DNA of 64,000 nucleotides from Gimesia sp. (GTDB lineage: Bacteria; Planctomycetota; Planctomycetia; Planctomycetales; Planctomycetaceae), in assembly GCA_002706765.1 (NCBI GenBank), contig PAJV01000006.1:2947-66946 (forward strand). Reading direction: 5' to 3'. Both the position numbers and the translations under genes were made by a program. The notes under the pieces are model-generated. The model ran no database searches, had not been told where the DNA came from, and was given only the letters and a program-made list of their open reading frames with translations. This document shows positions 1 to 64,000 of the stretch, piece after piece. Every line of letters starts with the position of its first letter. Position 1 is the stretch's first letter.

Positions 1-3000
1 CCCGGATACACAGTCTGCCCGGGATCCTGGGGCAGATCACTCCCCGTAGTCTCCGAATCCCCCCCCATAATCGCAGAGAGATCATAAGCATGCCCGAGTC
101 CGAGTGTGTGCCCGATTTCATGGAAGGCAGTATCCATCCAGGTTCCCCCAAAGACATCATCTTCGGGCGTGGTAACATCAGTGGCATCTATAACAAGTGT
201 GCCGTTTCTGTATCCGCCATGAGGAGCCAAACCAAGCACACCGTCTGGACCAACGGGCTTACTTGGATCGAGGGCACGCAGGTCGCCGGTAACCACGGTC
301 AGTCCCTGGTCGGCCGATTCTATAAACTCAATTCCGAGATAGTACGCGTAGATTTCGAAAATTTCACGTGCGCGTTGTTTTTGCTCTTCGGTGATGGCGT
401 TGTGCAGCACATTCCCTTGTACATCAATCCCGTACTCATCCTGGAAGTTATAGTAAGCGACTGAAACAGATCCTGCCGTCACCGGGTTCGTTCCGCTATT
501 GTCAATGTGCGCATCCAGCATTGCCGGCAAGTGTCGATGACCTGGCTCATACTTTCCACCTGGCAGGGGAGGCAAGCCAATTCCCTGGGGCTGAATTTCG
601 GATGTGATGACGAACTCTTCCGTGCCGGCATTCCAGTGGTGAGCGATGTCAGTCAGATCGGTCGCGTTATCGAAGGATGAGTTCTGATCCGGAATGTTTT
701 CCACGCTCAACAAGAGCTGGCTCGTGGAGTCGAAGAAATAGGGGGTGTTTCCCGTCCCCATTGCCAGTGTGGTCAGCCCACTCAGCCCACTGAGAGCAGC
801 TTCTGTGGCTACAACCCCCGAAGCCGGTGAAGTACTTCCACCACCGGCGATGACTTCCACAAAACGCTCAGCAGGATCAGCATAGGGGTTAAATCTGACG
901 ATGTGGCCTGTTGAGTCGGCATAAACCAGATAGCCATCGGCATCGAAAGTGAAGTCTGTTATATTTGATGCATCAACAAGAGTTGCTGCAGAAGTAGGAG
1001 GATCTCCGGAAATGGGATCTCCTGGATCACCAGCAATGGGATCGCCGGTTTGAATTGATGACAGAGAACCATTACTGGAACCATTCCCAGTGATTAGCTC
1101 AAAACCTGGAGTTCCATCGGAATTGTAAACTAACTGAATGATGCCAGGATATATATCAGGGTAGGAACTGTATGATGAAAGCGGTAATGTTGATGTGGTG
1201 GCAAAAAACAGATCCCCAGTGGCATCTGTCTCTAAATCAGTGATTCCAAGGTGAATAATACCCAAAATTCCGGCATCAACGAATGTTGGAATTGCTCCTA
1301 AGACAAGTCCGGAAGCGTTATCTATCCGAAATAGATAACTGGCACTTGTAGGGGAACCGCTATCATGGACGTAGATATTTCCGTCGAGATCAACCGTCAA
1401 TTGTGCTGGAGAATCTAAAACCAGGTCCGTGGGGACATCACCGGTATTGGGAGTGTGGTCGAAGCCGCCACCGGCGATTACGGTCACGAGTTGTGAGACA
1501 GTATTTACTTTCAGGACAAAGGCACCATCCGTGAAATACAGGTTCCCATTTGCATCCAATGTCAGATCACGAGGGCCTGTTGCAGATAACTGTAAATCAC
1601 CAGCTAAAATATCATTTGCGGGAGCAGCCGAGCCATCACTGCCGGCAACGATGGAAATTAAACCGGTCTGGTGATCTACCCGGAGAATACGAACTACGGG
1701 TGTGGGAGCTGCACCATCATTGTGAACGAAGTAATAGTTTCCGGCTCCATCGACGACCAAGCTGGACGGATCATTCAGAATCAAATCTGTGATCAGCATA
1801 CCATCAGTTGGTGTTGTTGTTGAACCTCCTTCTCCTGCCAGTACAGAAATCGTTTCACTGTCTAGGCCCAGTGTCGAGTATGTTTCCTCAGTGATTTCAT
1901 CAGGAGTATCAGAGACACCAACGCGCAGACGATACTGTGTACCGGCATTCAGGGACGTGGAAAGTTTCAAAACGGTCACGTCCGATAACGCATCGTATTT
2001 GGCTGTATAATTGGTCGTCAGCAGGGGAGAATCATTATTTGCTGTATCAATGATCCGATAGAAGCGCGAATCATTCGCCAGATCAGGATTCAGGTCATCA
2101 TCGTTGAAATAAACCAGAATCTGGTTATCGCGGGCTACCAGATTGCCATCTGTTCTGGAGAATCCGGGAGTGTCGGGATTAACGAGCGCAAATGAAATCG
2201 CAGGTGTGAATGAATCACCTGAGATCGTCAGATCCGCCCCGCTTTGTGAAATCGTCGCATAACCTTCGGTACCCAGAATGGAAGAGTTAAACTCTCTCAG
2301 AATGGTTGTTGCGATATCGGAAGCCGATTGAGTGTCAGGATCATAAGAGACTTGAATATTGTTCGGGTCGTTTAAACCACCATCCAGATCCATCTCAAAG
2401 GTGACAGAGGCACCTCCGACTGTGATGGTAAATGTGTCTCCATCCTGCAGATTGGCAACATCGCCTACAGACAGGATCTGTTCTCTTAAAACAGGCTGAG
2501 AGACAACGGCGACGACTTTCGCTCCCAGATCAAGTTCGAAGTTGATCGTCTGATCGGCACCGTTCTGGATTCCATCATCAGTAAAGTCCTGGAATGCATC
2601 TCCATTCAGATTGCGTAAGCGATCGACGCCGGTTCCCAGGATGGTGATCTGGTAATGATCATCGGGTAACGCTGAGGCAAAACGGACGATGACTTCGTTA
2701 GGGTTGTCACCTATGCCGATGTAGCCGGGCTCGATAGGCACTTCATTGCCGTCTGCAAATGTGCCGTCCTGACCACTGCGGACAATCTGTATGCCTCCCA
2801 GGTAGTCAGGATCAATTTCTTGTCCAGGGGAGAATACGAAGGTCAGTTCCTGAGGTGCCTCGTTGTAAACCTCACCATCCGTGAGAGAGAGGTCAATATT
2901 CGGTTCGATATTGACCAGCGAAGCGCCCGCTAACAGCGTGCGGTCTTCCAACTGCTCGGCAGTGGAATAGGAGCTCACATAGTTTTTGATTTTATTTCGG

Positions 3001-3092
3001 CTCTGGCGTTTTCTCTGGCCTCTGCGAAGGCAGTTTAACAAGGAGATAGATCTGCGAAATGACGACACGAAGGATGGGCGGCCCACAACCAT
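1..3092 (-). CDS. Giant secreted protein with NHL-like repeats and metzincin zinc-protease motif (3' end outside window)
   Basis: Reading frame is open from an ATG at 3092 to the left edge, so about 1030 N-terminal residues are visible and the C-terminus is missing. Residues 46-56 read EQLEDRTLLAG, the planctomycete LEDR/LEPR-xLL motif that follows a basic leader in many very large exported proteins. After about residue 60 come Ig/cadherin-like stretches, then from about residue 430 repeated segments of the type L-x-V-D-x-x-G-N-x-Y, consistent with NHL or six-bladed propeller repeats. Residues 991-1001 read HEIGHTLGLGH, the HExxHxxGxxH zinc site of metzincins, followed by SAIMGG, a plausible Met-turn. 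So a secreted or surface metalloprotease is likely; substrate unknown. The upstream side has only a weak purine-rich ribosome site. The zinc site and N-terminal motif are seen directly; the propeller assignment is inference. Confidence 0.85.
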   Translation of the reverse strand, partial: MVVGRPSFVSSFRRSISLLNCLRRGQRKRQSRNKIKNYVSSYSTAEQLEDRTLLAGASLVNIEPNIDLSLTDGEVYNEAPQELTFVFSPGQEIDPDYLGGIQIVRSGQDGTFADGNEVPIEPGYIGIGDNPNEVIVRFASALPDDHYQITILGTGVDRLRNLNGDAFQDFTDDGIQNGADQTINFELDLGAKVVAVVSQPVLREQILSVGDVANLQDGDTFTITVGGASVTFEMDLDGGLNDPNNIQVSYDPDTQSASDIATTILREFNSSILGTEGYATISQSGADLTISGDSFTPAISFALVNPDTPGFSRTDGNLVARDNQILVYFNDDDLNPDLANDSRFYRIIDTANNDSPLLTTNYTAKYDALSDVTVLKLSTSLNAGTQYRLRVGVSDTPDEITEETYSTLGLDSETISVLAGEGGSTTTPTDGMLITDLILNDPSSLVVDGAGNYYFVHNDGAAPTPVVRILRVDHQTGLISIVAGSDGSAAPANDILAGDLQLSATGPRDLTLDANGNLYFTDGAFVLKVNTVSQLVTVIAGGGFDHTPNTGDVPTDLVLDSPAQLTVDLDGNIYVHDSGSPTSASYLFRIDNASGLVLGAIPTFVDAGILGIIHLGITDLETDATGDLFFATTSTLPLSSYSSYPDIYPGIIQLVYNSDGTPGFELITGNGSSNGSLSSIQTGDPIAGDPGDPISGDPPTSAATLVDASNITDFTFDADGYLVYADSTGHIVRFNPYADPAERFVEVIAGGGSTSPASGVVATEAALSGLSGLTTLAMGTGNTPYFFDSTSQLLLSVENIPDQNSSFDNATDLTDIAHHWNAGTEEFVITSEIQPQGIGLPPLPGGKYEPGHRHLPAMLDAHIDNSGTNPVTAGSVSVAYYNFQDEYGIDVQGNVLHNAITEEQKQRAREIFEIYAYYLGIEFIESADQGLTVVTGDLRALDPSKPVGPDGVLGLAPHGGYRNGTLVIDATDVTTPEDDVFGGTWMDTAFHEIGHTLGLGHAYDLSAIMGGDSETTGSDLPQDPGQTVYP

Positions 3093-3504
3093 GGTTTCAG
3101 TCTCTCTAGCACATTGATGTAAGAATCAGTTAATGTTGACTCTAGATGTTATTAATTAGCCAAATATTTTCCCGAGTTTTAGATACCTATAAAACAAGTT
3201 CAGGATATGACGATTATTTTTGAAGAAGGGATTACTCCTGTTTTTTCGGTATTGTTAAATAACCTAAATTAGCCAAAGTGAGTAGTCAATAAAAATCTAC
3301 TAATATAAACGCTTATATATCTAAATATTTTTGATGGACAGCCGAATCGATTATTCTATTTAAGTCTAAATCTAAGTCCAAAAAACCGACACTATATCCT
3401 CAGATCACTTTCCACTTCACTTTTGAGGTGTGACTTAATAAACTACACAATTCAGGAATGCGTAAGTGATTTATTTTAAATGTCTTCTGTAAATAAGAAG
3501 CTTC
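3093..3504. other. Divergent intergenic region, AT-rich
   Basis: A 412-base gap between the divergently transcribed giant secreted protein and the phosphodiesterase-fold gene. It is much more AT-rich than its flanks and must hold both promoters. No RNA gene, repeat or convincing -35/-10 pair could be named. Confidence 0.6.
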
Positions 3505-4893
3505 ATGACTAAACCGCTGATGGTAATCAACGTAGTTGGTCTCACCAGAGAAATGCTGGGAGATCGCACTCCGCATCTGAGGCGGTTGGCAAATCAGGGG
3601 TTTTCCAGACCAATGGGAACAGTACTGCCAGCCGTAACCTGTTCTGCCCAGTCGACTTTATTAACGGGATTAATGCCTCGAGATCATGGGATTGTGGCGA
3701 ATGGCTGGTATGACCGTGATCTGGCTGAGGTCATGTTCTGGAAGCAGTCAAACAGACTCGTCCAGGGTGAAAAAGTCTTTGAAACCGCGAAACGTCGCGA
3801 CCCGTCTTATACTACCGCCAAGATGTTCTGGTGGTACAACATGTATGCGCCGGTGGACTGGTCGGTTACTCCACGACCTGGTTATCCCGCCGATGGGCGA
3901 AAAGTCTTCGATTCCTATAGCCAGCCAGAAGGCCTCAAAGACGAATTGCAATCGGCACTGGGTGTTTTCCCGCTGTTACGTTTCTGGGGACCGGGAGCAG
4001 ACATTATCAGTTCCCGCTGGATTGTAGATGCCTCGATCAAGGTGTTTCAGGAGAAGAAACCAAATCTCACTTTAGTTTATCTGCCGCATCTCGATTATAA
4101 CCTGCAACGTCTGGGAGCCAGTAATCCAGCCATCGATCAGGATATTCGCGATATCGATCAGGAAGCGGGACGTTTAATCGAAGCAGGGCAGAAGGCAGGC
4201 GCTGAAATAGTGGTTCTCTCCGAATATGCCATTACTGATGTTTCCAAACCAGTCCATCTCAATCGGATTCTAAGAGAGCAAGGATGTCTGAAAGTCAGAA
4301 AAGAGGCCTTAGGCTGGGAAACTTTGGACTGTGGTGCCTCCGAAGCGTTTGCTGTAGCTGACCATCAGATCGCCCATGTTTACGTGCAACGACCTGAGAA
4401 AATCTCAGCTGTCAAATCACTGCTTGAGAAAACCGAAGGTGTAGAAATGGTTCTTGATCGCAGCCAGCAGGCTGAGTTCGGCATTGACCATGAACGCGCA
4501 GGAGAACTGGTTGTGATTGCAGCACCGGGAGCCTGGTTTACCTATTACTTCTGGCTGGATGACTCGCTGGCTCCGGATTATGCCCGCACGGTCGATATTC
4601 ACCGTAAGCCCGGCTACGACCCGGTCGAATTGTTTGTTGACCCCACCATCAGGTTCCCCAAGCTGCGAATCGCACGTCGGCTGGCCCGAAAATTTCTGGG
4701 CTTTCGTTACTACATGGATCTGACCAGTCTTGATGCCTCTCTTGTTAAAGGCAGTCATGGTCGCTTACCAACGCCTGGAAAAGAAAACGCAGAAGCCCCT
4801 GTATTTATCTGCTCATCCAAAGCGATTGAGCGTGATGAAATTCCGATGACAGCGGTCAAAGATATGTTGCTGGAACTGCAGTTTGGCAAATAG
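3505..4893 (+). CDS. Alkaline phosphatase superfamily / type I phosphodiesterase-nucleotide pyrophosphatase-like protein
   Basis: A 462-residue protein without signal peptide that has the order of motifs of the nucleotide pyrophosphatase/phosphodiesterase family: an opening beta strand ending in NVVGLT, a nucleophile region PAVTCSAQSTLLTG at about residues 41-54, LPHLDYNLQRLG at about 192-203, VVLSEYAI at about 236-243 and VADHQIAHVYV at about 284-294. Family members hydrolyse phosphodiester or phosphoanhydride bonds with two metal ions. Several usual metal ligands appear changed here: Asp in the first motif is Val, the His of DxxxH is Gln, and the Ser-Asp-His motif reads Ser-Glu-Tyr. Close relatives may share this, so it may be a subfamily with another metal site rather than a dead enzyme. 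It stands alone ahead of the LPS genes; a functional link is not shown. Confidence 0.75.
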   Translation: MTKPLMVINVVGLTREMLGDRTPHLRRLANQGFSRPMGTVLPAVTCSAQSTLLTGLMPRDHGIVANGWYDRDLAEVMFWKQSNRLVQGEKVFETAKRRDPSYTTAKMFWWYNMYAPVDWSVTPRPGYPADGRKVFDSYSQPEGLKDELQSALGVFPLLRFWGPGADIISSRWIVDASIKVFQEKKPNLTLVYLPHLDYNLQRLGASNPAIDQDIRDIDQEAGRLIEAGQKAGAEIVVLSEYAITDVSKPVHLNRILREQGCLKVRKEALGWETLDCGASEAFAVADHQIAHVYVQRPEKISAVKSLLEKTEGVEMVLDRSQQAEFGIDHERAGELVVIAAPGAWFTYYFWLDDSLAPDYARTVDIHRKPGYDPVELFVDPTIRFPKLRIARRLARKFLGFRYYMDLTSLDASLVKGSHGRLPTPGKENAEAPVFICSSKAIERDEIPMTAVKDMLLELQFGK

Positions 4894-5115
4894 GACCCGT
4901 CTCTGGTAAGTCAAACCTGAGAAAGAAAATCCGAGTATTAAATTTCTGGTTCCCGCGTTTAATTATTCTTTGGTCCCAGAACTGGTAGATGCCCCAGTTT
5001 TACAAAATCGGCATTGACTCAAATCAGGGTTCTGATGATGATTCCGCAGCCTGTAGTGGCAGCAAATTGCATTTACAGATCCGGACTTAAATCATTATCT
5101 GAAACGCCTGTATTT

Positions 5116-6660
5116 ATGTCATATCATTTAATCAACACCATTCAAAAATTAGGCCATCCTAAAATTCTGGTTCTAGGCGATCTGATACTGGACCGCTATA
5201 CCTGGGGAAACGCGGAACGCATCAGTCAGGAAGCTCCTGTCATCCTCTTGCGTGAAGATACTCAGGAGGTTCGACTGGGCGGTGCGGCAAATGTCGCCAA
5301 TATGCTGATTGGACTGGAAGCGGAAGTAACCATGGCGGGTGTCACGGGCATCGATCTGGATGGGGTCGTGATCAGGGAAGCACTCGAAAAGTGTGGCGTA
5401 AACTGCTCAGCAGTCATTGCTGATCCGAGTCGTCCGACTACCGTGAAACAGCGTTTCATGGGACGTGCTCAGCAGAGGCATCCACACCAGATTCTGCGAG
5501 TCGATCGTGAAGTGAACACACCCCTCGACCAGGCAACTTCAGAAACATTGCTTAATGCGATTCTGCCACTAATTTCAGAACATCAGGCGATTCTGGTCAG
5601 TGATTATGCCAAGGGCGTCTGCACTCCAGAAGTTTTAGCAACCATCATCAAAGCGGCCCGGACAGCGAATGTCCCCGTGATTGTCGATCCTTGTCCTGGT
5701 CAGAATTACCAGATGTATTCTGACGCAACAGCTATCACGCCGAACCGACTTGAAACATCACGTGCTGTGGGCTTTGATGTAAAAAACAAGGAAGATGCAT
5801 TTCAGGCGGGCAGGCAATTATGCCTGGAATTGAATCTCGAATTTGTTTTTGTCACTTTGGACAGTGATGGTATTGCCTTAACGCAGGCCGATGGTGCCAG
5901 TGAACTGCTGCCGACGCGTAAGCGTGAAGTCTATGACATTACAGGTGCCGGAGATATGGTGCTGGCTACAATTGGTGTCGGCTGTGCTGCCGGGATTGCC
6001 CCTGATGATCTGGCACGTCTGGCAAATGTGGCCGGCGGTCTCGAAGTGGAGCAGATTGGCGTCGTCACTATCAGCCGCGAAGAAATGCTGGCAGATCTCC
6101 TGATGGGATCTCGGGTGACCAGCGAAAAAGTGTTGCCGCTGGAAGAATTGCAGAGGCATGTGATGGCCCGTCAAAAGCTGGGACAGAAAGTAGTTTTGAC
6201 CAACGGTTGTTTTGATGTGATGCATGTGGGGCATGTTACTTACCTCGAACAGGCAGCGGCGGAAGGGGATTGTCTGATTGTCGCCGTCAACAGTGATGAC
6301 AGTGTCCGCGCTCTTAATAAAGGACCGGACCGTCCCATCTTTGGGCAGGATCATCGTGCCTCGATGCTGGCAGCGCTGGAAGGCATCGATTACGTCGTCA
6401 TCTTCGGTGAGTCGACTCCTTGTGAACTCATTAGCGTTCTGAAGCCAGACCTGCTGGTGAAAGGGGGGACTTATCAAAAGGAAGAGATCGTCGGGTGGGA
6501 AATTGTCGAATCTTATGGCGGTGAAGTGAAAGCGCTGGGAATTACTCCCGGAATTTCCACCACACACGTACTGGGAATCATTCGCAGCAGTCAGGAAAGC
6601 GTAAGCATTTCGGCTCCCAGTAACTTCCCCATTGAACTTCCGAAACGAAAAGCCGGATGA
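5116..6660 (+). CDS. hldE: Bifunctional heptose-7-phosphate kinase / heptose-1-phosphate adenylyltransferase
   Basis: HldE (RfaE) makes ADP-heptose for the LPS inner core: it phosphorylates heptose 7-phosphate at C1 and later adenylylates heptose 1-phosphate. The N-terminal two thirds is a PfkB/ribokinase-type kinase with VLGDLILDRYTWG near the start, the GGAANVANM sugar/phosphate loop and the DITGAGDM catalytic loop. The C-terminal third is a cytidylyltransferase-like domain with NGCFDVMHVGH carrying the HxGH nucleotide-binding signature. The ATG at 5116 gives 514 residues and the usual family N-terminus; the frame is open further upstream to a TTG at 5014, but that extension has no similarity and a poor ribosome site. 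The stop overlaps the ATG of waaF by four bases, so the two are translationally coupled. Confidence 0.95.
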   Translation: MSYHLINTIQKLGHPKILVLGDLILDRYTWGNAERISQEAPVILLREDTQEVRLGGAANVANMLIGLEAEVTMAGVTGIDLDGVVIREALEKCGVNCSAVIADPSRPTTVKQRFMGRAQQRHPHQILRVDREVNTPLDQATSETLLNAILPLISEHQAILVSDYAKGVCTPEVLATIIKAARTANVPVIVDPCPGQNYQMYSDATAITPNRLETSRAVGFDVKNKEDAFQAGRQLCLELNLEFVFVTLDSDGIALTQADGASELLPTRKREVYDITGAGDMVLATIGVGCAAGIAPDDLARLANVAGGLEVEQIGVVTISREEMLADLLMGSRVTSEKVLPLEELQRHVMARQKLGQKVVLTNGCFDVMHVGHVTYLEQAAAEGDCLIVAVNSDDSVRALNKGPDRPIFGQDHRASMLAALEGIDYVVIFGESTPCELISVLKPDLLVKGGTYQKEEIVGWEIVESYGGEVKALGITPGISTTHVLGIIRSSQESVSISAPSNFPIELPKRKAG

Positions 6661-7721
6661 AAATTGCAGTCTTTTTACCGAACTGGATTGGAGACGCCGT
6701 GATGGCGACTCCTGCGCTGCGGGCGATTCGACAGGAGTTTTCGGCAGCAGAAATTGTCTCCCTTCAAAGACCTTACGTGGCGGATGTGCTTGATGGTCTG
6801 ACTCTGGTTGATCGGTCCCTTTCATGGAAAAGTGGCGAAAGTCTGACTTCTCAGCTGCGATTTCTACGGCAACTCAGAAGCGAACACTTTGATCTGGCGG
6901 TTCTGTTTCCTAATTCGTTTCGCAGTGCCAGCCTGGCATTTCTGGCTGGTATTCCCAGGCGGGTGGGAATCAATCGTGACTATCGGCGCTGGTTACTGAC
7001 CGACTCACTTCCTGCCGGAGATCGACGGACACCGCATCCGGCGATTGATGAATATTTGAAAATAGCCGCACATGTTCTGGGGGAAGATCATACAAATAAT
7101 TCTCCTGCAACAAAATTATCGCGTTCCATGGAACTCGCGGTGACAGAACAGGATCGTCATCGCTGGAATTCATTCTGGAGCAAACAGTCTGCTGATTTCA
7201 AAAATCGACCACTGATCTGCCTGAACCCCGGCGGTGCCTTTGGAGCTGCCAAGCACTGGCCCACCGCTCATTTTGCCGCACTGGCTCAACAGATTGCTAC
7301 CGAACTGAGACGGTCTGTCTTAGTCGTTTGTGGGCCTGCCGAAAAAGAAGAGGCGATCCAGATTGTAGAGCAGGCTGCTCACCCGTTCGTCACGTCACTG
7401 GCAGGTGAACCGCTGCATCTGGGACTCACGAAAGCTGCCATTCAACAAGCCGAGTTACTGGTGACTACTGATTCAGGCCCCAGGCACTTTGCCGCTCCGT
7501 TCCAGGTGCCAGCAGTGACAATATTTGGTCCCACGCATCAGATGTGGAGCGAAACGTTTTATGATCACAGCCTGCCTGTGCAGCTTGATCTGGACTGTGG
7601 TCCCTGTCAACAGCGGGTTTGCCCGCTGAGCCATCATCGCTGTATGAAAGAGCTCGGGGCAGAACAGGTCTTCCAGGCTGTAATGTCTCTGCTGGATCAA
7701 CAACAGCGAACAGCAGCCTGA
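6657..7721 (+). CDS. waaF: ADP-heptose:LPS heptosyltransferase (WaaF/RfaF-like)
   Basis: A GT9-family enzyme of 354 residues that transfers heptose from ADP-heptose to the LPS inner core on the cytoplasmic face of the inner membrane. The N-terminus LPNWIGDAVMATPALRAI is the family hallmark, and the C-terminal nucleotide-sugar domain shows LNPGGAFGAAKHWP, VVCGPAEKEEA, and the TDSGPRHFAA loop followed by FGPT. The cysteine-bearing tail (DCGPCQQRVCP) is typical of heptosyltransferase II. It overlaps hldE by four bases (ATGA), so substrate synthesis and transfer are encoded together. It ends seven bases from the convergent GT87 gene. Whether it is heptosyltransferase I, II or another member cannot be settled from sequence alone, but II fits best. 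Confidence 0.92.
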   Translation: MKIAVFLPNWIGDAVMATPALRAIRQEFSAAEIVSLQRPYVADVLDGLTLVDRSLSWKSGESLTSQLRFLRQLRSEHFDLAVLFPNSFRSASLAFLAGIPRRVGINRDYRRWLLTDSLPAGDRRTPHPAIDEYLKIAAHVLGEDHTNNSPATKLSRSMELAVTEQDRHRWNSFWSKQSADFKNRPLICLNPGGAFGAAKHWPTAHFAALAQQIATELRRSVLVVCGPAEKEEAIQIVEQAAHPFVTSLAGEPLHLGLTKAAIQQAELLVTTDSGPRHFAAPFQVPAVTIFGPTHQMWSETFYDHSLPVQLDLDCGPCQQRVCPLSHHRCMKELGAEQVFQAVMSLLDQQQRTAA

Positions 7722-7728
7722 CCCCGGT

Positions 7729-8988
7729 TCAAGCGGCCCGGTATGTTTTCTCACCATCCAGCGAACCTTCTGGCTCGCAGACGTGCATCTCACTCGATCT
7801 GGCGCGACTTTCCACATAGACGATCTGCCAGACCATCAAGGGGATGATCCCTAACGGCAGAATCGCAGGTGACCAGGCAGCGATGGGCAACAACAAACGT
7901 TCGACGCCCCCCGTTCCCAGAGGAATCAGCATCAACCAGGCGATCACTGCCAAAATACGGTGGCATTGTTCCCTGAAACTGACAATCAATGCCCAACTGG
8001 CGAGTGGAGCAGCCAGGAGAAATGTCAGTCGTTCTGTACCTGGTCCTACCAGTAACTGCCAGCAGACCCAGGTCGTGAGGACACCTGTGAAATAGGTTTG
8101 CATCGACCCTGATATTTTCGCCAGCCTGAGGCACCAGAGCAGGGCCAGACCAGCCATGCCAAGCTGCAGCAGCGTATAAATACGATCATCGACATAGGTT
8201 CCGAATTGCTCTGCAATGGTGTAGGCATCGCGTAGACCACCCTGCCTGAGAGTACGATAAGGGCCTGTCAACAAGCCATACCAGTTCTGGTACTGTTCCA
8301 GCACCACCGGCAGGGGGCGTGTTAAAAAGGGGGGAAGTATCAGCAGCGCGCATGCTGCAGCAAAACGCGTGGAAAGTTGCCAGGGAAATCTCGCCATCAA
8401 CAACAAAGCCAGGGCAGCGGGCCAGAGCTTAATGTGAACGGCAGCAGCGAGCAGGAAGGCAGCAATCCACCAGCGTTCCTTTTTCAGAGAAACGACAGCG
8501 AATACCGCCAGTGCGAAGACCAGGGAATTACTCTGCGCAGACCAGATCGCTCGTGTGCAGCCTGCCAGGCTGAGGATCAGGAAACAGGCTTCCTGAAACC
8601 GGGACCAGTTTCCGGGAAAGATCTCCTTTACAAGTAACCGTAAGGCGAGTACCAGCAGCGAAATATTCAAAGCCGTCCAGAGAATGCCGCCCAGAGTGGC
8701 AGGCAGGATCGCAAAGGGCGAAAATGCGAGGGCAAAGGTGGGACTGTAGCGAAAACCTGTTTTATAAACTTCGTTGTCGTATAGATTTCGGTCTGCCCAC
8801 CAGTTGATCGATGAGTCTGCAAAGCAGGGGTAAACCGATTTATTTTCCGGTTGTACCACGAATTTTACGCTCACGGCAATCCACAGTACGGCCCATAAAA
8901 TCAAGGCACGTTTGAGCCAGATCACACCGGATGATTCTTCGACCAGGGGGGATTTGAAAAACAGTGGATTTTGAGGAGATTGATTCAT
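7729..8988 (-). CDS. GT87-family (DUF2029) polytopic membrane glycosyltransferase
   Basis: A hydrophobic protein of about 420 residues with roughly ten transmembrane segments. The first periplasmic loop carries WWADRNLYDNEVYKTGFRYS, the acidic/aromatic loop characteristic of the GT87 (DUF2029) C-type glycosyltransferases that use polyprenyl-phosphate sugars. It probably adds a sugar, often mannose, to a glycolipid or cell-envelope glycan outside the cytoplasmic membrane. The ATG at 8988 is chosen because an AGG-type ribosome site lies just upstream (CAGGTCTGAC); the frame extends to another start at 9078 with an unlikely polar leader. It lies back to back with the Kdo kinase-like gene, inside the LPS locus, which supports a role in core or O-chain assembly. 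The acceptor is unknown. Confidence 0.8.
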   Translation of the reverse strand: MNQSPQNPLFFKSPLVEESSGVIWLKRALILWAVLWIAVSVKFVVQPENKSVYPCFADSSINWWADRNLYDNEVYKTGFRYSPTFALAFSPFAILPATLGGILWTALNISLLVLALRLLVKEIFPGNWSRFQEACFLILSLAGCTRAIWSAQSNSLVFALAVFAVVSLKKERWWIAAFLLAAAVHIKLWPAALALLLMARFPWQLSTRFAAACALLILPPFLTRPLPVVLEQYQNWYGLLTGPYRTLRQGGLRDAYTIAEQFGTYVDDRIYTLLQLGMAGLALLWCLRLAKISGSMQTYFTGVLTTWVCWQLLVGPGTERLTFLLAAPLASWALIVSFREQCHRILAVIAWLMLIPLGTGGVERLLLPIAAWSPAILPLGIIPLMVWQIVYVESRARSSEMHVCEPEGSLDGEKTYRAA

Positions 8989-9093
8989 GTCAGACCTGAA
9001 AAATAGGTGTCTTACATGCAAAGACAGCAGGATGGGGCTGGAAGGTTTACGACCCGTGCTTTTAAGATTTTTCGCCAATCAGGGCAAGGTCAA

Positions 9094-9843
9094 TCAACCT
9101 GCCGGGAATGGCCTTTTGGACTTGTGCAGACTTTTTCTTAACATTTGAAAGAAATGGCGGCGTTTATTGCCTCTGAGCTCTCCCAAAGCCGACCGTATAC
9201 AAATGACCTGAAGCGAGAGGGGAACCGTCAGTCCTTCGTTCAACGGTTGAATCGCCAGACGATCCAGCATGCAGACCAGCGAATCCGAGACCGAGCGACT
9301 CCTGCGAATTCCTACAGGATCAATCAGCCAGAGCGAATGGGGTTCAGCATCCTGGCTGTTCCCTTTCACCACGACATTTTCCAGTTTCAGATCACGATGG
9401 CGTAGTCCCGCCTCCGCCAAGCGTCTGACGATCTTTCCCAGTTCCCGTGCAAGTTCATAGTGCAGGTTGTGAGATTCGGGACGCGTAGATTTCAGCAGGT
9501 CGCAGGCAGTTGAACCCTCAATAAAAGGCAATTCCAGTTGATAGAAGTCACCTGCCCGGTAAACGGGTGTCGCCGGTTGTGGCGTATTGACACCAGCTTT
9601 GAGCAACTTCCATGCACCTGAAAGTTGACGGTCGGGTTGGGACTGTTTGAAAAACGATTTCCAGCGGAGTTGCCAGGTTACCGGCCAGCGTTTGAGAGTT
9701 GTCAGTCCCCGTCCGGGTACCTCCAACAGCCATACGGAACGAAAGTCTTCTTCTTTGAGGCAGCGAATTATCGTATAAGGGGTACTGTGATCGAACAGTT
9801 GGAAACAGGGACGTGCTTGAGGATGGGAATCAGACAATTTCAA
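9094..9843 (-). CDS. Kdo/heptose LPS kinase-family protein (WaaP/KdkA-like)
   Basis: A protein-kinase-fold enzyme of 249 residues of the kind that phosphorylates Kdo or heptose in the LPS inner core. Visible motifs are a beta3-like Lys at about residue 51 (LTTLKRW), the catalytic loop HRDLKLENVV with Asp151, and LIDPVG at 174-178 in place of the DFG metal-binding loop, as in LPS kinases. Length matches the family. No in-frame ATG precedes the conserved region and a TGA lies three codons upstream, so translation probably starts at the TTG at 9843 (or the TTG two codons later). It lies upstream of the GT87 gene on the same strand with about 105 bases between them. The exact phosphorylated sugar is not determinable. 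Confidence 0.8.
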   Translation of the reverse strand: MKLSDSHPQARPCFQLFDHSTPYTIIRCLKEEDFRSVWLLEVPGRGLTTLKRWPVTWQLRWKSFFKQSQPDRQLSGAWKLLKAGVNTPQPATPVYRAGDFYQLELPFIEGSTACDLLKSTRPESHNLHYELARELGKIVRRLAEAGLRHRDLKLENVVVKGNSQDAEPHSLWLIDPVGIRRSRSVSDSLVCMLDRLAIQPLNEGLTVPLSLQVICIRSALGELRGNKRRHFFQMLRKSLHKSKRPFPAG

Positions 9844-10060
9844 CGCGGCTTTTCATGATTTTGGTGATTGCTCTTTTCGAGACAGTAATTTCCTGCCAAA
9901 CTCTCGGCAATCTTTCAGGAAACAAGTCAATAGATCATAATAACCTGTGTCATTCAGGTACCTTCTTTTATCAGGAACGCGCGCGGTTGACAATCTTGAA
10001 TATTGTTCAACGCTCCTGTGAAACGTGTCCCGTTCGTAAGTAGTATTTAAAGTCAGCTTT

Positions 10061-10819
10061 ATGTCGTTATCGATTATCGTTATTGTTAAAAACGAAGAAT
10101 CCTCCATCCGTGAATGTCTTGCATCGGTTGCCTGGGCAGACGAAATCATCGTTCTGGATTCCGGCAGCACCGATCAGACGGTTGCAATCTGCCGCGAATA
10201 TACGGACAAGGTGTATGAAACGGACTGGCCAGGATTCGGGCCCCAGAAAAATCGTGCCCTGGAATATGCCACCAAAGACTGGGTGCTTTCCATCGATGCA
10301 GATGAACGAATCTCTTACGATCTGCAAACTGAGATCAAGCGCATTATTCAAATGCCTGTCCGCTTTGACGCCTATACCATGCCGCGGCGGTCGAATTACT
10401 GTGGACGGTATATGAAACACAGTGGCTGGTGGCCAGATCGGGTAGTGCGTCTCTTTCGGCGGGGAAAAGCCAGCTTCAGTGATGATCTGGTACATGAGCG
10501 AATTGTTGTTAATGGCAAAACCGGAAAACTCCGCGAGCCAATCATTCATGAATCGTTACTGACTCTGGAGCAGATCCTCAATACGATGAATTGCTATTCA
10601 ACCGCCAGTGCGAAAATGCTGGCAGAGGAAAAACAGCAGGCAGGGCTCTGTAAGGCTGTTACCCATGGCGTGTGGACGTTTATTCGCACTTATTTTCTCC
10701 GTGCCGGGTTTCTGGATGGAAAAGAAGGTTTTATGCTCGCCATTTCGAATGCCGAGGGAACCTATTACCGCTATCTGAAACTCATGGTGATCAATAAAGA
10801 GAATCAGAAGGAACTTTGA
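10061..10819 (+). CDS. GT2-family LPS core glycosyltransferase (WaaE/KdtX-like)
   Basis: A 252-residue GT-A fold glycosyltransferase. The N-terminus SLSIIVIVKNEESSIRECL, LDSGSTDQT (about residues 31-39), and SIDADERIS with the D-x-D metal/nucleotide motif at about 79-81 mark the GT2 family. The later segment PRRSNYCGRYMKHSGWWPD and VHERI are typical of the WaaE/KdtX subgroup, which adds a sugar to the inner-core heptose. It is followed after only seven bases by a second GT2 gene, so the pair forms an operon, divergent from the Kdo kinase-like gene. The sugar donor is not predictable from sequence. Confidence 0.87.
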   Translation: MSLSIIVIVKNEESSIRECLASVAWADEIIVLDSGSTDQTVAICREYTDKVYETDWPGFGPQKNRALEYATKDWVLSIDADERISYDLQTEIKRIIQMPVRFDAYTMPRRSNYCGRYMKHSGWWPDRVVRLFRRGKASFSDDLVHERIVVNGKTGKLREPIIHESLLTLEQILNTMNCYSTASAKMLAEEKQQAGLCKAVTHGVWTFIRTYFLRAGFLDGKEGFMLAISNAEGTYYRYLKLMVINKENQKEL

Positions 10820-10826
10820 TCAGTTC

Positions 10827-11648
10827 ATGCCGCGAATTGCAGTCATCATTACGACCTATAACTGGCCCGCTGCTCTGGAAGCAGTGCTCGCCGGTTATTT
10901 ATCGCAACTCCATCCGCCAGATGAATTGATCATTGCCGATGATGGATCGACTGACGAGACGCGCGAAGTGATTGACCGTTTTCGCAACCAGGCACCATTT
11001 CCGGTCAAACATGTCTGGCACGCCGATCAAGGGTTTCGTGCGGGCGCCATTCGCAACCGGGCAATTCAGGCTTCGGACTCAGATTATCTCGTTTTTACCG
11101 ATGGGGATTGCATTCCCACTCCCGGGTTTTTAAAAGCCCATTTACGGCTTGCTGAAACCGGCTGGTTTCTGTCAGGGAATCGAGTCCTGTTATCTGAATA
11201 CTTTTCCCGGGATGTACTCCAGCAAAAAGTCCCCGTTTCCAGTTGGACTTGGAGTGACTGGATTCATGCGCGTCGTCGCAGGCAGATTAATCGACTATCA
11301 CCCTTATTCCGAATTCCAACTGGAGCGTGGTATCGGCATCGACTGGCAAAAAAATGGGAAGGCGCAAAAACCTGCAACCTGTCCGTATGGAAACAGGATT
11401 TGCTGGCGGTAAACGGATTTGATGAAGATTACACTGGCTGGGGAATGGAAGATTCCGATCTGGTGCTGCGATTGATCAGAAATGGGATTTACCATAAAGA
11501 TGCCCGTTTTGCGGCAGCTGTATTTCATATCTGGCATCAGGAAAATTCACGGGATCAACTGGAAGAAAATCAGCGACGTCTGCAACAGTTGATTGAGACG
11601 GATCGCATTCAGGCACGTACCGGCATTGCGCAGGCACAGTCAGGGTAA
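10827..11648 (+). CDS. GT2-family glycosyltransferase with C-terminal galactosyltransferase-type domain
   Basis: A 273-residue GT-A enzyme. IAVIITTYNWPAALEAVL opens the fold, IADDGSTDETREV lies at about residues 34-46, and VFTDGDCIP carries the DxD motif. The C-terminal segment GWGMEDSDLVLRLI is the acidic catalytic block seen in family 7/2 galactosyltransferase-type domains. It probably extends a surface glycan, given its place seven bases after a WaaE-like gene in the LPS locus. It ends 29 bases from the convergent sulfatase gene. Donor and acceptor sugars are unknown. Confidence 0.87.
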   Translation: MPRIAVIITTYNWPAALEAVLAGYLSQLHPPDELIIADDGSTDETREVIDRFRNQAPFPVKHVWHADQGFRAGAIRNRAIQASDSDYLVFTDGDCIPTPGFLKAHLRLAETGWFLSGNRVLLSEYFSRDVLQQKVPVSSWTWSDWIHARRRRQINRLSPLFRIPTGAWYRHRLAKKWEGAKTCNLSVWKQDLLAVNGFDEDYTGWGMEDSDLVLRLIRNGIYHKDARFAAAVFHIWHQENSRDQLEENQRRLQQLIETDRIQARTGIAQAQSG

Positions 11649-11677
11649 GTGTGCGCGCTTAAAGAGGAAGTGCCGTT

Positions 11678-13471
11678 TTAGTCCTTTCGGAATATCTCCA
11701 CAAAGAAGGCGCCACGAGAGACTCCATTCCCTTCGTCCAGCCAGGTCTGCAGTTTTTTCTGTCCTCGCATCAGGTCGACTTGGAAAGTTGTTGACAGATC
11801 TCCTTCAGCGACAGCCTGTTCCTGTTTCAATTCACCAATCTGAATTCTGGCAGTCCCCTGTTTTAAAGGATGATGTGCAGATTCCGGGCGACAGCGTAAT
11901 GTGATTTCATATGTACCAGGCTCAGTGACATCCACAATCCAGAATCCGTTTGCAACGGGATTTTTAGCAATCAACTGATGATTCCAGGGAACCTGCTCAA
12001 TCGGAGCGTGCCAGTCGTGGCAGGTGAGATGTGAAGGGTTTTCAAAACGGGATCCGATCCCGATGGCAACATAACGATTGAAGACAGGAGTCAGGCCGCT
12101 CCACCATTTTTCATATTCTGCAGACAGGTATTTAACGACTCCCGCATATTCGGCGGCGACATTTTTGGTCTGTCCTGGATCATTCTGAATGTCATAGAGT
12201 TCTTTTTCATTTACCAGCCTCCAGCGTTCGGCCATGACGGATGACTTCCGCCATTTCTCAGGCGTTTCGATGCGCTGAGAATGTACGATCAGGGTTCGGT
12301 TCCGTAAAGCGTCTTTATTACCGTTTAATATCGGAACCAGACTGGTACCGTCCAGTTTGAGTTCGCTGGAAATCGTCAAATCACACAGCTCAGCCAGAGT
12401 AGGAAGGATGTCGATGTGGGCTGTTAACTGGTTGATATTCTTCCCCCCAGTCAGTCCACCCCCGGGCCAGTGAATGTAACAGGGGACGCGGTGACCACCA
12501 TCATATTCCGAACCTTTTGTTCCCCGCATGCCGGCATTATAACCGGGCCAGGTTTCCAATGTGATTGGTTTTCCTTTGGAAAGACGTCGTTGCTGTTTTT
12601 TACTCAGATTTTTGGGGTTGGGTCGTTGCAGCCCTGCAGCGGTGCCGTTGTCAGTCATGAAGATCAGAATAGTGTTTTTTTCCAGACCAGACACTTTCAG
12701 GTAGTGCAGCAGTCGTCCCATATTTTCATCGATATTGGTGATCATGCCATAAAAGGCCGCCATTTTTTCCGGGACCCCTTTATCTTCATACGGATCACTG
12801 TATTTGGGATCGACCAGATAAGGACTATGAGGTGCATTGGTAGAAAGGTATGCAAAAAAAGGTTTCGTCTTGTCTGCTTCGATAAATTTCAAAGCTTCAT
12901 CAAACCAGATGTCAGTGCAATATCCCTGAAACTTTTCCGGCTTTCCATTGCGCAGATAGGTGTCGCTGAAATAATCATTCTGCCAGTCATCGGGGGTTTG
13001 ACCGACCCCTCCACCGCCATGCTGGACGACTGTTTCGAAACCCTGATCCTGGGGGCGCAGTGGATAATTATCTCCCAGATGCCATTTGCCGAAGAGTCCT
13101 GTGCGGTAGCCATTACTTTTGAAGATCTCTGCCAGCGTGACTTCATTCGTGTCCATCAGCGAACGGCCCATGATCGTATGCCAGACACCGGTCCGCGTCG
13201 AATAGCGTCCGGTCATCAAGGCAGAGCGTGTCGGGGCGCAGGTGGGATCGACGTGAAAATTCGTCAGCCGCAGACTCTTCTGATATAATTGATCCAGATT
13301 TGGAGTATGGATCATCTGATTGCCGTGGGCGGCAATATCCCCGTAGCCCTGGTCATCAGTGATGACCAGAATGATATTGGGTTTTCCAGGTTCAGGAGTG
13401 TCTGCCGGGCAATCCTCCAGGCTGACCAATAAGATCAGGATGCAGGTCAACAGGTGCAGAATTGGTCGCAT
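11678..13471 (-). CDS. Secreted formylglycine-dependent sulfatase
   Basis: A 597-residue type I sulfatase that hydrolyses sulfate esters, probably from sulfated polysaccharides. An N-terminal hydrophobic signal peptide (about residues 1-20) precedes PNIILVITDDQGYGD, where the paired Asp at about 39-40 bind calcium. Cys78 lies in CAPTR, the CxPxR motif converted to formylglycine, followed by ALMTGRY. GKWHLGD and the MTDNGTAAG segment supply further active-site residues. The last 120 residues form a C-terminal extension beyond the usual sulfatase subdomain. Sulfatases are strikingly numerous in planctomycetes. The gene is convergent with the GT2 pair and divergent from ychF. The sulfated substrate is not predictable. 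Confidence 0.93.
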   Translation of the reverse strand: MRPILHLLTCILILLVSLEDCPADTPEPGKPNIILVITDDQGYGDIAAHGNQMIHTPNLDQLYQKSLRLTNFHVDPTCAPTRSALMTGRYSTRTGVWHTIMGRSLMDTNEVTLAEIFKSNGYRTGLFGKWHLGDNYPLRPQDQGFETVVQHGGGGVGQTPDDWQNDYFSDTYLRNGKPEKFQGYCTDIWFDEALKFIEADKTKPFFAYLSTNAPHSPYLVDPKYSDPYEDKGVPEKMAAFYGMITNIDENMGRLLHYLKVSGLEKNTILIFMTDNGTAAGLQRPNPKNLSKKQQRRLSKGKPITLETWPGYNAGMRGTKGSEYDGGHRVPCYIHWPGGGLTGGKNINQLTAHIDILPTLAELCDLTISSELKLDGTSLVPILNGNKDALRNRTLIVHSQRIETPEKWRKSSVMAERWRLVNEKELYDIQNDPGQTKNVAAEYAGVVKYLSAEYEKWWSGLTPVFNRYVAIGIGSRFENPSHLTCHDWHAPIEQVPWNHQLIAKNPVANGFWIVDVTEPGTYEITLRCRPESAHHPLKQGTARIQIGELKQEQAVAEGDLSTTFQVDLMRGQKKLQTWLDEGNGVSRGAFFVEIFRKD

Positions 13472-13815
13472 AGCCTACTCATCAAAGTGTTTATTGCTCA
13501 AAAGTCAGTACAGATATAAATCGATTTTTGTACTTATATTCATTGTCCAGTTTAACTACCCCGCTCAGGGAAAGGTAGTAATATTTTAACTTGTCTTAGA
13601 TTTATACTGTTGCAACAGCGACTCTGTTGGTTGTCATCAACCTGATTTCAGCAGAATCTGAAAAGAGAGAGGTCAAGAACCTCCTGACCGGTCAATTCCT
13701 TTTGATTCAGGACTTCGCTATGATGTGCCAGAATCCGGGGTTAATCTTGAAATCAAAGTGCCGATCTGCCGCCGGAATAAAATATTTCAACATTATTTAA
13801 TTACTGAAAAGAACC
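13472..13815. other. Divergent intergenic region
   Basis: A 344-base gap between the sulfatase and ychF, transcribed away from each other. It must hold both promoters. No repeat, RNA gene or clear promoter pair was recognised. Confidence 0.5.
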
Positions 13816-14907
13816 ATGGAAGCCGGAATTGTTGGCCTGCCGAATGTAGGTAAATCCACGTTGTTTAATGCGTTAACTGCTGCGGGAATCGCAAGTGAAA
13901 ACTATCCCTTCTGTACGATTGAGCCCAATGTGGGAATTGTCAATGTGCCAGATCCGCGGCTGGAAATGATTCATCAGTATATCCCCACCGATAAAGTGAT
14001 TCCTGCCATTTTAAGGCTGGTGGATATTGCGGGGATCGTGCGGGGTGCCTCGGAAGGGGAAGGGCTTGGCAACAAATTCCTGTCTCACATTCGCAATGTG
14101 GATGCCATCCTGCATGTGGTACGCTGCTTTGAAAACGGCGATGTGATCCATGTCGAGGGAAAAGTCGACCCGATCAGCGATATTGAAACGATTGATATCG
14201 AATTGATGCTGGCTGATATGCAGATGGTCGAATCGGCCAAGCAAAAGGCAGCCAAAACGGCCCGTTCGGGAAATGCGGAAGCCAAGTCGCGTCTGGCCGT
14301 GCTCGAAGTCTGTGCCGCCCGCCTGGCAGAAGAAAAGCCATTACGGGGTCTCACTTTTGATAATCCGGATCAACAGAAGATATTCAAAGGTTACCAGTTC
14401 CTGACAGCCAAGCCCGTTCTTTATCTGGCGAATGTGGATGAGGACGACATTCAAGGTGAAGGCGAACTGGTACAGCGTGTCCGGGAACGTGCTGCTGAAG
14501 AGGGGGGCGAAGTCGTTGTGGTCTGTGGTCGGCTGGAAGCGGAAATTGCCGAGTTGGACGAAGCAGACCAGAAAGAAATGCTGGAGAGTGTCGGCCTGGA
14601 AGAACCGGCGCTGGCTGTCGTCGCCCGGGCCGCCTACCATACACTGGGACTGCAGAGTTACTTCACCGCCGGGAAGATTGAAATCCGTGCCTGGACAATT
14701 CCGATCGGCGCTACCGGACCTCAGGCTGCGGGAGTGATTCATACAGATTTTGAGCGGGGTTTTATCCGTGCGGAAATCTTTTCAGTCTCCGACCTGGAAC
14801 AGTATCATACGGAAAAAGCAATCCGGGAAGCGGGTAAGCTTCGCGTGGAAGGCAAAGAGTACATCATGAAAGATGGCGATATCTGCCATTTCCTGTTTAA
14901 TGTGTGA
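13816..14907 (+). CDS. ychF: Ribosome-binding ATPase YchF
   Basis: YchF is a conserved Obg-family P-loop protein that prefers ATP and binds the 50S ribosome. The 363-residue length is canonical. [12 protein letters not shown] at residues 7-18 is Walker [20 protein letters not shown] is the G3/switch II region, and [10 protein letters not shown] shows NVDE where GTPases have NKxD, the substitution that underlies ATP preference. The C-terminal TGS domain is evident in the last 85 residues, including FERGFIRAE and [18 protein letters not shown]. It is a single gene, ahead of hisC but separated from it by about 155 bases. Confidence 0.97.
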
Positions 14908-15064
14908 ACTGGATGTAAGATAAGCCAGCTTTCTGAGACTTCTTTAATTTTTATGAGAACTCTTGTCTGAGCAATGTTGTCTATATTCAGGTCTGCTCCT
15001 GATTGTGGCAGCACGATCAGAGCATCTCACCTCTTAAGAAATATGAATTGAGATTAGTATCATC

Positions 15065-16129
15065 ATGAGTCTGTTTCGTCCCCAGGTTCAGCAAATGACC
15101 GGTTATACACCCGGTGAGCAGCCACAGGAGTCTGGCTGGGTCAAACTGAATACGAATGAAAACCCCTATCCCCCTTCACCGCTTGTCAAAGAGGCAGTGG
15201 AACGAGCCCTGGCAGGTCGCTTGAATATCTATCCCGATCCGCTGGCTACGGAATTCCGGAAAGTGGCCGCGGAACTCTTTCAGGTGGATCCTGACTGGAT
15301 CCTGCCCGGTAATGGCAGTGATGAAGTTCTGACGATTCTGATGAGGACGTTTGCGGATGCCGGCGATCTGGTGTCTGCCCCGTATCCGAGCTATACGCTC
15401 TACGAAACGCTGGCGGAAATTCAGGGAGCCCGCTTCCAGAAAATACAGCTTAATCCAGACTGGAGCTGGCCCACTTCGCACGCGCAGGAAGTTACAGCGA
15501 AGAGTAAAATTCTGTTTGTGCCGAACCCGAATGCGCCCTCCGGAAACCGCTGGTCCGATGACGATATTCTTTCCCTGGTTCCCGCTCAGGGTGTGCTGGT
15601 ACTTGATGAAGCTTATGGCGATTTTTGTGATCAGCCGCATAAAGGTGAATTGCTTAACTCGAAAGCCGGCGAACGAATTATCGTGACGCGTACGTTGAGT
15701 AAGTCTTACAGCCTGGCTGGCATTCGGTTTGGCTTTGCTGTCGCGCACCCGGAACTGATTCAGGGGATGCAGAAAGTCAAAGACAGCTACAACTGCAATA
15801 CTCTCTCGCTGGCAGCAGCGCTGGCTGCACTCAAGGACCAGGCGTGGATGCAGGCCAATACGAAAAAAATCCAGGCGACCCGGGCACGGTTGATTTCAGA
15901 ACTGAATCAACTGGGATTCCAAACGGTAGACAGCCAGACAAATTTTGTCTGGTGTACTCATCCGGATCAAGAGCATGAACGTCGCTATCAGGATTTAAAA
16001 CGTCGCAAGATCCTCGTACGCTATATGAAGTTTGGCCTGACTGACGGCGTGCTGGATGGTTTGAGGATCACCGTGGGGACCGATGATGAGATCCAGGCGG
16101 TTCTGAATGCACTGCAGGAGATTGGCTGA
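15065..16129 (+). CDS. hisC: Histidinol-phosphate aminotransferase
   Basis: HisC transfers the amino group from glutamate to imidazole-acetol phosphate in histidine biosynthesis, using PLP. The 354-residue protein begins with a typical KLNTNENPYPPSP substrate loop, has GNGSDEVLTIL, NPNAPSGN, VLDEAYGDF, and the PLP-binding Lys213 in TLSKSYSLAG, followed by the R-x-G motif GIRFGFA. It belongs to the class I/II aminotransferase fold. hisB follows about 190 bases downstream on the same strand, consistent with a small his cluster. Rather similar enzymes acting on other amino acids exist, but the hisB neighbour makes hisC very likely. Confidence 0.94.
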   Translation: MSLFRPQVQQMTGYTPGEQPQESGWVKLNTNENPYPPSPLVKEAVERALAGRLNIYPDPLATEFRKVAAELFQVDPDWILPGNGSDEVLTILMRTFADAGDLVSAPYPSYTLYETLAEIQGARFQKIQLNPDWSWPTSHAQEVTAKSKILFVPNPNAPSGNRWSDDDILSLVPAQGVLVLDEAYGDFCDQPHKGELLNSKAGERIIVTRTLSKSYSLAGIRFGFAVAHPELIQGMQKVKDSYNCNTLSLAAALAALKDQAWMQANTKKIQATRARLISELNQLGFQTVDSQTNFVWCTHPDQEHERRYQDLKRRKILVRYMKFGLTDGVLDGLRITVGTDDEIQAVLNALQEIG

Positions 16130-16322
16130 ATCACTGTTACATCGTGCAAAGTTTGACAATCTCACACGCGCGATTGAAACGGTTATACAATTCAGGCCGA
16201 CAACACCAAAGCGAATTGAAGCCAAGTCGGTCTGCCGCGGTAAAGCATTTTTGAGAAACCCGATCCGGGCTGTAAGATTATAAAAATCAACAAGTTGACC
16301 TTTATTATACGAGTTCTCTCAA

Positions 16323-16910
16323 ATGAGCCGCAAAGCATCGATTAAACGTGATACCGCAGAAACGCAGATTGAATTGACTCTGGAACTGGATGGCACTGGC
16401 CAGTCGGAGATTCAGACCGGCGTCGGTTTTTTTGATCACATGCTGACACTGCTGGCCCGCCATGCACTGTTTGATTTAACCGTCAAAGCCAACGGGGATC
16501 TGGATGTCGACTATCACCATACCGTGGAAGATGTAGGCATCTGTCTCGGGAAAACTCTTTGTGAAGCAGTAGGTGATAAAAAAGGAATCACCCGCTATGG
16601 TTCCATCACACTTCCCATGGAAGAGACACTGGTCACGACTGCACTCGACTTAAGCGGTCGTTCCTGGTTTGTGTTTGATGTGACATTTCCCACAGAAAAA
16701 ATTGGCCAGTTCGACACCGAACTCGTACGGGAATTCTGGCAGGCTTTTGCCTCGAACGGTTTGTTGAATCTGCATCAGGTTCTGCATCATGGCGGTAACA
16801 GTCACCACATTTCAGAAGGGCTGTTCAAGGGAACGGCACGGGCTCTCCGGCAGGCCGTGACGATTGATCCGCGTCAGCAGGGAGTCCCTTCGTCCAAGGG
16901 AGTGCTGTAG
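16323..16910 (+). CDS. hisB: Imidazoleglycerol-phosphate dehydratase
   Basis: HisB dehydrates imidazoleglycerol phosphate to imidazole-acetol phosphate, the step just before HisC. The 195-residue length is that of the monofunctional enzyme. The repeated di-manganese sites are visible as GFFDHML and [11 protein letters not shown] in the first half and [11 protein letters not shown] in the second. The start at 16323 gives the standard N-terminus ([14 protein letters not shown]). A hairpin with features of a terminator lies 17 bases after the stop. Confidence 0.97.
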
Positions 16911-16926
16911 TTGATGTGGTAGACTT

Positions 16927-16952
16927 ATCCGTTTTTGAACTGAAAAACGGAT
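16927..16952. terminator. Perfect 10-bp inverted repeat downstream of hisB
   Basis: ATCCGTTTTT at 16927-16936 and AAAAACGGAT at 16943-16952 are perfect complements around a six-base loop, starting 17 bases after hisB. The A and T runs inside the stem suit a bidirectional Rho-independent terminator. Confidence 0.6.
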
Positions 16953-17640
16953 GATGAATTCCCTGGTTTCCCGACTGCATTTTCAACGTGAATGTCAATG
17001 TTCGGTAAGTTATCACCGCTGAAAAAAACGAATTTATTTTTCGTACTCTTTTTCCTCGCATCTATGTTGACTCTCTGGGTAGAAAAGTTAATCTGAGAAA
17101 TAGCTCTGGTGTGTTGAAGTGATTCGAACTCGAATCCATGTGAGTCAGGAAGTTTGACTTCAATATCACAGCGCGTTTTTAAATTTAACTTTTGCCATTC
17201 CGACTTGGACTGTTTCCAGTCACAACCTGAATAGACATCGTGGCAAGATCTGTCTCTCTTATCAGAGGGCTGCATCAATACCATCTGCGATGTTAAAACC
17301 ACTCTTCGCAACGAAATGATTCTTCCTGCTGATATCCGATCGTCGATCAACGATATCCGGGGGCAGTGTGTATTTACATTGCGGTGACCAGACAGGTCTG
17401 GATTGAAACAGTCACTGTTTCGGAACGTTGTAAAATTAAATGAGGAAACTCCCGAAATCACCGCTTGTGCCAATACGGATGGCGACTTGGGTTGTTTTGA
17501 CTGCCGAGAATAATGGCCAGTAAGTGTCAGCGGCAGCCTAGGACTTGATGGCTCTGTACGGATTATGAGTAAGTTGGTTGGTAGTCAAATTTATTGTGAT
17601 TGAAGCTCACAATTTTCTATTTCGGGAGTTTCCCTTTTTC
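16953..17640. other. Long gap after hisB with one doubtful minus-strand ORF
   Basis: About 690 bases without a convincing gene. On the minus strand a frame is open from 17473 to 16925 (182 codons). Its C-terminal half has a plausible composition, with a segment like RCDIEVKLPDSHGFEFES, but the N-terminal half looks non-coding, there is no good ribosome site, and the hisB hairpin overlaps its last codons. It could be a degraded or small unknown gene; I do not call it. Confidence 0.4.
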
Positions 17641-18318
17641 TCAGGCAGCCGCCTGATTCTCCGCGTCGATTTCATACAGCAACGCGTTTTTCTCTTTTCC
17701 TACCAGTTTGATCGCGCCCGTATTACGCAGGCAATATGCCATCTTCTGTGCCAGCCAGCGCGGGATACCCGCTGCTTTAGCCAGATCTTTCGTCTGAAAA
17801 GGAGCAGGGAGCTTCCCCGGGATTAACTCCAGCAGATCTGTCGCTGTGTTGAGCATAATCTGTTCCTCGACTGACCGCAGGACTCGATCTGTCACGCGAT
17901 AATCTTTCCCCTTCCAGCGGCGGGGCTTTCTTGCAATCCGGTGTTCTTCCTGAATCGTCAATGCGACTTCCAGTGTCAGTCGTGGATGGGGGAACACGTT
18001 GGTAAAATGCACCATGTCTTCAAACAGATCAAAGACCGAGCCGCGGCGGGGACTGAAGCGGGCGGAAATGGTATCTCCATTCTTCTTTTGCCGCTTGATC
18101 AGATATTTCCGGATCGCAATCGGTTTGACGACATGCACATCGTAATCTACCAGCAGGCAGCGGACCTTGTCGCGAATCGCCCCCAGCGAGCCATGCTGAA
18201 TCTCAATCAGTCGGTCACCATCAATGGCATCAATACGATATGCACCCAGCGTGATTTCTTCACACTCTGCATTAGGTGCATAATAAGATTTCAATTGACG
18301 ATGCAGGGAGGTTTCCAT
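17641..18318 (-). CDS. Conserved protein of unknown function, possible PD-(D/E)xK-like nuclease fold
   Basis: A soluble 225-residue protein that I recognise only as a type conserved among planctomycetes (METSLHRQLK... start). Near the N-terminus YRIDAI, RLIEIQHGS and AIRDK place Asp30, Glu39 and Gln41 on what look like consecutive beta strands, the arrangement of the PD-(D/E)xK nuclease core with Gln in place of Lys. The rest is basic and the last 60 residues look like a winged-helix domain (FQTKDLAKAAGIPRWLAQKM), which would suit nucleic-acid binding. The nuclease reading is inference. It stands alone and is divergent from nothing obvious; a 170-base gap separates it from the DUF1552 gene upstream coordinate-wise. 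Confidence 0.7.
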   Translation of the reverse strand: METSLHRQLKSYYAPNAECEEITLGAYRIDAIDGDRLIEIQHGSLGAIRDKVRCLLVDYDVHVVKPIAIRKYLIKRQKKNGDTISARFSPRRGSVFDLFEDMVHFTNVFPHPRLTLEVALTIQEEHRIARKPRRWKGKDYRVTDRVLRSVEEQIMLNTATDLLELIPGKLPAPFQTKDLAKAAGIPRWLAQKMAYCLRNTGAIKLVGKEKNALLYEIDAENQAAA

Positions 18319-18422
18319 ACCGGGCGCACGTTCGGGAGAGGGGAGTTCAATAAAGCGGACGCTGATTGCCGGGCATGGTAGGTCAGATGCAAAACTGTGT
18401 CTATATGAATCTCAAATGCAAA

Positions 18423-18454
18423 CAGGCTGCTCACCATAAGCGGTCAGCAGCCTG
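18423..18454 (-). terminator. Stem-loop after the DUF1592-DUF1552 operon
   Basis: CAGGCTGCT at 18423-18431 pairs perfectly with AGCAGCCTG at 18446-18454, with a 14-base loop. Read on the minus strand it lies about 30 bases after the DUF1552 stop and is followed by TTTGCATTTG, so it is a reasonable terminator for that operon. Confidence 0.6.
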
Positions 18455-18486
18455 ATTCATGTTATATATCGAGTGTGCGCCGTGTC

Positions 18487-19830
18487 TCAGGAGTCGATGA
18501 CAGTCAGGCGGCCTGTACTGTCGCCAAAGGAGGTAACCGGGGCTCCCACTCGATCCAGCATGGAGACGAACAGGTTACTCAAGGGGGTTTCTGTCTTGAC
18601 CTGATGATGGAAACCGGTCTTGATTGTACCACCACCTTTACCGGCCAGAATGATGGGCAGGTCATGATGGCTGTGGCGGTTACCATCACTGATGGCGCTG
18701 CCATAACAGATCATCGAGTTATCCAGCAGGTTACTGTTTCCTTCCGGTGTCTCTTTAAGGCGTTTCAGGAAGTAGGCAAACTGCGAGGTCAGATACTCAT
18801 CAATTTTTTGAATATCAGCCATCTTCTTTTCATCATTGCGATGGTGTGACAGTTCATGGTGTCCCGAATTGACACCCACCATGGGGAAGGTCTGGTTACT
18901 TCCCGCATTGCCTACCATAAATGTGGCGATGCGGGTGGTATCGGTCTGGAAAGCCAGAATCAGCAGGTCGTACATCAGGCGGATGTGCTCCTGGAACTCG
19001 CTGGGAATGCCTTCCGGGAGCTGCATTTCCGGCGGTTTGATTTTTTCCTGATGGGTACTGCGCTCGATCCGCTGCTCGATTTCCCGCACGCTGGTGAAAT
19101 ACTCGTCGATCTTACGCTTGTCGTTTCGTCCCAGTTGTTTCTTCAACTGATCGGCATCCTGTTTGACCAGGTCCAGAATGCTCTGGCGATCTTTCATATG
19201 GCGGGCACGTTGTTTTTCCCGTTCAGCTCCACCGCCAAACAACCGTTCAAATGCCAGTTTGGGAACGATTTCTTTTGCAGTGGGAGTAGAAGGTGTCCGC
19301 CAGGAAATATTGGAAGAATAAGCACAGCTGTAACCGGAGTCGCATTGCCCTGCATTACGACCGCGCGTCATACCCAGTTCCAGAGAAGGCAGTCGAGTCA
19401 GATGGCCGACCTGCTGTGCGGCAACCTGGTCGACGGAGATACCGGCTTTGATGTCCGCACCACTGGTTTTTGTCGGATGCGCACTGGTGAGGTACACGGA
19501 AGCACAACGGGCATGATCTCCGGCGCCATCGCCGAGCGCACGCGCATTGATCTGGGCTAATCCCGAAATCACATTGATATCGGATTTCAGGCTTTCCAAG
19601 GTCTTCAATGTTTTGGGCATCTCATAATTCTGACCTGTGGATTCAGGATACCATGAAGGACCAATCACCCCGTTCGGAAAGAAAATGAAGGCCGTCCTGA
19701 CGGGAGCTTTCGCGGCAGCTGGTGCAGCAGCTGCCAGATTCAGCTGGGGTTGCATGATGTCCAGCAATGGCAGAGCCATTGTTGTTCCAAGACCCTGCAG
19801 AAAAGTTCGGCGTTTCAGGAGATTAGTCAT
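18487..19830 (-). CDS. DUF1552 domain protein with Tat-like signal
   Basis: A 447-residue exported protein of the DUF1552 family, abundant in planctomycetes and always seen beside DUF1592/DUF1588 cytochrome-like partners. The N-terminus LLKRRTFLQGLGTTMALPLL has the twin-arginine form, so it is probably exported folded. The body contains FIFFPNGVIGPSWYP, GDHARCASVYLTSAHP and the conserved NAGSNQTFPMVGVNSGHHE and GSAISDGNRHSHHDLP segments, rich in His, Asp and Ser, which suggest a metal-dependent hydrolase or oxidoreductase fold related to the alkaline phosphatase superfamily (inference). Its start overlaps the end of the DUF1592 gene by eight bases, so the pair is coupled. The biochemical role of the pair is unknown. 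Confidence 0.9.
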   Translation of the reverse strand: MTNLLKRRTFLQGLGTTMALPLLDIMQPQLNLAAAAPAAAKAPVRTAFIFFPNGVIGPSWYPESTGQNYEMPKTLKTLESLKSDINVISGLAQINARALGDGAGDHARCASVYLTSAHPTKTSGADIKAGISVDQVAAQQVGHLTRLPSLELGMTRGRNAGQCDSGYSCAYSSNISWRTPSTPTAKEIVPKLAFERLFGGGAEREKQRARHMKDRQSILDLVKQDADQLKKQLGRNDKRKIDEYFTSVREIEQRIERSTHQEKIKPPEMQLPEGIPSEFQEHIRLMYDLLILAFQTDTTRIATFMVGNAGSNQTFPMVGVNSGHHELSHHRNDEKKMADIQKIDEYLTSQFAYFLKRLKETPEGNSNLLDNSMICYGSAISDGNRHSHHDLPIILAGKGGGTIKTGFHHQVKTETPLSNLFVSMLDRVGAPVTSFGDSTGRLTVIDS

Positions 19831-22204
19831 TGTGAGAACCTCGTTGACGTTTCAGGAAGGGATCGCTTGTAACAATTTCGGTGACGAGCGCCGAAAAGCG
19901 ATAACCTCTGGTAGTAAAGTTGTTGGTGATTTCGTCCAGCGCACACTTGTCATAGTATTCCACACCACGACCAATGGCGTAAGTCAGCATCTTCTCTGCT
20001 AAGGATCGGCAAAACCCCTGTTTCTGCTCTTCCAGAATCCCTATTAATTCTACGGGACTCTTGAAACTCTGACCACTGGGTAATTGACCAGAAGAATCGA
20101 TTTTATGCTTTCCTTCTTTATCTCTCCAGCGACCAATGGCGTCGAAATTTTCGAAACCCAGTCCCAAGGGATCCATTTGATCGTGACAGGCTGCACAACC
20201 GGCAATTTTTCGATGCAGCGCCAGTTGTTCGCGTAACGTGGCATTCGGTTTCGCGCCTGCCGCTTCTTCCAGCTCTGGCACGTTTGGCGGTGGTGCCGGA
20301 GGAGGGGTGCCCAGAATGTTATCCATAATCCATTTTCCCCGTTTGACAGGTGAAGTCCGTCCCGGATTGGAGGTTAATGTCAGAATGCTGGCCTGGGTGA
20401 TCAGGCCGGCCCGCTTCGATTTATCGAGGCTGACTTTCTGGAATTCTTCCCCTTTGATTTTGTCGTTTCCGTAAAACTTCGCCAGATTCTCATTCATGAA
20501 AGTGTAATCGGCGTTGATGAATTCAATCACACTCCGGTCTTCTTTCATGATATAGCTGAAGAACTCTTCCGTTTCACGACGCATGTCTGCTTTCAGCTGG
20601 GAATTGAAAACGCGGAATTTTCGTGGATCAGGTGTCAGGTCATCCAGGTTTCGTAGATTCAGCCACTGGCCGGCAAAGTTTTTGACAAACGCCTCTGACC
20701 TGGGATCTTCCAGCATGCGTTTGACCTGCACCTGCAGGGTACGTTGGTCGTGCAGTCGTCCCTGGGCTGCCAAGTCGAACAGAGTCTGGTCGGGCATGCT
20801 GCTCCACAGGAAGTAAGAGAGCCGGGAAGCAATCTCGTATTGAGCGATGGTCTGTTCGTCACGTTTATTAGTAGGATCTTGCAGACCTTCAATGCGAAAC
20901 AGGAAGTGAGGCGAAACCAGGATCGCCTGAACGCCAACCTGAATTCCCTGCTCGAACGTACTCCCCGACTTCACGCGTGCTTCGACCAGATCGACAACCC
21001 GAGCGACTTCTTCCCGGCTGACGGGACGACGGAATGCCTGAGTGGCGAACTCGCGGATAATCTTCTCTGCACAATAATGGACTGAGCGACCGCTGCCGGG
21101 AGTACAGGTAATGATTTTATGATGGGAAGCAGGCAGGTCGGCAGGCAGTTGTCCCAGGGGACCTTTGAAAGCGACCTCATTCACATACAGGTTCCGATCC
21201 CGTTTATTGGGGGGACCCTTCGGATCGTAAAAGTCATTCAGGAATGAAATCGTCAGGATATGTTTGCCTTTCGGCAGCCGAACTGCCTGCGGCATGGTGA
21301 AAGTGCCGGGTGAGTTCCGGTCCTCTTTCACTTCGAATGTTTTCAGCAGTTTTCCGTCCAGTTTGACTTCCATTTTTGCTGGTTCGTTTCCGGCGGGAGT
21401 GGAACCGGCGACGATCTGGAAGTCATACATTCCATCCTGCTTGAGTTGAATTCTGCCGGCCAGAGTACCACGGGAGTGAAAGCCAGCACCACTTTTTCTG
21501 ATGGTGACAGCGCCTTCTTTGTCATAGTCCTTCTGGGTGATTTTCTGCCAGGGGTAGCTGTCCGGAGTGTTTGCAAAAATAGCTTTCTCCGAGATCTCTT
21601 CCGCGGCATCCAGGTATTTTTCCATCAACAGAGGTGGCAGCGTCAGGACATCGCCAATGTTATCGAAGCCATAGCCGACATCATCCGAGGGGAAGTTTTC
21701 CGCCGGATTAAAATCAACGCCAACCAGGTCACGAATGGTGTTGTTGTACTCGCTGCGGTTCAAACGACGAACGGTGACGCGTCCCGGGTTAATGTCGCCC
21801 GAACAGTCTACTCCATATAAAGCATCGTCGAACCAGGCCAGAACGTCTTCCCGCTCCTTGTCAGTTGGCAGAGTACCAGCATCTTTAGGGGGCATGGACT
21901 GAATCTGAATTCGCTTGACGATTTTCTCCCACGCTTCCCGTTGTTCCAGAATGCTGTCACGAGATTTATATTTTTCCAGCGCCAGACCAGCTTCGGCTTC
22001 TTCACCAGTGTGACAGTCCAGACAGTATTTGGTAATGAACTGTTTCACCTGTGACTGAAACTGCTTTTCAGATTTCTCCAGGCTCAGCGGTTCTGCTTTT
22101 GCTTCAGCGAAACAGAGTAGCAGGCTCAGACTGCAGGCTGTCATACAGACACTCTTCAGAGTCTGATATTTTGAGCGCCGGGAAATAAATTCAATCATTC
22201 GCAT
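19823..22204 (-). CDS. DUF1587/DUF1592/DUF1588/DUF1585 planctomycete cytochrome-like protein
   Basis: A 793-residue exported protein with the multi-DUF architecture common in Planctomycetes and Verrucomicrobia. After a signal peptide (about residues 16-38) a c-type heme motif CLDCH lies at about residues 61-65, as in the PSCyt domains. DUF1587 follows (RRLNRSEYNNTIRDLVGVD), then a carbohydrate-binding-like beta domain (about 225-340), DUF1592 (RLSYFLWSSMPDQTLFDLA), DUF1588 (GLITQASILTLTSNPGRTSP) and DUF1585. A second CAACH motif occurs near residue 690 within the DUF1588 CxACH block preceding DPLGLGFENFDAIG. It is the first gene of a coupled pair with DUF1552. A role in periplasmic electron transfer or polysaccharide oxidation is only inferred. 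Confidence 0.92.
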   Translation of the reverse strand: MRMIEFISRRSKYQTLKSVCMTACSLSLLLCFAEAKAEPLSLEKSEKQFQSQVKQFITKYCLDCHTGEEAEAGLALEKYKSRDSILEQREAWEKIVKRIQIQSMPPKDAGTLPTDKEREDVLAWFDDALYGVDCSGDINPGRVTVRRLNRSEYNNTIRDLVGVDFNPAENFPSDDVGYGFDNIGDVLTLPPLLMEKYLDAAEEISEKAIFANTPDSYPWQKITQKDYDKEGAVTIRKSGAGFHSRGTLAGRIQLKQDGMYDFQIVAGSTPAGNEPAKMEVKLDGKLLKTFEVKEDRNSPGTFTMPQAVRLPKGKHILTISFLNDFYDPKGPPNKRDRNLYVNEVAFKGPLGQLPADLPASHHKIITCTPGSGRSVHYCAEKIIREFATQAFRRPVSREEVARVVDLVEARVKSGSTFEQGIQVGVQAILVSPHFLFRIEGLQDPTNKRDEQTIAQYEIASRLSYFLWSSMPDQTLFDLAAQGRLHDQRTLQVQVKRMLEDPRSEAFVKNFAGQWLNLRNLDDLTPDPRKFRVFNSQLKADMRRETEEFFSYIMKEDRSVIEFINADYTFMNENLAKFYGNDKIKGEEFQKVSLDKSKRAGLITQASILTLTSNPGRTSPVKRGKWIMDNILGTPPPAPPPNVPELEEAAGAKPNATLREQLALHRKIAGCAACHDQMDPLGLGFENFDAIGRWRDKEGKHKIDSSGQLPSGQSFKSPVELIGILEEQKQGFCRSLAEKMLTYAIGRGVEYYDKCALDEITNNFTTRGYRFSALVTEIVTSDPFLKRQRGSHND

Positions 22205-22631
22205 TTATAAAAAACCTTCGGGCGGGGGACTCAGGTTGAATTCTTCCGAGTGGCTTAAAATCGAAAGCTGTGAGCGCGTCGATGGCACACGTTCAGACCG
22301 AGGCAGGTATTTAGTGGCAGGAAACTCTATCCTATAGCGTAACCTCCCCAGAGACCGTTTTGCAAGATCAGTCTGCGGAGGATCTCCTGTAAATCAGGCT
22401 ATATTATAACACACCTCGCTGCCAGTCTGTATTCTACTCACCAGACAGGGAGTGAGTTTCAATATTTTTGGTTCTTAAGTATTTCATGCGAACTTAATGA
22501 AACTGGACACTGCCGGTTTGCTGGTTGTTGACAGGCTTTATTCCGCTCTGCATCCTAGGGAAAGCAATCTGCTGTTCAGGCAGGTTTCCTCTCTAAAAAA
22601 ATGATCTCAAATCCTTTCTGGTACTGAACTG
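22205..22631. other. Divergent intergenic region
   Basis: A 427-base gap between the DUF1592 operon (minus) and the transporter operon (plus). A TTGACA hexamer occurs at 22528-22533, but no matching -10 sits at the right distance. Nothing else was recognised. Confidence 0.5.
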
Positions 22632-24008
22632 ATGAATCAGCGCGCGATGATTACTGTTAGTGTCCGGTGGAAACTTCTTCTACTCTGTCTCTTCCTGTTG
22701 AGCGGCTGTACTGCGAGTACCGTCGAAAATTATCCGGATCGACCGATCACCATTATCTGTCCCTGGTCGGTTGGCGGTGCGACGGATCGCACGTCGCGTC
22801 AACTGGGTGTCTATCTTGAGCAGGAACTCGGTGTTCCTGTCAACGTCATCAATGCAACAGGCGGTCGCGGGGTCACGGGGCACAGTCGCGGTCTGAATGC
22901 CCGCCCCGACGGCTATACGCTGGCTGTCATCACCGGCGAACTCAATATGCTGCACTGGCAGAATCTGACAAAACTCACACATCAGGATGCCATTCCGATT
23001 GTTTCACTCGTCGATGGCGCCGCTGCCGTCTTTGTTAAAAAAGATTCTCCGTTTCAGAACATGCAGGAACTGCTGAACTATGTCAAATCGCATCCCGGCA
23101 AACTGACTGCTACCGGTACTGCCAGCGGGGGTATCTGGCATCTGGCCCTGGCAGGCTGGCTCGACTTCAGCGGGCTCAATGCCGAAGACATCAAGTGGAT
23201 CCCCATGAATGGTGCGGGCCCCTCTCTGCAGGAACTGGCCAGTGGCGGCGTAGATCTGGTCTGCTGCAGCCTGCCTGAAGCCAAGACGCTGTATGAGTCG
23301 GGGCAGGTCCGTTGTCTGGGCGTGATGGCGGAAGAACCGCTGGCAGAATTTCCGGAAGTCCCCACTTTCCGTTCGCAGGGGATGGACTGGAACATCTCAG
23401 GCTGGAACGGTCTTGCCTTACCTGCAGATACCCCGGAACCGATCGTGGCGAAAGTCTCAGCTGCCGTCAGAAAAATTACGGATGGTGACGTCAGACTCAA
23501 TGGCAAGTCATTTCCGGAAGCCATGCGGGAGGCAGGCCTGAGTACCCGTTATCGGGCTAATGAGGAATTCGCAACGTTTCTGAAATCGAATGACGAAACG
23601 CTGGGAAAACTGTTAACCAGTGATGCTTTCGCTCAGATGTCCACGCGGGATACCGGACCATTGGTCTTTCCCGGATTGATTGCGTTGGCCATGTGCGTGA
23701 TTCTGGGCTGTCTGGCGGTGCAGAAAAAAGTCCAGGCCCTCGCTCCCGAAGTGACCGGCGATGCGGTCACCCGTCAGGGCATTATGAATACGATACTCGT
23801 TCTGATCGGGATTGTTTCCTACCTGCTGTTTGCGGAAGAACTGGGTTTTATTCTGACAGCGGGAGTTGTGCTGTTTCTGCTGCTCTGGAAATTTGGCACA
23901 CGCTGGTGGGTCAGTGCATTGATTACGATATTATTCATCCCGGGAATCTATACCCTGTTTGCCCAGCTCCTGAGAGTTCCCCTGCCACGGGGTGTGTTCG
24001 GCTGGTAG
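22632..24008 (+). CDS. Tripartite tricarboxylate transporter: TctC-type binding lipoprotein fused to a TctB-like membrane subunit
   Basis: A 458-residue protein. The N-terminus is a lipoprotein signal with lipobox LSGC (Cys at about residue 25). Residues about 35-325 are a TctC-type periplasmic binding protein: YPDRPITIICPWSVGGATD, GTASGGIWHLAL, WIPMNGAGPSLQELASGGVD and VKSHPGKLTATG are family landmarks. From about residue 340 the sequence becomes four transmembrane helices (starting near GLIALAMCVILGC, and ending with LRVPLPRGVFGW) and matches the pattern of TctB, the small membrane subunit. In known systems TctA, TctB and TctC are separate, so this is a domain fusion within one frame. TctA follows after 58 bases. 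The transporter uses an ion gradient to take up carboxylates such as citrate; the substrate here is unknown. Confidence 0.88.
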   Translation: MNQRAMITVSVRWKLLLLCLFLLSGCTASTVENYPDRPITIICPWSVGGATDRTSRQLGVYLEQELGVPVNVINATGGRGVTGHSRGLNARPDGYTLAVITGELNMLHWQNLTKLTHQDAIPIVSLVDGAAAVFVKKDSPFQNMQELLNYVKSHPGKLTATGTASGGIWHLALAGWLDFSGLNAEDIKWIPMNGAGPSLQELASGGVDLVCCSLPEAKTLYESGQVRCLGVMAEEPLAEFPEVPTFRSQGMDWNISGWNGLALPADTPEPIVAKVSAAVRKITDGDVRLNGKSFPEAMREAGLSTRYRANEEFATFLKSNDETLGKLLTSDAFAQMSTRDTGPLVFPGLIALAMCVILGCLAVQKKVQALAPEVTGDAVTRQGIMNTILVLIGIVSYLLFAEELGFILTAGVVLFLLLWKFGTRWWVSALITILFIPGIYTLFAQLLRVPLPRGVFGW

Positions 24009-24066
24009 CGCCTCGACTCGACTTTGTTCTGAATCTGACATTCGCCTCGCAACTTGAAGAATCAAC

Positions 24067-25608
24067 ATGGAATCGACATTCATCACCGCGTTACAGAATA
24101 TCGTCTCACCCGAGGTCCTGCTGGTGATTTTTCTCTCAGCCGTTTATGGTCTGTTCGTGGGCTCGATTCCGGGACTGACGGCGACCATGGCGGTTGCATT
24201 GCTGATACCACTCACCTTTTACCTTGATAATCTCTCCGCCATCGCCGCGATTGTGACCCTGGAGGCCTGCAGTATTTTTGCCGGCGATATCCCGACGACG
24301 CTGGTCCGGATACCGGGGACTCCCTCTTCAGCCGCGTATACTGACGATGCTTACTCGCTGACCCGCCGCGGACTGCATGAAACGTCTTTAGGAGTCTCGC
24401 TTGTCTTCAGTGTCGCCGGCGGGCTGTTCGGTGCATTCGTGCTGATCCTCGCTGCTCCGCAACTGGCAAAGATCGCATTTGAATTTACAACCTATGAATA
24501 CTTCTGGCTGTATGTGCTGGGCTTAAGCTGTGCTGCCATCGTCTCTACTGGTTCCCGGCTCAAAGGAGCCCTCGCTTTGATGATCGGTCTGATGTTCGCC
24601 ACTGTCGGCTTGAGCGAAGTTCACAGCGTGCCCCGGTTCACCTTCGGATTTGATGAACTGTTTACCGGCATTAATTTTATCCCCGCCATGATCGGCCTGT
24701 TCGGCCTGTCAGAAGTATTTCGTAATACACTGACTTCAAAGACAGATGAAGAAACGGAAAAGCTCAAGTCGGCACTCCCGGTAGAAAAAGACAAATCCTG
24801 GTTCAAGCATCTGAAACCCGTATTCGGTGGCGTGCTGCCTCAACTCTGGAAACGCAAATTCAGCTGGTTTCGTTCCAGCTGTATCGGTTCCACCATCGGC
24901 ATGATCCCCGGTGCCGGAGCTGACATCGCTGCCTGGATCTCCTACGCCGTTTCCAAAAAATGTTCTAAAACTCCTGAAGAGTATGGCAAAGGATCTCTCG
25001 ATGCGGTCGGCGATGCCACGAGTGCCAACAACTCAGCGCTCGCTGGTGCATGGATTCCCGCGCTCGTGCTGGGTATCCCCGGCGACTCGGTGACGGCGAT
25101 TGTCATCGGCGTACTCCTGATGAAAAACATTACCCCCGGCCCCGGTATTTTCGAAAATCCCGATCAACTGGTTCTCGTGCATGGCATTTACATGACATTT
25201 ATTATTGCCAATCTGCTGCTGATTCCACTGGGTTTCCTGGCCATCCGCAGTGGAGCGCAGCTTGTACGTATTCCCCGTCGCATCCTGATGCCTTTGATTC
25301 TGATGTTTTGTGTGGTTGGTTCGTATTCCATCAACGGCAGCTATTTTGATGTCTGGGTCATGCTTGGTATGGGCATCCTTGGATTTATTCTCGAAGTGTT
25401 TGCCATCCCGCTGGGACCCGTCGTGCTCGGCATCATTCTCGGCGGTCAACTGGAACAGTCATTCGTGCAGAATCTGTCCAAAGATGACAGCATCCTTTCA
25501 TTCTTTAACCGACCCATATCAGCTGCGCTGGGAATCTTCTGCATCGCCCTCTGGCTTGTGCCACTCATCATGCCTCTGCTTAGAAAAAAATGGAGACGCC
25601 TCAACTGA
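24067..25608 (+). CDS. Tripartite tricarboxylate transporter permease TctA
   Basis: The large membrane subunit of the TTT transporter, 513 residues with about twelve transmembrane segments. The signatures VGSIPGLTATMAVALLIPLTF near the N-terminus and the second inverted-repeat copy IGMIPGAGADIAAWISYAVS near residue 280 are diagnostic, as is NNSALAGAWIPALVLGIPGDS. It sits directly after the fused TctC-TctB gene, so the two genes together supply all three parts of the transporter. A soluble exported TctC from elsewhere could also feed it. Confidence 0.95.
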   Translation: MESTFITALQNIVSPEVLLVIFLSAVYGLFVGSIPGLTATMAVALLIPLTFYLDNLSAIAAIVTLEACSIFAGDIPTTLVRIPGTPSSAAYTDDAYSLTRRGLHETSLGVSLVFSVAGGLFGAFVLILAAPQLAKIAFEFTTYEYFWLYVLGLSCAAIVSTGSRLKGALALMIGLMFATVGLSEVHSVPRFTFGFDELFTGINFIPAMIGLFGLSEVFRNTLTSKTDEETEKLKSALPVEKDKSWFKHLKPVFGGVLPQLWKRKFSWFRSSCIGSTIGMIPGAGADIAAWISYAVSKKCSKTPEEYGKGSLDAVGDATSANNSALAGAWIPALVLGIPGDSVTAIVIGVLLMKNITPGPGIFENPDQLVLVHGIYMTFIIANLLLIPLGFLAIRSGAQLVRIPRRILMPLILMFCVVGSYSINGSYFDVWVMLGMGILGFILEVFAIPLGPVVLGIILGGQLEQSFVQNLSKDDSILSFFNRPISAALGIFCIALWLVPLIMPLLRKKWRRLN

Positions 25609-25766
25609 TCATCAACCTGCTGAACCTTCGGGTTGCATTCTGAGTATAAAGTTCTTGGGATCTGCTGGGTGGTGAGTTATTATACTTTGCTGAACTTATA
25701 TACCTGCCAGTTTTAATGAATGCCAATTTCAATCATTGGTTTGAGTCTAAATGAAAAGAGGATTCC

Positions 25767-26972
25767 ATGACTGATTCTGCTTCACCCATTCGCATGCTGG
25801 CTATATTGTTCTTTATCACAGCGATTTCATTTCGAATTTCCGGATCTGTGAAGGCAGAACAGCTACATGAAATGCCACACGATGAAGCCATCGTTCTCTT
25901 AACCCGACTTGCTGATTCCTGGGAGCGTTGTCTGAAGCACGCTCCGTATGTTTCTGGTCGTGCGAAGGTGAATCAGGAATCAAATGTCAAATCAGCTCCC
26001 GTCAAATTACGAGGGGGAGGAATTCAAAATCGGCAAGGTGATTTCGAGCGGCTCAACAGAGTAGTGACTGATTTCAAAGCCGATTTTAAAAGTCAGAAAT
26101 TCTGGTGTTTCTGGAATCAACAGTCACCAACCACATGGACAGATCAGACAAATGGAAAAATAGTCCACCAGAATAAACAGGTTGAACAATCATACTCAGT
26201 CTTGACGGAAAAAAATTATTACGAGCTCCCACTTGGGACTGATGCAGTTACTTTCTCTCAGCTTCCACAACCAGAAGAATTGATTCGACTGGATGTGCAG
26301 CAGAATCGAGACAGCAATGCAAGTTTACGCCGTATTGCTTATCGGGATTCCTCCCGGGTTGGACATCAGCGTACGGAGCGTTCGCAGATGTTTGATTCCT
26401 CTCGATTGCTGAAAATTGGCGACAAATATCCAGATCAATTTCTCAGAAATGTGGTCAGGCATTTAGAGACAGGTTACGGAGTGCGCATCAGTCTGATCAA
26501 AAAGCAACCGACTGTGTTACTGATTCAGGTGCCCTATCGGGGTACAACCGAAAAGGAACCGGTGTTGTTTGTAGAATCTACGTGGCTGGCTTCACAGGAA
26601 CCCGCAGGACCAACGATGTTGCTCGAATCGGTTCGTATGACGTTAGAAGACCGATTTCAAACGAAACAGCAAAATGCAGAAAAAGTGAAGTCCATTTACC
26701 AGACCGTCTGGACATGGGATTCTGAACGACTCAAGCAAGGGCTTGTGGTTCCGGTTTCCTGGGATTATGTGGTTACCGGAAATAGTCCCACGACTTCCGG
26801 GTTTCACTGCTATGTGGAAATTGAAAAGTGGAACATTGTGAAGTCTTTTCCCGCTGAAACTTTCACTGCTGAATCATTGAATTTGCGGGTTGGCGATCTG
26901 CTTTATGATAAAGAGCATCGGGTACTCAGTTATCAGGGAGCAAACAACCGCTTCCTTGTTATCAGTGAATAG
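25767..26972 (+). CDS. Secreted protein of unknown function
   Basis: A 401-residue protein with an N-terminal hydrophobic signal (about residues 8-30, cleaved near SVKA-EQ). The rest is soluble and predicted mostly beta and alpha mixed, without cysteines or a recognisable catalytic motif. The layout, a periplasmic protein reporting on a table of values through repeated beta strands, loosely resembles LolA-like lipoprotein carriers seen among planctomycete secreted families, but this is weak inference. The ATG at 25767 has AAAAGAGG close upstream as ribosome site. It is convergent, by eight bases, with the GT39-like membrane gene. Confidence 0.75.
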   Translation: MTDSASPIRMLAILFFITAISFRISGSVKAEQLHEMPHDEAIVLLTRLADSWERCLKHAPYVSGRAKVNQESNVKSAPVKLRGGGIQNRQGDFERLNRVVTDFKADFKSQKFWCFWNQQSPTTWTDQTNGKIVHQNKQVEQSYSVLTEKNYYELPLGTDAVTFSQLPQPEELIRLDVQQNRDSNASLRRIAYRDSSRVGHQRTERSQMFDSSRLLKIGDKYPDQFLRNVVRHLETGYGVRISLIKKQPTVLLIQVPYRGTTEKEPVLFVESTWLASQEPAGPTMLLESVRMTLEDRFQTKQQNAEKVKSIYQTVWTWDSERLKQGLVVPVSWDYVVTGNSPTTSGFHCYVEIEKWNIVKSFPAETFTAESLNLRVGDLLYDKEHRVLSYQGANNRFLVISE

Positions 26973-26980
26973 AAGGGTAT

Positions 26981-28459
26981 TCAAGCAGATTGACGAACCA
27001 TTAGCAGTTGGACGGTGCGTACCAGCCCCAGACTCACGAATGCGAGGCTGGGCAGCAGCAGGGGAATCAGAAATCGTTCGCCCGCTGCGACAGGTAGATA
27101 CCAGGCGAATGCGAGCCAGAACAGCAGCATCCAGATCAGATACAGGCGACGCGCCGGTCCGCTTTCCGACATCAGGCCGACGATCAGAAATGGTGCGGCC
27201 AGCAGTCCAAAGAACAGTCTTCCTTCCCCAAAGGGCAGGGGACCCAGGCTGCGCAGGAAGATAAATGCCTGCCACACCAGGCCTTTGATTTCCCGTTTGA
27301 TCATCTCAGGAACTGTGTGTGTCTGCCAGTAATGCTGCGCGGCATTTCGCAAGGAACCACGTTGTTTGATTAACGCATGTGGTTCGCTGAATTCATCTTC
27401 AAACAGCAGATAGGAATTGGCATTGAACGTCGGACTGCCATACACGCGAACGTTGCGAATCAGAAGTGGTGCCGCGATCACAGCGAAACTGGCGAGGACC
27501 AGTGCCAGACTGATCCCCACACGTTTTAATGGTACTGTTGTTTGCCCGGTTTCTTCATCTGCGCTCGAGTGCTGGAATATTGAGCGAATCCAATACTGCC
27601 AGTTCACTGCATAAGAACACAGCCAGAGTACCAGCCCCAGCATCAGAAGCAGCGCCGTTCCTTTCGTTAACCAGGCAAGTCCCAGCAACAGGCCGATCCC
27701 CGTCAGCAGCAGAAAGGGAAAATGCGATGATTTTCTGAGATCAGGCATTCGTAATACGATCAGCCACACTCCCGCCACGAAAATCAGCAACAGACCTTCA
27801 CAGACGACCCGCGCTGTGAGCTGGCAATAAGCGGCGTTGATGCTGAGCAGAATCCCCGTGATTCCCCCCACCAGATTTCCATAGTAACGGGTAATCCCCA
27901 TCGTAAAAATCAACAAGGCGCACAATCCACACATTGCTGAGAGCCGTTTCCCTGTTTCATAGCTGGGGAAATACGACAGCAGTCCCACATACAACGGGTG
28001 TTGATTCGCTTCGGTATACTCACCTGAGATCAGCTGGCGCAGGAGTGTCCCAGCCCCCCCCGCTTCCTCAACGGCTTTCGCCTGCATCAGAAATGCAGCC
28101 TGATCGTTATTGTCCGGCGGCGGTTGTTGCGGAAGAATATTCATGAGTACGATAAAATAGACGATCAGAGAACCGGACAGCAGCAGGCTGCCGGTCCAGT
28201 GATTCAGCATGGGCCGCGGTATTGCCAAAGCAGAATGAATCCGTCCACCTTTCGCAAATAGCTTTTCCCAATAGCGCCGCGGCATCAGACAGCCGACAAT
28301 ACCCATCAGCATCCCCATCACGCCACAGGCTGCCAGCAGCGAAGCCGGAGAAAACTGCTGAACGAGCGCTGCCCCTTTCAGCCGCACTATTTCCATCAGC
28401 GCCAGTCCAGTAACGCCAGCGATTACTCCTGAAATCAGTCGAGGCACAATCGTGTTCAT
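26981..28459 (-). CDS. GT39/ArnT-like polytopic membrane glycosyltransferase
   Basis: A 492-residue protein with about twelve transmembrane segments. After two or three N-terminal helices the first large outside loop holds PPPDNNDQAAFLMQAKAVEE, with the acidic pair typical of GT-C glycosyltransferases of the PMT/ArnT group, and ANQHPLYVGLLSYFPSYETG, the usual His-Pro motif after the loop. It would move a sugar from a polyprenyl phosphate to a lipid or protein outside the membrane. A two-helix N-terminal extension before the GT-C core is unusual. No neighbour indicates the acceptor. Confidence 0.75.
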   Translation of the reverse strand: MNTIVPRLISGVIAGVTGLALMEIVRLKGAALVQQFSPASLLAACGVMGMLMGIVGCLMPRRYWEKLFAKGGRIHSALAIPRPMLNHWTGSLLLSGSLIVYFIVLMNILPQQPPPDNNDQAAFLMQAKAVEEAGGAGTLLRQLISGEYTEANQHPLYVGLLSYFPSYETGKRLSAMCGLCALLIFTMGITRYYGNLVGGITGILLSINAAYCQLTARVVCEGLLLIFVAGVWLIVLRMPDLRKSSHFPFLLLTGIGLLLGLAWLTKGTALLLMLGLVLWLCSYAVNWQYWIRSIFQHSSADEETGQTTVPLKRVGISLALVLASFAVIAAPLLIRNVRVYGSPTFNANSYLLFEDEFSEPHALIKQRGSLRNAAQHYWQTHTVPEMIKREIKGLVWQAFIFLRSLGPLPFGEGRLFFGLLAAPFLIVGLMSESGPARRLYLIWMLLFWLAFAWYLPVAAGERFLIPLLLPSLAFVSLGLVRTVQLLMVRQSA

Positions 28460-28652
28460 CAGGTAATCATGCTTTCAACGGAGAATCAGGGGAAAAAACA
28501 ATGATCAACCTCAAACCAGGCTGGAAATACCAATTCGGACTAGGCTTAACGGGCAGAATGATCTATCTTTCGGTCTGTCTATCATAGCATATTAAGGTCA
28601 TTCTGAAATCTCAGAAAAGAACAACAGACCTGTATTTCAGAATCCGGGAGTA

Positions 28653-29522
28653 ATGAGTCACGTGAATCCACTGATTGCCTATCTGCACTGGGACATCAAC
28701 CGCGTCCTGTTCGAAATCGGCCCGGTCAAGATTCGATACTATGGCCTGTTCTTCACAGCTGGATTCATCTGTGGTTACCTGCTGCTGCGCTGGATGTTTC
28801 GCACTGAAAAGCGCAATGTAGACGATGTGGAATCACTGCTGATCTATATGGTGCTGGGAACCATCATCGGTGCGCGCCTGGGGCATTGTCTGTTTTATCA
28901 TCCACTGGATTATCTCAGCGATCCCATCAAGATCCTGCAGATCTGGAACGGCGGGCTGGCCAGTCATGGGGCTGCGGTTGGAATTACCGTTTCCGCCTGG
29001 CTTTATTCACGTAATCATCCGGATCAGCCTTTATTGTGGCTGCTGGATCGACTGACAATTCCCGTGGCTCTTGCCGGTTTCTTTATTCGCATCGGTAACT
29101 TTTTCAACTCAGAGATACTGGGTCGCGTGACGGACGTACCCTGGGCAATCGTGTTTGAAGATGGTCTCGGCCTCAGCAGTCGCGCAGAACAGTTAATGCC
29201 TCGGCATCCCGTCATGCTGTATGAGTCCTTCTGTTACGGTTGCTTTTTTATCATCCTCTTGATGCTCTATCGAAAGTATCGCAGTGAAACGCCCCGCGGG
29301 TTACTGATCGGCCTGTTCTTTATCATGGTCTTCACTGCCCGGTTCGTATTAGAATTTTACAAGATGCGACAGGCAGAGTTTGCGGAGAGCCTGCCTTTGA
29401 GTGTCGGGCAGATGCTGAGCATTCCCCTTGTGATTGCCGGCATCATCCTGTTGATCAAACGCCGCCCCGCCCCTCCGCTGGAAACCGAATTGCTCTCAAA
29501 AAAATCAGCAAAAACAAACTGA
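28653..29522 (+). CDS. lgt: Prolipoprotein diacylglyceryl transferase
   Basis: Lgt transfers diacylglyceryl from phosphatidylglycerol to the lipobox Cys of prolipoproteins. The 289-residue, seven-helix protein has IRYYGLFFTAGFICGYLL near the start, GARLGHCLFYHP, the GGLASHGAAVG motif with the essential His, and FFIRIGNFFNSEILGR, the Lgt signature including the essential Arg and Asn-Phe-Asn. RHPVMLYES follows. It is a single gene; the transporter lipoprotein at 22.6 kb is one likely client. Confidence 0.96.
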   Translation: MSHVNPLIAYLHWDINRVLFEIGPVKIRYYGLFFTAGFICGYLLLRWMFRTEKRNVDDVESLLIYMVLGTIIGARLGHCLFYHPLDYLSDPIKILQIWNGGLASHGAAVGITVSAWLYSRNHPDQPLLWLLDRLTIPVALAGFFIRIGNFFNSEILGRVTDVPWAIVFEDGLGLSSRAEQLMPRHPVMLYESFCYGCFFIILLMLYRKYRSETPRGLLIGLFFIMVFTARFVLEFYKMRQAEFAESLPLSVGQMLSIPLVIAGIILLIKRRPAPPLETELLSKKSAKTN

Positions 29523-29829
29523 TGTGGGGTTGTGTATAGGCCTGTGTGTTAGAGTTTACGGTCCCAAACGGCTGCTAGAACGTGCCGATCACGGCCGAAA
29601 ATGTGTGTTTTTGTATATTTTTCAGGATCGTCTTGCCATAAATCCCGGTTACCAGTAAAGTTCGCGGGCAAAATACCCAGATTTTAGTATTAATGATCAG
29701 GTAAAAACGGTCATTTGGATTTCGGGGCATTTTTTTGCAACACGGAGGTTGGACTTCGGTGTATAATTAGATGCAGGCTTAACTCGCTTGCTGCCAGACG
29801 GCGGCGACTTATATGAATTGAGGCGACAT
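29523..29829 (+). promoter_or_regulatory. Upstream region of the ECF sigma gene, with a TATAAT
   Basis: About 307 bases between lgt and the sigma factor. A perfect TATAAT at 29762-29767 is a candidate -10; the best -35-like hexamer (TTGCAA, 29735-29740) is 21 bases away, too far for a standard promoter. TTGAGGCGACAT just before 29830 gives a GAGG ribosome site that decides the GTG start. Confidence 0.45.
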
Positions 29830-30417
29830 GTGGCTCTCACAGACATAGACAAGAATTTGCTCAGGCGTTGTCTCGCTGAAGAGCCGGGAGCATGGAAGGA
29901 TTTTGTAGACCGGTTCATTGGCCTGTTCACACACGTCATCCACCACACCGCTCATGCACGCAGCATTCGCGTCACTGATAATGATGTTGATGATCTGCTG
30001 TCTGAAGTCTTTCTGGTCCTCCTCGCCAATGATTACCGGGTCCTGCGAAACTTCCGTGGCAACAGCTCTCTGGCCACTTATCTGACCGTGATCTCACGCC
30101 GTGTTGTTGTAAAAAAAATGGTTGAGCGTCGCATGGCAGAAGCCCTGGGGCATGTTTCCACCAAATCCAAAATGGAATATGTATCTGAAGAACACGCGCG
30201 TCACCAGCAGGTTGTCGAAGATCAGGAAGAAATCCAGAATATGATTCGACAACTGCCTCCCGCGGATGCTCAGATTGTCGAGCAGTACCATTTGCAGGGA
30301 AAGTCTTACCAGCAGATCAGCAGTGAACTCGATATTCCGGAAAATTCGATTGGGCCGACGCTTTCACGCGCGCGTAATCGGATGCGGGAAAATCAGTCCA
30401 ACACACGCACGCTTTGA
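29830..30417 (+). CDS. ECF-type RNA polymerase sigma factor
   Basis: A 195-residue sigma-70 family member with only regions 2 and 4. Region 2 shows ITDNDVDDLLSEVFLVLLANDYRVLRNFRGNSSLATYLTVI-like sequence (core binding and -10 recognition), and region 4 near the C-terminus shows LPPADAQIVEQYHLQGKSYQQIS, a helix-turn-helix for the -35 element. The GTG at 29830 is preferred to the TTG at 29788 because GAGG lies seven bases upstream. The family belongs to planctomycete ECF groups. No anti-sigma gene is visible next to it, which may mean control by a C-terminal or distant partner. Target genes are unknown. Confidence 0.88.
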   Translation: MALTDIDKNLLRRCLAEEPGAWKDFVDRFIGLFTHVIHHTAHARSIRVTDNDVDDLLSEVFLVLLANDYRVLRNFRGNSSLATYLTVISRRVVVKKMVERRMAEALGHVSTKSKMEYVSEEHARHQQVVEDQEEIQNMIRQLPPADAQIVEQYHLQGKSYQQISSELDIPENSIGPTLSRARNRMRENQSNTRTL

Positions 30418-30478
30418 TCGTCTGACTGATCTCCTCTCTGTGATTTGATGCTCGTCCGATTAATCTTTTTGTATTCAA

Positions 30479-31426
30479 CTACCGTCCGCGCCCCGTATTC
30501 TGAGGCCTGCCAAAACCAGGCGGTCCGAAAGGCGGAGGTCCGAATGCCCCCCGGCCTGGTCCTCCCGGTTGCCCGGGTCCCGGTCCCCGTTTCTGAAAAC
30601 TGGGGTCAGGCGTCCCTCGAAAATACCGCGGGATAAACGGAAATGCTTCTGTCAGGTAATAGTGATATATGCCATCAGGATATTCGGGGGTGACTCCCAG
30701 GCGGCCATTGCACTCATCCAGATCACCGGAATCCTTAACAAATTCGTAGTCAGCTACAAAGGTGCCGTCATAGTGACCGCCGGGCCCTCCAGGCCGACTC
30801 CCTTTTTTAATCTGGTAACTCGATTTCATTTTAAGCAGCTTACTGGTCGCATCATCCGGGTCTGTATAGCCATACTGTGAATAAATCGGAAACCCGTCCG
30901 CGGCGACTCCAATCAGCGTCATTTCATTTTCTTTACCCTGTCTGGAAATCAGCGCGTGTGGCAGGCCATGGTAATGATAGGCTCCGGTGGGCTGCACATG
31001 GGCATTGCTCTGATCCAGCCCCAGATTGATCTTGCCGGAGAGTGCCTCGTAATTCCAGCCGGAACGGAAGTCACGATTCCAGAACTCCGCCGTTCCCGGA
31101 TCGAAGACCACGCCATTAACGGCGATCCCAAAGATCGAATGCTGACAGGGTGTACTGTTACGAGCAACCTTGGGTTCCACAGGCACACGATATTCATAGT
31201 GCTGTGGACGGATTGCGTTAGGGTTATTGCGGTTTGGAAACTGACCAGCCAGATGATCGGGGATTCCGTTCGCATAGATGTACCGGTAATTGCCTTTGAT
31301 GACCAGCTTGACCTGATTGGTTGCCGTGGTGTCTGTCGGCCCGAATCCCGGTGGTGGATATCCAAACAGGGGCACGGCACCGCTGATCACGCCCATTGCA
31401 GAGAGAATGAGTTGTTGACAATTCAA
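30479..31426 (-). CDS. Secreted YHYH-domain protein with Gly/Pro-rich tail
   Basis: A 315-residue exported protein. The name-giving YHYH motif is in GAYHYHGLPHAL, with a second aromatic block GIYHYYLTEAFP near residue 260; the His residues may bind metal (inference). After a short hydrophobic leader (about 1-22) the mature chain has a beta-rich body. The C-terminal 45 residues are almost entirely Gly, Pro, Arg and Phe (GPPPFGPPGFGRPQ), a flexible low-complexity tail. The YHYH family is frequent in planctomycetes and marine bacteria; function unknown. It is convergent with the sigma gene 61 bases away. Confidence 0.85.
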   Translation of the reverse strand: MNCQQLILSAMGVISGAVPLFGYPPPGFGPTDTTATNQVKLVIKGNYRYIYANGIPDHLAGQFPNRNNPNAIRPQHYEYRVPVEPKVARNSTPCQHSIFGIAVNGVVFDPGTAEFWNRDFRSGWNYEALSGKINLGLDQSNAHVQPTGAYHYHGLPHALISRQGKENEMTLIGVAADGFPIYSQYGYTDPDDATSKLLKMKSSYQIKKGSRPGGPGGHYDGTFVADYEFVKDSGDLDECNGRLGVTPEYPDGIYHYYLTEAFPFIPRYFRGTPDPSFQKRGPGPGQPGGPGRGAFGPPPFGPPGFGRPQNTGRGR

Positions 31427-31746
31427 AGCGAGCCCCTTTTTTCAGTCAGATCTCGTCCGGACGTTTTATTTATCAATTCTTCTTACAAGTTCTGATAACG
31501 GTTAGCGAGATGACGAATCCACCGGGTTTGATGCATTTTTTTTAAAACTTGCCAAATGTCGTCTCCTCTCATATCGGCCCGGATCGGGTCTGGAAACGGG
31601 CGTACTGTTGACAGCCACCCCCGCGCTCACAAAAATCGAGCGTGAAGCAGGCAGTCGCCGTCATGATCGATCGGCGCTGAATTCTCTCACTCACGGATTG
31701 AACGACCACTACTATGATTCTGCGGAATCTGGAACGGATTGAACCC
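31427..31746. other. Divergent gap
   Basis: A 320-base gap between the YHYH gene and the large hydrolase. It holds no feature I can name. An alternative in-frame ATG for the hydrolase lies inside it at 31714. Confidence 0.4.
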
Positions 31747-34341
31747 ATGCAAACTCTTCGAACACGATTTTCGTTTGCGTTTCGATCAACTCTGCTACTT
31801 CTGACTATTGCATTACTTTCGACGCCGGCGGAGTTGCAGGCACAGAAAAAAAACACGGAAACCGGTTTTGTCAATACGGTCTTTAAGGACGATCAGGGCG
31901 AGCATCCCTATGCAGTCTTTGTGCCGCAAAACTATGACCCCGAGAAGAAATACCCGGTCATCCTGTTTCTGCACGGTGCGGGTGAACGGGGCGACGATGG
32001 ATTAAAGCCGATCCAGGTCGGTCTGGGACCAGCCATCAGGGAGCAGGCGGATACCTTTCCGTTTATCGCCGTCTTTCCCCAGGCAGAGATTCGAAAAGAG
32101 AGCCTGCTGGCGGGCTGGCTCGCGGATTCCCGGGGGGGAAAACGGGCGCTACAGATTCTCGATCAAGTAATGAAAGATTATTCAATCAACGCCGAGCAGC
32201 AGATACTGACAGGCTGGTCCATGGGAGGTTATGGCGCCTGGAGTCTGGCTGCCGCTGATCCCAAACGCTGGTCAGCCGTCGTGCCTCTCGCCGGTGGCGG
32301 TAAAGCGGAGTGGGCTCCTAAACTTAAAGATACCCCCATCTGGGCCTTCCAGGGGGCCAATGATCGGGTCGTTTTCCCCAGCGAAACGAAACAGATGGTT
32401 GAGGCCGTCCGGAATGCGGGCGGTAATCCTCGTTTCACGGAAGTACCGGATGTCGGCCACGATGTCTGGAAAGTCGCTTATACAAAACCATTGTTTGACT
32501 GGATGTTGAACCCATCGACCAGGGTAACTGATACTGCACCTCTCTTGGTCAAGCCCGATCAGAAACGTCCTGCGGAAGTCGATGCTGACACACCATTCGT
32601 CCCAGCCCTGGTGATTGATAATGCTGTCTCGGTTCGGCTCGGAAATCGTTTCCTCAAAACACTGGCAGACGCAGTCCCCAGTATGGTCCCTGCCGACATG
32701 CTCGAAGGGGGAATTAATGATATCTACGATTCCACGGTCGCCCAGGGGCGCAGCTTCAGCGTACAGTTTTCCGGCATCTCCTATAAAGGGGAACTGGCCC
32801 GCGCTGCCGTCGAAGCCTATGCCGCGGATACTTTAAATATCCAGCTGGGCATTCAAAATGTGAATCTCTACATCGGTACTACGTACGTGAGTGGTAATCG
32901 ACACTCTGCTGTTGCAGGACCGATCTCCGTCAGCATCGGCCACGAGGAGCCCGTCTGGTTGAGTTTCGATGTGAGGCCTTATATCAGAGACAACCGCATC
33001 AAGCTGCAGTTGCTGCGTTCCCGTTTTAATATTCCTCAAAACAACTGGTATGTCTCCGGGCCGGCGGGGGTTTCCACACGCGGTCTCGGCATGACTTCAG
33101 AAAAAGTCTCCAGCGGCCTGGTCAGCGGTATTTATGGAAGTAAATGGCGCATTGAAGAAGAAGTGAAAGCGATTGTGCCCGGTCTGGTCGAAGAGCTGGA
33201 AAAACAGATGAACTTCGACGAAGCCAGCCAGATCGTGGATGCCATCTGGCCGCTTCCCGTGTATCATCCCCGCATGCAGCTCGCGCCACGACAGGTACTG
33301 ACAGACAAGCAGGGTATTTCCCTCAGTTTTGGTCTGACAGTTGCCGCCGTTGATTCGACATCGCCTCCCGGGCAGATCCAGCGGTTGAATTCATTCGGGC
33401 GTTCCGTCAACGATATCCCCAAGGTGACTGACTTACAGATTGGTGTCGCCCCCGGCATGTTGAAACCGTTAACGGAAATGCTGGTCCAGGCCGACGTCGC
33501 GCGGATTCCCGTGCAGGATATTCCCGGACATTCATTTGACAAACTGGCCGACCCGCAAACGATGCAACAGGTATTTCCCGACCTGAAACAGTACGGCGAG
33601 GATCTGCAAATCTGGTCGGAACTGGTACTCACCAGGCCGATTCAGGTGGAAGATGGAGCAAAAGCGAAAAAAGCAGACAGCAACCCCTTCCGGTTTGTGG
33701 TGCCTCAGGCAGCGATCTCGATGGCGATTAAAAAGTCCGCTTCAGATAAAAAATGGATTCCTTATGCCGAATTCACCCTCTCGCTCGGCCAGGATGTGGA
33801 AGCAGAAATAGTGGATCGGAGTTATTCCAAACGAGCGCTGAAACTGGAGTGGGAAGGAGGCGCAAAAATTGGAGGCACTGCGCGGTTCGCTCCCGATTAT
33901 AAACCGCAGGAGTCCAATATCGATCAACAGAAAATGCGGGATCTGGTGCAGTCCGCCTGGGATGGCTGGACTCAGCAGGGGCCTGCTTCCCTGACAGAGA
34001 TTCCTGATATTGAGCTGGGTTTCGGTCGCTACCGCATCAATCAGGTCAACTGGACTGCTCCCCAGCTACTCGCAACCTTTACGGTGCCTGAACTCAAACT
34101 GACGAATGCGACTCAAGTCGAAATGGAATACGAACTCAAAAGCCCATACAGTGACTGGGGCGGCCCCTATAAATTAAAGCCTGGGGAATCGCACGTCTTC
34201 GATGCGGCGACTCCCTTGCTGTACCGTCGCAAGGTGGATAACCGGATGCAGGTCTTCACGCTGGCCGCTGGCTCGCATTTTGAATTTCTGCCTGAAACTG
34301 GAAATGCAAGTGGAATGCTCTTTGAAGCCGCCGATAACTGA
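31747..34341 (+). CDS. Secreted prolyl-oligopeptidase-type alpha/beta hydrolase with long C-terminal region of unknown fold
   Basis: With the ATG at 31747 the protein has 864 residues; this start places a clean signal peptide (RSTLLLLTIALLSTPAELQA) at the N-terminus and has a GGAACGGA purine block upstream. Residues about 38-255 are an alpha/beta hydrolase: HPYAVFVPQNY, LFLHGAGERG (oxyanion region), the nucleophile elbow GWSMGGYG, the acid in GANDRVVF and the catalytic His in VGHDVW. The remaining 600 residues contain no recognisable domain; they include repeated beta-strand segments and an alternating hydrophobic pattern. The hydrolase half looks complete and active, like secreted esterases of phospholipase/carboxylesterase type. 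Substrate unknown. Confidence 0.85.
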   Translation: MQTLRTRFSFAFRSTLLLLTIALLSTPAELQAQKKNTETGFVNTVFKDDQGEHPYAVFVPQNYDPEKKYPVILFLHGAGERGDDGLKPIQVGLGPAIREQADTFPFIAVFPQAEIRKESLLAGWLADSRGGKRALQILDQVMKDYSINAEQQILTGWSMGGYGAWSLAAADPKRWSAVVPLAGGGKAEWAPKLKDTPIWAFQGANDRVVFPSETKQMVEAVRNAGGNPRFTEVPDVGHDVWKVAYTKPLFDWMLNPSTRVTDTAPLLVKPDQKRPAEVDADTPFVPALVIDNAVSVRLGNRFLKTLADAVPSMVPADMLEGGINDIYDSTVAQGRSFSVQFSGISYKGELARAAVEAYAADTLNIQLGIQNVNLYIGTTYVSGNRHSAVAGPISVSIGHEEPVWLSFDVRPYIRDNRIKLQLLRSRFNIPQNNWYVSGPAGVSTRGLGMTSEKVSSGLVSGIYGSKWRIEEEVKAIVPGLVEELEKQMNFDEASQIVDAIWPLPVYHPRMQLAPRQVLTDKQGISLSFGLTVAAVDSTSPPGQIQRLNSFGRSVNDIPKVTDLQIGVAPGMLKPLTEMLVQADVARIPVQDIPGHSFDKLADPQTMQQVFPDLKQYGEDLQIWSELVLTRPIQVEDGAKAKKADSNPFRFVVPQAAISMAIKKSASDKKWIPYAEFTLSLGQDVEAEIVDRSYSKRALKLEWEGGAKIGGTARFAPDYKPQESNIDQQKMRDLVQSAWDGWTQQGPASLTEIPDIELGFGRYRINQVNWTAPQLLATFTVPELKLTNATQVEMEYELKSPYSDWGGPYKLKPGESHVFDAATPLLYRRKVDNRMQVFTLAAGSHFEFLPETGNASGMLFEAADN

Positions 34342-35958
34342 TCAGTTTTCGGCGTTCTGGTCATCACTGCTTGTGATGTTGACCGGAAACAATGGTAACA
34401 GGGTTTCTTCGACCAGCGAAGCCGGGGAAATACCTGTTACCAGAAACAGCAGTAGCGTGGGGGCAAATGCCAGGCAGGCGAAGAGCCGGTGCTCCTGGTC
34501 GGGTTCCGGTGCGTTTTCCTGAGGCACTGGACTGTCTGCAGCAGTAGCGTTCATCAGTTGCCAGAATCCGCGAATCAATGCCAGTTGAAACAACAGGTGA
34601 CCTGCCATATAAAGCAATGCCAGCAGCAGGTTGTCCTGTGCCAGGTTCCATAAAAAGGCAAACTGTACTGTAAAACCACCCAGCCCGGGGAGCCCTGCCA
34701 GTGTGAGAATTAAAAAACCGGCCACCCACAACAGCAGTCGATGGGGATTTTCGGTGACTTTTTGTGAAAGTACCGGGATCACCAGCAGCAACAGGCAACA
34801 TGCCAGCCCCTGAATCACATTCAAAAAAGTCAAATTCGCAAGCGTGGCAGGATCTGCAGCGGACAGCAAAGTGAGCGTTAATGCGGACTGACCCAGCAGG
34901 TAGCAGAGGATGCTCTGCACCAGGCCCCCGCGGCTTGCCAGCAGAGACAGGTACAGAAAACCACACATTCCCCAGAAGCTGATCACCGTTGAGATGCTCT
35001 GCACAGCCGAATGATTTAAGGGGATTATAAATCGCAGCACACCATACATGCTGATTTTGGTGAATAAAGCCAGCAGGACCAGGCACCAGATCGTCTGACC
35101 GGGCGTATTCAAAGTAGAACCAGAATCCTGTTTGATCCATTGGGTTAGACTGTAGTGGACCGGGAAGATGGCCCCTTTGATAGTGAAACCTGTGATCAGA
35201 ATCAAAAAAATCCAGGGAGAGATCGTGCTCCAGTAGGTTTCTGCCAGTGGAAACAACGCGACATCATTTACGGTACCTTGAAGAATTTCATGAAACTGAT
35301 ATGAGACAGGCTGGGGTGTTTCCAGCAGCAGACCCTGCATTCGGGTATAACCGGTTGAAGCCAGTAACAGTCCGGCAATAATGAATGCATCTCCCAGGAA
35401 CTGCAGATACATGGTGCTTTCCAGCAGACGGATCGAGCGCGAACCGCTCCAGATACGAACCAGGCAGAGCATGCAGATAGTGGATGCCAGCAGGAAGGTG
35501 GCAAAGCTGACCAGGTCATAAGACACAAACACTCCCGCCAGAAAAGACTGCAGAAGCAGCAACAGAAAATAATGCCCTCTTGATTCCACTCCCCTGCGCC
35601 GGGAAAGCAGGATCAGCACCGGCCACAGACAGGTGGGCAGCAGCAGAAACCAGAGGGACACGCGGTCTATCGTCCATTGAAAACGACGCGGCGTTTCTCC
35701 CTCTGACTGATCCGTTTCGGCTGCAGGGAGTTTGAGAGTAATGGAAATGGCACGAGTGGGACTTTCCGCTTTCAACGCGGGAGCTGTCAGCACTGTGGCC
35801 AGAATCAGGCAGGAGATCAATGTATTGGAAAATGCGGTCCAGCGGTTGAACTCCAGGCCCAACTGGGAGATTCCCCAGCCAAAGCAGGCACCTGCAATCG
35901 GCATGACGATCAGCAGCGCAGGCGACAATGAGATCAGAGAGTTCAGAAACGAATTCAT
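34342..35958 (-). CDS. NuoM-like antiporter-type subunit of a complex I-like membrane module
   Basis: A 538-residue protein of about fourteen helices. The pattern of the proton-transporting NuoL/M/N family is clear in the middle: GFTIKGAIFPVHYSLTQWIK at 257-276 keeps the TM7 Lys (K261) and the following His (H268), and LFTKISMYGVLRF at 298-310 keeps the TM8 Lys (K301). GLPGLGGFTVQFAFL near 430 matches the GLPGLSGFVGEF block but with Glu changed to Gln. The TM5 Glu (in FxELM of NuoM) is not present; the matching place reads FLLAST. It is the last gene of a six-gene cluster. The ATG at 35958 is preferred over the TTG at 35976. A working ion channel is uncertain. Confidence 0.8.
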   Translation of the reverse strand: MNSFLNSLISLSPALLIVMPIAGACFGWGISQLGLEFNRWTAFSNTLISCLILATVLTAPALKAESPTRAISITLKLPAAETDQSEGETPRRFQWTIDRVSLWFLLLPTCLWPVLILLSRRRGVESRGHYFLLLLLQSFLAGVFVSYDLVSFATFLLASTICMLCLVRIWSGSRSIRLLESTMYLQFLGDAFIIAGLLLASTGYTRMQGLLLETPQPVSYQFHEILQGTVNDVALFPLAETYWSTISPWIFLILITGFTIKGAIFPVHYSLTQWIKQDSGSTLNTPGQTIWCLVLLALFTKISMYGVLRFIIPLNHSAVQSISTVISFWGMCGFLYLSLLASRGGLVQSILCYLLGQSALTLTLLSAADPATLANLTFLNVIQGLACCLLLLVIPVLSQKVTENPHRLLLWVAGFLILTLAGLPGLGGFTVQFAFLWNLAQDNLLLALLYMAGHLLFQLALIRGFWQLMNATAADSPVPQENAPEPDQEHRLFACLAFAPTLLLFLVTGISPASLVEETLLPLFPVNITSSDDQNAEN

Positions 35959-36108
35959 ACAGGACTCAAAATACAAAGCTAAGTAACGACTAGAGAAAAC
36001 AGTATCAGGCTAGAGCCACGAGCGCATCACATTTAACCATAGCGTCTCTCCATCTAGGATACTCGGACCAGATGGCCCTGGAGACGCCACAGTAAAACTG
36101 GACACAGT

Positions 36109-37983
36109 CTAAATCTGCAGAACCATCAGTACGAAGATGAGGATCGATAACGTAAAGATCAGAACCAGAGTCGGGAAGGCTGTCTGTCCGTTTTGCATAT
36201 GACTTAACAGCTGTCCCCAGAACCGGGGCAGTTTCTCCAGTGTGCTGCGACTTAGTACTCCTGTCAGCCAGCTATCAAGAAAGGTCACGCTTTTAACCAG
36301 CAATTGCGCCGGTTGAATTACTGCGCGACTCAGAAGATCCAACGCATGGTAATGCGTCTCCCCCAGATGCAGCAGACTGGAAGCCGCGCGTTGCGTTCTT
36401 GCTGCTCTGTTTCTGGGAGCCGTCATCCAAGCCAGGATTAACGCTACCAGTACGGCTAGAAAATAAAACGAACAGAACAGCCAGTCACGATCAAAAGGAC
36501 CCGGTCCCGAACTGATCAGCGGGGACTGCCAGAACTGGGGTACGAATGGCAGCGGGAACAGCGTGACAGCCGTCAACAGGCAGACCAGTCCGGTGGTGAT
36601 CCAGAGCAGGAAGCGGGGAAAAGGGCTGCTGGAATTGATAACTGTCTGCCGGGACAATGCGAAATAAAAGCGGGTCAGTCCAAAGAGATAAACCCCAACC
36701 AGGGGCAGTATCAGCCAGAGGAGAACCTCATTCCGTAACCCGGGAGAGGTCGCGCGTGCTGTAATCAGAGGATTGAGTAAGCCTCCCAGATTGATGATGA
36801 CTGCGGTCAGCAGCAGAAGCAGGCACACTCGTAATGCAGGCAGACTGGCGGCGGGAATTGCCTGCTCTCGTTGCCAGCAGACCAGCGACAGGAGAAGCGA
36901 CAAGACACAGGTTTGCACCACGATCACTGGCAGCAGATCCGTGATGCTCTCCAAACCGTTGAAGCCCAGCGTGGCAACGATGATTCCCGTCAGAGTGGCT
37001 GCCAGCCAGTTTAAACATCGATCCCATGCTTCACGTCTCATCAGGCAGCAGGCGGAAAAGCCCGTGAGGAATGCGGAGACCATCGCCAGTTGAGAGACTA
37101 AGGTCCGTGTCGCGTCAATCGTCAATAACAGGGGGGCACAGCGTATTAATAAAAATAATCCTGCAGGCATCGCCAGCAGGTTCAGCGCTGCCAGTGAGAG
37201 AGCGGGCCAGGGGCGGGGATTGCTGATCACCAATGCAGACGCAGGAAACAATCCCAGGCGAGGCACTGCTGCCAGAAAGAGTGTGACTCCTATGCCGGGT
37301 AAGGCGACACGGTTTTGTATATGAACTGCCTGGATCGCAGCAGGCTGTAATGTTTTCAAAAAATCCAGAGAGGAAAAACTGGAATGTATCAGAAATACAG
37401 TCAGCAGGAGCATCGCATCAGAAAATGCACTCCAGCCCCACCAGTGTCGATGGACCGGTTCTGCTGCCGACGAACTCTGAAAATTCACTTCATGCAGCAG
37501 ATTCAGATTGATTGAGAGAATCATCCAAAAGAAAAACAGTTCCAGGAAATTGGCCGACAGTACAACTCCGATCGCGGCACTGAATCCGAACAGATACAGC
37601 GGCCACGAATAACGGCGGTCGGAAACAAATTCGTTACCAGATTTCGGCCGTAATAGCAGGAAAAATAACGAAGCCAGTGAAATTAATCCATAGAATGCCA
37701 GGCTCACCGGATCGAACAAAACATCGATCTGTAGTTGAGGATCCCCCTCCCCTGCAAGGGGCAGCCAGTTCAGCAATCTCAGCGAATAAGCCTGCTGCGT
37801 AAGGCGGGAACCGAAAAAACAGAGACAGGTCACCGAGACGAGTGAAGTCAGAGCAACACTAGTCACTATCAGCCAGCGCGGATTGCCTCTCAACAGGCCA
37901 TAGGTTACCAGCGCAGCAATCAGCAGCATCACAAACGGTGTGATCAGACTTAATTGCAGCAGCACTGTGGTTATTTTATCCAC
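36109..37983 (-). CDS. NuoL-like subunit with degenerate proton-channel residues
   Basis: A 624-residue, roughly fifteen-helix protein. Length and helix order match NuoL, including a C-terminal extension with a helix (residues 520-624) that in NuoL includes the lateral arm. Around residues 145-160 the place of the conserved W-E pair reads FFFWMILS, so Glu is Met. The stretch LAAVPRLGLFPAS at 238-250 replaces GAVGKSAQLPL, so the key Lys becomes Arg242, and LAALNLLAM (264-272) replaces the LIHAATM block, with His to Asn268. These are the residues most needed for proton translocation in complex I. The start overlaps the end of the upstream NuoK-like gene by eight bases. Confidence 0.8.
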   Translation of the reverse strand: MDKITTVLLQLSLITPFVMLLIAALVTYGLLRGNPRWLIVTSVALTSLVSVTCLCFFGSRLTQQAYSLRLLNWLPLAGEGDPQLQIDVLFDPVSLAFYGLISLASLFFLLLRPKSGNEFVSDRRYSWPLYLFGFSAAIGVVLSANFLELFFFWMILSINLNLLHEVNFQSSSAAEPVHRHWWGWSAFSDAMLLLTVFLIHSSFSSLDFLKTLQPAAIQAVHIQNRVALPGIGVTLFLAAVPRLGLFPASALVISNPRPWPALSLAALNLLAMPAGLFLLIRCAPLLLTIDATRTLVSQLAMVSAFLTGFSACCLMRREAWDRCLNWLAATLTGIIVATLGFNGLESITDLLPVIVVQTCVLSLLLSLVCWQREQAIPAASLPALRVCLLLLLTAVIINLGGLLNPLITARATSPGLRNEVLLWLILPLVGVYLFGLTRFYFALSRQTVINSSSPFPRFLLWITTGLVCLLTAVTLFPLPFVPQFWQSPLISSGPGPFDRDWLFCSFYFLAVLVALILAWMTAPRNRAARTQRAASSLLHLGETHYHALDLLSRAVIQPAQLLVKSVTFLDSWLTGVLSRSTLEKLPRFWGQLLSHMQNGQTAFPTLVLIFTLSILIFVLMVLQI

Positions 37984-38344
37984 CAGAGTCTGCTCCCTGA
38001 TCAGAAAAGGTGCGATACGGCGACTCGGCCTCTGATACTTCTTCCCGTTCCATCTGCGGCAACTCTCGTGACCGACGCGATTGAATAATCAGGAATGTCA
38101 GCATGCTCAACAGCGGCAACAGAAACAGGACGATGATCAGAAAGAAAAGATTACCGTTCCACGCACCCCGCGACTGACCATCTGCGGCACAGATCAGACC
38201 GGCTCCCTGCAGCCAGAGCAGTAAAGAGAAGACCATGGAAAAGGCATTCCGCTGCAGGAGCATGCCCAGGAAACCCAATGCGATCAGGAGTACCGCAACC
38301 AGAAATTGATTGTGTAGCAGGGCAACCGAAGTCAGTAGAATCAT
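37976..38344 (-). CDS. NuoK-like small membrane subunit lacking the conserved glutamates
   Basis: A 122-residue protein with three transmembrane helices and a charged C-terminal tail. Helix spacing and the RNAFSMVFSLLLWLQGAGLI segment correspond to the NuoK pattern [20 protein letters not shown]. In NuoK two buried Glu residues on helices 2 and 3 carry protons. Here the first lies at a Leu (about residue 42), and the third helix LFFLIIVLFLLPLLSMLTF has no acidic residue. It shares four bases with the upstream gene (ATGA) and eight with the NuoL-like gene, so all three are tightly coupled. Confidence 0.75.
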   Translation of the reverse strand: MILLTSVALLHNQFLVAVLLIALGFLGMLLQRNAFSMVFSLLLWLQGAGLICAADGQSRGAWNGNLFFLIIVLFLLPLLSMLTFLIIQSRRSRELPQMEREEVSEAESPYRTFSDQGADSGG

Positions 38345-39102
38345 GGTCTGCCTCCCCGTTCATCAGAAATGAAACGCGTGATTCCCACAAAGCTGATCAG
38401 CACAAATAAGAGCAACACGATCAAAGTCGGCCAATGATCCGTTAACAGTTGTCTTACCAGCAGCAGACTTTCCACCTCGACGGCAGCAGGCTCGGGTCTC
38501 AGTCTGGTCGTGGGACCCCACTCACGATGGATCACCCACAGAAAACCACACAACAGCAGGCCACAAGACAGGCAGGCCAGGAAGGGCTCACGAAACGGTC
38601 CTTCCGGGTCAGCATCCTCTGCCGATGATTGCTGGATGGAAATTCCTCGAAAGACCATCAGCAACAGCATCCCCCCCGCCGTCAGCCAGCAGAGCAGAAC
38701 CAGGGGCAGGATGTCAGCCTGCAGTAACAGCATCCCGCTGCCGAGGAATGAAATCGCAGCCGCTGTCAGAGACCATTGTAAATCGGAAGACAATACCGCT
38801 GCTCCTCCGAAACCGATCACGAGCAAACCGACAAGGAATGGACTAAACTGCGCGATCAGCGCCGGGATGCCGCTCTGACCTTCTGCAAAGATTGGTTGCC
38901 CGAACCAGTAAAAGAAAATGCAGACTGATAACAGAGACAGCGCGGGCCAGCCCCAATGCAGCTTCGTCGCCTCCATTCTCTGATGAGTCTGCAGATTCAG
39001 ATATCCATAGATGCCCGTAATCATCAACAGCACCAGCACCACCATTGTCATAAACAACAGGTTGTCACCCGTGCCAGGCAGATAAAATCTCAAGTCATCC
39101 AT
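38341..39102 (-). CDS. NuoJ-like membrane subunit
   Basis: A 253-residue polytopic protein. Its middle, about residues 90-150, follows NuoJ in pattern: FGGAAVLSSDLQWSLTAAA and ADILPLVLLCWLTAGGMLLLMV resemble the NuoJ segments with a pi-bulge helix. NuoJ usually has about 170-200 residues, so this one is extended at the N-terminus by about 60 residues and two helices. The assignment rests on pattern and gene order (J before K before L) rather than strong motifs. It starts 33 bases after the NuoH-like gene and overlaps the NuoK-like gene by four bases. Confidence 0.65.
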   Translation of the reverse strand: MDDLRFYLPGTGDNLLFMTMVVLVLLMITGIYGYLNLQTHQRMEATKLHWGWPALSLLSVCIFFYWFGQPIFAEGQSGIPALIAQFSPFLVGLLVIGFGGAAVLSSDLQWSLTAAAISFLGSGMLLLQADILPLVLLCWLTAGGMLLLMVFRGISIQQSSAEDADPEGPFREPFLACLSCGLLLCGFLWVIHREWGPTTRLRPEPAAVEVESLLLVRQLLTDHWPTLIVLLLFVLISFVGITRFISDERGGRP

Positions 39103-39135
39103 TCTATATCTGATCTAAAAATAAGAGGAATCAAA

Positions 39136-40146
39136 TCAGTTTTTCACGGTCGTCGTCGATGGGAGACTGGCTTTCGGCAGCAGAAATCCGGCCCACATCG
39201 CCAGCAGGCTGAAGTTCAGCAGCACATGCATCAGGGGATCTGACATCCCCAATACATGAAAGGCAACAAATGAAGCCGTTAATGAAATCAATGCCAGCCA
39301 CAGCGTCAACTTCCACAGACGTTCCGGGTCAAAGCCACTGCGTTTCTGGAGAAAGACCTTCAGCCGCAGTATAATGACCAGTAAAACCAGAATCGTCACT
39401 ACCTGGATTGTCATTCTTCCGATTTCCAACCCGGCACTCTTCTCGATCAAAGGAAAAAAACAGCTGCGACTGATGATGAGCGGCACCAGGACCAGCAGTC
39501 CGATCAGCATTCGCAACTCGCGAATCCAGTTTTGCACCGGGCTCACCCGGCGATCAGGACAGGCGTTGATCAGCAAATAAGGTCCAGTCCAGGCAAGAAA
39601 AAATCCGAGAGTTCCTGCAGGTTGTAAGACACTCAGCCAGAGTGAAGTGTGGCCACCCTGCGCTGCATGACTGGAATAGATCGGTACATAAGCAATAACT
39701 GCGGCCCAGGCGAGTAACAGGGGCAGCCAGAAATAACCATTCAGTATCAGCGAAATCGAGGGAATCCGTCGCCGCTCCGTGACTGCCAGGCTGACCTCAC
39801 CGGCGATCTGCAGCAGCGTGAACAGCCCCAGAAGAAGCAGGGGGCCAAAGCGACTCGTCATCAGCGCCGCTTCGGTGGCTGCTTCATCAGTGTGCATGCT
39901 GCTATGAGTATAAATCAGAGGCACCAGACTGAATGTCAACAGGCTGCACAGCAGCGAGAACAACAGCAGGCACCGTTCTGATCGATTTCGCAATCGGTTC
40001 TGCGCGTGAGAAATCCGCCTGACAGAGCAGATGACTTGCGCTTTGAAACCCGTTTCAGTCAGGGGATAGGCAGTCTCCGCCAGCCTGAATGAGAGTATCA
40101 GGATTCCTGGCAACAGCAGAACCAGAATCAGCAGTGGCACCGCCAT
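39136..40146 (-). CDS. NuoH-like membrane subunit with degenerate quinone-site signature
   Basis: A 336-residue protein with eight or nine helices. Two regions match NuoH: VLQPAGTLGFFLAWTGPYLL at about 172-191, corresponding to the QPLGFLVFLIA segment, and RSGFDPERLWKLTLWLALISL near residue 288, corresponding to the C-terminal RYDQLMxLGWKxLLPLAL block. Between them NuoH carries ExNRxPFDLPE, which helps form the quinone chamber; here the place reads INACPDRRVSP, so this signature is lost. Its ATG overlaps the stop of the preceding gene (TGATG), so translation is coupled. The call as NuoH is by pattern and order. Confidence 0.65.
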   Translation of the reverse strand: MAVPLLILVLLLPGILILSFRLAETAYPLTETGFKAQVICSVRRISHAQNRLRNRSERCLLLFSLLCSLLTFSLVPLIYTHSSMHTDEAATEAALMTSRFGPLLLLGLFTLLQIAGEVSLAVTERRRIPSISLILNGYFWLPLLLAWAAVIAYVPIYSSHAAQGGHTSLWLSVLQPAGTLGFFLAWTGPYLLINACPDRRVSPVQNWIRELRMLIGLLVLVPLIISRSCFFPLIEKSAGLEIGRMTIQVVTILVLLVIILRLKVFLQKRSGFDPERLWKLTLWLALISLTASFVAFHVLGMSDPLMHVLLNFSLLAMWAGFLLPKASLPSTTTVKN

Positions 40147-40589
40147 CAGGAACGCTCCTCAAATTCTGGTGTGCGCGTGATGACTGATTCGTCAGTGGCT
40201 GGACTCTCACAGTGAGCAGCGAAACCCGAGAGAGGTGAACCTGACGCTTGCTCTCTGAAGGACAGCATACCGGTCCAGAACGCCATTCCCCAGATCAGCA
40301 GCATTCCACCGGCGAGTGTCATCGTCACCGGGTGATTCCAGGCTGCAGTCTGCATGGTGATCCCCAACACCAGCAGCAGCGCTGGCACAACAATCAAGAC
40401 TGCGGTAAAATTCCAGTACAGTTGCCGCTCTGTTTCTGTTCGAGAAAACTTGTCAACCCGTACCGTGGGTTCCGGGGGGACCTCCTCCATGTCTGGAGAA
40501 CTGCGAAATCCGATTTTGATCGTGAACCACACAGCCAGTGTGCAGCCGACGGCGAACAGAAAATATTTCAGAAAGAAAAACCAATCCAT
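40146..40589 (-). CDS. Small membrane protein, first gene of the complex I-like cluster
   Basis: A 147-residue protein with three transmembrane segments (about 7-27, 60-80, 87-110), the number and spacing of NuoA. The loop between helices 1 and 2 lacks the conserved cysteine and the acidic motifs of NuoA, so I do not assign it to that family. It carries a 35-residue polar tail. It leads the cluster with a 1-base stop-start overlap to the NuoH-like gene and is separated from the divergent gamma-glutamylcyclotransferase-like gene by 232 bases, which must contain the operon promoter. Confidence 0.65.
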   Translation of the reverse strand: MDWFFFLKYFLFAVGCTLAVWFTIKIGFRSSPDMEEVPPEPTVRVDKFSRTETERQLYWNFTAVLIVVPALLLVLGITMQTAAWNHPVTMTLAGGMLLIWGMAFWTGMLSFREQASGSPLSGFAAHCESPATDESVITRTPEFEERS

Positions 40590-40821
40590 GGCGGACTTTC
40601 AGCAATGTGGTGAGTTACAATCGTTGTGGTCTGAATCTGATTGACGAAAGCATCTCCTGCGGATTTTAAGTGAAACAACCTCCCATGCGAAACGTCCTCT
40701 CGCCCGTAATTCGTTCAAATGGAAAAAGTAATTTCTTCGGCATCAGCATAGCTGTTTTCTGGAAGCGAAGTAAGTCCAGTGCTGCTTTCCGAACCGGGAA
40801 GCCCCTTTACGGAATTGGGTA

Positions 40822-41196
40822 ATGTTAACGAACGAACCAGGTATATTGATATTTGTTTATGGAACGTTAAAACGGGGCTACTGCCGCGCGCACAATCTGC
40901 AAGGCCAGACCTTTCTCTCTACAGCTGAAACCACGGCCGAGTATACCATGTATCATTGTGGCACCTATCCCGGCCTGGTCATCAATCAGGTGGATGGCAT
41001 CAGTATTCACGGGGAATTGTGGCGCGTTGACAGCAGAGCACTCGAACTTCTGGACGAAGTGGAAGGCGTTGCCGAGAACCTCTATCGGCGCGGTCCGATT
41101 CAGCTGTTGCAGCCGGTGGTCTCAGAAATGGTACAGGCATACTTTTATCAGAGATCTGTCAATGATTTGCCGGTGATCGGGGATAACTGGTTCTGA
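40822..41196 (+). CDS. Gamma-glutamylcyclotransferase-like (AIG2/YtfP family) protein
   Basis: A 124-residue single-domain protein of the gamma-glutamylcyclotransferase-like fold. The substrate loop VYGTLKRGYCRAHNL at about residues 12-26 and the catalytic Glu region LDEVEGV at about 77-83 are the usual features. Known members release 5-oxoproline from gamma-glutamyl amines or peptides. It is divergent from the complex I-like cluster; no link is evident. The exact substrate is not predictable. Confidence 0.85.
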   Translation: MLTNEPGILIFVYGTLKRGYCRAHNLQGQTFLSTAETTAEYTMYHCGTYPGLVINQVDGISIHGELWRVDSRALELLDEVEGVAENLYRRGPIQLLQPVVSEMVQAYFYQRSVNDLPVIGDNWF

Positions 41197-41286
41197 TGTT
41201 ATAAACAAATCCGGAAGCACTTGTGAATAATCGTGTATTTCTGGAGAATCCCCTCATTAACTCTCTTTGCTGTCAGGAACAGGTTC

Positions 41287-41754
41287 ATGGCTCCGCAGAC
41301 TGTCACACGTAGAAAAGTCGCTTATGCAACATTGCAGGAAATCATCGACGATGCCACACGCCTGACTGCTGCAGACGCACCCACCACCGGCAACTGGTCG
41401 AAAGGGCAGATCTTTGATCACCTCGCGCGGCTCATGGACTATTCGCTGGATGGTTTTGCGATCCGGATGCCCTGGCTCTTTCGGTTTCTCGGGAAACATT
41501 ATTTTAAGTCCCGGATTCTGAAGAACGGCATGCTGCCGGGCATCAATTTAAAAGGGGATGCGAAGAAAGCATTATTCCCGGCGACTGTCGATGATCAGAC
41601 CGGTCTGGAACATCTGCGGAACTCCATCCAGCGGCTCACTTCAGAACCCCAACGTTTTCCCAGCCCTTTTTTCGGTGAGCTGAGTCGGGAAGAATGGGAT
41701 CTGCTCCATCGTCGGCACGCAGAACTGCATCTGAGTTTCATCGCGGAACCTTAG
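41287..41754 (+). CDS. DUF1569 family protein
   Basis: A 155-residue DinB-like four-helix protein of the DUF1569 family. NWSKGQIFDHLARLMDYSLDGF at about residues 40-60 includes the conserved His (DHLA), and LHRRHAELHLSFI at the C-terminus supplies further His residues, a possible metal site as in DinB. The ATG at 41287 has AGGAACAGG close upstream; the frame stays open to a GTG at 41233 but that start has no ribosome site. Function unknown; often an orphan gene. Confidence 0.8.
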   Translation: MAPQTVTRRKVAYATLQEIIDDATRLTAADAPTTGNWSKGQIFDHLARLMDYSLDGFAIRMPWLFRFLGKHYFKSRILKNGMLPGINLKGDAKKALFPATVDDQTGLEHLRNSIQRLTSEPQRFPSPFFGELSREEWDLLHRRHAELHLSFIAEP

Positions 41755-41988
41755 TGGAATATCATTTTTAAATCTTGGGTAGATAAATATCACAAGAGTG
41801 CGACAACGGAGCACGTAAACAACACACCCAACCTTCAATTTCTAGCTTGACAAAGCCTTAGACACGATTCCCGCAGTTGAGAATCAGTTTGAATCGAGAT
41901 CACGGTTGGTAGTGATGCCATCTCGCTCTGCTTATAATTTGAAATGAGAATACTTTGAGTCAAACAGGTCAGACGGGAAAGACAACTC

Positions 41989-43674
41989 ATGTCAGGAACT
42001 GAATCAGTGAAGGTTGTTATCGTAGGAGGAGTCGCCGGCGGCGCCAGTGCCGCTACGCGGGCCAGGCGCTGTAATGAAGACGCAGAAATCATTCTGTTCG
42101 AGAAAGACGAATACGTTTCCTTTGCCAATTGTGGTCTGCCTTATTATATTGGCGGGGAAATTACCGAACGCAGTAAACTGCTTGTTGCCACCCCGGAACT
42201 TTTCAAAAACCGCTTTAATATCGATGTTCGCACGAAACACCTGGTGCAGTCCATTGATGTCGAACATAAATCGGTTTCTGTGTTGAACCAGGAGACGGGC
42301 GAAACTTCTACAGAAACCTGGGACCGACTGATTCTTTCTCCCGGTGCCGCTCCCATCGTCCCGCCACTGCCGGGCATCCAAGCGCAGAATGTATTCACAC
42401 TGCGGAATCTGAATGATACGGATGCCATCAAAGACTATATCGAATCGCATAACTGTCAGCGGGCCGTGGTGGTGGGGGCCGGGTTTATTGGCCTGGAAAT
42501 GGTCGAGCAACTGCATCACCTTCAAATGCAAACCGATCTGGTTGAACTGCAGTCACAGGTGCTGCCTCCCCTCGATCCCGAGATGGCACAGTTAATCCAG
42601 AATGAACTCACGTCCCATGGCGTCAAAGTGCATCTGGGAACGGCTCTGGAAAAGGTGAATGTTGAAAATGAAACAGCAGTCGCCGTCGAACTGGGAAATG
42701 GGACGACGATTGAGACTGATCTGATTATTCTCGGAATCGGCATAGCACCGGCAACGGGACTGGCGAAAGACGCCGGCCTGGAAATCGGAAAGTCCGGCGG
42801 CATATCCGTCAACGAATTCATGCAGACCTCCTGTCCCGCAATTTACGCCGTGGGTGATGCTGTTGAGTACATGCATGGCGTGTTGATGCAGCCCCTCCGC
42901 ATTCCACTTGCCGGACCCGCGAACCGCGCCGGGCGTATCGCCGGTCAGCACGCGGTGACGGGCTCTGCCGATCCCATGATGTCTCCCGTTGGTACCGCCA
43001 TTGTCCGCGTATTCGGACTCACCGCCGCCATGACCGGTTTGAGTAAAAAGTTGGCAGAAAAGACAGAGTGCAAAAATCGTTCTGTGATCGTCGTTCCCAA
43101 ACATCACGCCGGCTACTACCCGGGCGCCGAATCGCTGTTCCTCAAGTTGACGTTTAATCCTGAAACAGAGCGGGTTCTGGGCGCCCAGGCGGTCGGAAAA
43201 GCAGGCGTCGATAAACGCATCGATGTCATCGCGACGGCTTTAAAATTCCGGGCATCGATCCGCGATCTGGCTGGACTCGATCTCGCGTATGCACCCCCGT
43301 TCGGCTCAGCCAAAGATCCCGTACACATCGCCGCTTTTGTAGCCGGCAACGATCTGGACGGCCTCGCCTCCATCGTGGAAGTCGATGCTGAGCTCGATGA
43401 GTATCAGATTCTCGATGTCAGAACCGATAAAGAAGTGGAAGACTTCCGCTTTCCGAATATCATTCACATTCCCGTCGATGAACTCCGCCAGCGACTCTCA
43501 GAACTCGATCCCGAGAAACCGATTGTCACGGTCTGCCATACCGCCCTGCGGGCCTACATCGCGACCCGCATTCTTAAGCAGTCTGGCTTCAAAGACGTCC
43601 GCAATCTCACTGGCGGCATGCTGATGCAACGCTATGCCCGTCCGGAACTGTTTGAATCCAATCAACCCGGTTAA
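41989..43674 (+). CDS. CoA-disulfide reductase-type FAD enzyme with C-terminal rhodanese domain
   Basis: A 561-residue flavoprotein of the CoADR-RHD type. The N-terminus VVIVGGVAGGASAATRARR is the FAD-binding Rossmann motif, and FANCGLPYYIGG carries the single redox Cys (about residue 43) that forms the mixed disulfide with CoA. A second dinucleotide fold (VVGAGFIGLEMVEQL near 160) binds NAD(P)H. The C-terminal 110 residues form a rhodanese domain with the active-site loop VCHTALR. Enzymes of this build reduce CoA disulfide, persulfides or polysulfide, so a role in sulfur or thiol homeostasis is likely; the exact substrate is not settled. It is a single gene, convergent with the redoxin gene. 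Confidence 0.93.
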   Translation: MSGTESVKVVIVGGVAGGASAATRARRCNEDAEIILFEKDEYVSFANCGLPYYIGGEITERSKLLVATPELFKNRFNIDVRTKHLVQSIDVEHKSVSVLNQETGETSTETWDRLILSPGAAPIVPPLPGIQAQNVFTLRNLNDTDAIKDYIESHNCQRAVVVGAGFIGLEMVEQLHHLQMQTDLVELQSQVLPPLDPEMAQLIQNELTSHGVKVHLGTALEKVNVENETAVAVELGNGTTIETDLIILGIGIAPATGLAKDAGLEIGKSGGISVNEFMQTSCPAIYAVGDAVEYMHGVLMQPLRIPLAGPANRAGRIAGQHAVTGSADPMMSPVGTAIVRVFGLTAAMTGLSKKLAEKTECKNRSVIVVPKHHAGYYPGAESLFLKLTFNPETERVLGAQAVGKAGVDKRIDVIATALKFRASIRDLAGLDLAYAPPFGSAKDPVHIAAFVAGNDLDGLASIVEVDAELDEYQILDVRTDKEVEDFRFPNIIHIPVDELRQRLSELDPEKPIVTVCHTALRAYIATRILKQSGFKDVRNLTGGMLMQRYARPELFESNQPG

Positions 43675-43734
43675 CAGGAACTTACGAATCGGTTCTCAAA
43701 GTCAGTCTGTGCGATAATTTAAATGCAGAACAGG

Positions 43735-44319
43735 TTACTCACCTAATGCCTGCAGAACCTCTTTTGCATTCGCCCGGCCTCCATGTGTTTTGCTGATCTT
43801 GGCATACTTGATCTTGCCATCTGTACCAATCACAAATGTGGATGGGTATGCGGTTTCCCGTTTGGCATCCCAGCGCAGATGATAGGCATTCGTAAATTTG
43901 TAATCCGGATCGACCAGGAAGTAAAAGTTCTCAGGCAGACTTTGATCGCGAATGAATTCTTCGGCCCGTTTTTCCAGATCTTTCGCGGCACCCGGATACA
44001 CCATCATCACGCTGGCATTGGCTGCTTTCAACTTAGCGGCATTGGAGATGTACTGGCCTACCTGTCGCGTACAGATCGGGCATTGATAACCCGGGTAGCC
44101 CCGGAGCACCAGCAACACGACCGGTCCCTTTTTCAGCTGTTGGGATAAGGAGACTTTCTCACCTTGGGGAGTGGCGAGCTGGAAATCTTTCGCCGTATCT
44201 CCGACTGCTGGCATCGCAGTTTCTTTTATCGCGGGATCAGCGGCACTCAGGTTGCCACATTGGATGATGAAGAAAAGCATCATCGCAGTAAACGAGCGGA
44301 GTGTTTTGAGTGGGTACAT
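43735..44319 (-). CDS. Exported redoxin-family (AhpC/TSA-like) protein
   Basis: A 194-residue thioredoxin-fold protein exported by an N-terminal signal (RSFTAMMLFFIIQCGNLSA). The ATG at 44319 is chosen because AGGAG lies nine bases upstream; the frame is open further to 44415. The peroxiredoxin-like motif is GYPGYQCPICTRQVGQY, with a CxxC dithiol (CPIC at about residues 88-91), and YPSTFVIGTDGKIKY is the cis-proline region of thioredoxin folds. It probably reduces peroxides or protein disulfides in the periplasm. It is convergent with the CoA-disulfide reductase gene, a possible functional neighbour. Confidence 0.87.
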   Translation of the reverse strand: MYPLKTLRSFTAMMLFFIIQCGNLSAADPAIKETAMPAVGDTAKDFQLATPQGEKVSLSQQLKKGPVVLLVLRGYPGYQCPICTRQVGQYISNAAKLKAANASVMMVYPGAAKDLEKRAEEFIRDQSLPENFYFLVDPDYKFTNAYHLRWDAKRETAYPSTFVIGTDGKIKYAKISKTHGGRANAKEVLQALGE

Positions 44320-44464
44320 GGAAATCAGCTCCTGAAAAAAATCAACAGAAAGCCATACGGTGACAGGGTTGCATGCAGCTAAAATGAAAGGCCACAGTAA
44401 TATCATAGCCAGCAACGACCGTCAGACATATAAAAATCTGACGAAAATCTCACTCGGATCAGAT

Positions 44465-45451
44465 TCAAGGAGTCGGCTGCAAAACACCAATCAACCGCTC
44501 GACTTCTCGATCAAATACGGCAGGGTCACTTTCGTTTTCCTGGAAATCAGCGGCGACTCGATTGCAGAGTGTTTCTTTCTGCTGATGCTCCCAATCGTTA
44601 AACAGATGCTGATCCAGATTCAGAGGCAGCAGCGAATGTATCACGTTGGTATCCCGTTTAAATTCACGGTCTTCGTTATCAAACGCGCGTTCAATTTCCA
44701 GGTCAACCCAGTCGCTCTGCAGGGAATACTGGGAAGCACACAGCAGCACCTTATCCAGGATCTTCATACCCCGTTTGATGGGGGTTCCCGCCGCGTGCTG
44801 GGTCTGTTTTTCATCCAGCCAGCAGCGAATACCCCGCGCTTGCAGAGCAGCGTAGAGTCGCTCTGCAAAGGCAGCATCTTCCGGGCTGTAACAGATGAAA
44901 CACGAAAAGAATTCCAGGGCCGTCTGTTCGAAATGCCCGGCGATGTATTCAATCAACTCATCCGAAAGTCCACAGCCTCGCAGAAACTGGCTGGGAATAT
45001 GCCCTTTGGAACTCATCAGCGTATCCATGCCCAGCGTGCTGGGACCCCAGTGTGAAACCGTTTCCAGGTTCACAGCACGGGACAGATCGACGTTCACCCA
45101 CAGCGTGTTTTGAGAACGTGCCCCGTTAAAATCGACTTCGCGCAGATTGGAGCCGTGAAAATTAACCCAGCTCAAATCCGTATTACACAAATCCGCAAAG
45201 CACAGGTCGGCTTTTTCCAGGTTGGCTCCGGCGAGATTCGCTCCCACCAGGTCGGCACCGCTCAGGTCAGCTCCGATTAGAATTGCACCACTGAGATCCG
45301 CGCCCACCAGATTCGTTTCTGTCAGGTCAGCACCGCTCAGGTCAGCACCGCTCAAATCGGGTTTGACATCCGGGTTCTCTGTCCGCCAGCGATCAATCGA
45401 TACAGCGCCGGTTCGAAACACATCTACATATTCAGGATTCGCCACAACCAC
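44465..45451 (-). CDS. Pentapeptide-repeat protein with C-terminal TIR domain
   Basis: A 328-residue two-domain protein. Residues about 31-125 are A(D/N)LxG pentapeptide repeats (many copies of DLSGA), forming a right-handed beta-helix. A linker with [12 protein letters not shown] leads to a TIR domain at about 181-320: [11 protein letters not shown] is box 1, GIRCWLDEK follows, and [11 protein letters not shown] supplies Trp248 and the catalytic Glu252 of NAD-cleaving TIRs. Bacterial TIR domains usually hydrolyse NAD or make cyclic ADP-ribose signals in anti-phage defence. Here the pentapeptide domain may sense or scaffold. The gene is alone, with no recognised partner gene next to it. Conservation of the Glu suggests an active enzyme (inference). 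Confidence 0.9.
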
Positions 45452-45668
45452 TCCCCTGGACCAAATGAAATAAAACCGGATCCCATTCTGACAACGGCAC
45501 CGGAGAACTGCAATTCACTACACAACGGTTCTGTAAAAGCAGTCAAGTCTTAACAGAATTCAGCGAAATGAAAACGAAGCATCAGTCACTTCGAATGTAA
45601 GATGTTGATTTTCACCGGTAAAGGGAGGCCTTCAATGAAATCGAGCCGAACTTGTTTGCGGTAACAAA

Positions 45669-46685
45669 TCACTCCCAGCCTTCCAGCACAATCTTGCCGA
45701 TGGTACGTCCAGCTTCCAGCGTTTTGTGGGCTTCACGAAGATTTGCTGCATTGATGGGGGAGAGAACCTGGTTGGCGGTACAGGAGATTTTGCCGGCGTC
45801 GATCCAGTTCGCAACCTTGTTCAACAGGTGCTGCTGCTCAATCATGTCGGGGGTTTCAAACATGGATCGCGTATACATGAATTCCCAGACAAATGTTGCC
45901 GACTTGGTCTTCATCATCGACTGCGCCAGTGGCTCTTTATTTTCCACGATCGAGACAATCTTACCTTGCGGTCGAATCAGGTCGACCACCCCCTCCCAGT
46001 GCTGATCCGTATTATTGAACAGTGCAATCGAATCGACGTACTTCATCCCCAGCGATTCGATCTGTGGTCGCAGTGGCTCATAATGATTGATGACATGGTC
46101 GGCTCCCAGCTGCTGGACCCACTCTGTTGATTCAGGCCGCGATGCTGTTGCGATCACCGTCAGCCCGGCGAGCTTCGCCAGTTGAATCCCAATCGAGCCC
46201 ACACCTCCGGCGCCTCCGATGATTAACAGCGTCTCCCCGGCATTTCCCCCTTCCACATCCAGCTCCAGTCGTTCAAAAAAGGCTTCGTAAGCCGTGATGG
46301 AAGTTAACGGAATCGCTGCTGCTTTCGCGAAATCAAGCGACTGTGGTTTCGAGCCGACAATCCGTTCGTCGATGAGTTGAAACTCGGAATTACAACCGGG
46401 CCGCGTGATATCACCGGCATAGAAGACTTCATCTCCCGGCTGGAACAGTTCCACTTCGGGACCCACAGCTTCCACAATGCCCGCTGCATCCCAGCCCAGC
46501 ACTTTAGGTTCGGGCTCGATCTTATCCTTCGGTGCCCGGACTTTTGTATCCACCGGATTGACGCCGATCGCTTTGACCGCCACCAGCAGGTCCCGTCCGC
46601 CCGGTTCCGGTTTTTCCAGTTCCACATCCATTAACGATTCAGGGTCATCAATGGGCAGATAGCGAGTCAGGCCAACAGCTTTCAT
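45669..46685 (-). CDS. Zinc-independent quinone oxidoreductase-type MDR dehydrogenase
   Basis: A 338-residue medium-chain dehydrogenase/reductase. The N-terminal GroES-like domain includes AIGVNPVDTKVRAP and the coenzyme domain has IIGGAGGVGSIGIQLAKLAG with the AxxGxxG NADPH-binding loop. The usual zinc-ligand cysteines are absent, as in the QOR and ZADH-type subgroups, which reduce quinones or activated alkenes. It lies 122 bases after an SDR gene on the same strand, so the two may be co-transcribed. Confidence 0.88.
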   Translation of the reverse strand: MKAVGLTRYLPIDDPESLMDVELEKPEPGGRDLLVAVKAIGVNPVDTKVRAPKDKIEPEPKVLGWDAAGIVEAVGPEVELFQPGDEVFYAGDITRPGCNSEFQLIDERIVGSKPQSLDFAKAAAIPLTSITAYEAFFERLELDVEGGNAGETLLIIGGAGGVGSIGIQLAKLAGLTVIATASRPESTEWVQQLGADHVINHYEPLRPQIESLGMKYVDSIALFNNTDQHWEGVVDLIRPQGKIVSIVENKEPLAQSMMKTKSATFVWEFMYTRSMFETPDMIEQQHLLNKVANWIDAGKISCTANQVLSPINAANLREAHKTLEAGRTIGKIVLEGWE

Positions 46686-46807
46686 GTCAGTATTCCTTCG
46701 GGAAGGTTGAAATTCTTCAGAGTCTCCAGGTAGTTCATGTTCTTACGATTGACGAGAGAATTCAAGTGATATTGTGATTCAATCATTTTATCGAATTCGG
46801 ACAGGAA

Positions 46808-47602
46808 CTAACCCAGATCGTCAACCAGTCCCCCTTCAACACGCAGAGCGGCCCCTGTTGTTGCAGATGAGACAGGTGAGACGGCATAAGCCACCATCGC
46901 AGCGATCTCCGTCGGTTCGATAAAACGTTCGATCATAGAATCAGGTCGGAAGCGGGGAATGAACTGCTTCCGCATCTCTTCTGCTGATATCCCTTCATCT
47001 TCCGCGATCTGCGCCACGAAGTCGGCAACTCCCTCCGTCCACGTTGGTCCCGGCAGCACCGCATTGACATTCACTCCTGTCCCTCGCAGCGTCTTTGCCA
47101 GACCCCGCATCACAGACAGCTGCGCGGTTTTGGTCATCCCGTAATGCACCATTTCATCGGGAATGCTGATGCCTGACTCGCTGCTGATAAAGATGATCCG
47201 CCCCCAGCCACGCTCCTGCATACCCGGTGCCAGCGCACGGCTCAGGCGGATGCCACTCATTACATTGATTTCGAAAAAACGCGACCACTCTGCATCGGAA
47301 ATTTCAAAGAAAGGCATCGGCTGAAAGATCCCCGCATTATTCACGAGAATATCCACATCACCCACGTCTTTAAGTCGCTCCAGGAAGTCCGCCACTCCTT
47401 CTGCAGAACCAACATCGCCGTGAACGGGAACCGCTTTCCCCGATCCTTGAATCGCATTCGCCGCCTCTTTCGTCCGGTCAGCATCGCGACCGTTGATGAC
47501 GACCGTCGCTCCTTCATTCACCAGCGTCTGGGCAATCGCCTGTCCAATCCCCGAAGTCGAGCCCGTGACCACCACCGTTTTTCCCGTGAGTTGTAAATCC
47601 AT
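46808..47602 (-). CDS. Short-chain dehydrogenase/reductase
   Basis: A 264-residue classical SDR. TGSTSGIGQAIAQ is the TGxxxGxG cofactor loop, DILVNNAGIF is the NNAG motif, and SSESGISIP with YGMTKTAQ gives the Ser-Tyr-Lys catalytic triad. It resembles oxidoreductases of the FabG-like or glucose-dehydrogenase-like groups; the substrate is unknown. It precedes the quinone oxidoreductase gene by 122 bases. Confidence 0.92.
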   Translation of the reverse strand: MDLQLTGKTVVVTGSTSGIGQAIAQTLVNEGATVVINGRDADRTKEAANAIQGSGKAVPVHGDVGSAEGVADFLERLKDVGDVDILVNNAGIFQPMPFFEISDAEWSRFFEINVMSGIRLSRALAPGMQERGWGRIIFISSESGISIPDEMVHYGMTKTAQLSVMRGLAKTLRGTGVNVNAVLPGPTWTEGVADFVAQIAEDEGISAEEMRKQFIPRFRPDSMIERFIEPTEIAAMVAYAVSPVSSATTGAALRVEGGLVDDLG

Positions 47603-47773
47603 ATCAAGTCTCCTGTTACTTGTGAAATGCGTGAGAAATACCAGTGGAATTCGAATGTCGATTCAGAAAGCAAACGAATTCCACCGGCGAACTGGTATAA
47701 TCAGGGAGCACTTTGGAATCATAGACGCGGCACCGGCGGCGATCAAATTCCACTGAGAACGGGACCATCATTC

Positions 47774-48190
47774 ATGCAGTCAACAGTCGAAAGACTCTCG
47801 ATACACAGGGAGAGCAGCTTGGGAAACTGGATCAGAAAGCGAATCTCGCTGTTCACGACACTTTCCATTCTGGCATTCTTCTGGGTACTGACCGGTATCT
47901 ACGGCACTGCCGAAGTACAGCAGTCTTATGTGAAGTTCAATCGAGCAGGCATCCCGGCTCGAACTCCCATTTATACCGACCATCGTCCCGCTGATCCCAA
48001 CACGGTCTGGACGATGATTGCTTATCCGAAAGCTCCCTTACCATTTATCGTCAGTCTGGAAGTCGATATGGGAACCTCGTGCCTCTGGGGAGGCCCCATG
48101 CGACAATACTTCTTCTGGTGCCCCGGCTATCACACCACGTTCCCCATCTGGGGCAGAGAAGTCGCAGGCACTTATGAGGAAGTTGAATGA
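47774..48190 (+). CDS. Hypothetical single-span membrane protein
   Basis: With the ATG at 47774 the product has 138 residues: a basic N-terminus (RKRIS), one transmembrane helix (about residues 32-48), and an outside domain of about 90 residues with two cysteines (SCLWGG and FWCPGY). No family recognised. The start is uncertain because no clear ribosome site is visible; the frame is open upstream to 47627. It is followed after 38 bases by another small membrane protein and probably belongs to the same unit. Confidence 0.6.
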   Translation: MQSTVERLSIHRESSLGNWIRKRISLFTTLSILAFFWVLTGIYGTAEVQQSYVKFNRAGIPARTPIYTDHRPADPNTVWTMIAYPKAPLPFIVSLEVDMGTSCLWGGPMRQYFFWCPGYHTTFPIWGREVAGTYEEVE

Positions 48191-48228
48191 GTTACCCGGT
48201 TCATACTTTTCGTAGAAAGATCTGATCG

Positions 48229-48651
48229 ATGAGCCCCACTGCGAATCAAAGCCTGTTCCCTTGGAATGCCCGTGAAGTATGGCGGGGACTTTGCTTCTTT
48301 CTCGCATTCAGTGCGATTTACTGTTTCATGGCCTTTGGTATGCATGATTGGGGAATGGGCCGCATCATGCCAACCGCGCTTCTGACATTATTCTCATTTC
48401 TGCTAATGTTCTTGATGGCTCTGAGGCACAATAACCGATTGGTGCCGCACATCGTTCTGATCTGTTTCTGGTCGCTGGTGGTGGTCCTCGATCTGTGCTA
48501 TACACAAGCTCGATTTATGGATCTGTTCCAGTATGTAGGCGTCTCTTTTCTCGTTACTGCTGGTTTCGTCTTACTCCTGCAACTACTCTTCCTCGCAGCC
48601 GCGAGGAAGCGATTGAAGAGAGAAAAGTCAGAACCATCTGCTGACAGGTAG
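48229..48651 (+). CDS. Hypothetical four-helix membrane protein
   Basis: A 140-residue protein with four transmembrane segments (about 20-36, 43-62, 70-92 and 100-125) and a basic tail. No family recognised. Downstream of the single-span membrane protein in what looks like a two-gene unit; convergent with the ATP-grasp gene. Confidence 0.65.
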   Translation: MSPTANQSLFPWNAREVWRGLCFFLAFSAIYCFMAFGMHDWGMGRIMPTALLTLFSFLLMFLMALRHNNRLVPHIVLICFWSLVVVLDLCYTQARFMDLFQYVGVSFLVTAGFVLLLQLLFLAAARKRLKREKSEPSADR

Positions 48652-48662
48652 ACGATTCCAGA

Positions 48663-49442
48663 TTAAAGGTTAATACCGATCCCGTTATCTTTCAATCCCA
48701 TGATTTCTCGCCAACGGGCTTCGATTATCGCTGTGTAAACATAGCCGTCAAGACCATAATTACCCAGCGCATAACCATCGTTCACTTCGACCAGTAGCGT
48801 GTCGCCAGTCGAAGTGATTCCCCAATCCATGCTATATCCCACAGGTCGATTTTCGAATGCGTCCAATGCCGCCTGCATGCGAGACGGATCTGGGAACACT
48901 AGCGGATCACCCAGATAATTCGCAACAAATTTGATGCGACCGCGAAATATATACGCACGCCATTCAGAGACGAATTCAATGACTTCCTGCACCAGAACTT
49001 CAGTCTCGCCAGCAACGACAGCAGAGGGGATCAGGTCGCTGAATTTGTGAAAGACCGTCCCTTTAAACTTTTTGTGTTCGTGTAAGGGCTTGACGTGAAC
49101 GGCGCGCGTCTCCTCTTCATTCTCAAATGGCTGTCGTACCTGTTCCAACGTAGAAATCCAGAAATCGCGGCCAATCCACTTTTTCAGACACTCAGGCAGA
49201 TCCTGCAGGTCAGGTAACGGACGCTGAGCCCGCTTGATCGCTGAGCGCACTGTTCCTACGCCACCCGCTACGATAGTTTCATCGGGAAATGACAGCAGCC
49301 CCCTGTCCAATGCTCCGTCAAACAATGTCGGCGCATCAAACCGCATCACCTCATAACCCCGCTCCCAGAATCTATACGCAATCTGTTCGAGGTTCAGATA
49401 ATTTGGATCCCCTTTTTGTCCCTGTTGCACATAAGCACGCAT
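48663..49442 (-). CDS. ATP-grasp domain protein (DUF4343-like)
   Basis: A 259-residue protein with an ATP-grasp fold. VHVKPLHEHKKFKGTVF supplies the ATP-binding lysine strand, EVLVQEVIEFVSEWRAYIFRGRI is the central strand with the acid, and LLVEVNDGYALGNYGL near 225-240 is the metal-binding ExN motif. ATP-grasp ligases join a carboxylate to an amine or thiol; DUF4343-type members are often found in peptide-modification or natural-product contexts, but none is visible here. Its only close partner is the small unknown gene upstream, 63 bases away. Confidence 0.82.
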   Translation of the reverse strand: MRAYVQQGQKGDPNYLNLEQIAYRFWERGYEVMRFDAPTLFDGALDRGLLSFPDETIVAGGVGTVRSAIKRAQRPLPDLQDLPECLKKWIGRDFWISTLEQVRQPFENEEETRAVHVKPLHEHKKFKGTVFHKFSDLIPSAVVAGETEVLVQEVIEFVSEWRAYIFRGRIKFVANYLGDPLVFPDPSRMQAALDAFENRPVGYSMDWGITSTGDTLLVEVNDGYALGNYGLDGYVYTAIIEARWREIMGLKDNGIGINL

Positions 49443-49505
49443 AGTTTTCTTCCAGTGAGATCACGTCTGATTCGATATGACAATTCCAGCGAGAAACTTT
49501 GCTCA

Positions 49506-49994
49506 TCACCCTGCGTGTCCAAATCGCCCAAAGCCACCTTTGTCTCTCCAAGTGCTTTCATGGTGATGAAAAACGACATACTGTTGTTTGACGATCTGCT
49601 CCACAATTTGACTGGCGACTGATTGGGCTGACAGACTTTGATTTCTCTGTTGCTCCCACACAGCGACTGCAGAAGAGATAATTTCCTGGAGATCTTCGAT
49701 CAATGAGAGGCCATCCTCTTCAGTTCTTTTGGGCCATGTGAGCAAGTATTCTTTTAAAGGTTGATCGACTAAAGATTGCAGGCGAGTAAGAATCTTTTGC
49801 GCATTCACCTTATCTGGATTACAACGTTCTGAGAAAAGATGCAGAGTGACAGCGATTACTGCTTCAGAGGGAAATTCGTCAGAAGAACTCACCCAGAAAT
49901 CAATCGTGTCCAGCAATAACCTTTCCGTCAGGTAGATTCTACGATCCCAGATTTGATCTTCAAGTTGAGATCTGACTCGATATTGAAGTGTCAT
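49506..49994 (-). CDS. Hypothetical soluble protein upstream of ATP-grasp
   Basis: A 162-residue, mostly helical protein with no transmembrane helix and no recognised family. Charged and amphipathic throughout, with a short His-rich stretch (VFHHHESTW) near the C-terminus. It is 63 bases upstream of the ATP-grasp gene on the same strand and may be its partner. Codon use looks ordinary for the region. Confidence 0.6.
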   Translation of the reverse strand: MTLQYRVRSQLEDQIWDRRIYLTERLLLDTIDFWVSSSDEFPSEAVIAVTLHLFSERCNPDKVNAQKILTRLQSLVDQPLKEYLLTWPKRTEEDGLSLIEDLQEIISSAVAVWEQQRNQSLSAQSVASQIVEQIVKQQYVVFHHHESTWRDKGGFGRFGHAG

Positions 49995-50108
49995 ATCGTC
50001 TATTCCTGTTCTCAGTCAGATAAGACGACACTAGCTAAAGAAATCAGGTTCACTATTACGATATCAATCCCGTTCGTGTTCTTTCCTGCTTCTCATAGTA
50101 GCAAAAAC

Positions 50109-50849
50109 TCACAAACACCAGTCGGCTCCGAAGCACCCCTTCTGGATTTTCGTCAGCTGTTGAATCCCCGCTGTTGCCAGTTCCAGTTGTGCGTCCAGCA
50201 TGCCTCGGTTGAAGGTCTGGCCTTCCGCGGTGCCCTGGACTTCGATGAAGTCGCCGCCCCCGGTCATCACCACGTTCATATCCACGCCGGCGGTGCTGTC
50301 TTCGATGTAATCCAGGTCGAGTACCGGTTCGCCGTTCACCACGCCCACACTCACCGCGGCGACACTGTCAGAAAAAATCCGTTTCGGGTCGAACGCTTCG
50401 CCGGGAGCCAGTTCGCAGGTTTCGGGAATCGCCAGCACCGTATCCAGCAGCGCCAGGAAGCCGCCCGTGATACTCAGCGTCCGCGTTCCCCCGTCGGCCT
50501 GCAGCACATCGCAGTCCACCGTAATCGTGCGTGGACCCAATGCACCGAAATCAATCACCGCCCGCAAGCTGCGACCAATCAATCGCTGAATCTCACTCGA
50601 GCGTCCGTCGGCCCGACGCTGTTTTCGAGGCGACGTACTGCCGGGCAGCATGTTGTATTCCGCTGTCACCCAGCCGGTCGGGTTCTCGTCGTTTTTCTTC
50701 CAGGGAGGCACGCTGTTGTCCAGACTGGCCGTGCACAGTACCACCGTATTGCCTGCAGAAATCAGGATGCTTCCCGGCGTCGCACGGGTGTAATGGCGTT
50801 CGACTTTGATGGGACGCAGTTGTTCGGGCTGACGGGAATCGTGGCGCAT
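50109..50849 (-). CDS. rph: Ribonuclease PH
   Basis: RNase PH trims tRNA 3' ends by phosphorolysis. The 246-residue protein from the ATG at 50849 has [33 protein letters not shown], [26 protein letters not shown] segments, and [13 protein letters not shown], the phosphate-binding signature. The ATG at 50849 is preferred to one at 50879 because AGGA lies upstream and the family starts there. It is divergent from queE. Confidence 0.96.
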
Positions 50850-51009
50850 GGGAGTATCCTGTACTGCTGGGGAATTCAATCGTAATCTGTGTTCAGTTGA
50901 TTTTTCGCTAAAGTTACCACGCTTTGACCGTGCATTTCAATGCAAGAACCGTCGCTTTCTATTAAGATAGACTCATTGACCGTTCCCTTTATTTCAGGAT
51001 CTTGTACCC

Positions 51010-51690
51010 GTGTTGATCTCGGAAATCTTTCACTCACCGCAAGGCGAAGGCAAATGGATCGGGGTCCCCTCGATCTTCATTCGCACCAGTGGCTGCAATC
51101 TGCGCTGCTGGTTCTGCGATACGCCTTACACCTCCTGGAATCCCGAGGGTGAGAAAATGTCCGTCGATCAGATCCTCGAACACATCACTCAGTACGACTG
51201 CGAACACGTCGTCGTCACCGGCGGCGAACCCATGCTCAGCCACGAGATCGAATCTCTCACGCAGCGCCTGCATGCGGACGGCAAGATCATCACCATCGAA
51301 ACAGCGGGTACCATTCTCAGCGACGTGCATGCCGACCTGATGTCGATCAGCCCCAAGCTTTCGAATTCCATCCCCGTCAAAGATCCCGCCTGGGCCCACC
51401 GTCACGATGCCCGCCGCGATCAGCCCACGGTGATCCATGAGCTGATCAAGCGACATCCCTACCAGATCAAGTTCGTCGTTGACCAGCGCGAAGACATCGC
51501 CGAAATCGAAGACTACCTGATCCGCTATCCCGAAATCGATCGCGCACACGTTTATCTCATGCCCCAGGGCATTACTGCGGAAATGCTGGCTGAACGGATG
51601 CCCTGGATCGAAGAAGTCGCCGCGCAGCTGGGCTGCCAGGTCACCCGAAGGATGCACATCGAACTCTGGGGCAACGTCCGCGGCAAATAG
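51010..51690 (+). CDS. queE: 7-carboxy-7-deazaguanine synthase
   Basis: A radical SAM enzyme of the queuosine pathway that converts 6-carboxytetrahydropterin to 7-carboxy-7-deazaguanine. The 226-residue product starts at a GTG and has EIFHSPQGEGKWIGVPSIFI and the cluster-binding CNLRCWFC (Cys29, 33 and 36), VVVTGGEPMLS and TAGTI downstream, the radical SAM GGEP motif. queC and queD are not in the window, so the rest of the pathway lies elsewhere. Confidence 0.95.
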   Translation: MLISEIFHSPQGEGKWIGVPSIFIRTSGCNLRCWFCDTPYTSWNPEGEKMSVDQILEHITQYDCEHVVVTGGEPMLSHEIESLTQRLHADGKIITIETAGTILSDVHADLMSISPKLSNSIPVKDPAWAHRHDARRDQPTVIHELIKRHPYQIKFVVDQREDIAEIEDYLIRYPEIDRAHVYLMPQGITAEMLAERMPWIEEVAAQLGCQVTRRMHIELWGNVRGK

Positions 51691-51716
51691 TTCCGTGGAA
51701 AATCAACCGGGAGAAC

Positions 51717-52856
51717 TCAGCCGTGAAAAATCGCGGCCCGCGCGTCCTTGACCCGTTGAACTGCTGCTTCGGAAGTCTCCGCCAGCGCCGTCAAATGCCC
51801 CATCTTGCGACCAGTTCGCGACTCCTGTTTACCATACAGGTGCACTTTCACGTCAGGAAACTGCTGCAGCGCCGTCCAGTCGGGCGGACCCGGTTCCCAG
51901 TGATCCCCCAGCAGATTCGCCATCGCCGATGGTCCCAGTGACTTCGTCGAACCCAGAGGCAGACCACAGATCGCCCGCACCTGTTGTTCGAACTGACACG
52001 TCACATGCCCGTCGATCGTCAGGTGACCCGAATTGTGAGGCCGCGGCGCGATTTCGTTAATCATCAGTCGCTGATCGCCCGTTAAAAAGAACTCAACACA
52101 CAACACGCCGACCACATCCAGATGCTCAAAGACCGCTCGAGTCACTTCGACGGCTTTGCGGTTCACTTCGTCCCCCATGCCCGAGGGGAACACCGAAATA
52201 TCCAGAATATGATTCGCATGGTCATTCTTCATCGGCCCGTAAAACGCGAACTCCCCATCCAGGCCCCGCACACCCACGACCGACAGCTCGCAGATATAAT
52301 CGATAAACGCTTCCAGCACCGTTTCCTCCGCCCCGACTTCCTTCCACGCGGCTTCCGCTTCTTCCGGCGAATCAATTTTCACCTGCCCCTTACCGTCATA
52401 ACCCGAAGTTGCCGACTTTAACACCGCCGGACATCCCAGTTCTGCCAATGCCGTTTTCAGTTCCTCCTCCGACCTGACCACCGCGAACGGCGTTACCGGT
52501 ATTCCCGCGTCCCGCAGTTCCGATTTCTCTCGAATCCGGTTCTGCGCGACATGCAGCACATTGGCTCCCGGACGAACCGGCGCGAATTGAGAGGCGGCAT
52601 CGGTTGTCACTGACAGCACATTCTCGAACTCGAACGAGATCACATCCACCTTTTTCGCGAAATTCGCAACCGCGTCAAGATCATCATACTCGCCCACGAT
52701 TTCCAGGTCCGCCACCTGTCCGGTGGGCGTCTTGCTTTCGGGCGAAAAGACATGTACGTGGTAACCCAGTCGGCGGGCTTCGATGGCAAACATGCGTCCC
52801 AGCTGGCCACTGCCCAGCATTCCCAGCGTTGAGCCGGGGGCGATCAACTCACTCAT
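51717..52856 (-). CDS. purK: 5-(carboxyamino)imidazole ribonucleotide synthase
   Basis: PurK uses ATP and bicarbonate to carboxylate AIR to N5-CAIR in purine synthesis. The 379-residue ATP-grasp enzyme begins with [20 protein letters not shown], and shows [12 protein letters not shown] with the ATP loop, [31 protein letters not shown] with the ExN motif. Its start overlaps the end of purE by four bases, the standard purE-purK arrangement. Confidence 0.97.
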
Positions 52857-53347
52857 AGTTCCGAATTTTCCAGTACGGTGTCAGTTTGCTTCTTGCAGAA
52901 TTCGTGCATCTTCGTTCGCAGCTCAGGACGGGAATTTCCCAGGATCCGTATCGCCAGCAGCGCCGCGTTTTTCGCTCCCGATTCCCCAATCGCCAGCGTG
53001 CCCACAGGTACGCCTCCCGGCATCTGTACGATCGACAGCAGCGAATCCAGCCCCTGCAGCGCCCGGCTCTTGACGGGGACACCCAGAACCGGCAGCACTG
53101 TCTGGGCAGCCACCATGCCCGGCAGATGCGCCGCGCCGCCTGCCCCCGCGATGATCACTTCCAGACCCCGCTGCTCCGCGTCCTTCGCGTATTCGTTCAT
53201 CCAGTCGGGCGTACGATGGGCCGAGACCACGCGGCACTCATGCTCGACCCCGAACTCCTTCAGGATCGTCGAGGCTTCTTTCATCGTTTCCCAGTCCGAT
53301 TGACTGCCCATGATGACCCCCACCAGCGGGGAACGGTTTTCTGACAT
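52853..53347 (-). CDS. purE: N5-CAIR mutase
   Basis: PurE converts N5-CAIR to CAIR. The 164-residue product has [24 protein letters not shown] with the catalytic His, and [16 protein letters not shown], the standard class I PurE features. Overlap of four bases with purK indicates translational coupling. Confidence 0.97.
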
Positions 53348-53593
53348 AATCGACTTTCCTGTTGAGACAACGCTCGGCCCGCACGCGGGTTAATTTTTAA
53401 GCAAGATTGTGTGATTTCGAATGGCTGTGGCACTGATAATACTCAATTTCCTTACCTGATAGGAGTCTGCCATCCCCTTTTTTTGCAGGCTCCTGCCGAC
53501 AAGTGCACGTTCGTTTGACATTCTGAGTCCGCTGGTCTAGTGTTAGAGACGATTTCTTCATTTCCAGATGTGACAATTTGAAAGGATCTTCTT

Positions 53594-54589
53594 ATGGCAC
53601 GCCCTGTAACATTATTCACCGGACAATGGGCCGACCTCCCCCTGGAAGAGATGTGCAAAAAAGCACAGGATTTCGGCTATGACGGCCTGGAACTGGCCTG
53701 CTGGGGAGACCATTTCGAAGTCGACAAAGCACTTTCCGACGACACCTACTGCAACCGCAAACGGGAACTCCTCGAAAAATACGACCTGCAGCTCTACGCC
53801 ATCTCCAATCACCTCGTCGGCCAGGCCGTCCTCGATAACATCGATGCCCGCCACAAAGCGATCCTCCCCGAATACGTCTGGGGTGACGGCGATCCTGCCG
53901 GCGTCAACGAACGGGCCATCGAAGAAATGAAGAACACCGCCCGCGCCGCACAGAAGCTCGGCGTCAGCGTGGTCAACGGTTTCACCGGTTCCAGCATCTG
54001 GCATCTGCTCTACGACTTTCCCCCCACGCCCCGGGAAATGTACGACGCCGGCTACCAGCTCCTCGCCGACCGCTGGAATCCGATTCTCGACGTCTTCCAG
54101 GAATGCGGCATCAAGTTCGCCCTTGAAGTCCATCCCACCGAAATCGCATTCGACATCTACTCCGCGGAAATGTCGCTGAAGGCCCTCGACAATCGCGAAG
54201 AGTTCGGCTTCAACTTTGACCCCAGCCACCTCATCTGGCAGGGCGTTGATCCCGTCGAGTTCATTCGCTACTTCCCCGATCGTATTTATCACGCACACAT
54301 GAAAGACGCCTCCGTCACTCTCAACGGTCGCACCGGAATTCTCACCAGCCATCTGCCCTTCGGCGATCAGCGGCGTGGCTGGGACTTCCGCAGCGTCGGC
54401 CGTGGTGGTGTCAGGTTCGAAGAAATCATCCGCGCCCTCAACGACATCGGTTACGGCGGCCCCCTTTCCATCGAATGGGAAGACATGGGCATGAACCGCG
54501 ACCAGGGTGCCCGCGAAGCCTGCCAGTTCACAAAGAACGTCGACTTCGCCCCCTCCGACATCGCCTTCGACGGCGCCTTCGGAGACTGA
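53594..54589 (+). CDS. Sugar phosphate isomerase/epimerase-like TIM-barrel protein
   Basis: A 331-residue protein of the xylose isomerase-like TIM-barrel family. [19 protein letters not shown] opens the barrel, [13 protein letters not shown] near residue 175 and [11 protein letters not shown] near 215 carry the metal-binding Glu and Asp/His pattern, and [16 protein letters not shown] near 295 supplies the last Glu. Known members act on sugars, inositols or related polyols. An ATG preceded by AAAGGATC is clear. It is a single gene at the left edge of the repeat field. Confidence 0.9.
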
Positions 54590-54685
54590 ATTCAGAGCTT
54601 CGGTTAGATCGATCTGAAGAAACAGGGAGAGCGCCTTTCGTTCTCCCTGTTTTCACGCGCACCAACTCATTAAATCTCTCCCCGG

Positions 54686-54714
54686 GTGCCACAGTTGGCT
54701 GGCCCAACTGTGCC
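54686..54714. repeat. Inverted repeat family C, copy 1
   Basis: CACAGTTGG at 54690-54698 and CCAACTGTG at 54704-54712 form a perfect 9-bp stem with a five-base loop, bounded by GTGCC on both sides. The downstream flank also resembles that of copy 2. Confidence 0.75.
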
Positions 54715-54741
54715 GATCAGTTCCTGCTTTCCTACATCGAA

Positions 54742-54793
54742 GGGTAGCCCCGAATGCAATTCGGGGTGAGCGCAGCGAACAGGAAACTGTCAG
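54742..54793 (+). repeat. 52-base palindromic repeat family A, copy 1
   Basis: GGGTAG, then CCCCGAAT-GCA-ATTCGGGG (8-bp perfect stem at 54748-54766), then a second imperfect palindrome (GTGAGC-GCA-GCGAAC), then AGGAAACTGTCAG. Confidence 0.85.
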
Positions 54794-54857
54794 AGAAATC
54801 TTTCGAATGTCTCCATATACATCCACCCTCTTACCACCCGACGCAAGCTATCCATAA

Positions 54858-54883
54858 TTAGCCGCAGGACGTTAGTCCCGGTT
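54858..54883 (+). repeat. Repeat family B, copy 1
   Basis: TTAGCCGCAGGACGTTAGTC followed by CCGGTT. Differs from copy 2 at two or three positions. I recall this sequence as a common planctomycete intergenic repeat; not verified here. Confidence 0.7.
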
Positions 54884-54934
54884 CCTCCCCCTTCCATTTT
54901 TAACTTACCCTAATTGAACTCGATCACAAAAACC

Positions 54935-54986
54935 GGGTAGCCCCGAATGCAATTCGGGGTGAGCGCAGCGAACAGGAAACTGACAG
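54935..54986 (+). repeat. 52-base palindromic repeat family A, copy 2
   Basis: Differs from copy 1 only in the tail (TGACAG instead of TGTCAG); both stems and loops are the same. Confidence 0.85.
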
Positions 54987-55035
54987 AAAAAACTCCCGAA
55001 CAGTCCTCAATGTTTCCAACCATCTCCCACCCGGT

Positions 55036-55065
55036 GTGCCACTGTTCGGCTTGCCCGACAGTGCC
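55036..55065. repeat. Inverted repeat family C, copy 2
   Basis: GTGCCACTGT and ACAGTGCC flank a partly paired centre; only the outer six bases of the stem pair perfectly. The downstream flank (AGTTCGACTTTCCTGCATC) resembles that of copy 1. Confidence 0.65.
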
Positions 55066-55092
55066 AATCCAGTTCGACTTTCCTGCATCAAA

Positions 55093-55383
55093 TCATCCGT
55101 CCACAAACCAATAATGAGTGCGACCGTGTAGCACCGTCGGCTCACCAACAGTGTTGAAAGAACTCCCCACCCGGGCATACCACTGCTCAAACCACTCACC
55201 TGCGAATACAATCAGTAAACCCGACGCTCCGGAACAAATTGCACTTGACCCCGCAGCGCCAACAGCGATAAACACCAAAACGTGTCGCGCGCGTGACCAG
55301 TTTACAGAGCACTGAAACACGCGACACCGGTTCCTGATCTTCACTATAAATAAGCCTGTTTTTTCCAGATCATCAGTTCTCAT
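55093..55383 (-). CDS. Possible small membrane protein
   Basis: A 96-residue ORF from an ATG at 55383 (another ATG at 55395), with one or two hydrophobic segments (HVLVFIAVGAAGSSAICSGA and SGLLIVFAGEWFEQW) and acceptable codon use. The C-terminal codons overlap a degenerate family C-like sequence. No family recognised. It lies inside a repeat field, so it could be a chance frame. Confidence 0.35.
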   Translation of the reverse strand: MRTDDLEKTGLFIVKIRNRCRVFQCSVNWSRARHVLVFIAVGAAGSSAICSGASGLLIVFAGEWFEQWYARVGSSFNTVGEPTVLHGRTHYWFVDG

Positions 55384-55673
55384 ATCCGCACTCATTCCTG
55401 ATGTAACCCTGCGGGTCGCCGCACATCGCAGGCTTTCGCCCCACAACCGCCCGGCCATCGCCCCATATCGGTTCGCTGTCAACCCGTATCGCCACCCGAA
55501 TCCGTTCAGACCCCCTTGACAGGCCCGCGCCCCTGCAGAAAATAATCTTGCGAACAATGAAAGCAGACTGATCCCGAAATCAGTACTCACACAAGACTCA
55601 TAAATGAATAATCGATCAAAACCGTCCATCACTCTAACTCAATCCTTATTTTGTAAAGTCACAAGAAAGAAAC

Positions 55674-55725
55674 GGGTAGCCCCGGATGCAATCCGGGGTT
55701 GTCGCAGACAACAGAAAACTGTCAG
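55674..55725 (+). repeat. 52-base palindromic repeat family A, copy 3
   Basis: Stem 1 here is CCCCGGAT-GCA-ATCCGGGG: relative to copy 1, A:T became G:C on both sides. Stem 2 is GTTGTC-GCA-GACAAC, a perfect 6-bp stem. Confidence 0.85.
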
Positions 55726-55762
55726 AGCAGACATTCAAACCAGAACACCAGATCCAACCTGA

Positions 55763-55788
55763 TTAGCCGCAGGGCGTTAGCCCCGGTT
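55763..55788 (+). repeat. Repeat family B, copy 2
   Basis: TTAGCCGCAGGGCGTTAGCC followed by CCGGTT, nearly the same as copy 1. Confidence 0.7.
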
Positions 55789-55938
55789 TATCGAGATTAA
55801 CCAGAACCGCGTTGGACGGCACTGTTGACTTGCTAAACTGCGATGACGTAAACAGCTCCCCCACCTGGTCCACAGCGAATTATAATTATCGGCCCCCATT
55901 CCCCGCAGATGAAAATCACGAACCAGTAAACAGACAAC

Positions 55939-55989
55939 GGGTAACCCCGAATGCAATTCGGGGCGAGCATCGCGAGCAGGAGGTCTCAG
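55939..55989 (+). repeat. Palindromic repeat family A, copy 4
   Basis: Starts GGGTAACCCC, keeps stem 1 (CCCCGAAT-GCA-ATTCGGGG) but has a divergent second part (CGAGCATCGCGAGC) and tail. Confidence 0.8.
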
Positions 55990-56053
55990 TTGCCGCGTCC
56001 AATCCGAAACCGGGCTGCCCCTCGACTCGGCACGGCCGGACGAACTCGCAGCA

Positions 56054-56078
56054 ACCGCGGCTAACGCCGTTCGGCTAA
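56054..56078 (-). repeat. Repeat family B, copy 3 (inverted)
   Basis: On the minus strand it reads TTAGCCGAACGGCGTTAGCC then GCGGT, which matches copies 1 and 2 with a few changes; orientation is opposite. Confidence 0.6.
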
Positions 56079-56092
56079 CAGGAAAGAAAATC

Positions 56093-56145
56093 GGGTCGCC
56101 CCCGAATACAATCCGGGGTTGTCACCGACAACAGGAAACCGTCAG
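56093..56145 (+). repeat. Palindromic repeat family A, copy 5
   Basis: Stem 1 is CCCCGAAT-ACA-ATCCGGGG with one A/C mismatch (a G-T wobble on the minus strand); stem 2 is GTTGTC-ACC-GACAAC, perfect, with the loop changed. Confidence 0.8.
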
Positions 56146-56180
56146 ATCAGCCACACAATTCAGATCAATGAAACCGACCT

Positions 56181-56222
56181 GCCAGGCTGTAGGGGCGGTA
56201 CCCATGTGTCCGCCCGCCTGGC
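56181..56222. repeat. Long hairpin element (family D)
   Basis: GCCAGGC (56181-56187) pairs with GCCTGGC (56216-56222), and inside it GGGCGG (56193-56198) pairs with CCGCCC (56210-56215), around an 11-base centre. I recall similar GTAGGGGCGG...CCGCCC units in several unrelated bacterial genomes. Confidence 0.7.
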
Positions 56223-56321
56223 GAGATTCGCACCAGTTTCACACCCCAATGGGACCAGAGCAAACCCGCTCCCGTCATTATTCGACCACGAAAAACACCA
56301 AACCACACAAAAACAGACAAT

Positions 56322-56341
56322 GGGTAACCCCGAATGCAATT
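56322..56341 (+). repeat. Palindromic repeat family A, truncated copy 6
   Basis: GGGTAACCCCGAATGCAATT only; the second half of the stem is replaced by other sequence. Confidence 0.7.
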
Positions 56342-56499
56342 CTACCCGCTCACCTCTGCACTGTTTTACAACCAGGTAACCAACCTCGGAACAACACTTC
56401 AACGAAAACAATGCTGTTAGTTCCTCGGGCATCGGTTAGAATGGAACAAGACCGAAAGACCACTCACGAACAGATATCAAGAACACGGAACTTTTGCGG

Positions 56500-57396
56500 A
56501 TGTCTGCAATGAAACTGTTTCAACGTTATCCCTGGAAGTTACTTAAGCATCAAGGCCTGATCACCTTTTTACTGTTTATCCTGCTCATCTACATGGCTGC
56601 TTCTTCCACGTATCTGACCTACTTTGTCACCGGTTACGTATTGCGGAGCCCGTTCGAGTCCCAGGGAACGTATCTCGTTCGGTCCATTCTGTTTCTGAGC
56701 GACGAGCACAAACATTCGCCGGAAATGTACCGTGCGTACGTCGATGAATTAAAAACACTGGAATGGGACGACGTCAGGGGAGAGCTAATACCGCGTTACC
56801 TGAAAGGTTCGCCGTTTATCGGTTCCCGTTCCATGTTTTGTGAAAAAGACATGATGCGTCTCTGGCCCAAAGAGTTGAAGGCGGAATGCGAGCAGATCAT
56901 TACGAAACAGGAGCAACACCCGACGTTGACCGAACGAGAGTACTTGAATGTTCTGTATTTACACTTCGATCTTTGCAGCAGCACGTATCCAGGAATGCGG
57001 GAAGTGGCCTCGGCCAGGGATGCCAGCGAAACCTGTATGAAAATCAGGGAGATCGTCAATAAGAAACCCCTCATGGGGGATAGTTACGTCTATGATCGTT
57101 ACATCTATATGATGAAAAGCCTTGTCGAGAACGCCTGCCCCACTGCAGTGGAAACCATGAAGAGCGCAACCGCCAGCGAATTATTCTCGATCTATGTCAT
57201 ACGCCTGCTGAATCTGGAATCAGACACCCCCAAACCACCTGCGCCGGAACAAGAACAAATGAGGCAACTGGTAGACCGACTCCTCGAACTGGACGAATCA
57301 GAAAAGATCACCATTGAGAACGAAGCCGGCGTCACCAGGTTTATTCGAGCAAAGTCAGGCGAAGTGATTGTGGAATTAGACGACAGCAGAAAATGA
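56500..57396 (+). CDS. Hypothetical membrane-anchored protein
   Basis: A 298-residue protein with one N-terminal transmembrane helix (about residues 22-43) and a mostly helical domain of about 250 residues behind it. Four to five Cys residues lie in the outside part, no known motif. The ATG at 56500 is preferred to the TTG at 56494; another ATG lies at 56509. It precedes the permuted ACP-like gene by 66 bases on the same strand and may be its partner. Function unknown. Confidence 0.65.
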   Translation: MSAMKLFQRYPWKLLKHQGLITFLLFILLIYMAASSTYLTYFVTGYVLRSPFESQGTYLVRSILFLSDEHKHSPEMYRAYVDELKTLEWDDVRGELIPRYLKGSPFIGSRSMFCEKDMMRLWPKELKAECEQIITKQEQHPTLTEREYLNVLYLHFDLCSSTYPGMREVASARDASETCMKIREIVNKKPLMGDSYVYDRYIYMMKSLVENACPTAVETMKSATASELFSIYVIRLLNLESDTPKPPAPEQEQMRQLVDRLLELDESEKITIENEAGVTRFIRAKSGEVIVELDDSRK

Positions 57397-57462
57397 TAAG
57401 ACTTCCAGACAAATACAGGTTCCAGAAACTTTGAATCCCGTTTGATGTGATGAGCTTAAATC

Positions 57463-58149
57463 ATGGGTCTTGATGGCGTCGCACTTGTAATGGCAATTGA
57501 AGACAAATTCGGTATAACGATACCGGACGATGTCTCTTCAGAAATACGCACTGTGGACGATCTGGTGGGATTCTGCCTCGATCGTATTCACGCCGCTGAT
57601 ACAGTCTATTGCCCTTCGTTGTCCAGTTTTCTCTCACTGCGACATCTCGTGCGCGATATCCGAAATGATCCTGACCTGAGATTACGCCCGCGAGACAATG
57701 TCGAAACGGTGCTGGACGAATCTGATCGAAAACGTCTTTGGCAGCAACTGCCCGAGTTATTGAAATCACATCCGCGTGAACTGAGGCGACCTGCCTGGCT
57801 GCGCAAAACTCTGGTAGTAGTCGTTCTCAGTTTCCCGATTGCATTGATGGCAGTCCTTCCGTGGCACGTTGAAATACTGACATTGATCTGGTTGGCAACC
57901 ATCGCATTGGGCATAATTCTCAATTGGCTCACAATCAATATGCGTACCCGGACGCCAGACGGATATACGACATTTGGTGACATCACCATACGGATCGTGG
58001 GAGTGACTGTCGCAACGAATCCGCCTGCAAAAACAGACTATGACACCGTGTTTTCAATCATCAAAGAAATTATTGTCGATCAACTCGGTGTCGATGCTGA
58101 CGAGGTTGTTCCCACGGCCCGATTTATACAAGACCTCGGCTTGAACTGA
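57463..58149 (+). CDS. Membrane-anchored protein with circularly permuted acyl-carrier-protein-like halves
   Basis: A 228-residue protein. Its N-terminus (MGLDGVALVMAIEDKFGITI, then IRTVDDLVGFCLDRI) matches helices II-IV of an acyl carrier protein starting at the D-S-L block, but the phosphopantetheine Ser is Gly5. Its C-terminus, residues about 197-228 (VFSIIKEIIVDQLGVDADEV, then ARFIQDLGLN), matches helix I up to the same DLG block and then stops. Between lie two transmembrane helices (about 113-128 and 135-158). So the two ACP parts are swapped in order and tethered to the membrane. I recall similar ACP-like proteins in planctomycetes, often keeping this order. Function unknown; without Ser it should not carry a pantetheine arm. 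Confidence 0.7.
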   Translation: MGLDGVALVMAIEDKFGITIPDDVSSEIRTVDDLVGFCLDRIHAADTVYCPSLSSFLSLRHLVRDIRNDPDLRLRPRDNVETVLDESDRKRLWQQLPELLKSHPRELRRPAWLRKTLVVVVLSFPIALMAVLPWHVEILTLIWLATIALGIILNWLTINMRTRTPDGYTTFGDITIRIVGVTVATNPPAKTDYDTVFSIIKEIIVDQLGVDADEVVPTARFIQDLGLN

Positions 58150-58278
58150 CACATTTCAAAACAATGCAAGCTAGGCTGCCGATTAAACCACTGCCATCAG
58201 AAACACCACCCATTTACCAGAACGGCTCTGCCACACGGAATTGAAAACTGGTTCCGGGCAATGATTCCTGGCGACCGT

Positions 58279-58719
58279 TTAACCGTTTGCCGTCCCACGT
58301 AACGATCGATCTGCGAGCATTTGCTCAATCTTAACAATCGCTTTAGATCGGTTTGAGCCTTTGATCAGCCATTGGGGGAGTGCATATAGCGCCGCCTGAT
58401 TTCGGTCTTCGTTGCCTCTAAGGACATCTCGGATCTGCCGAAGCCGGTTTTCATTCTCAGCCCATAGCACGTTGTCACCAATGCAGATTCGGTACCAGAA
58501 CCGATGCTCAAGTGACGCGCCCGATTTGAGTTCGTCAACAATGCCACATTGGGAGCACAGAATTCGTTTGACACAAAACCCGATATACGGGTTACGGTAA
58601 GTGCCATGCACACCGCGCGCGTACGTTTTTCCGACGCAACGACCTCCGCATGACGGGCAGACAAGGTCGTAGTCAGGACCGTCTTGGCCATAAAATAGTG
58701 TGTCTGTATCAAACCACAT
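58279..58719 (-). CDS. Hypothetical zinc-ribbon protein
   Basis: A 146-residue soluble protein. CPSCGGRC at about residues 21-28 and CSQCG at about 55-59 form a probable CxxC...CxxC zinc ribbon. The C-terminal half is basic and helical (RSKAIVKIEQMLADRS). No family recognised. A DNA- or RNA-binding role is only suggested by the zinc ribbon. It is convergent with the permuted ACP gene. Confidence 0.55.
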   Translation of the reverse strand: MWFDTDTLFYGQDGPDYDLVCPSCGGRCVGKTYARGVHGTYRNPYIGFCVKRILCSQCGIVDELKSGASLEHRFWYRICIGDNVLWAENENRLRQIRDVLRGNEDRNQAALYALPQWLIKGSNRSKAIVKIEQMLADRSLRGTANG

Positions 58720-59372
58720 TGTGCCAGTTAGCCTTTGAGAGATAGAATTTGAATCTGTCTATATTTATCAGGATTGCTGTCTCGTATCAATTGCTGTCTT
58801 CTGGGCTGACGTTCACATCTGGTGTTTACCAAGGTAACACCCCCCAACGACCAGATTTTTAGCTTTACCGACGGCGCCTGCCGCTTCTGGAACAACCAAC
58901 TCCTGATCCCCGCCGGCTACCAGGGCTTGCTGCTGGAACGAAATACAAAACCCTGAGCGGCGCTCGTCGAAAGTAATAAACTCGACAACAAACCGTCCCG
59001 AACTATTTTTCCGATCGCCTCTGCCACGCTGAGATGAAAAAAAGGTAAGGTGATGAATGAGCCGTGGAGCTTTTTTGTGCACGATTAATCTGTAACAAGT
59101 TTCTTGTATAGTTGTAAGGTTTTGTAACTAAATGACTTGTATTATTTATGTGCTTGTGAAATGCATTGACCCATTTATGCCTATGTGTATAAAATGCTAT
59201 GTAGGAACAGCCTATCTTGTAGAATATTTATGCAAGGTAAGTTTACCAGTACTAAATGTGATCACGTTGCTTATTTTATGATGTATATGATAATTAGTGA
59301 TCAGCTTTACGAAGGCTTCTAGATCTCCAAGTTTAATCATGGCCTTTATATGGAAGAGAAAAAACTCTTAGC
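58720..59372. other. Gap with a possible gene remnant and an AT-rich upstream region
   Basis: About 650 bases. At 58820-58965 a plus-strand frame reads like protein (FTKVTPPNDQIFSFTDG, RFWNNQLLIPAGYQ) but is short and lacks a start, so it may be a remnant. From about 59090 the sequence is strikingly AT-rich and leads into the three-gene cassette. Confidence 0.5.
59166..59193 (+). promoter_or_regulatory. Candidate sigma-70 promoter of the three-gene cassette
   Basis: TTGACC at 59166-59171 and TATAAA at 59188-59193 with a 16-base spacer. It would give a 5' leader of about 170 bases before the ATG at 59373. Confidence 0.45.
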
Positions 59373-60182
59373 ATGAGTAACGAAAAATGCCCATCTTTTG
59401 AAAATCCACCAGTCATTGAGACCGCTCTTTCTGTTCAATTTGATGAACTATCAAATTTCAAATCTACGCACTTTGGCATGTTCTACGAGACTGTTAAAGA
59501 CAGATTTCCTGTGGTTGAAGATCAGTCTAGGCTCGCCCCAGTAAGAGAACCTTTTCCAAGAATCCCGCGAATGCAAGGAATCCGATTCAAGGCCAACGAG
59601 GGGGGGCCTGACCGGGTATGGTATAAGGAACCTGATCACGGGAGTAAGATGTTGCAATTGCAGCCAGATAGATATGTTTTTAACTGGTGTCAGAAAGAAG
59701 GTGAGAAATATCCTCGTTTTTCAACTTATCTCCCACAATGCTTATCAGGATTTAAAGAATTCACAGAGTGGGCTCAGCAAAATGAACTAGGTCAAGTCAA
59801 ACCAAATCTTTGTGAAGTCACCTATATCAATCAACTGTATCCTTATGAAGATGAAAAACTGATAGATTTTTTTGGAACTGTATTCACTGGTTTGCGATGG
59901 GAAACTTCTGATAACTGGCTTCCACAACCGCCTGAAATTGCGTCTTTCAACAGAGTTTTTGTAATAGAAGAAAATAAAGGAAGACTTTACGTAGAAGCCA
60001 GTTTCGCAGTTGATGGTGAAGGGCAAGAATTTATCCTGTTAAAAATCACAGCGAGGGTGAATATTAAAGAAGATGGCGATCTAGAGGAAGGAATGAACTT
60101 AGCTCACATTTGGGTTGTAAAAGGATTTACAAGCCTCACCGAAGATCACATTCAAGTTGAACGATGGAAACGGAGCCAGTAA
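59373..60182 (+). CDS. TIGR04255-family protein
   Basis: A 269-residue protein with the family N-terminal motif PPVIETALSVQF. TIGR04255 proteins are of unknown function, scattered among bacteria, and frequently sit in mobile or accessory regions. The ribosome site GGAAGAG is upstream of the ATG. No transmembrane helix. Its codon use is more AT-rich than that of the surrounding chromosome. The stop codon overlaps the ATG of the next gene (TAATG), so the two are coupled. Confidence 0.78.
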   Translation: MSNEKCPSFENPPVIETALSVQFDELSNFKSTHFGMFYETVKDRFPVVEDQSRLAPVREPFPRIPRMQGIRFKANEGGPDRVWYKEPDHGSKMLQLQPDRYVFNWCQKEGEKYPRFSTYLPQCLSGFKEFTEWAQQNELGQVKPNLCEVTYINQLYPYEDEKLIDFFGTVFTGLRWETSDNWLPQPPEIASFNRVFVIEENKGRLYVEASFAVDGEGQEFILLKITARVNIKEDGDLEEGMNLAHIWVVKGFTSLTEDHIQVERWKRSQ

Positions 60183-60652
60183 TGGTTATAACAGCTACTG
60201 CAGATGATATAACAACTTTTTCTCGTGCTAAATGTTTGACTACAAGCGCTGATAATTCGGTTGAGTGGGGGCGTGAATCTCGAGAACGATCAGCTGAATG
60301 GTATCGTCCTTGTGAGGAGAAAGTTATTGGATTCCTTCAATTAAGCGCTAACTGGGATAGTTATGGGGCGTTCCCAATAAGAGAAGAATCTGTCGAACGC
60401 GCACTCACAGTTCTTTACGATTTATCTTTGGTAAAGGGGATCAGGCGCCCTCGTGTTGTTCCCACTGTATCTGGCAACGTTGGGCTATCATGGGAGTGGG
60501 ATGATTGTAATCAAGAACTCGACGTCGAAGTGGATGCTTCACGAGGTGTTCGCTACTCATATTATAATGAGAATGATCCTGACAAAAATCTCGAAGAAAT
60601 AACTACATATGATCTCATGGATATAGCACAAATTCTTACTGATAAATGGTAA
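60182..60652 (+). CDS. Hypothetical partner protein of the TIGR04255 gene
   Basis: The ATG at 60182 overlaps the preceding stop (TAATG) and has GGAG five bases upstream; the frame also opens at 60164 but the internal start is better. The 156-residue product has a motif LSANWDSYGAFPI at about residue 55-67, which I recall as a common feature of proteins encoded next to TIGR04255 genes. No catalytic motif is evident and no function can be given. It is followed by the third cassette gene after ten bases. Confidence 0.65.
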   Translation: MVITATADDITTFSRAKCLTTSADNSVEWGRESRERSAEWYRPCEEKVIGFLQLSANWDSYGAFPIREESVERALTVLYDLSLVKGIRRPRVVPTVSGNVGLSWEWDDCNQELDVEVDASRGVRYSYYNENDPDKNLEEITTYDLMDIAQILTDKW

Positions 60653-60662
60653 TGGACGATGA

Positions 60663-61097
60663 ATGAGCCAATCGGGGGCTGTGGAAAATATAGATGATGA
60701 TGATATTCTTATGAGGCGTATACAGCCTGATGAGGACATGGTTGCTAAACGTAAAGAAGGTGGTTTACGTGCTTCATCCTTTGCAATGCAAACGAGGCGA
60801 GGAGAAGACTATTTATCTTGTTCCCTTCTTCGGATTACTTCGCCAAAAGAATTATTAGAGTTAATACCAGCAGGGGGAAAAAGCAACGATAGATGGAGAA
60901 TATCAATCTTTCGTGCCTCTGACGCGAGGAATAATGGATACGAAATTATTCACGATCCTACAGATGAAGATTATGGTCACTCTATTGTAACAGGTCAAAA
61001 CGGTGAGCCGATGCCAAACCACAAATTCAAAGAAATTGCTAGACATTCAAGGATTCTCACCGTAGAAGAAATAGAAAATCCGAATTTAATTACATAA
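60663..61097 (+). CDS. Hypothetical third gene of the AT-rich cassette
   Basis: A 144-residue soluble protein. The N-terminus DDDILMRRIQPDED, then GLRASSFAMQTRRG, and the later GYEIIHDPTDEDYGHSIVTG resemble a recurring small-protein type found in accessory regions (R-R-I-x-P, then R-x-S-S-x-A, then a D-P segment ending in H). No function is known to me. Ten bases separate it from the second gene, and the three form one transcription unit with AT-rich composition. Confidence 0.6.
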   Translation: MSQSGAVENIDDDDILMRRIQPDEDMVAKRKEGGLRASSFAMQTRRGEDYLSCSLLRITSPKELLELIPAGGKSNDRWRISIFRASDARNNGYEIIHDPTDEDYGHSIVTGQNGEPMPNHKFKEIARHSRILTVEEIENPNLIT

Positions 61098-61552
61098 AAA
61101 CAAATAAAGGTTCCAGGAACCAAAAGCCGTCCCGGTTTCCTAAAAATGCCGGGCGTATAAATGCAGTGATGTGATTCCCCACTGCTGCAGGGGCTTGCTG
61201 GCATGGCTGTGGACTGTCTGCCCGGAACCAAACAGTTCGTCCCCGATATCAGGTAACTTGCTACTGATCAGCCTGGAGCAGTCTGTCTCTTGCAGGGGGC
61301 TGTCAAACACGATCTCCATTTCACGTTCATAAAGGCTCGTCAGATTTTTCAAGATCTCTGGGTCCAGGTCAGGTGAAAGCCAGTCCTTTTCAATAACCGG
61401 TAGCAGGTATTGCCGTCGTGTTCGACTGAGAATGGCTGCTTAACATTCGGGGCCCCAGGCTCGCTGAGACTACTTTACACCTGATTGACCTGTTAGACTC
61501 ACCTGATTCTTTTCTTTCGGTGACTTGAACCTGTTTTTCTAAGGAGTTTAAA
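61098..61552. other. Gap with a possible degraded gene
   Basis: About 455 bases. GGTTCC-A-GGAACC at 61109-61121 is a short inverted repeat after the cassette, a possible boundary or terminator. On the minus strand 61352-61140 reads as a plausible protein C-terminus, perhaps a fossil gene. AAGGAG at 61541-61546 is the ribosome site of the next gene. Confidence 0.45.
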
Positions 61553-62563
61553 GTGGCCTTCACTCGATTCGCCAGCGTCCTGCTTTTCTGCCTCATGTCG
61601 ACTGCCGTACAGGGCGGTGAGACGGTCAACATTCTGAACTACGTTCGCGCTGAGAGCGACATGCAGTTCAAAGGCTATGCTGCCAAGGCGGGCGGCGTCG
61701 GCAAGCTCTTGAATTTTCGCGAGGTGTATTCGGTCGAGAACCAGACGACGATCCGCGGCAATCGGGACACGTTGTATTCCTTTGGTGTGTACGACTTGAC
61801 CAGCCCGATCACGATCATCAAGCCGGCATCACCGGACCGGTTCCAGTCGCTGCTCGTAATTGACCAGGACGAGTTTAACCCCGTGCTCAAGAATGGTGCG
61901 GGTAAGGTGACGTTGACGATCGACGACGTCGGTACGCGTTATGTGATGCTGGTGTTCCGCACCTTCTGTGATCCCAACAGCCGGGAAGACATGAAACAGG
62001 CACACGCCCTGCAGGATGCGATCAAGGTCGAGCAGGCATCGGCGGGCCAACTCGAACTGCCGGACTGGGATGAGACGTCGCTTGTGGCGACCCGTCAAGC
62101 GCTGAATCAACTGGCTGCCAAGCTGGATGGCTTTCCGGACGCCTTCGGGCCAAGAGGGGACGTCGATCCAACCCAGCACCTGCTGGGGGCCGCGTTTGGC
62201 TGGGGCGGAAATCCGCAGCGCGGGGCGATGTACTTCAATGTCACGCCGAAGCAGAACGACGGTCAGATCGCTTACACACTCACAATGCCTAAAGACGTGC
62301 CCGTTGCCGCCTTCTGGTCGGTCACCGTTTACAACAAAGATGGCTTCTTCACGCCTAACGACCTCAATGCCTACTCGTTCAACAGCATCACTGCCAAACG
62401 CGATGATGACGGCAAGGTGACGATCCATTTCGGCGGCGACTCTACGGCAAGCAATTATCTGCCCATCACCGACGGCTGGAATTACATCGTCCGCTGTTAC
62501 CTTCCCGGCTGGCAGATTGTGGAGGGCAACTGGACGCCGCCTGCGCTGCAGCCTGTCGAATAA
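61553..62563 (+). CDS. DUF1254/DUF1214 secreted protein
   Basis: A 336-residue exported protein with a GTG start at 61553 and AAGGAG seven bases upstream. The N-terminal signal ([18 protein letters not shown]) is followed by DUF1254 ([50 protein letters not shown]) and by DUF1214 ([29 protein letters not shown]). Proteins with these two domains are common in bacteria, usually periplasmic, with unclear function. The gene is visibly GC-richer than the cassette to its left, so a different origin is likely. Confidence 0.88.
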
Positions 62564-62840
62564 TCGCAGAGCACAGACAGAGGCCCGGTGAAGTGGCTGG
62601 CGTTCACTGAGAATTATCTGCGAAGCAATAACAGATGGGAGGTTCAAAAAATATTGGACCTCCCCTATTCATTTATCATCCGTTCCACGCACTGCGATGC
62701 TGTGATGTTCCCATGGGTAATTCAGGGGAACCAGAGTTGGTGGCCTCTCCCGCACTCTTTTGCATTTCTCCACAAATCAATCATAATGCAGTTATGGACT
62801 GAAAACTGCACTCTTAGATCACCAACGAAAACACGCGCCC

Positions 62841-64000
62841 ATGCTTTCCGAACTCAAACTCCTCGACGCCACACTGCACCGCACGGAAACAGAAACCCGG
62901 ATGCCGTTTCGGTTTGGTATCGCCGTCATGACGGCGGCGCCGCATGTGTTTCTGCGGTGTCGGTATGAAATTGACGGTCAGGTCGTCACCGGCATTGCGG
63001 CGGAAGGTCTGCTGCCCAGGTGGTTTGATAAGTCGCCTGAGAAACAGGCAACGCAGGAGATCGACGAGATGCTGCTGGTCATTCGGCAGGCGGTCGCGTT
63101 TGCGCGGCAGGCGACAGCCGCGCCCGCGTTTGATTTCTGGCGGCAGGTTTACCAGGCACAGGTGACGTGGGCCGCGGAGCAGGGGCTGCCTTCGCTGCTG
63201 GCGCAGTTTGGGGTCAGCATGGTCGAACGCACGCTGCTCGATGCGCTGGCCCGGGCCGAACAGTGTAACCTGGCGACGCTGCTGTGGGAGAACCGCGTCG
63301 GCCTGGATCTGGCGGCGATTCACCCCGAACTGGCGGGCCGCACGCCGAACGAGTTTCTGCCTGATCAGCCGCTGTCGAAAATCATCGCCCGCCACACGGT
63401 CGGACTCTCCGATCCGTTGACTGCCGCCGACCTGACGCCCGAGAACCGCATCGATGACGGGCTGCCGCAAACGCTGGAAGACTGCATTCGCGTCTACGGT
63501 TTGCGGCACTTCAAGCTCAAGGCGCAAGGCGATGTCGACCGCGACCTGGAACGGCTGCGGTGCGTCGCGCGGGTTATCACCGCGCATTGCGGAAACAACT
63601 TCTCGTTCACGCTGGACGGCAACGAGCAGTACCGCGAGTTCCCTCGCTTCGTCGAACTCTGGGACGGCATTCAGGCTGATGCATTGTTGTCTGGGTTCTT
63701 CGAACGTCTGATTTTCATCGAGCAGCCCCTGCATCGCAGCGTGGCATTGGACCCTGCGATTGCGAACATTGCCGACTGGGAAAACGGGCCGCCGGTGATC
63801 ATTGATGAATCGGACGCCGCCCTCAGTGCGCTGGAACAGGCGTTGCAGCTGGGTTACGCGGGGACGAGCCACAAAAACTGCAAAGGCATCATGAAGACGA
63901 CCGCCCATCGCTGCCTGATCAATTTTCGCAACGCGCGCGAGAACACGAGCCGTTACCAGATGAGCGGCGAAGACCTGGTGAATATCGGCCCGGTCGCGTT
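62841..64000 (+). CDS. Mandelate racemase/muconate lactonizing enzyme superfamily protein (truncated at the right edge)
   Basis: The frame from the ATG at 62841 runs off the right edge, so 386 residues are visible and the end is missing. RHFKLKAQGDVDRDLERL near residue 222 carries the KxK catalytic lysines of the enolase superfamily, SFTLDGNEQY the first metal-binding Asp, RLIFIEQPLHR the second Glu, and VIIDESD the third acid, followed by the AGTSHKNCKGI segment. Such enzymes take a proton next to a carboxylate: dehydratases, racemases and cycloisomerases. The substrate is unknown. No ribosome site is evident before the ATG. It follows the DUF1254 gene by 277 bases. Confidence 0.88.
   Translation, partial: MLSELKLLDATLHRTETETRMPFRFGIAVMTAAPHVFLRCRYEIDGQVVTGIAAEGLLPRWFDKSPEKQATQEIDEMLLVIRQAVAFARQATAAPAFDFWRQVYQAQVTWAAEQGLPSLLAQFGVSMVERTLLDALARAEQCNLATLLWENRVGLDLAAIHPELAGRTPNEFLPDQPLSKIIARHTVGLSDPLTAADLTPENRIDDGLPQTLEDCIRVYGLRHFKLKAQGDVDRDLERLRCVARVITAHCGNNFSFTLDGNEQYREFPRFVELWDGIQADALLSGFFERLIFIEQPLHRSVALDPAIANIADWENGPPVIIDESDAALSALEQALQLGYAGTSHKNCKGIMKTTAHRCLINFRNARENTSRYQMSGEDLVNIGPVA

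Follow-up and report, generated by a model that had tools for sequence, protein, structure and literature searches.

A complex I-type membrane arm without a recognisable redox half in Gimesia

Genes of the locus and their assignment

Six co-directional ORFs on the minus strand occupy positions 34342..40589 of the window (the whole stretch of 64,000 nucleotides of Gimesia DNA analysed here), and the ORF listing gives them in the operon order A, H, J, K, L, M. The first-pass annotation described overlapping gene ends, and the ORF coordinates place the overlaps at A/H (1 base), J/K (4 bases), and K/L (8 bases). The features are as follows:

40146..40589, minus strand: A, a three-helix protein of 147 aa in the NuoA position (ORF; placement before H; AlphaFold2)
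39136..40146, minus strand: H, a NuoH-type protein of 336 aa lacking the quinone-site loop (Foldseek; gene order; weak hhalign)
38341..39102, minus strand: J, a NuoJ-like protein of 253 aa (hhalign; gene order)
37976..38344, minus strand: K, a NuoK-like protein of 122 aa with both Glu lost (PF00420; PDB NuoK chains; alignment)
36109..37983, minus strand: L, a NuoL-like protein of 624 aa (TIGR01974; hhalign; own subunit HMMs)
34342..35958, minus strand: M, a NuoM-like protein, ORF possibly from 35976 (TIGR01972; hhalign; PDB NuoM)

NuoM probably starts at the ATG at 35958 rather than at the TTG at 35976 because the former start is common to relatives.

In the tally of seven membrane subunits, K, L, and M are clear, N is found at another locus, H is assigned by fold, J by a weak match, and A by position only. 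NuoM matches TIGR01972 (2.4e-23) and NuoL matches TIGR01974 (7e-16), but both matches lie far under the NCBIfam cut-offs; NuoK matches PF00420 at 4.1e-7, above the cut-off of the model. With subunit HMMs built in this analysis, the L-like ORF matches L alone (49 bits) and the M-like ORF matches M (70 bits), its 4 bits to N being not significant, and hhalign aligns L to NuoL and M to NuoM with probabilities of 99.3% and 99.6%. Among PDB sequences, NuoM is matched at 2e-13 and NuoK chains at 2.3e-6 at best, and no relative was found there by profiles of L, H, J, and A.

A, H, and J have no meaningful match among the curated models. The best Foldseek hits of H are to HycD (7z0s_D/7z0t_D, probability 1.00/0.99, with weak E-values of 0.016/0.033), and its comparison with E. 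coli NuoH (7nyh_H) gives a probability of 0.91 and E of 0.42; by hhalign, H is weakly related to g42 NuoH and canonical NuoH. J shows a weak hhalign match to canonical NuoJ (probability 34%, E 4e-4). Against single G017 sequences, hhalign returned nothing for H, A, or J, and against single canonical sequences nothing for H or A. A is predicted by AlphaFold2 to have three helices, with low confidence (pLDDT 54), has no sequence match to NuoA, and precedes H, as in the arms of G017, G061, G103, and G125. The initial assignment of the genes as NuoH, J, K, L, and M plus a small three-helix protein is thus kept, J resting on a weak match, and the small protein now fills the NuoA slot in a set of seven genes. 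K, L, and M are matched by complex I profiles, and none of the genes was assigned to an unrelated membrane family.

The seventh gene, NuoN, which the original set of six had missed, lies outside the window at a distant locus of the genome (C37), where it adjoins kdgK. The same adjacency occurs in G103, G125, and G088, and kdgK follows NuoN of the orphan arms in two other genera.

Relatives of the arm and the missing redox half

Sister genera (G083, G070) carry a complete 14-gene complex I operon from A to N. The Gimesia set A-H-J-K-L-M (+N) corresponds to this operon, in the same order, with the seven genes for hydrophilic subunits (B to G and I) removed, the likeness being established by profile for L, M, and K and by fold for H. 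A-H-J-K-L-M-N arms exist in g42, and a search for the gene set in other planctomycetes revealed orphan arms in further genera of the family, a wider distribution than first noted: a degenerate NuoM is encoded in at least 17 other genomes from 14 genera, and at least three arm subunits are present in 12 genomes from 10 genera other than Gimesia. In the NuoM tree, 16 of these 17 genomes and Gimesia form one clade with 100/100 support, G060 (a 3.5 kb contig) having been left out, and the clade is nested among NuoM of the 14-gene operon type. Long branches call for caution with the NuoM tree and with that of NuoL, and no conclusion is drawn from the weak NuoN tree. G082, considered as a candidate orphan, turned out canonical and was set aside. 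In G034, a 99% complete genome, no NuoD and no trace of the arm were found; thus, the arm can be lost.

The first-pass annotation reported that NuoB, C, D, E, F, G, and I are absent from the window. A homologue search with a positive control (L163) likewise found none of them among the window ORFs or in 37 other loci, so that at these loci the arm genes of relatives do not sit beside nuoB-D-I homologues either; for NuoE, F, G, and I, the search covered the window and these 37 loci. The Pfam models of NuoD, NuoC, and NuoH have no match in any Gimesia genome (0/17 each), and among control genomes NuoD was detected in 11/14 and NuoC in 10/14. PF01058, the NuoB model, has matches in 15/17 Gimesia genomes; the one whose locus was read, that of G000, was rejected as NuoB since it sits among genes that read as NiFe-hydrogenase and hyp genes. 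The gene nqrB is present in 16/17 Gimesia genomes.

The proposed search for a gene always beside the arm was carried out across loci of six genera and found none, nor does any redox gene adjoin the arm in these loci. Outside the arm, a handful of matches between genera each join two loci and resemble common domains, and kdgK and a sigma54-PAS gene look like shared synteny, not function.

Taken together, the arm is very probably a complex I operon minus its seven hydrophilic genes, derived from an ancestor shared with other genera and kept by selection in a Na+-NQR-carrying genus in which no quinone-module genes were found. Profiles, homologue search, and alignments uphold the core of the original interpretation: the membrane arm resembles that of complex I, no redox half accompanies it, and most residues of the proton path are gone.

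Key residues and selection within the genus

The complex I-type Glu, Lys, and His residues of the antiporter-like subunits and the Glu of NuoK are mostly lost. In both L and M, the alignment shows loss of the TM5 Glu, the helix His, and the TM12 residue. In NuoL, the position of the TM5 Glu is taken by Met154 and that of the TM7 Lys by Arg242, in line with the initial reading (FWM; Arg242); Arg242 and Asp189, which occupy the Lys229/Asp178 places, are fixed in 15/15 genus rows. The His of the LIHAATM block is also lost from NuoL; the Asn268 proposed in its place lies one column from the position given by the alignment, where the residue is Leu. NuoM has both Lys, and Gln replaces two helix His; Lys261, Lys301, Asp190, Gln357, and Gln383 are fixed in 16/16 genus rows, which answers the conservation question raised for the two Lys, and Asp190 is a gain at a position otherwise occupied by Gly or Ser. 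The remaining first-pass observations agree with the alignments: NuoK has neither buried Glu, and H lacks NRxPFDLPE and the quinone-site loop in 15/15 genus rows, the loop being lost in g42 arms as well. Cys177/Cys180/Cys185 of J and His297/Asp303/His307 of H are invariant in 15/15 genus rows. The proton-channel residues were described at first as mostly lost, and lost they are; however, the changes are fixed within the genus, and therefore rearrangement is a better description than plain loss. Across all orphan arms of the family, no titratable position is common, which makes transport unlikely as their common role.

All six genes are intact in 15/17 Gimesia genomes, with open frames kept at about 50% identity, and are cut by contig ends in the remaining two. 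Ka/Ks ranges from 0.05 to 0.48, well below 1 in all 54 comparisons, and the arm genes evolve at three to four times the rate measured for two flanking genes. A genus profile of H, with at most seven candidates scored per genome, recognised 14/14 Gimesia genomes and 0/283 others in the class draw.

Known systems and possible roles

Complex I differs from the Gimesia arm in having quinone- and NADH-module genes, none of which was found in the window or at the 37 other loci, in its proton path, lost or rearranged here, and in the quinone-facing loop of NuoH, which the arm has lost. To our knowledge, the known reductions of complex I drop the NADH module and keep the quinone module. The 11-subunit complex I, reportedly the subject of a 2024 paper, is a form that dropped NuoEFG; it has likewise shed a hydrophilic module but keeps NuoB, C, D, and I, whereas NuoC and NuoD were not found in Gimesia. 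The Mrp cation/proton antiporter is a redox-free membrane complex with NuoL/NuoM/NuoK-type subunits, in which Glu/Lys pairs are essential; in the Gimesia arm these pairs are changed, and H, J, and A types and NuoN are added. No mrp genes were recognised by reading the window ORFs. The DAB inorganic-carbon transporter uses a NuoL-type subunit (DabB) next to DabA without the redox subunits of complex I; unlike there, no DabA-like gene was found among the window ORFs read, and a separate locus of the genome (C68) is one we take to be DAB-like. In formate hydrogenlyase and group 4 hydrogenases, the NiFe large subunit is encoded beside the membrane genes, whereas the window ORFs include no NuoD-type (NuoCD-related) homologue, and the genome's NiFe genes are found on a different contig from the arm. 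The first-pass verdict against a normal complex I, Mrp, or formate hydrogenlyase holds: NuoC and NuoD were not detected in the genus, the residues typical of Mrp are changed, and no NiFe large subunit was found alongside.

The Gimesia arm cannot act as a redox-driven pump of any known type. Because no gene of the electron-carrying half was found and the proton residues are lost or rearranged, the membrane half probably serves another job than redox-driven pumping. Our best guess, to which we give somewhat less than an even chance, is that the seven proteins form an assembled redox-free complex that conducts or exchanges ions via polar residues rearranged along L and M. All seven subunits would still assemble into a membrane complex not drivable by electron transfer; ions would pass, passively or under some control, along a putative axis formed by Asp189/Arg242 in L and Asp190/Lys261/Lys301 in M, and the complex would act somewhat as a redox-free Mrp-type module, not as a pump. 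Counted against ion conduction are the residue losses in L and M, which remove most of the known proton path, the lack of a titratable position common to all orphan arms, the fast change relative to flanking genes, and the absence of the arm from G034.

A close rival, less probable but a serious one, is a non-transporting membrane scaffold, in which fold and assembly are kept as a support for membrane organisation or for another protein, the polar residues playing a structural part. It accords with a fold and subunit set kept while titratable residues vary by lineage and with selection that is purifying but relaxed; however, the kept and new helix charges are invariant in all genus rows, beyond what a scaffold apparently needs, and no partner gene was found. 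Redox coupling of the complex, through a new electron-transfer partner encoded elsewhere or through new cofactors, appears improbable: the invariant residues of J and H are candidate sites, but three Cys within one helix form no known site, NuoH no longer has the loop contacting the quinone module, and the loci compared across six genera have no redox gene adjoining the arm. Equally doubtful is a relic, an abandoned paralogue in slow decay of which nothing is needed; the fast change relative to neighbours, family members in which NuoM alone was detected, and the G036 L gene split over two ORFs would suit it, but the low Ka/Ks in every comparison and the six open frames preserved in 15/17 genomes speak against it. 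An ordinary complex I with hydrophilic genes elsewhere in the genome is very improbable and was rejected within the detection limits of the models used, since, although split operons exist in the family (G020 has NuoI-A-C-D at one locus and NuoH to N at another), NuoD and NuoC went undetected in Gimesia against most control genomes, the G000 NuoB-model match lies in a NiFe-hydrogenase cluster, and proton-path residues and quinone loop are lost.

Beyond the ion-conducting module proposed for Gimesia, it may be suggested tentatively that, family-wide, the complex I membrane arm has turned into a free-standing device without electron transfer, which would represent a novel type of ion transporter or membrane machine. 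In Gimesia, it would carry a new polar axis (a TM6 Asp and a TM7 base in L and M, with His replaced by Gln), and His297/Asp303/His307 of H and Cys177/180/185 of J may provide a new site for metal or haem. Here is an arm with no redox gene found, yet with membrane subunits under selection, and arms of at least three subunits occur in at least 10 further genera, which makes a long-standing question testable: what an antiporter-like arm is capable of when undriven. The orphan arms, ranging from nearly canonical to extreme, represent a natural mutagenesis series of the proton path.

No description of such a redox-less arm was found in the literature searched, which covered few subscription-journal papers. 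Incomplete complex I has been reported in 2,171 species (PMC12361115), and the main text of that paper contains no occurrence of “planctomycet”, “membrane arm”, or “orphan”. According to PMC11588811, nqrA-F are present in all six genomes, and Stieleria strain SV_7m_r lacks NDH-1, with nuoL alone found.

The six-gene operon and its subunits

Six ORFs on the minus strand are packed as a tight operon at 34342–40589. From 40589 downwards, they are:

A, minus strand, first: NuoA position, 147 aa
H, minus strand, second: NuoH type, 336 aa
J, minus strand, third: NuoJ-like, 253 aa
K, minus strand, fourth: NuoK-like, 122 aa
L, minus strand, fifth: NuoL-like, 624 aa
M, minus strand, last, ending at 34342: NuoM-like, 544 aa

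By curated models, the last three ORFs are NuoK, NuoL, and NuoM, the NuoL and NuoM scores lying far under the cut-offs. With our own subunit HMMs, trained on complex I subunits of E. coli and on canonical ones from the family (Planctomycetaceae), the L-like protein matches L alone and the M-like protein is assigned to M; hhalign gives 99.6% for M against canonical NuoM and 99.3% for L against canonical NuoL, almost over the full length. J matches NuoJ weakly. H gave no match in sequence search; in a structure search, its AlphaFold2 model (pLDDT 70.5, pTM 0.73) is closest to formate hydrogenlyase HycD (probability 1.00/0.99, E 0.016/0.033), then E. coli NuoH (0.91, E 0.42) and mouse ND1 (0.51, E 1.7), with no match under E 0.001. 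A is a putative NuoA, named only from gene position together with three low-confidence AlphaFold2 helices. The first-pass annotation of six co-directional genes, NuoH/J/K/L/M-like plus one small three-helix protein, is thus sustained by the ORFs, curated models, own HMMs, hhalign, and the H fold, for J and the small protein weakly. The set is very probably an orphan complex I membrane arm, and it is a derived variant, not complex I itself, since defining features were looked for and not found.

Of the 17 Gimesia genomes, 15 have the operon with its six genes intact; in G007 and G015, contig ends interrupt the operon, the G007 H being found on a separate contig. NuoM occurs in all 17 (the G015 copy being a fragment where its contig ends), and the same hydrolase gene adjoins M in the seven other Gimesia loci whose flanks were compared. 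Pairwise Ka/Ks of the operon genes is 0.05–0.48 (Nei–Gojobori, nine pairs per gene), with 31 of 54 values between 0.15 and 0.25 and A highest; two flanking genes give 0.04–0.07 (four pairs each). The operon is therefore under selection, yet evolves faster than its neighbours.

The redox half and the proton-path residues

Profiles for NuoD (PF00346) and NuoC (PF00329) match none of the 17 Gimesia genomes, compared with 11 and 10 of 14 control genomes; PF00146 (NuoH) likewise gives 0/17 versus 11/14, a count that applies to canonical NuoH only, as this profile misses the operon H too. PF01058 (NuoB type) has one match each in 15 of 17 genomes. In the source genome, G000, where the surroundings were read, the sole match was rejected as NuoB because it sits in a NiFe-hydrogenase cluster with hyp genes, as judged by reading (L058, G000:C18:66001-86000, 1965–12327). 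By blastp of ORFs of at least 60 aa, no B, C, D, E, F, G, or I was detected in the window or in 37 other loci, while all seven were found in the control locus L163; the hydrophilic subunits are indeed missing from the window, as first noticed, and at the other loci checked, arm genes do not lie beside nuoB-D-I homologues. The nqrB gene is present in 16 of 17 Gimesia genomes, the exception, G015, being 74% complete; PMC11588811 reports a Stieleria strain without NDH-1 that relies on NQR.

The E. coli residues compared are those we take to matter, their letters being verified in the alignment. In the family, canonical NuoM, NuoL, and NuoN retain almost every one (NuoN Lys217 is Arg in two). Both buried Glu of NuoK are kept in 6/6 canonical rows versus 0/8 orphan or Gimesia rows, in line with the initial reading, and the two Lys that it saw retained in NuoM, Lys234 and Lys265 (own numbering, Lys261 and Lys301), are kept across Gimesia; Glu144 and Glu407 are lost, and His322 and His348 are replaced by Gln. 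For NuoL, the described losses of the TM5 Glu (Glu144) and the key Lys229 (Arg242) stand, and the helix His is lost too, except that one Gimesia row has His at the His338 place; Asp178 is kept (Asp189). Arg at the Lys229 place is common to the five orphans of the first alignment table, but among the wider set, Ala is seen in G061, Gly in G103 and G125, and Phe in G089. Asp190 of NuoM is present in 16/16 Gimesia rows and absent from every other aligned orphan, the place being Gly or Ser in 14/14 canonical rows; from comparing both subunits, we take this place as the probable counterpart of NuoL Asp178. Gimesia NuoN has Glu133 in 5/5 rows, with Lys217 changed to Arg or His. Polar residues that likewise never vary within Gimesia are, among others, His297, Asp303, His307, and Asn311 of NuoH and Cys177, Cys180, and Cys185 of NuoJ. 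No titratable position is common to all aligned orphans.

NuoN and the spread of the arm in the family

A NuoN-like gene (390 aa) stands alone on contig C37 of G000; its product matches the N profile only (18 bits; four other Gimesia members, 25–54 bits). Counted with the arm, it brings all seven membrane subunits to representation, A by position only. Downstream lie genes read as kdgK and a sigma54-PAS regulator. Likewise, kdgK (62% identical) and the regulator (39%) follow N of the A-H-J-K-L-M-N arm in G103 and G125, of another genus, and in G088, whose arm is J-K-L-M-N, N is followed by kdgK (70%). A kdgK-like sugar kinase thus adjoins orphan NuoN in three genera (L035, 5033–7575 of G000:C37; L153, L154; L151), two of them also having the regulator. 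The simplest reading is that NuoN kept its old site while the other arm genes relocated. NuoN also lies apart from K-L-M in two further genera (L111, G026:C51, 7390–8985; L110, G030:C49, 6943–8529), so its unlinking may have occurred more than once.

When 91 family genomes were searched with orphan NuoM, and fetched loci and chosen further stretches were read, degenerate NuoM was found in at least 17 other genomes (14 genera), including G060, a 3.5-kb contig. At least 12 of the 17 (10 genera) have three or more arm subunits in one or two places; in G112, G110, G069, and G022, NuoM is the sole one detected. The first-pass finding is real, and wider and better defined than first described. In L051 (G036), the NuoL-like gene of the orphan arm at 6839–8776 is in two ORFs, from frameshift, decay, or assembly fault.

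G083 and G070 have a single operon A-B-C-D-E-F-G-H-I-J-K-L-M-N, and leaving out B to G as well as I gives the arm of G061, G103, and G125. In these three, H remains recognisable as NuoH (E 4e-17 to 2e-23), a stretch between the first helices and the PFDLPE...HTEY loop being lost. In a NuoM tree of 44 rows, 16 orphans (13 genera) and Gimesia come together as a single clade (100/100), which falls among the canonical NuoM of the G083/G070 operon type; a smaller NuoL tree groups Gimesia with five orphans (100/100), and the NuoN tree is weak; long branches in these trees make false attraction possible. In G017, G089, and G112, which carry both canonical and orphan NuoM, the latter is therefore a paralogue. 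By PF00346, NuoD occurs in 108 of 120 family genomes, and six of the 12 lacking it are Gimesia; in G034 (99% complete), both NuoD and any trace of the arm are absent. Several genomes of the family have a second complex I whose genes lie at two chromosomal places, NuoI-A-C-D at the one and NuoH to N at the other (L077 and L113 of G020; G017:C1 at 1.79 and 3.08 Mb).

Possible functions of the arm

With no quinone module and no NuoH loop to meet it, electron transfer very probably cannot power the arm in the way it powers complex I. Retention of the subunits suggests continued assembly. The charges of L and M are fixed and rearranged within Gimesia, which points to a polar path in use, and hence we tentatively favour a redox-free conducting or antiport module, at somewhat under even chances. 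These charges are not common to the family, which speaks for a membrane scaffold, the next likeliest reading though itself rather unlikely. Coupling to a new redox partner and a mere relic are both less likely than these two, and improbable.

Two other loci were noticed. L034 (G000:C68:80001-100000, 6637–14397) is DAB-like, with NuoL-like and NuoM/N-like genes, a 1041-aa protein that is presumably DabA-like, and a carbonic anhydrase-like gene nearby. At 44465–45451 of the window (minus strand), pentapeptide repeats are followed by a TIR-like domain, as judged by eye.
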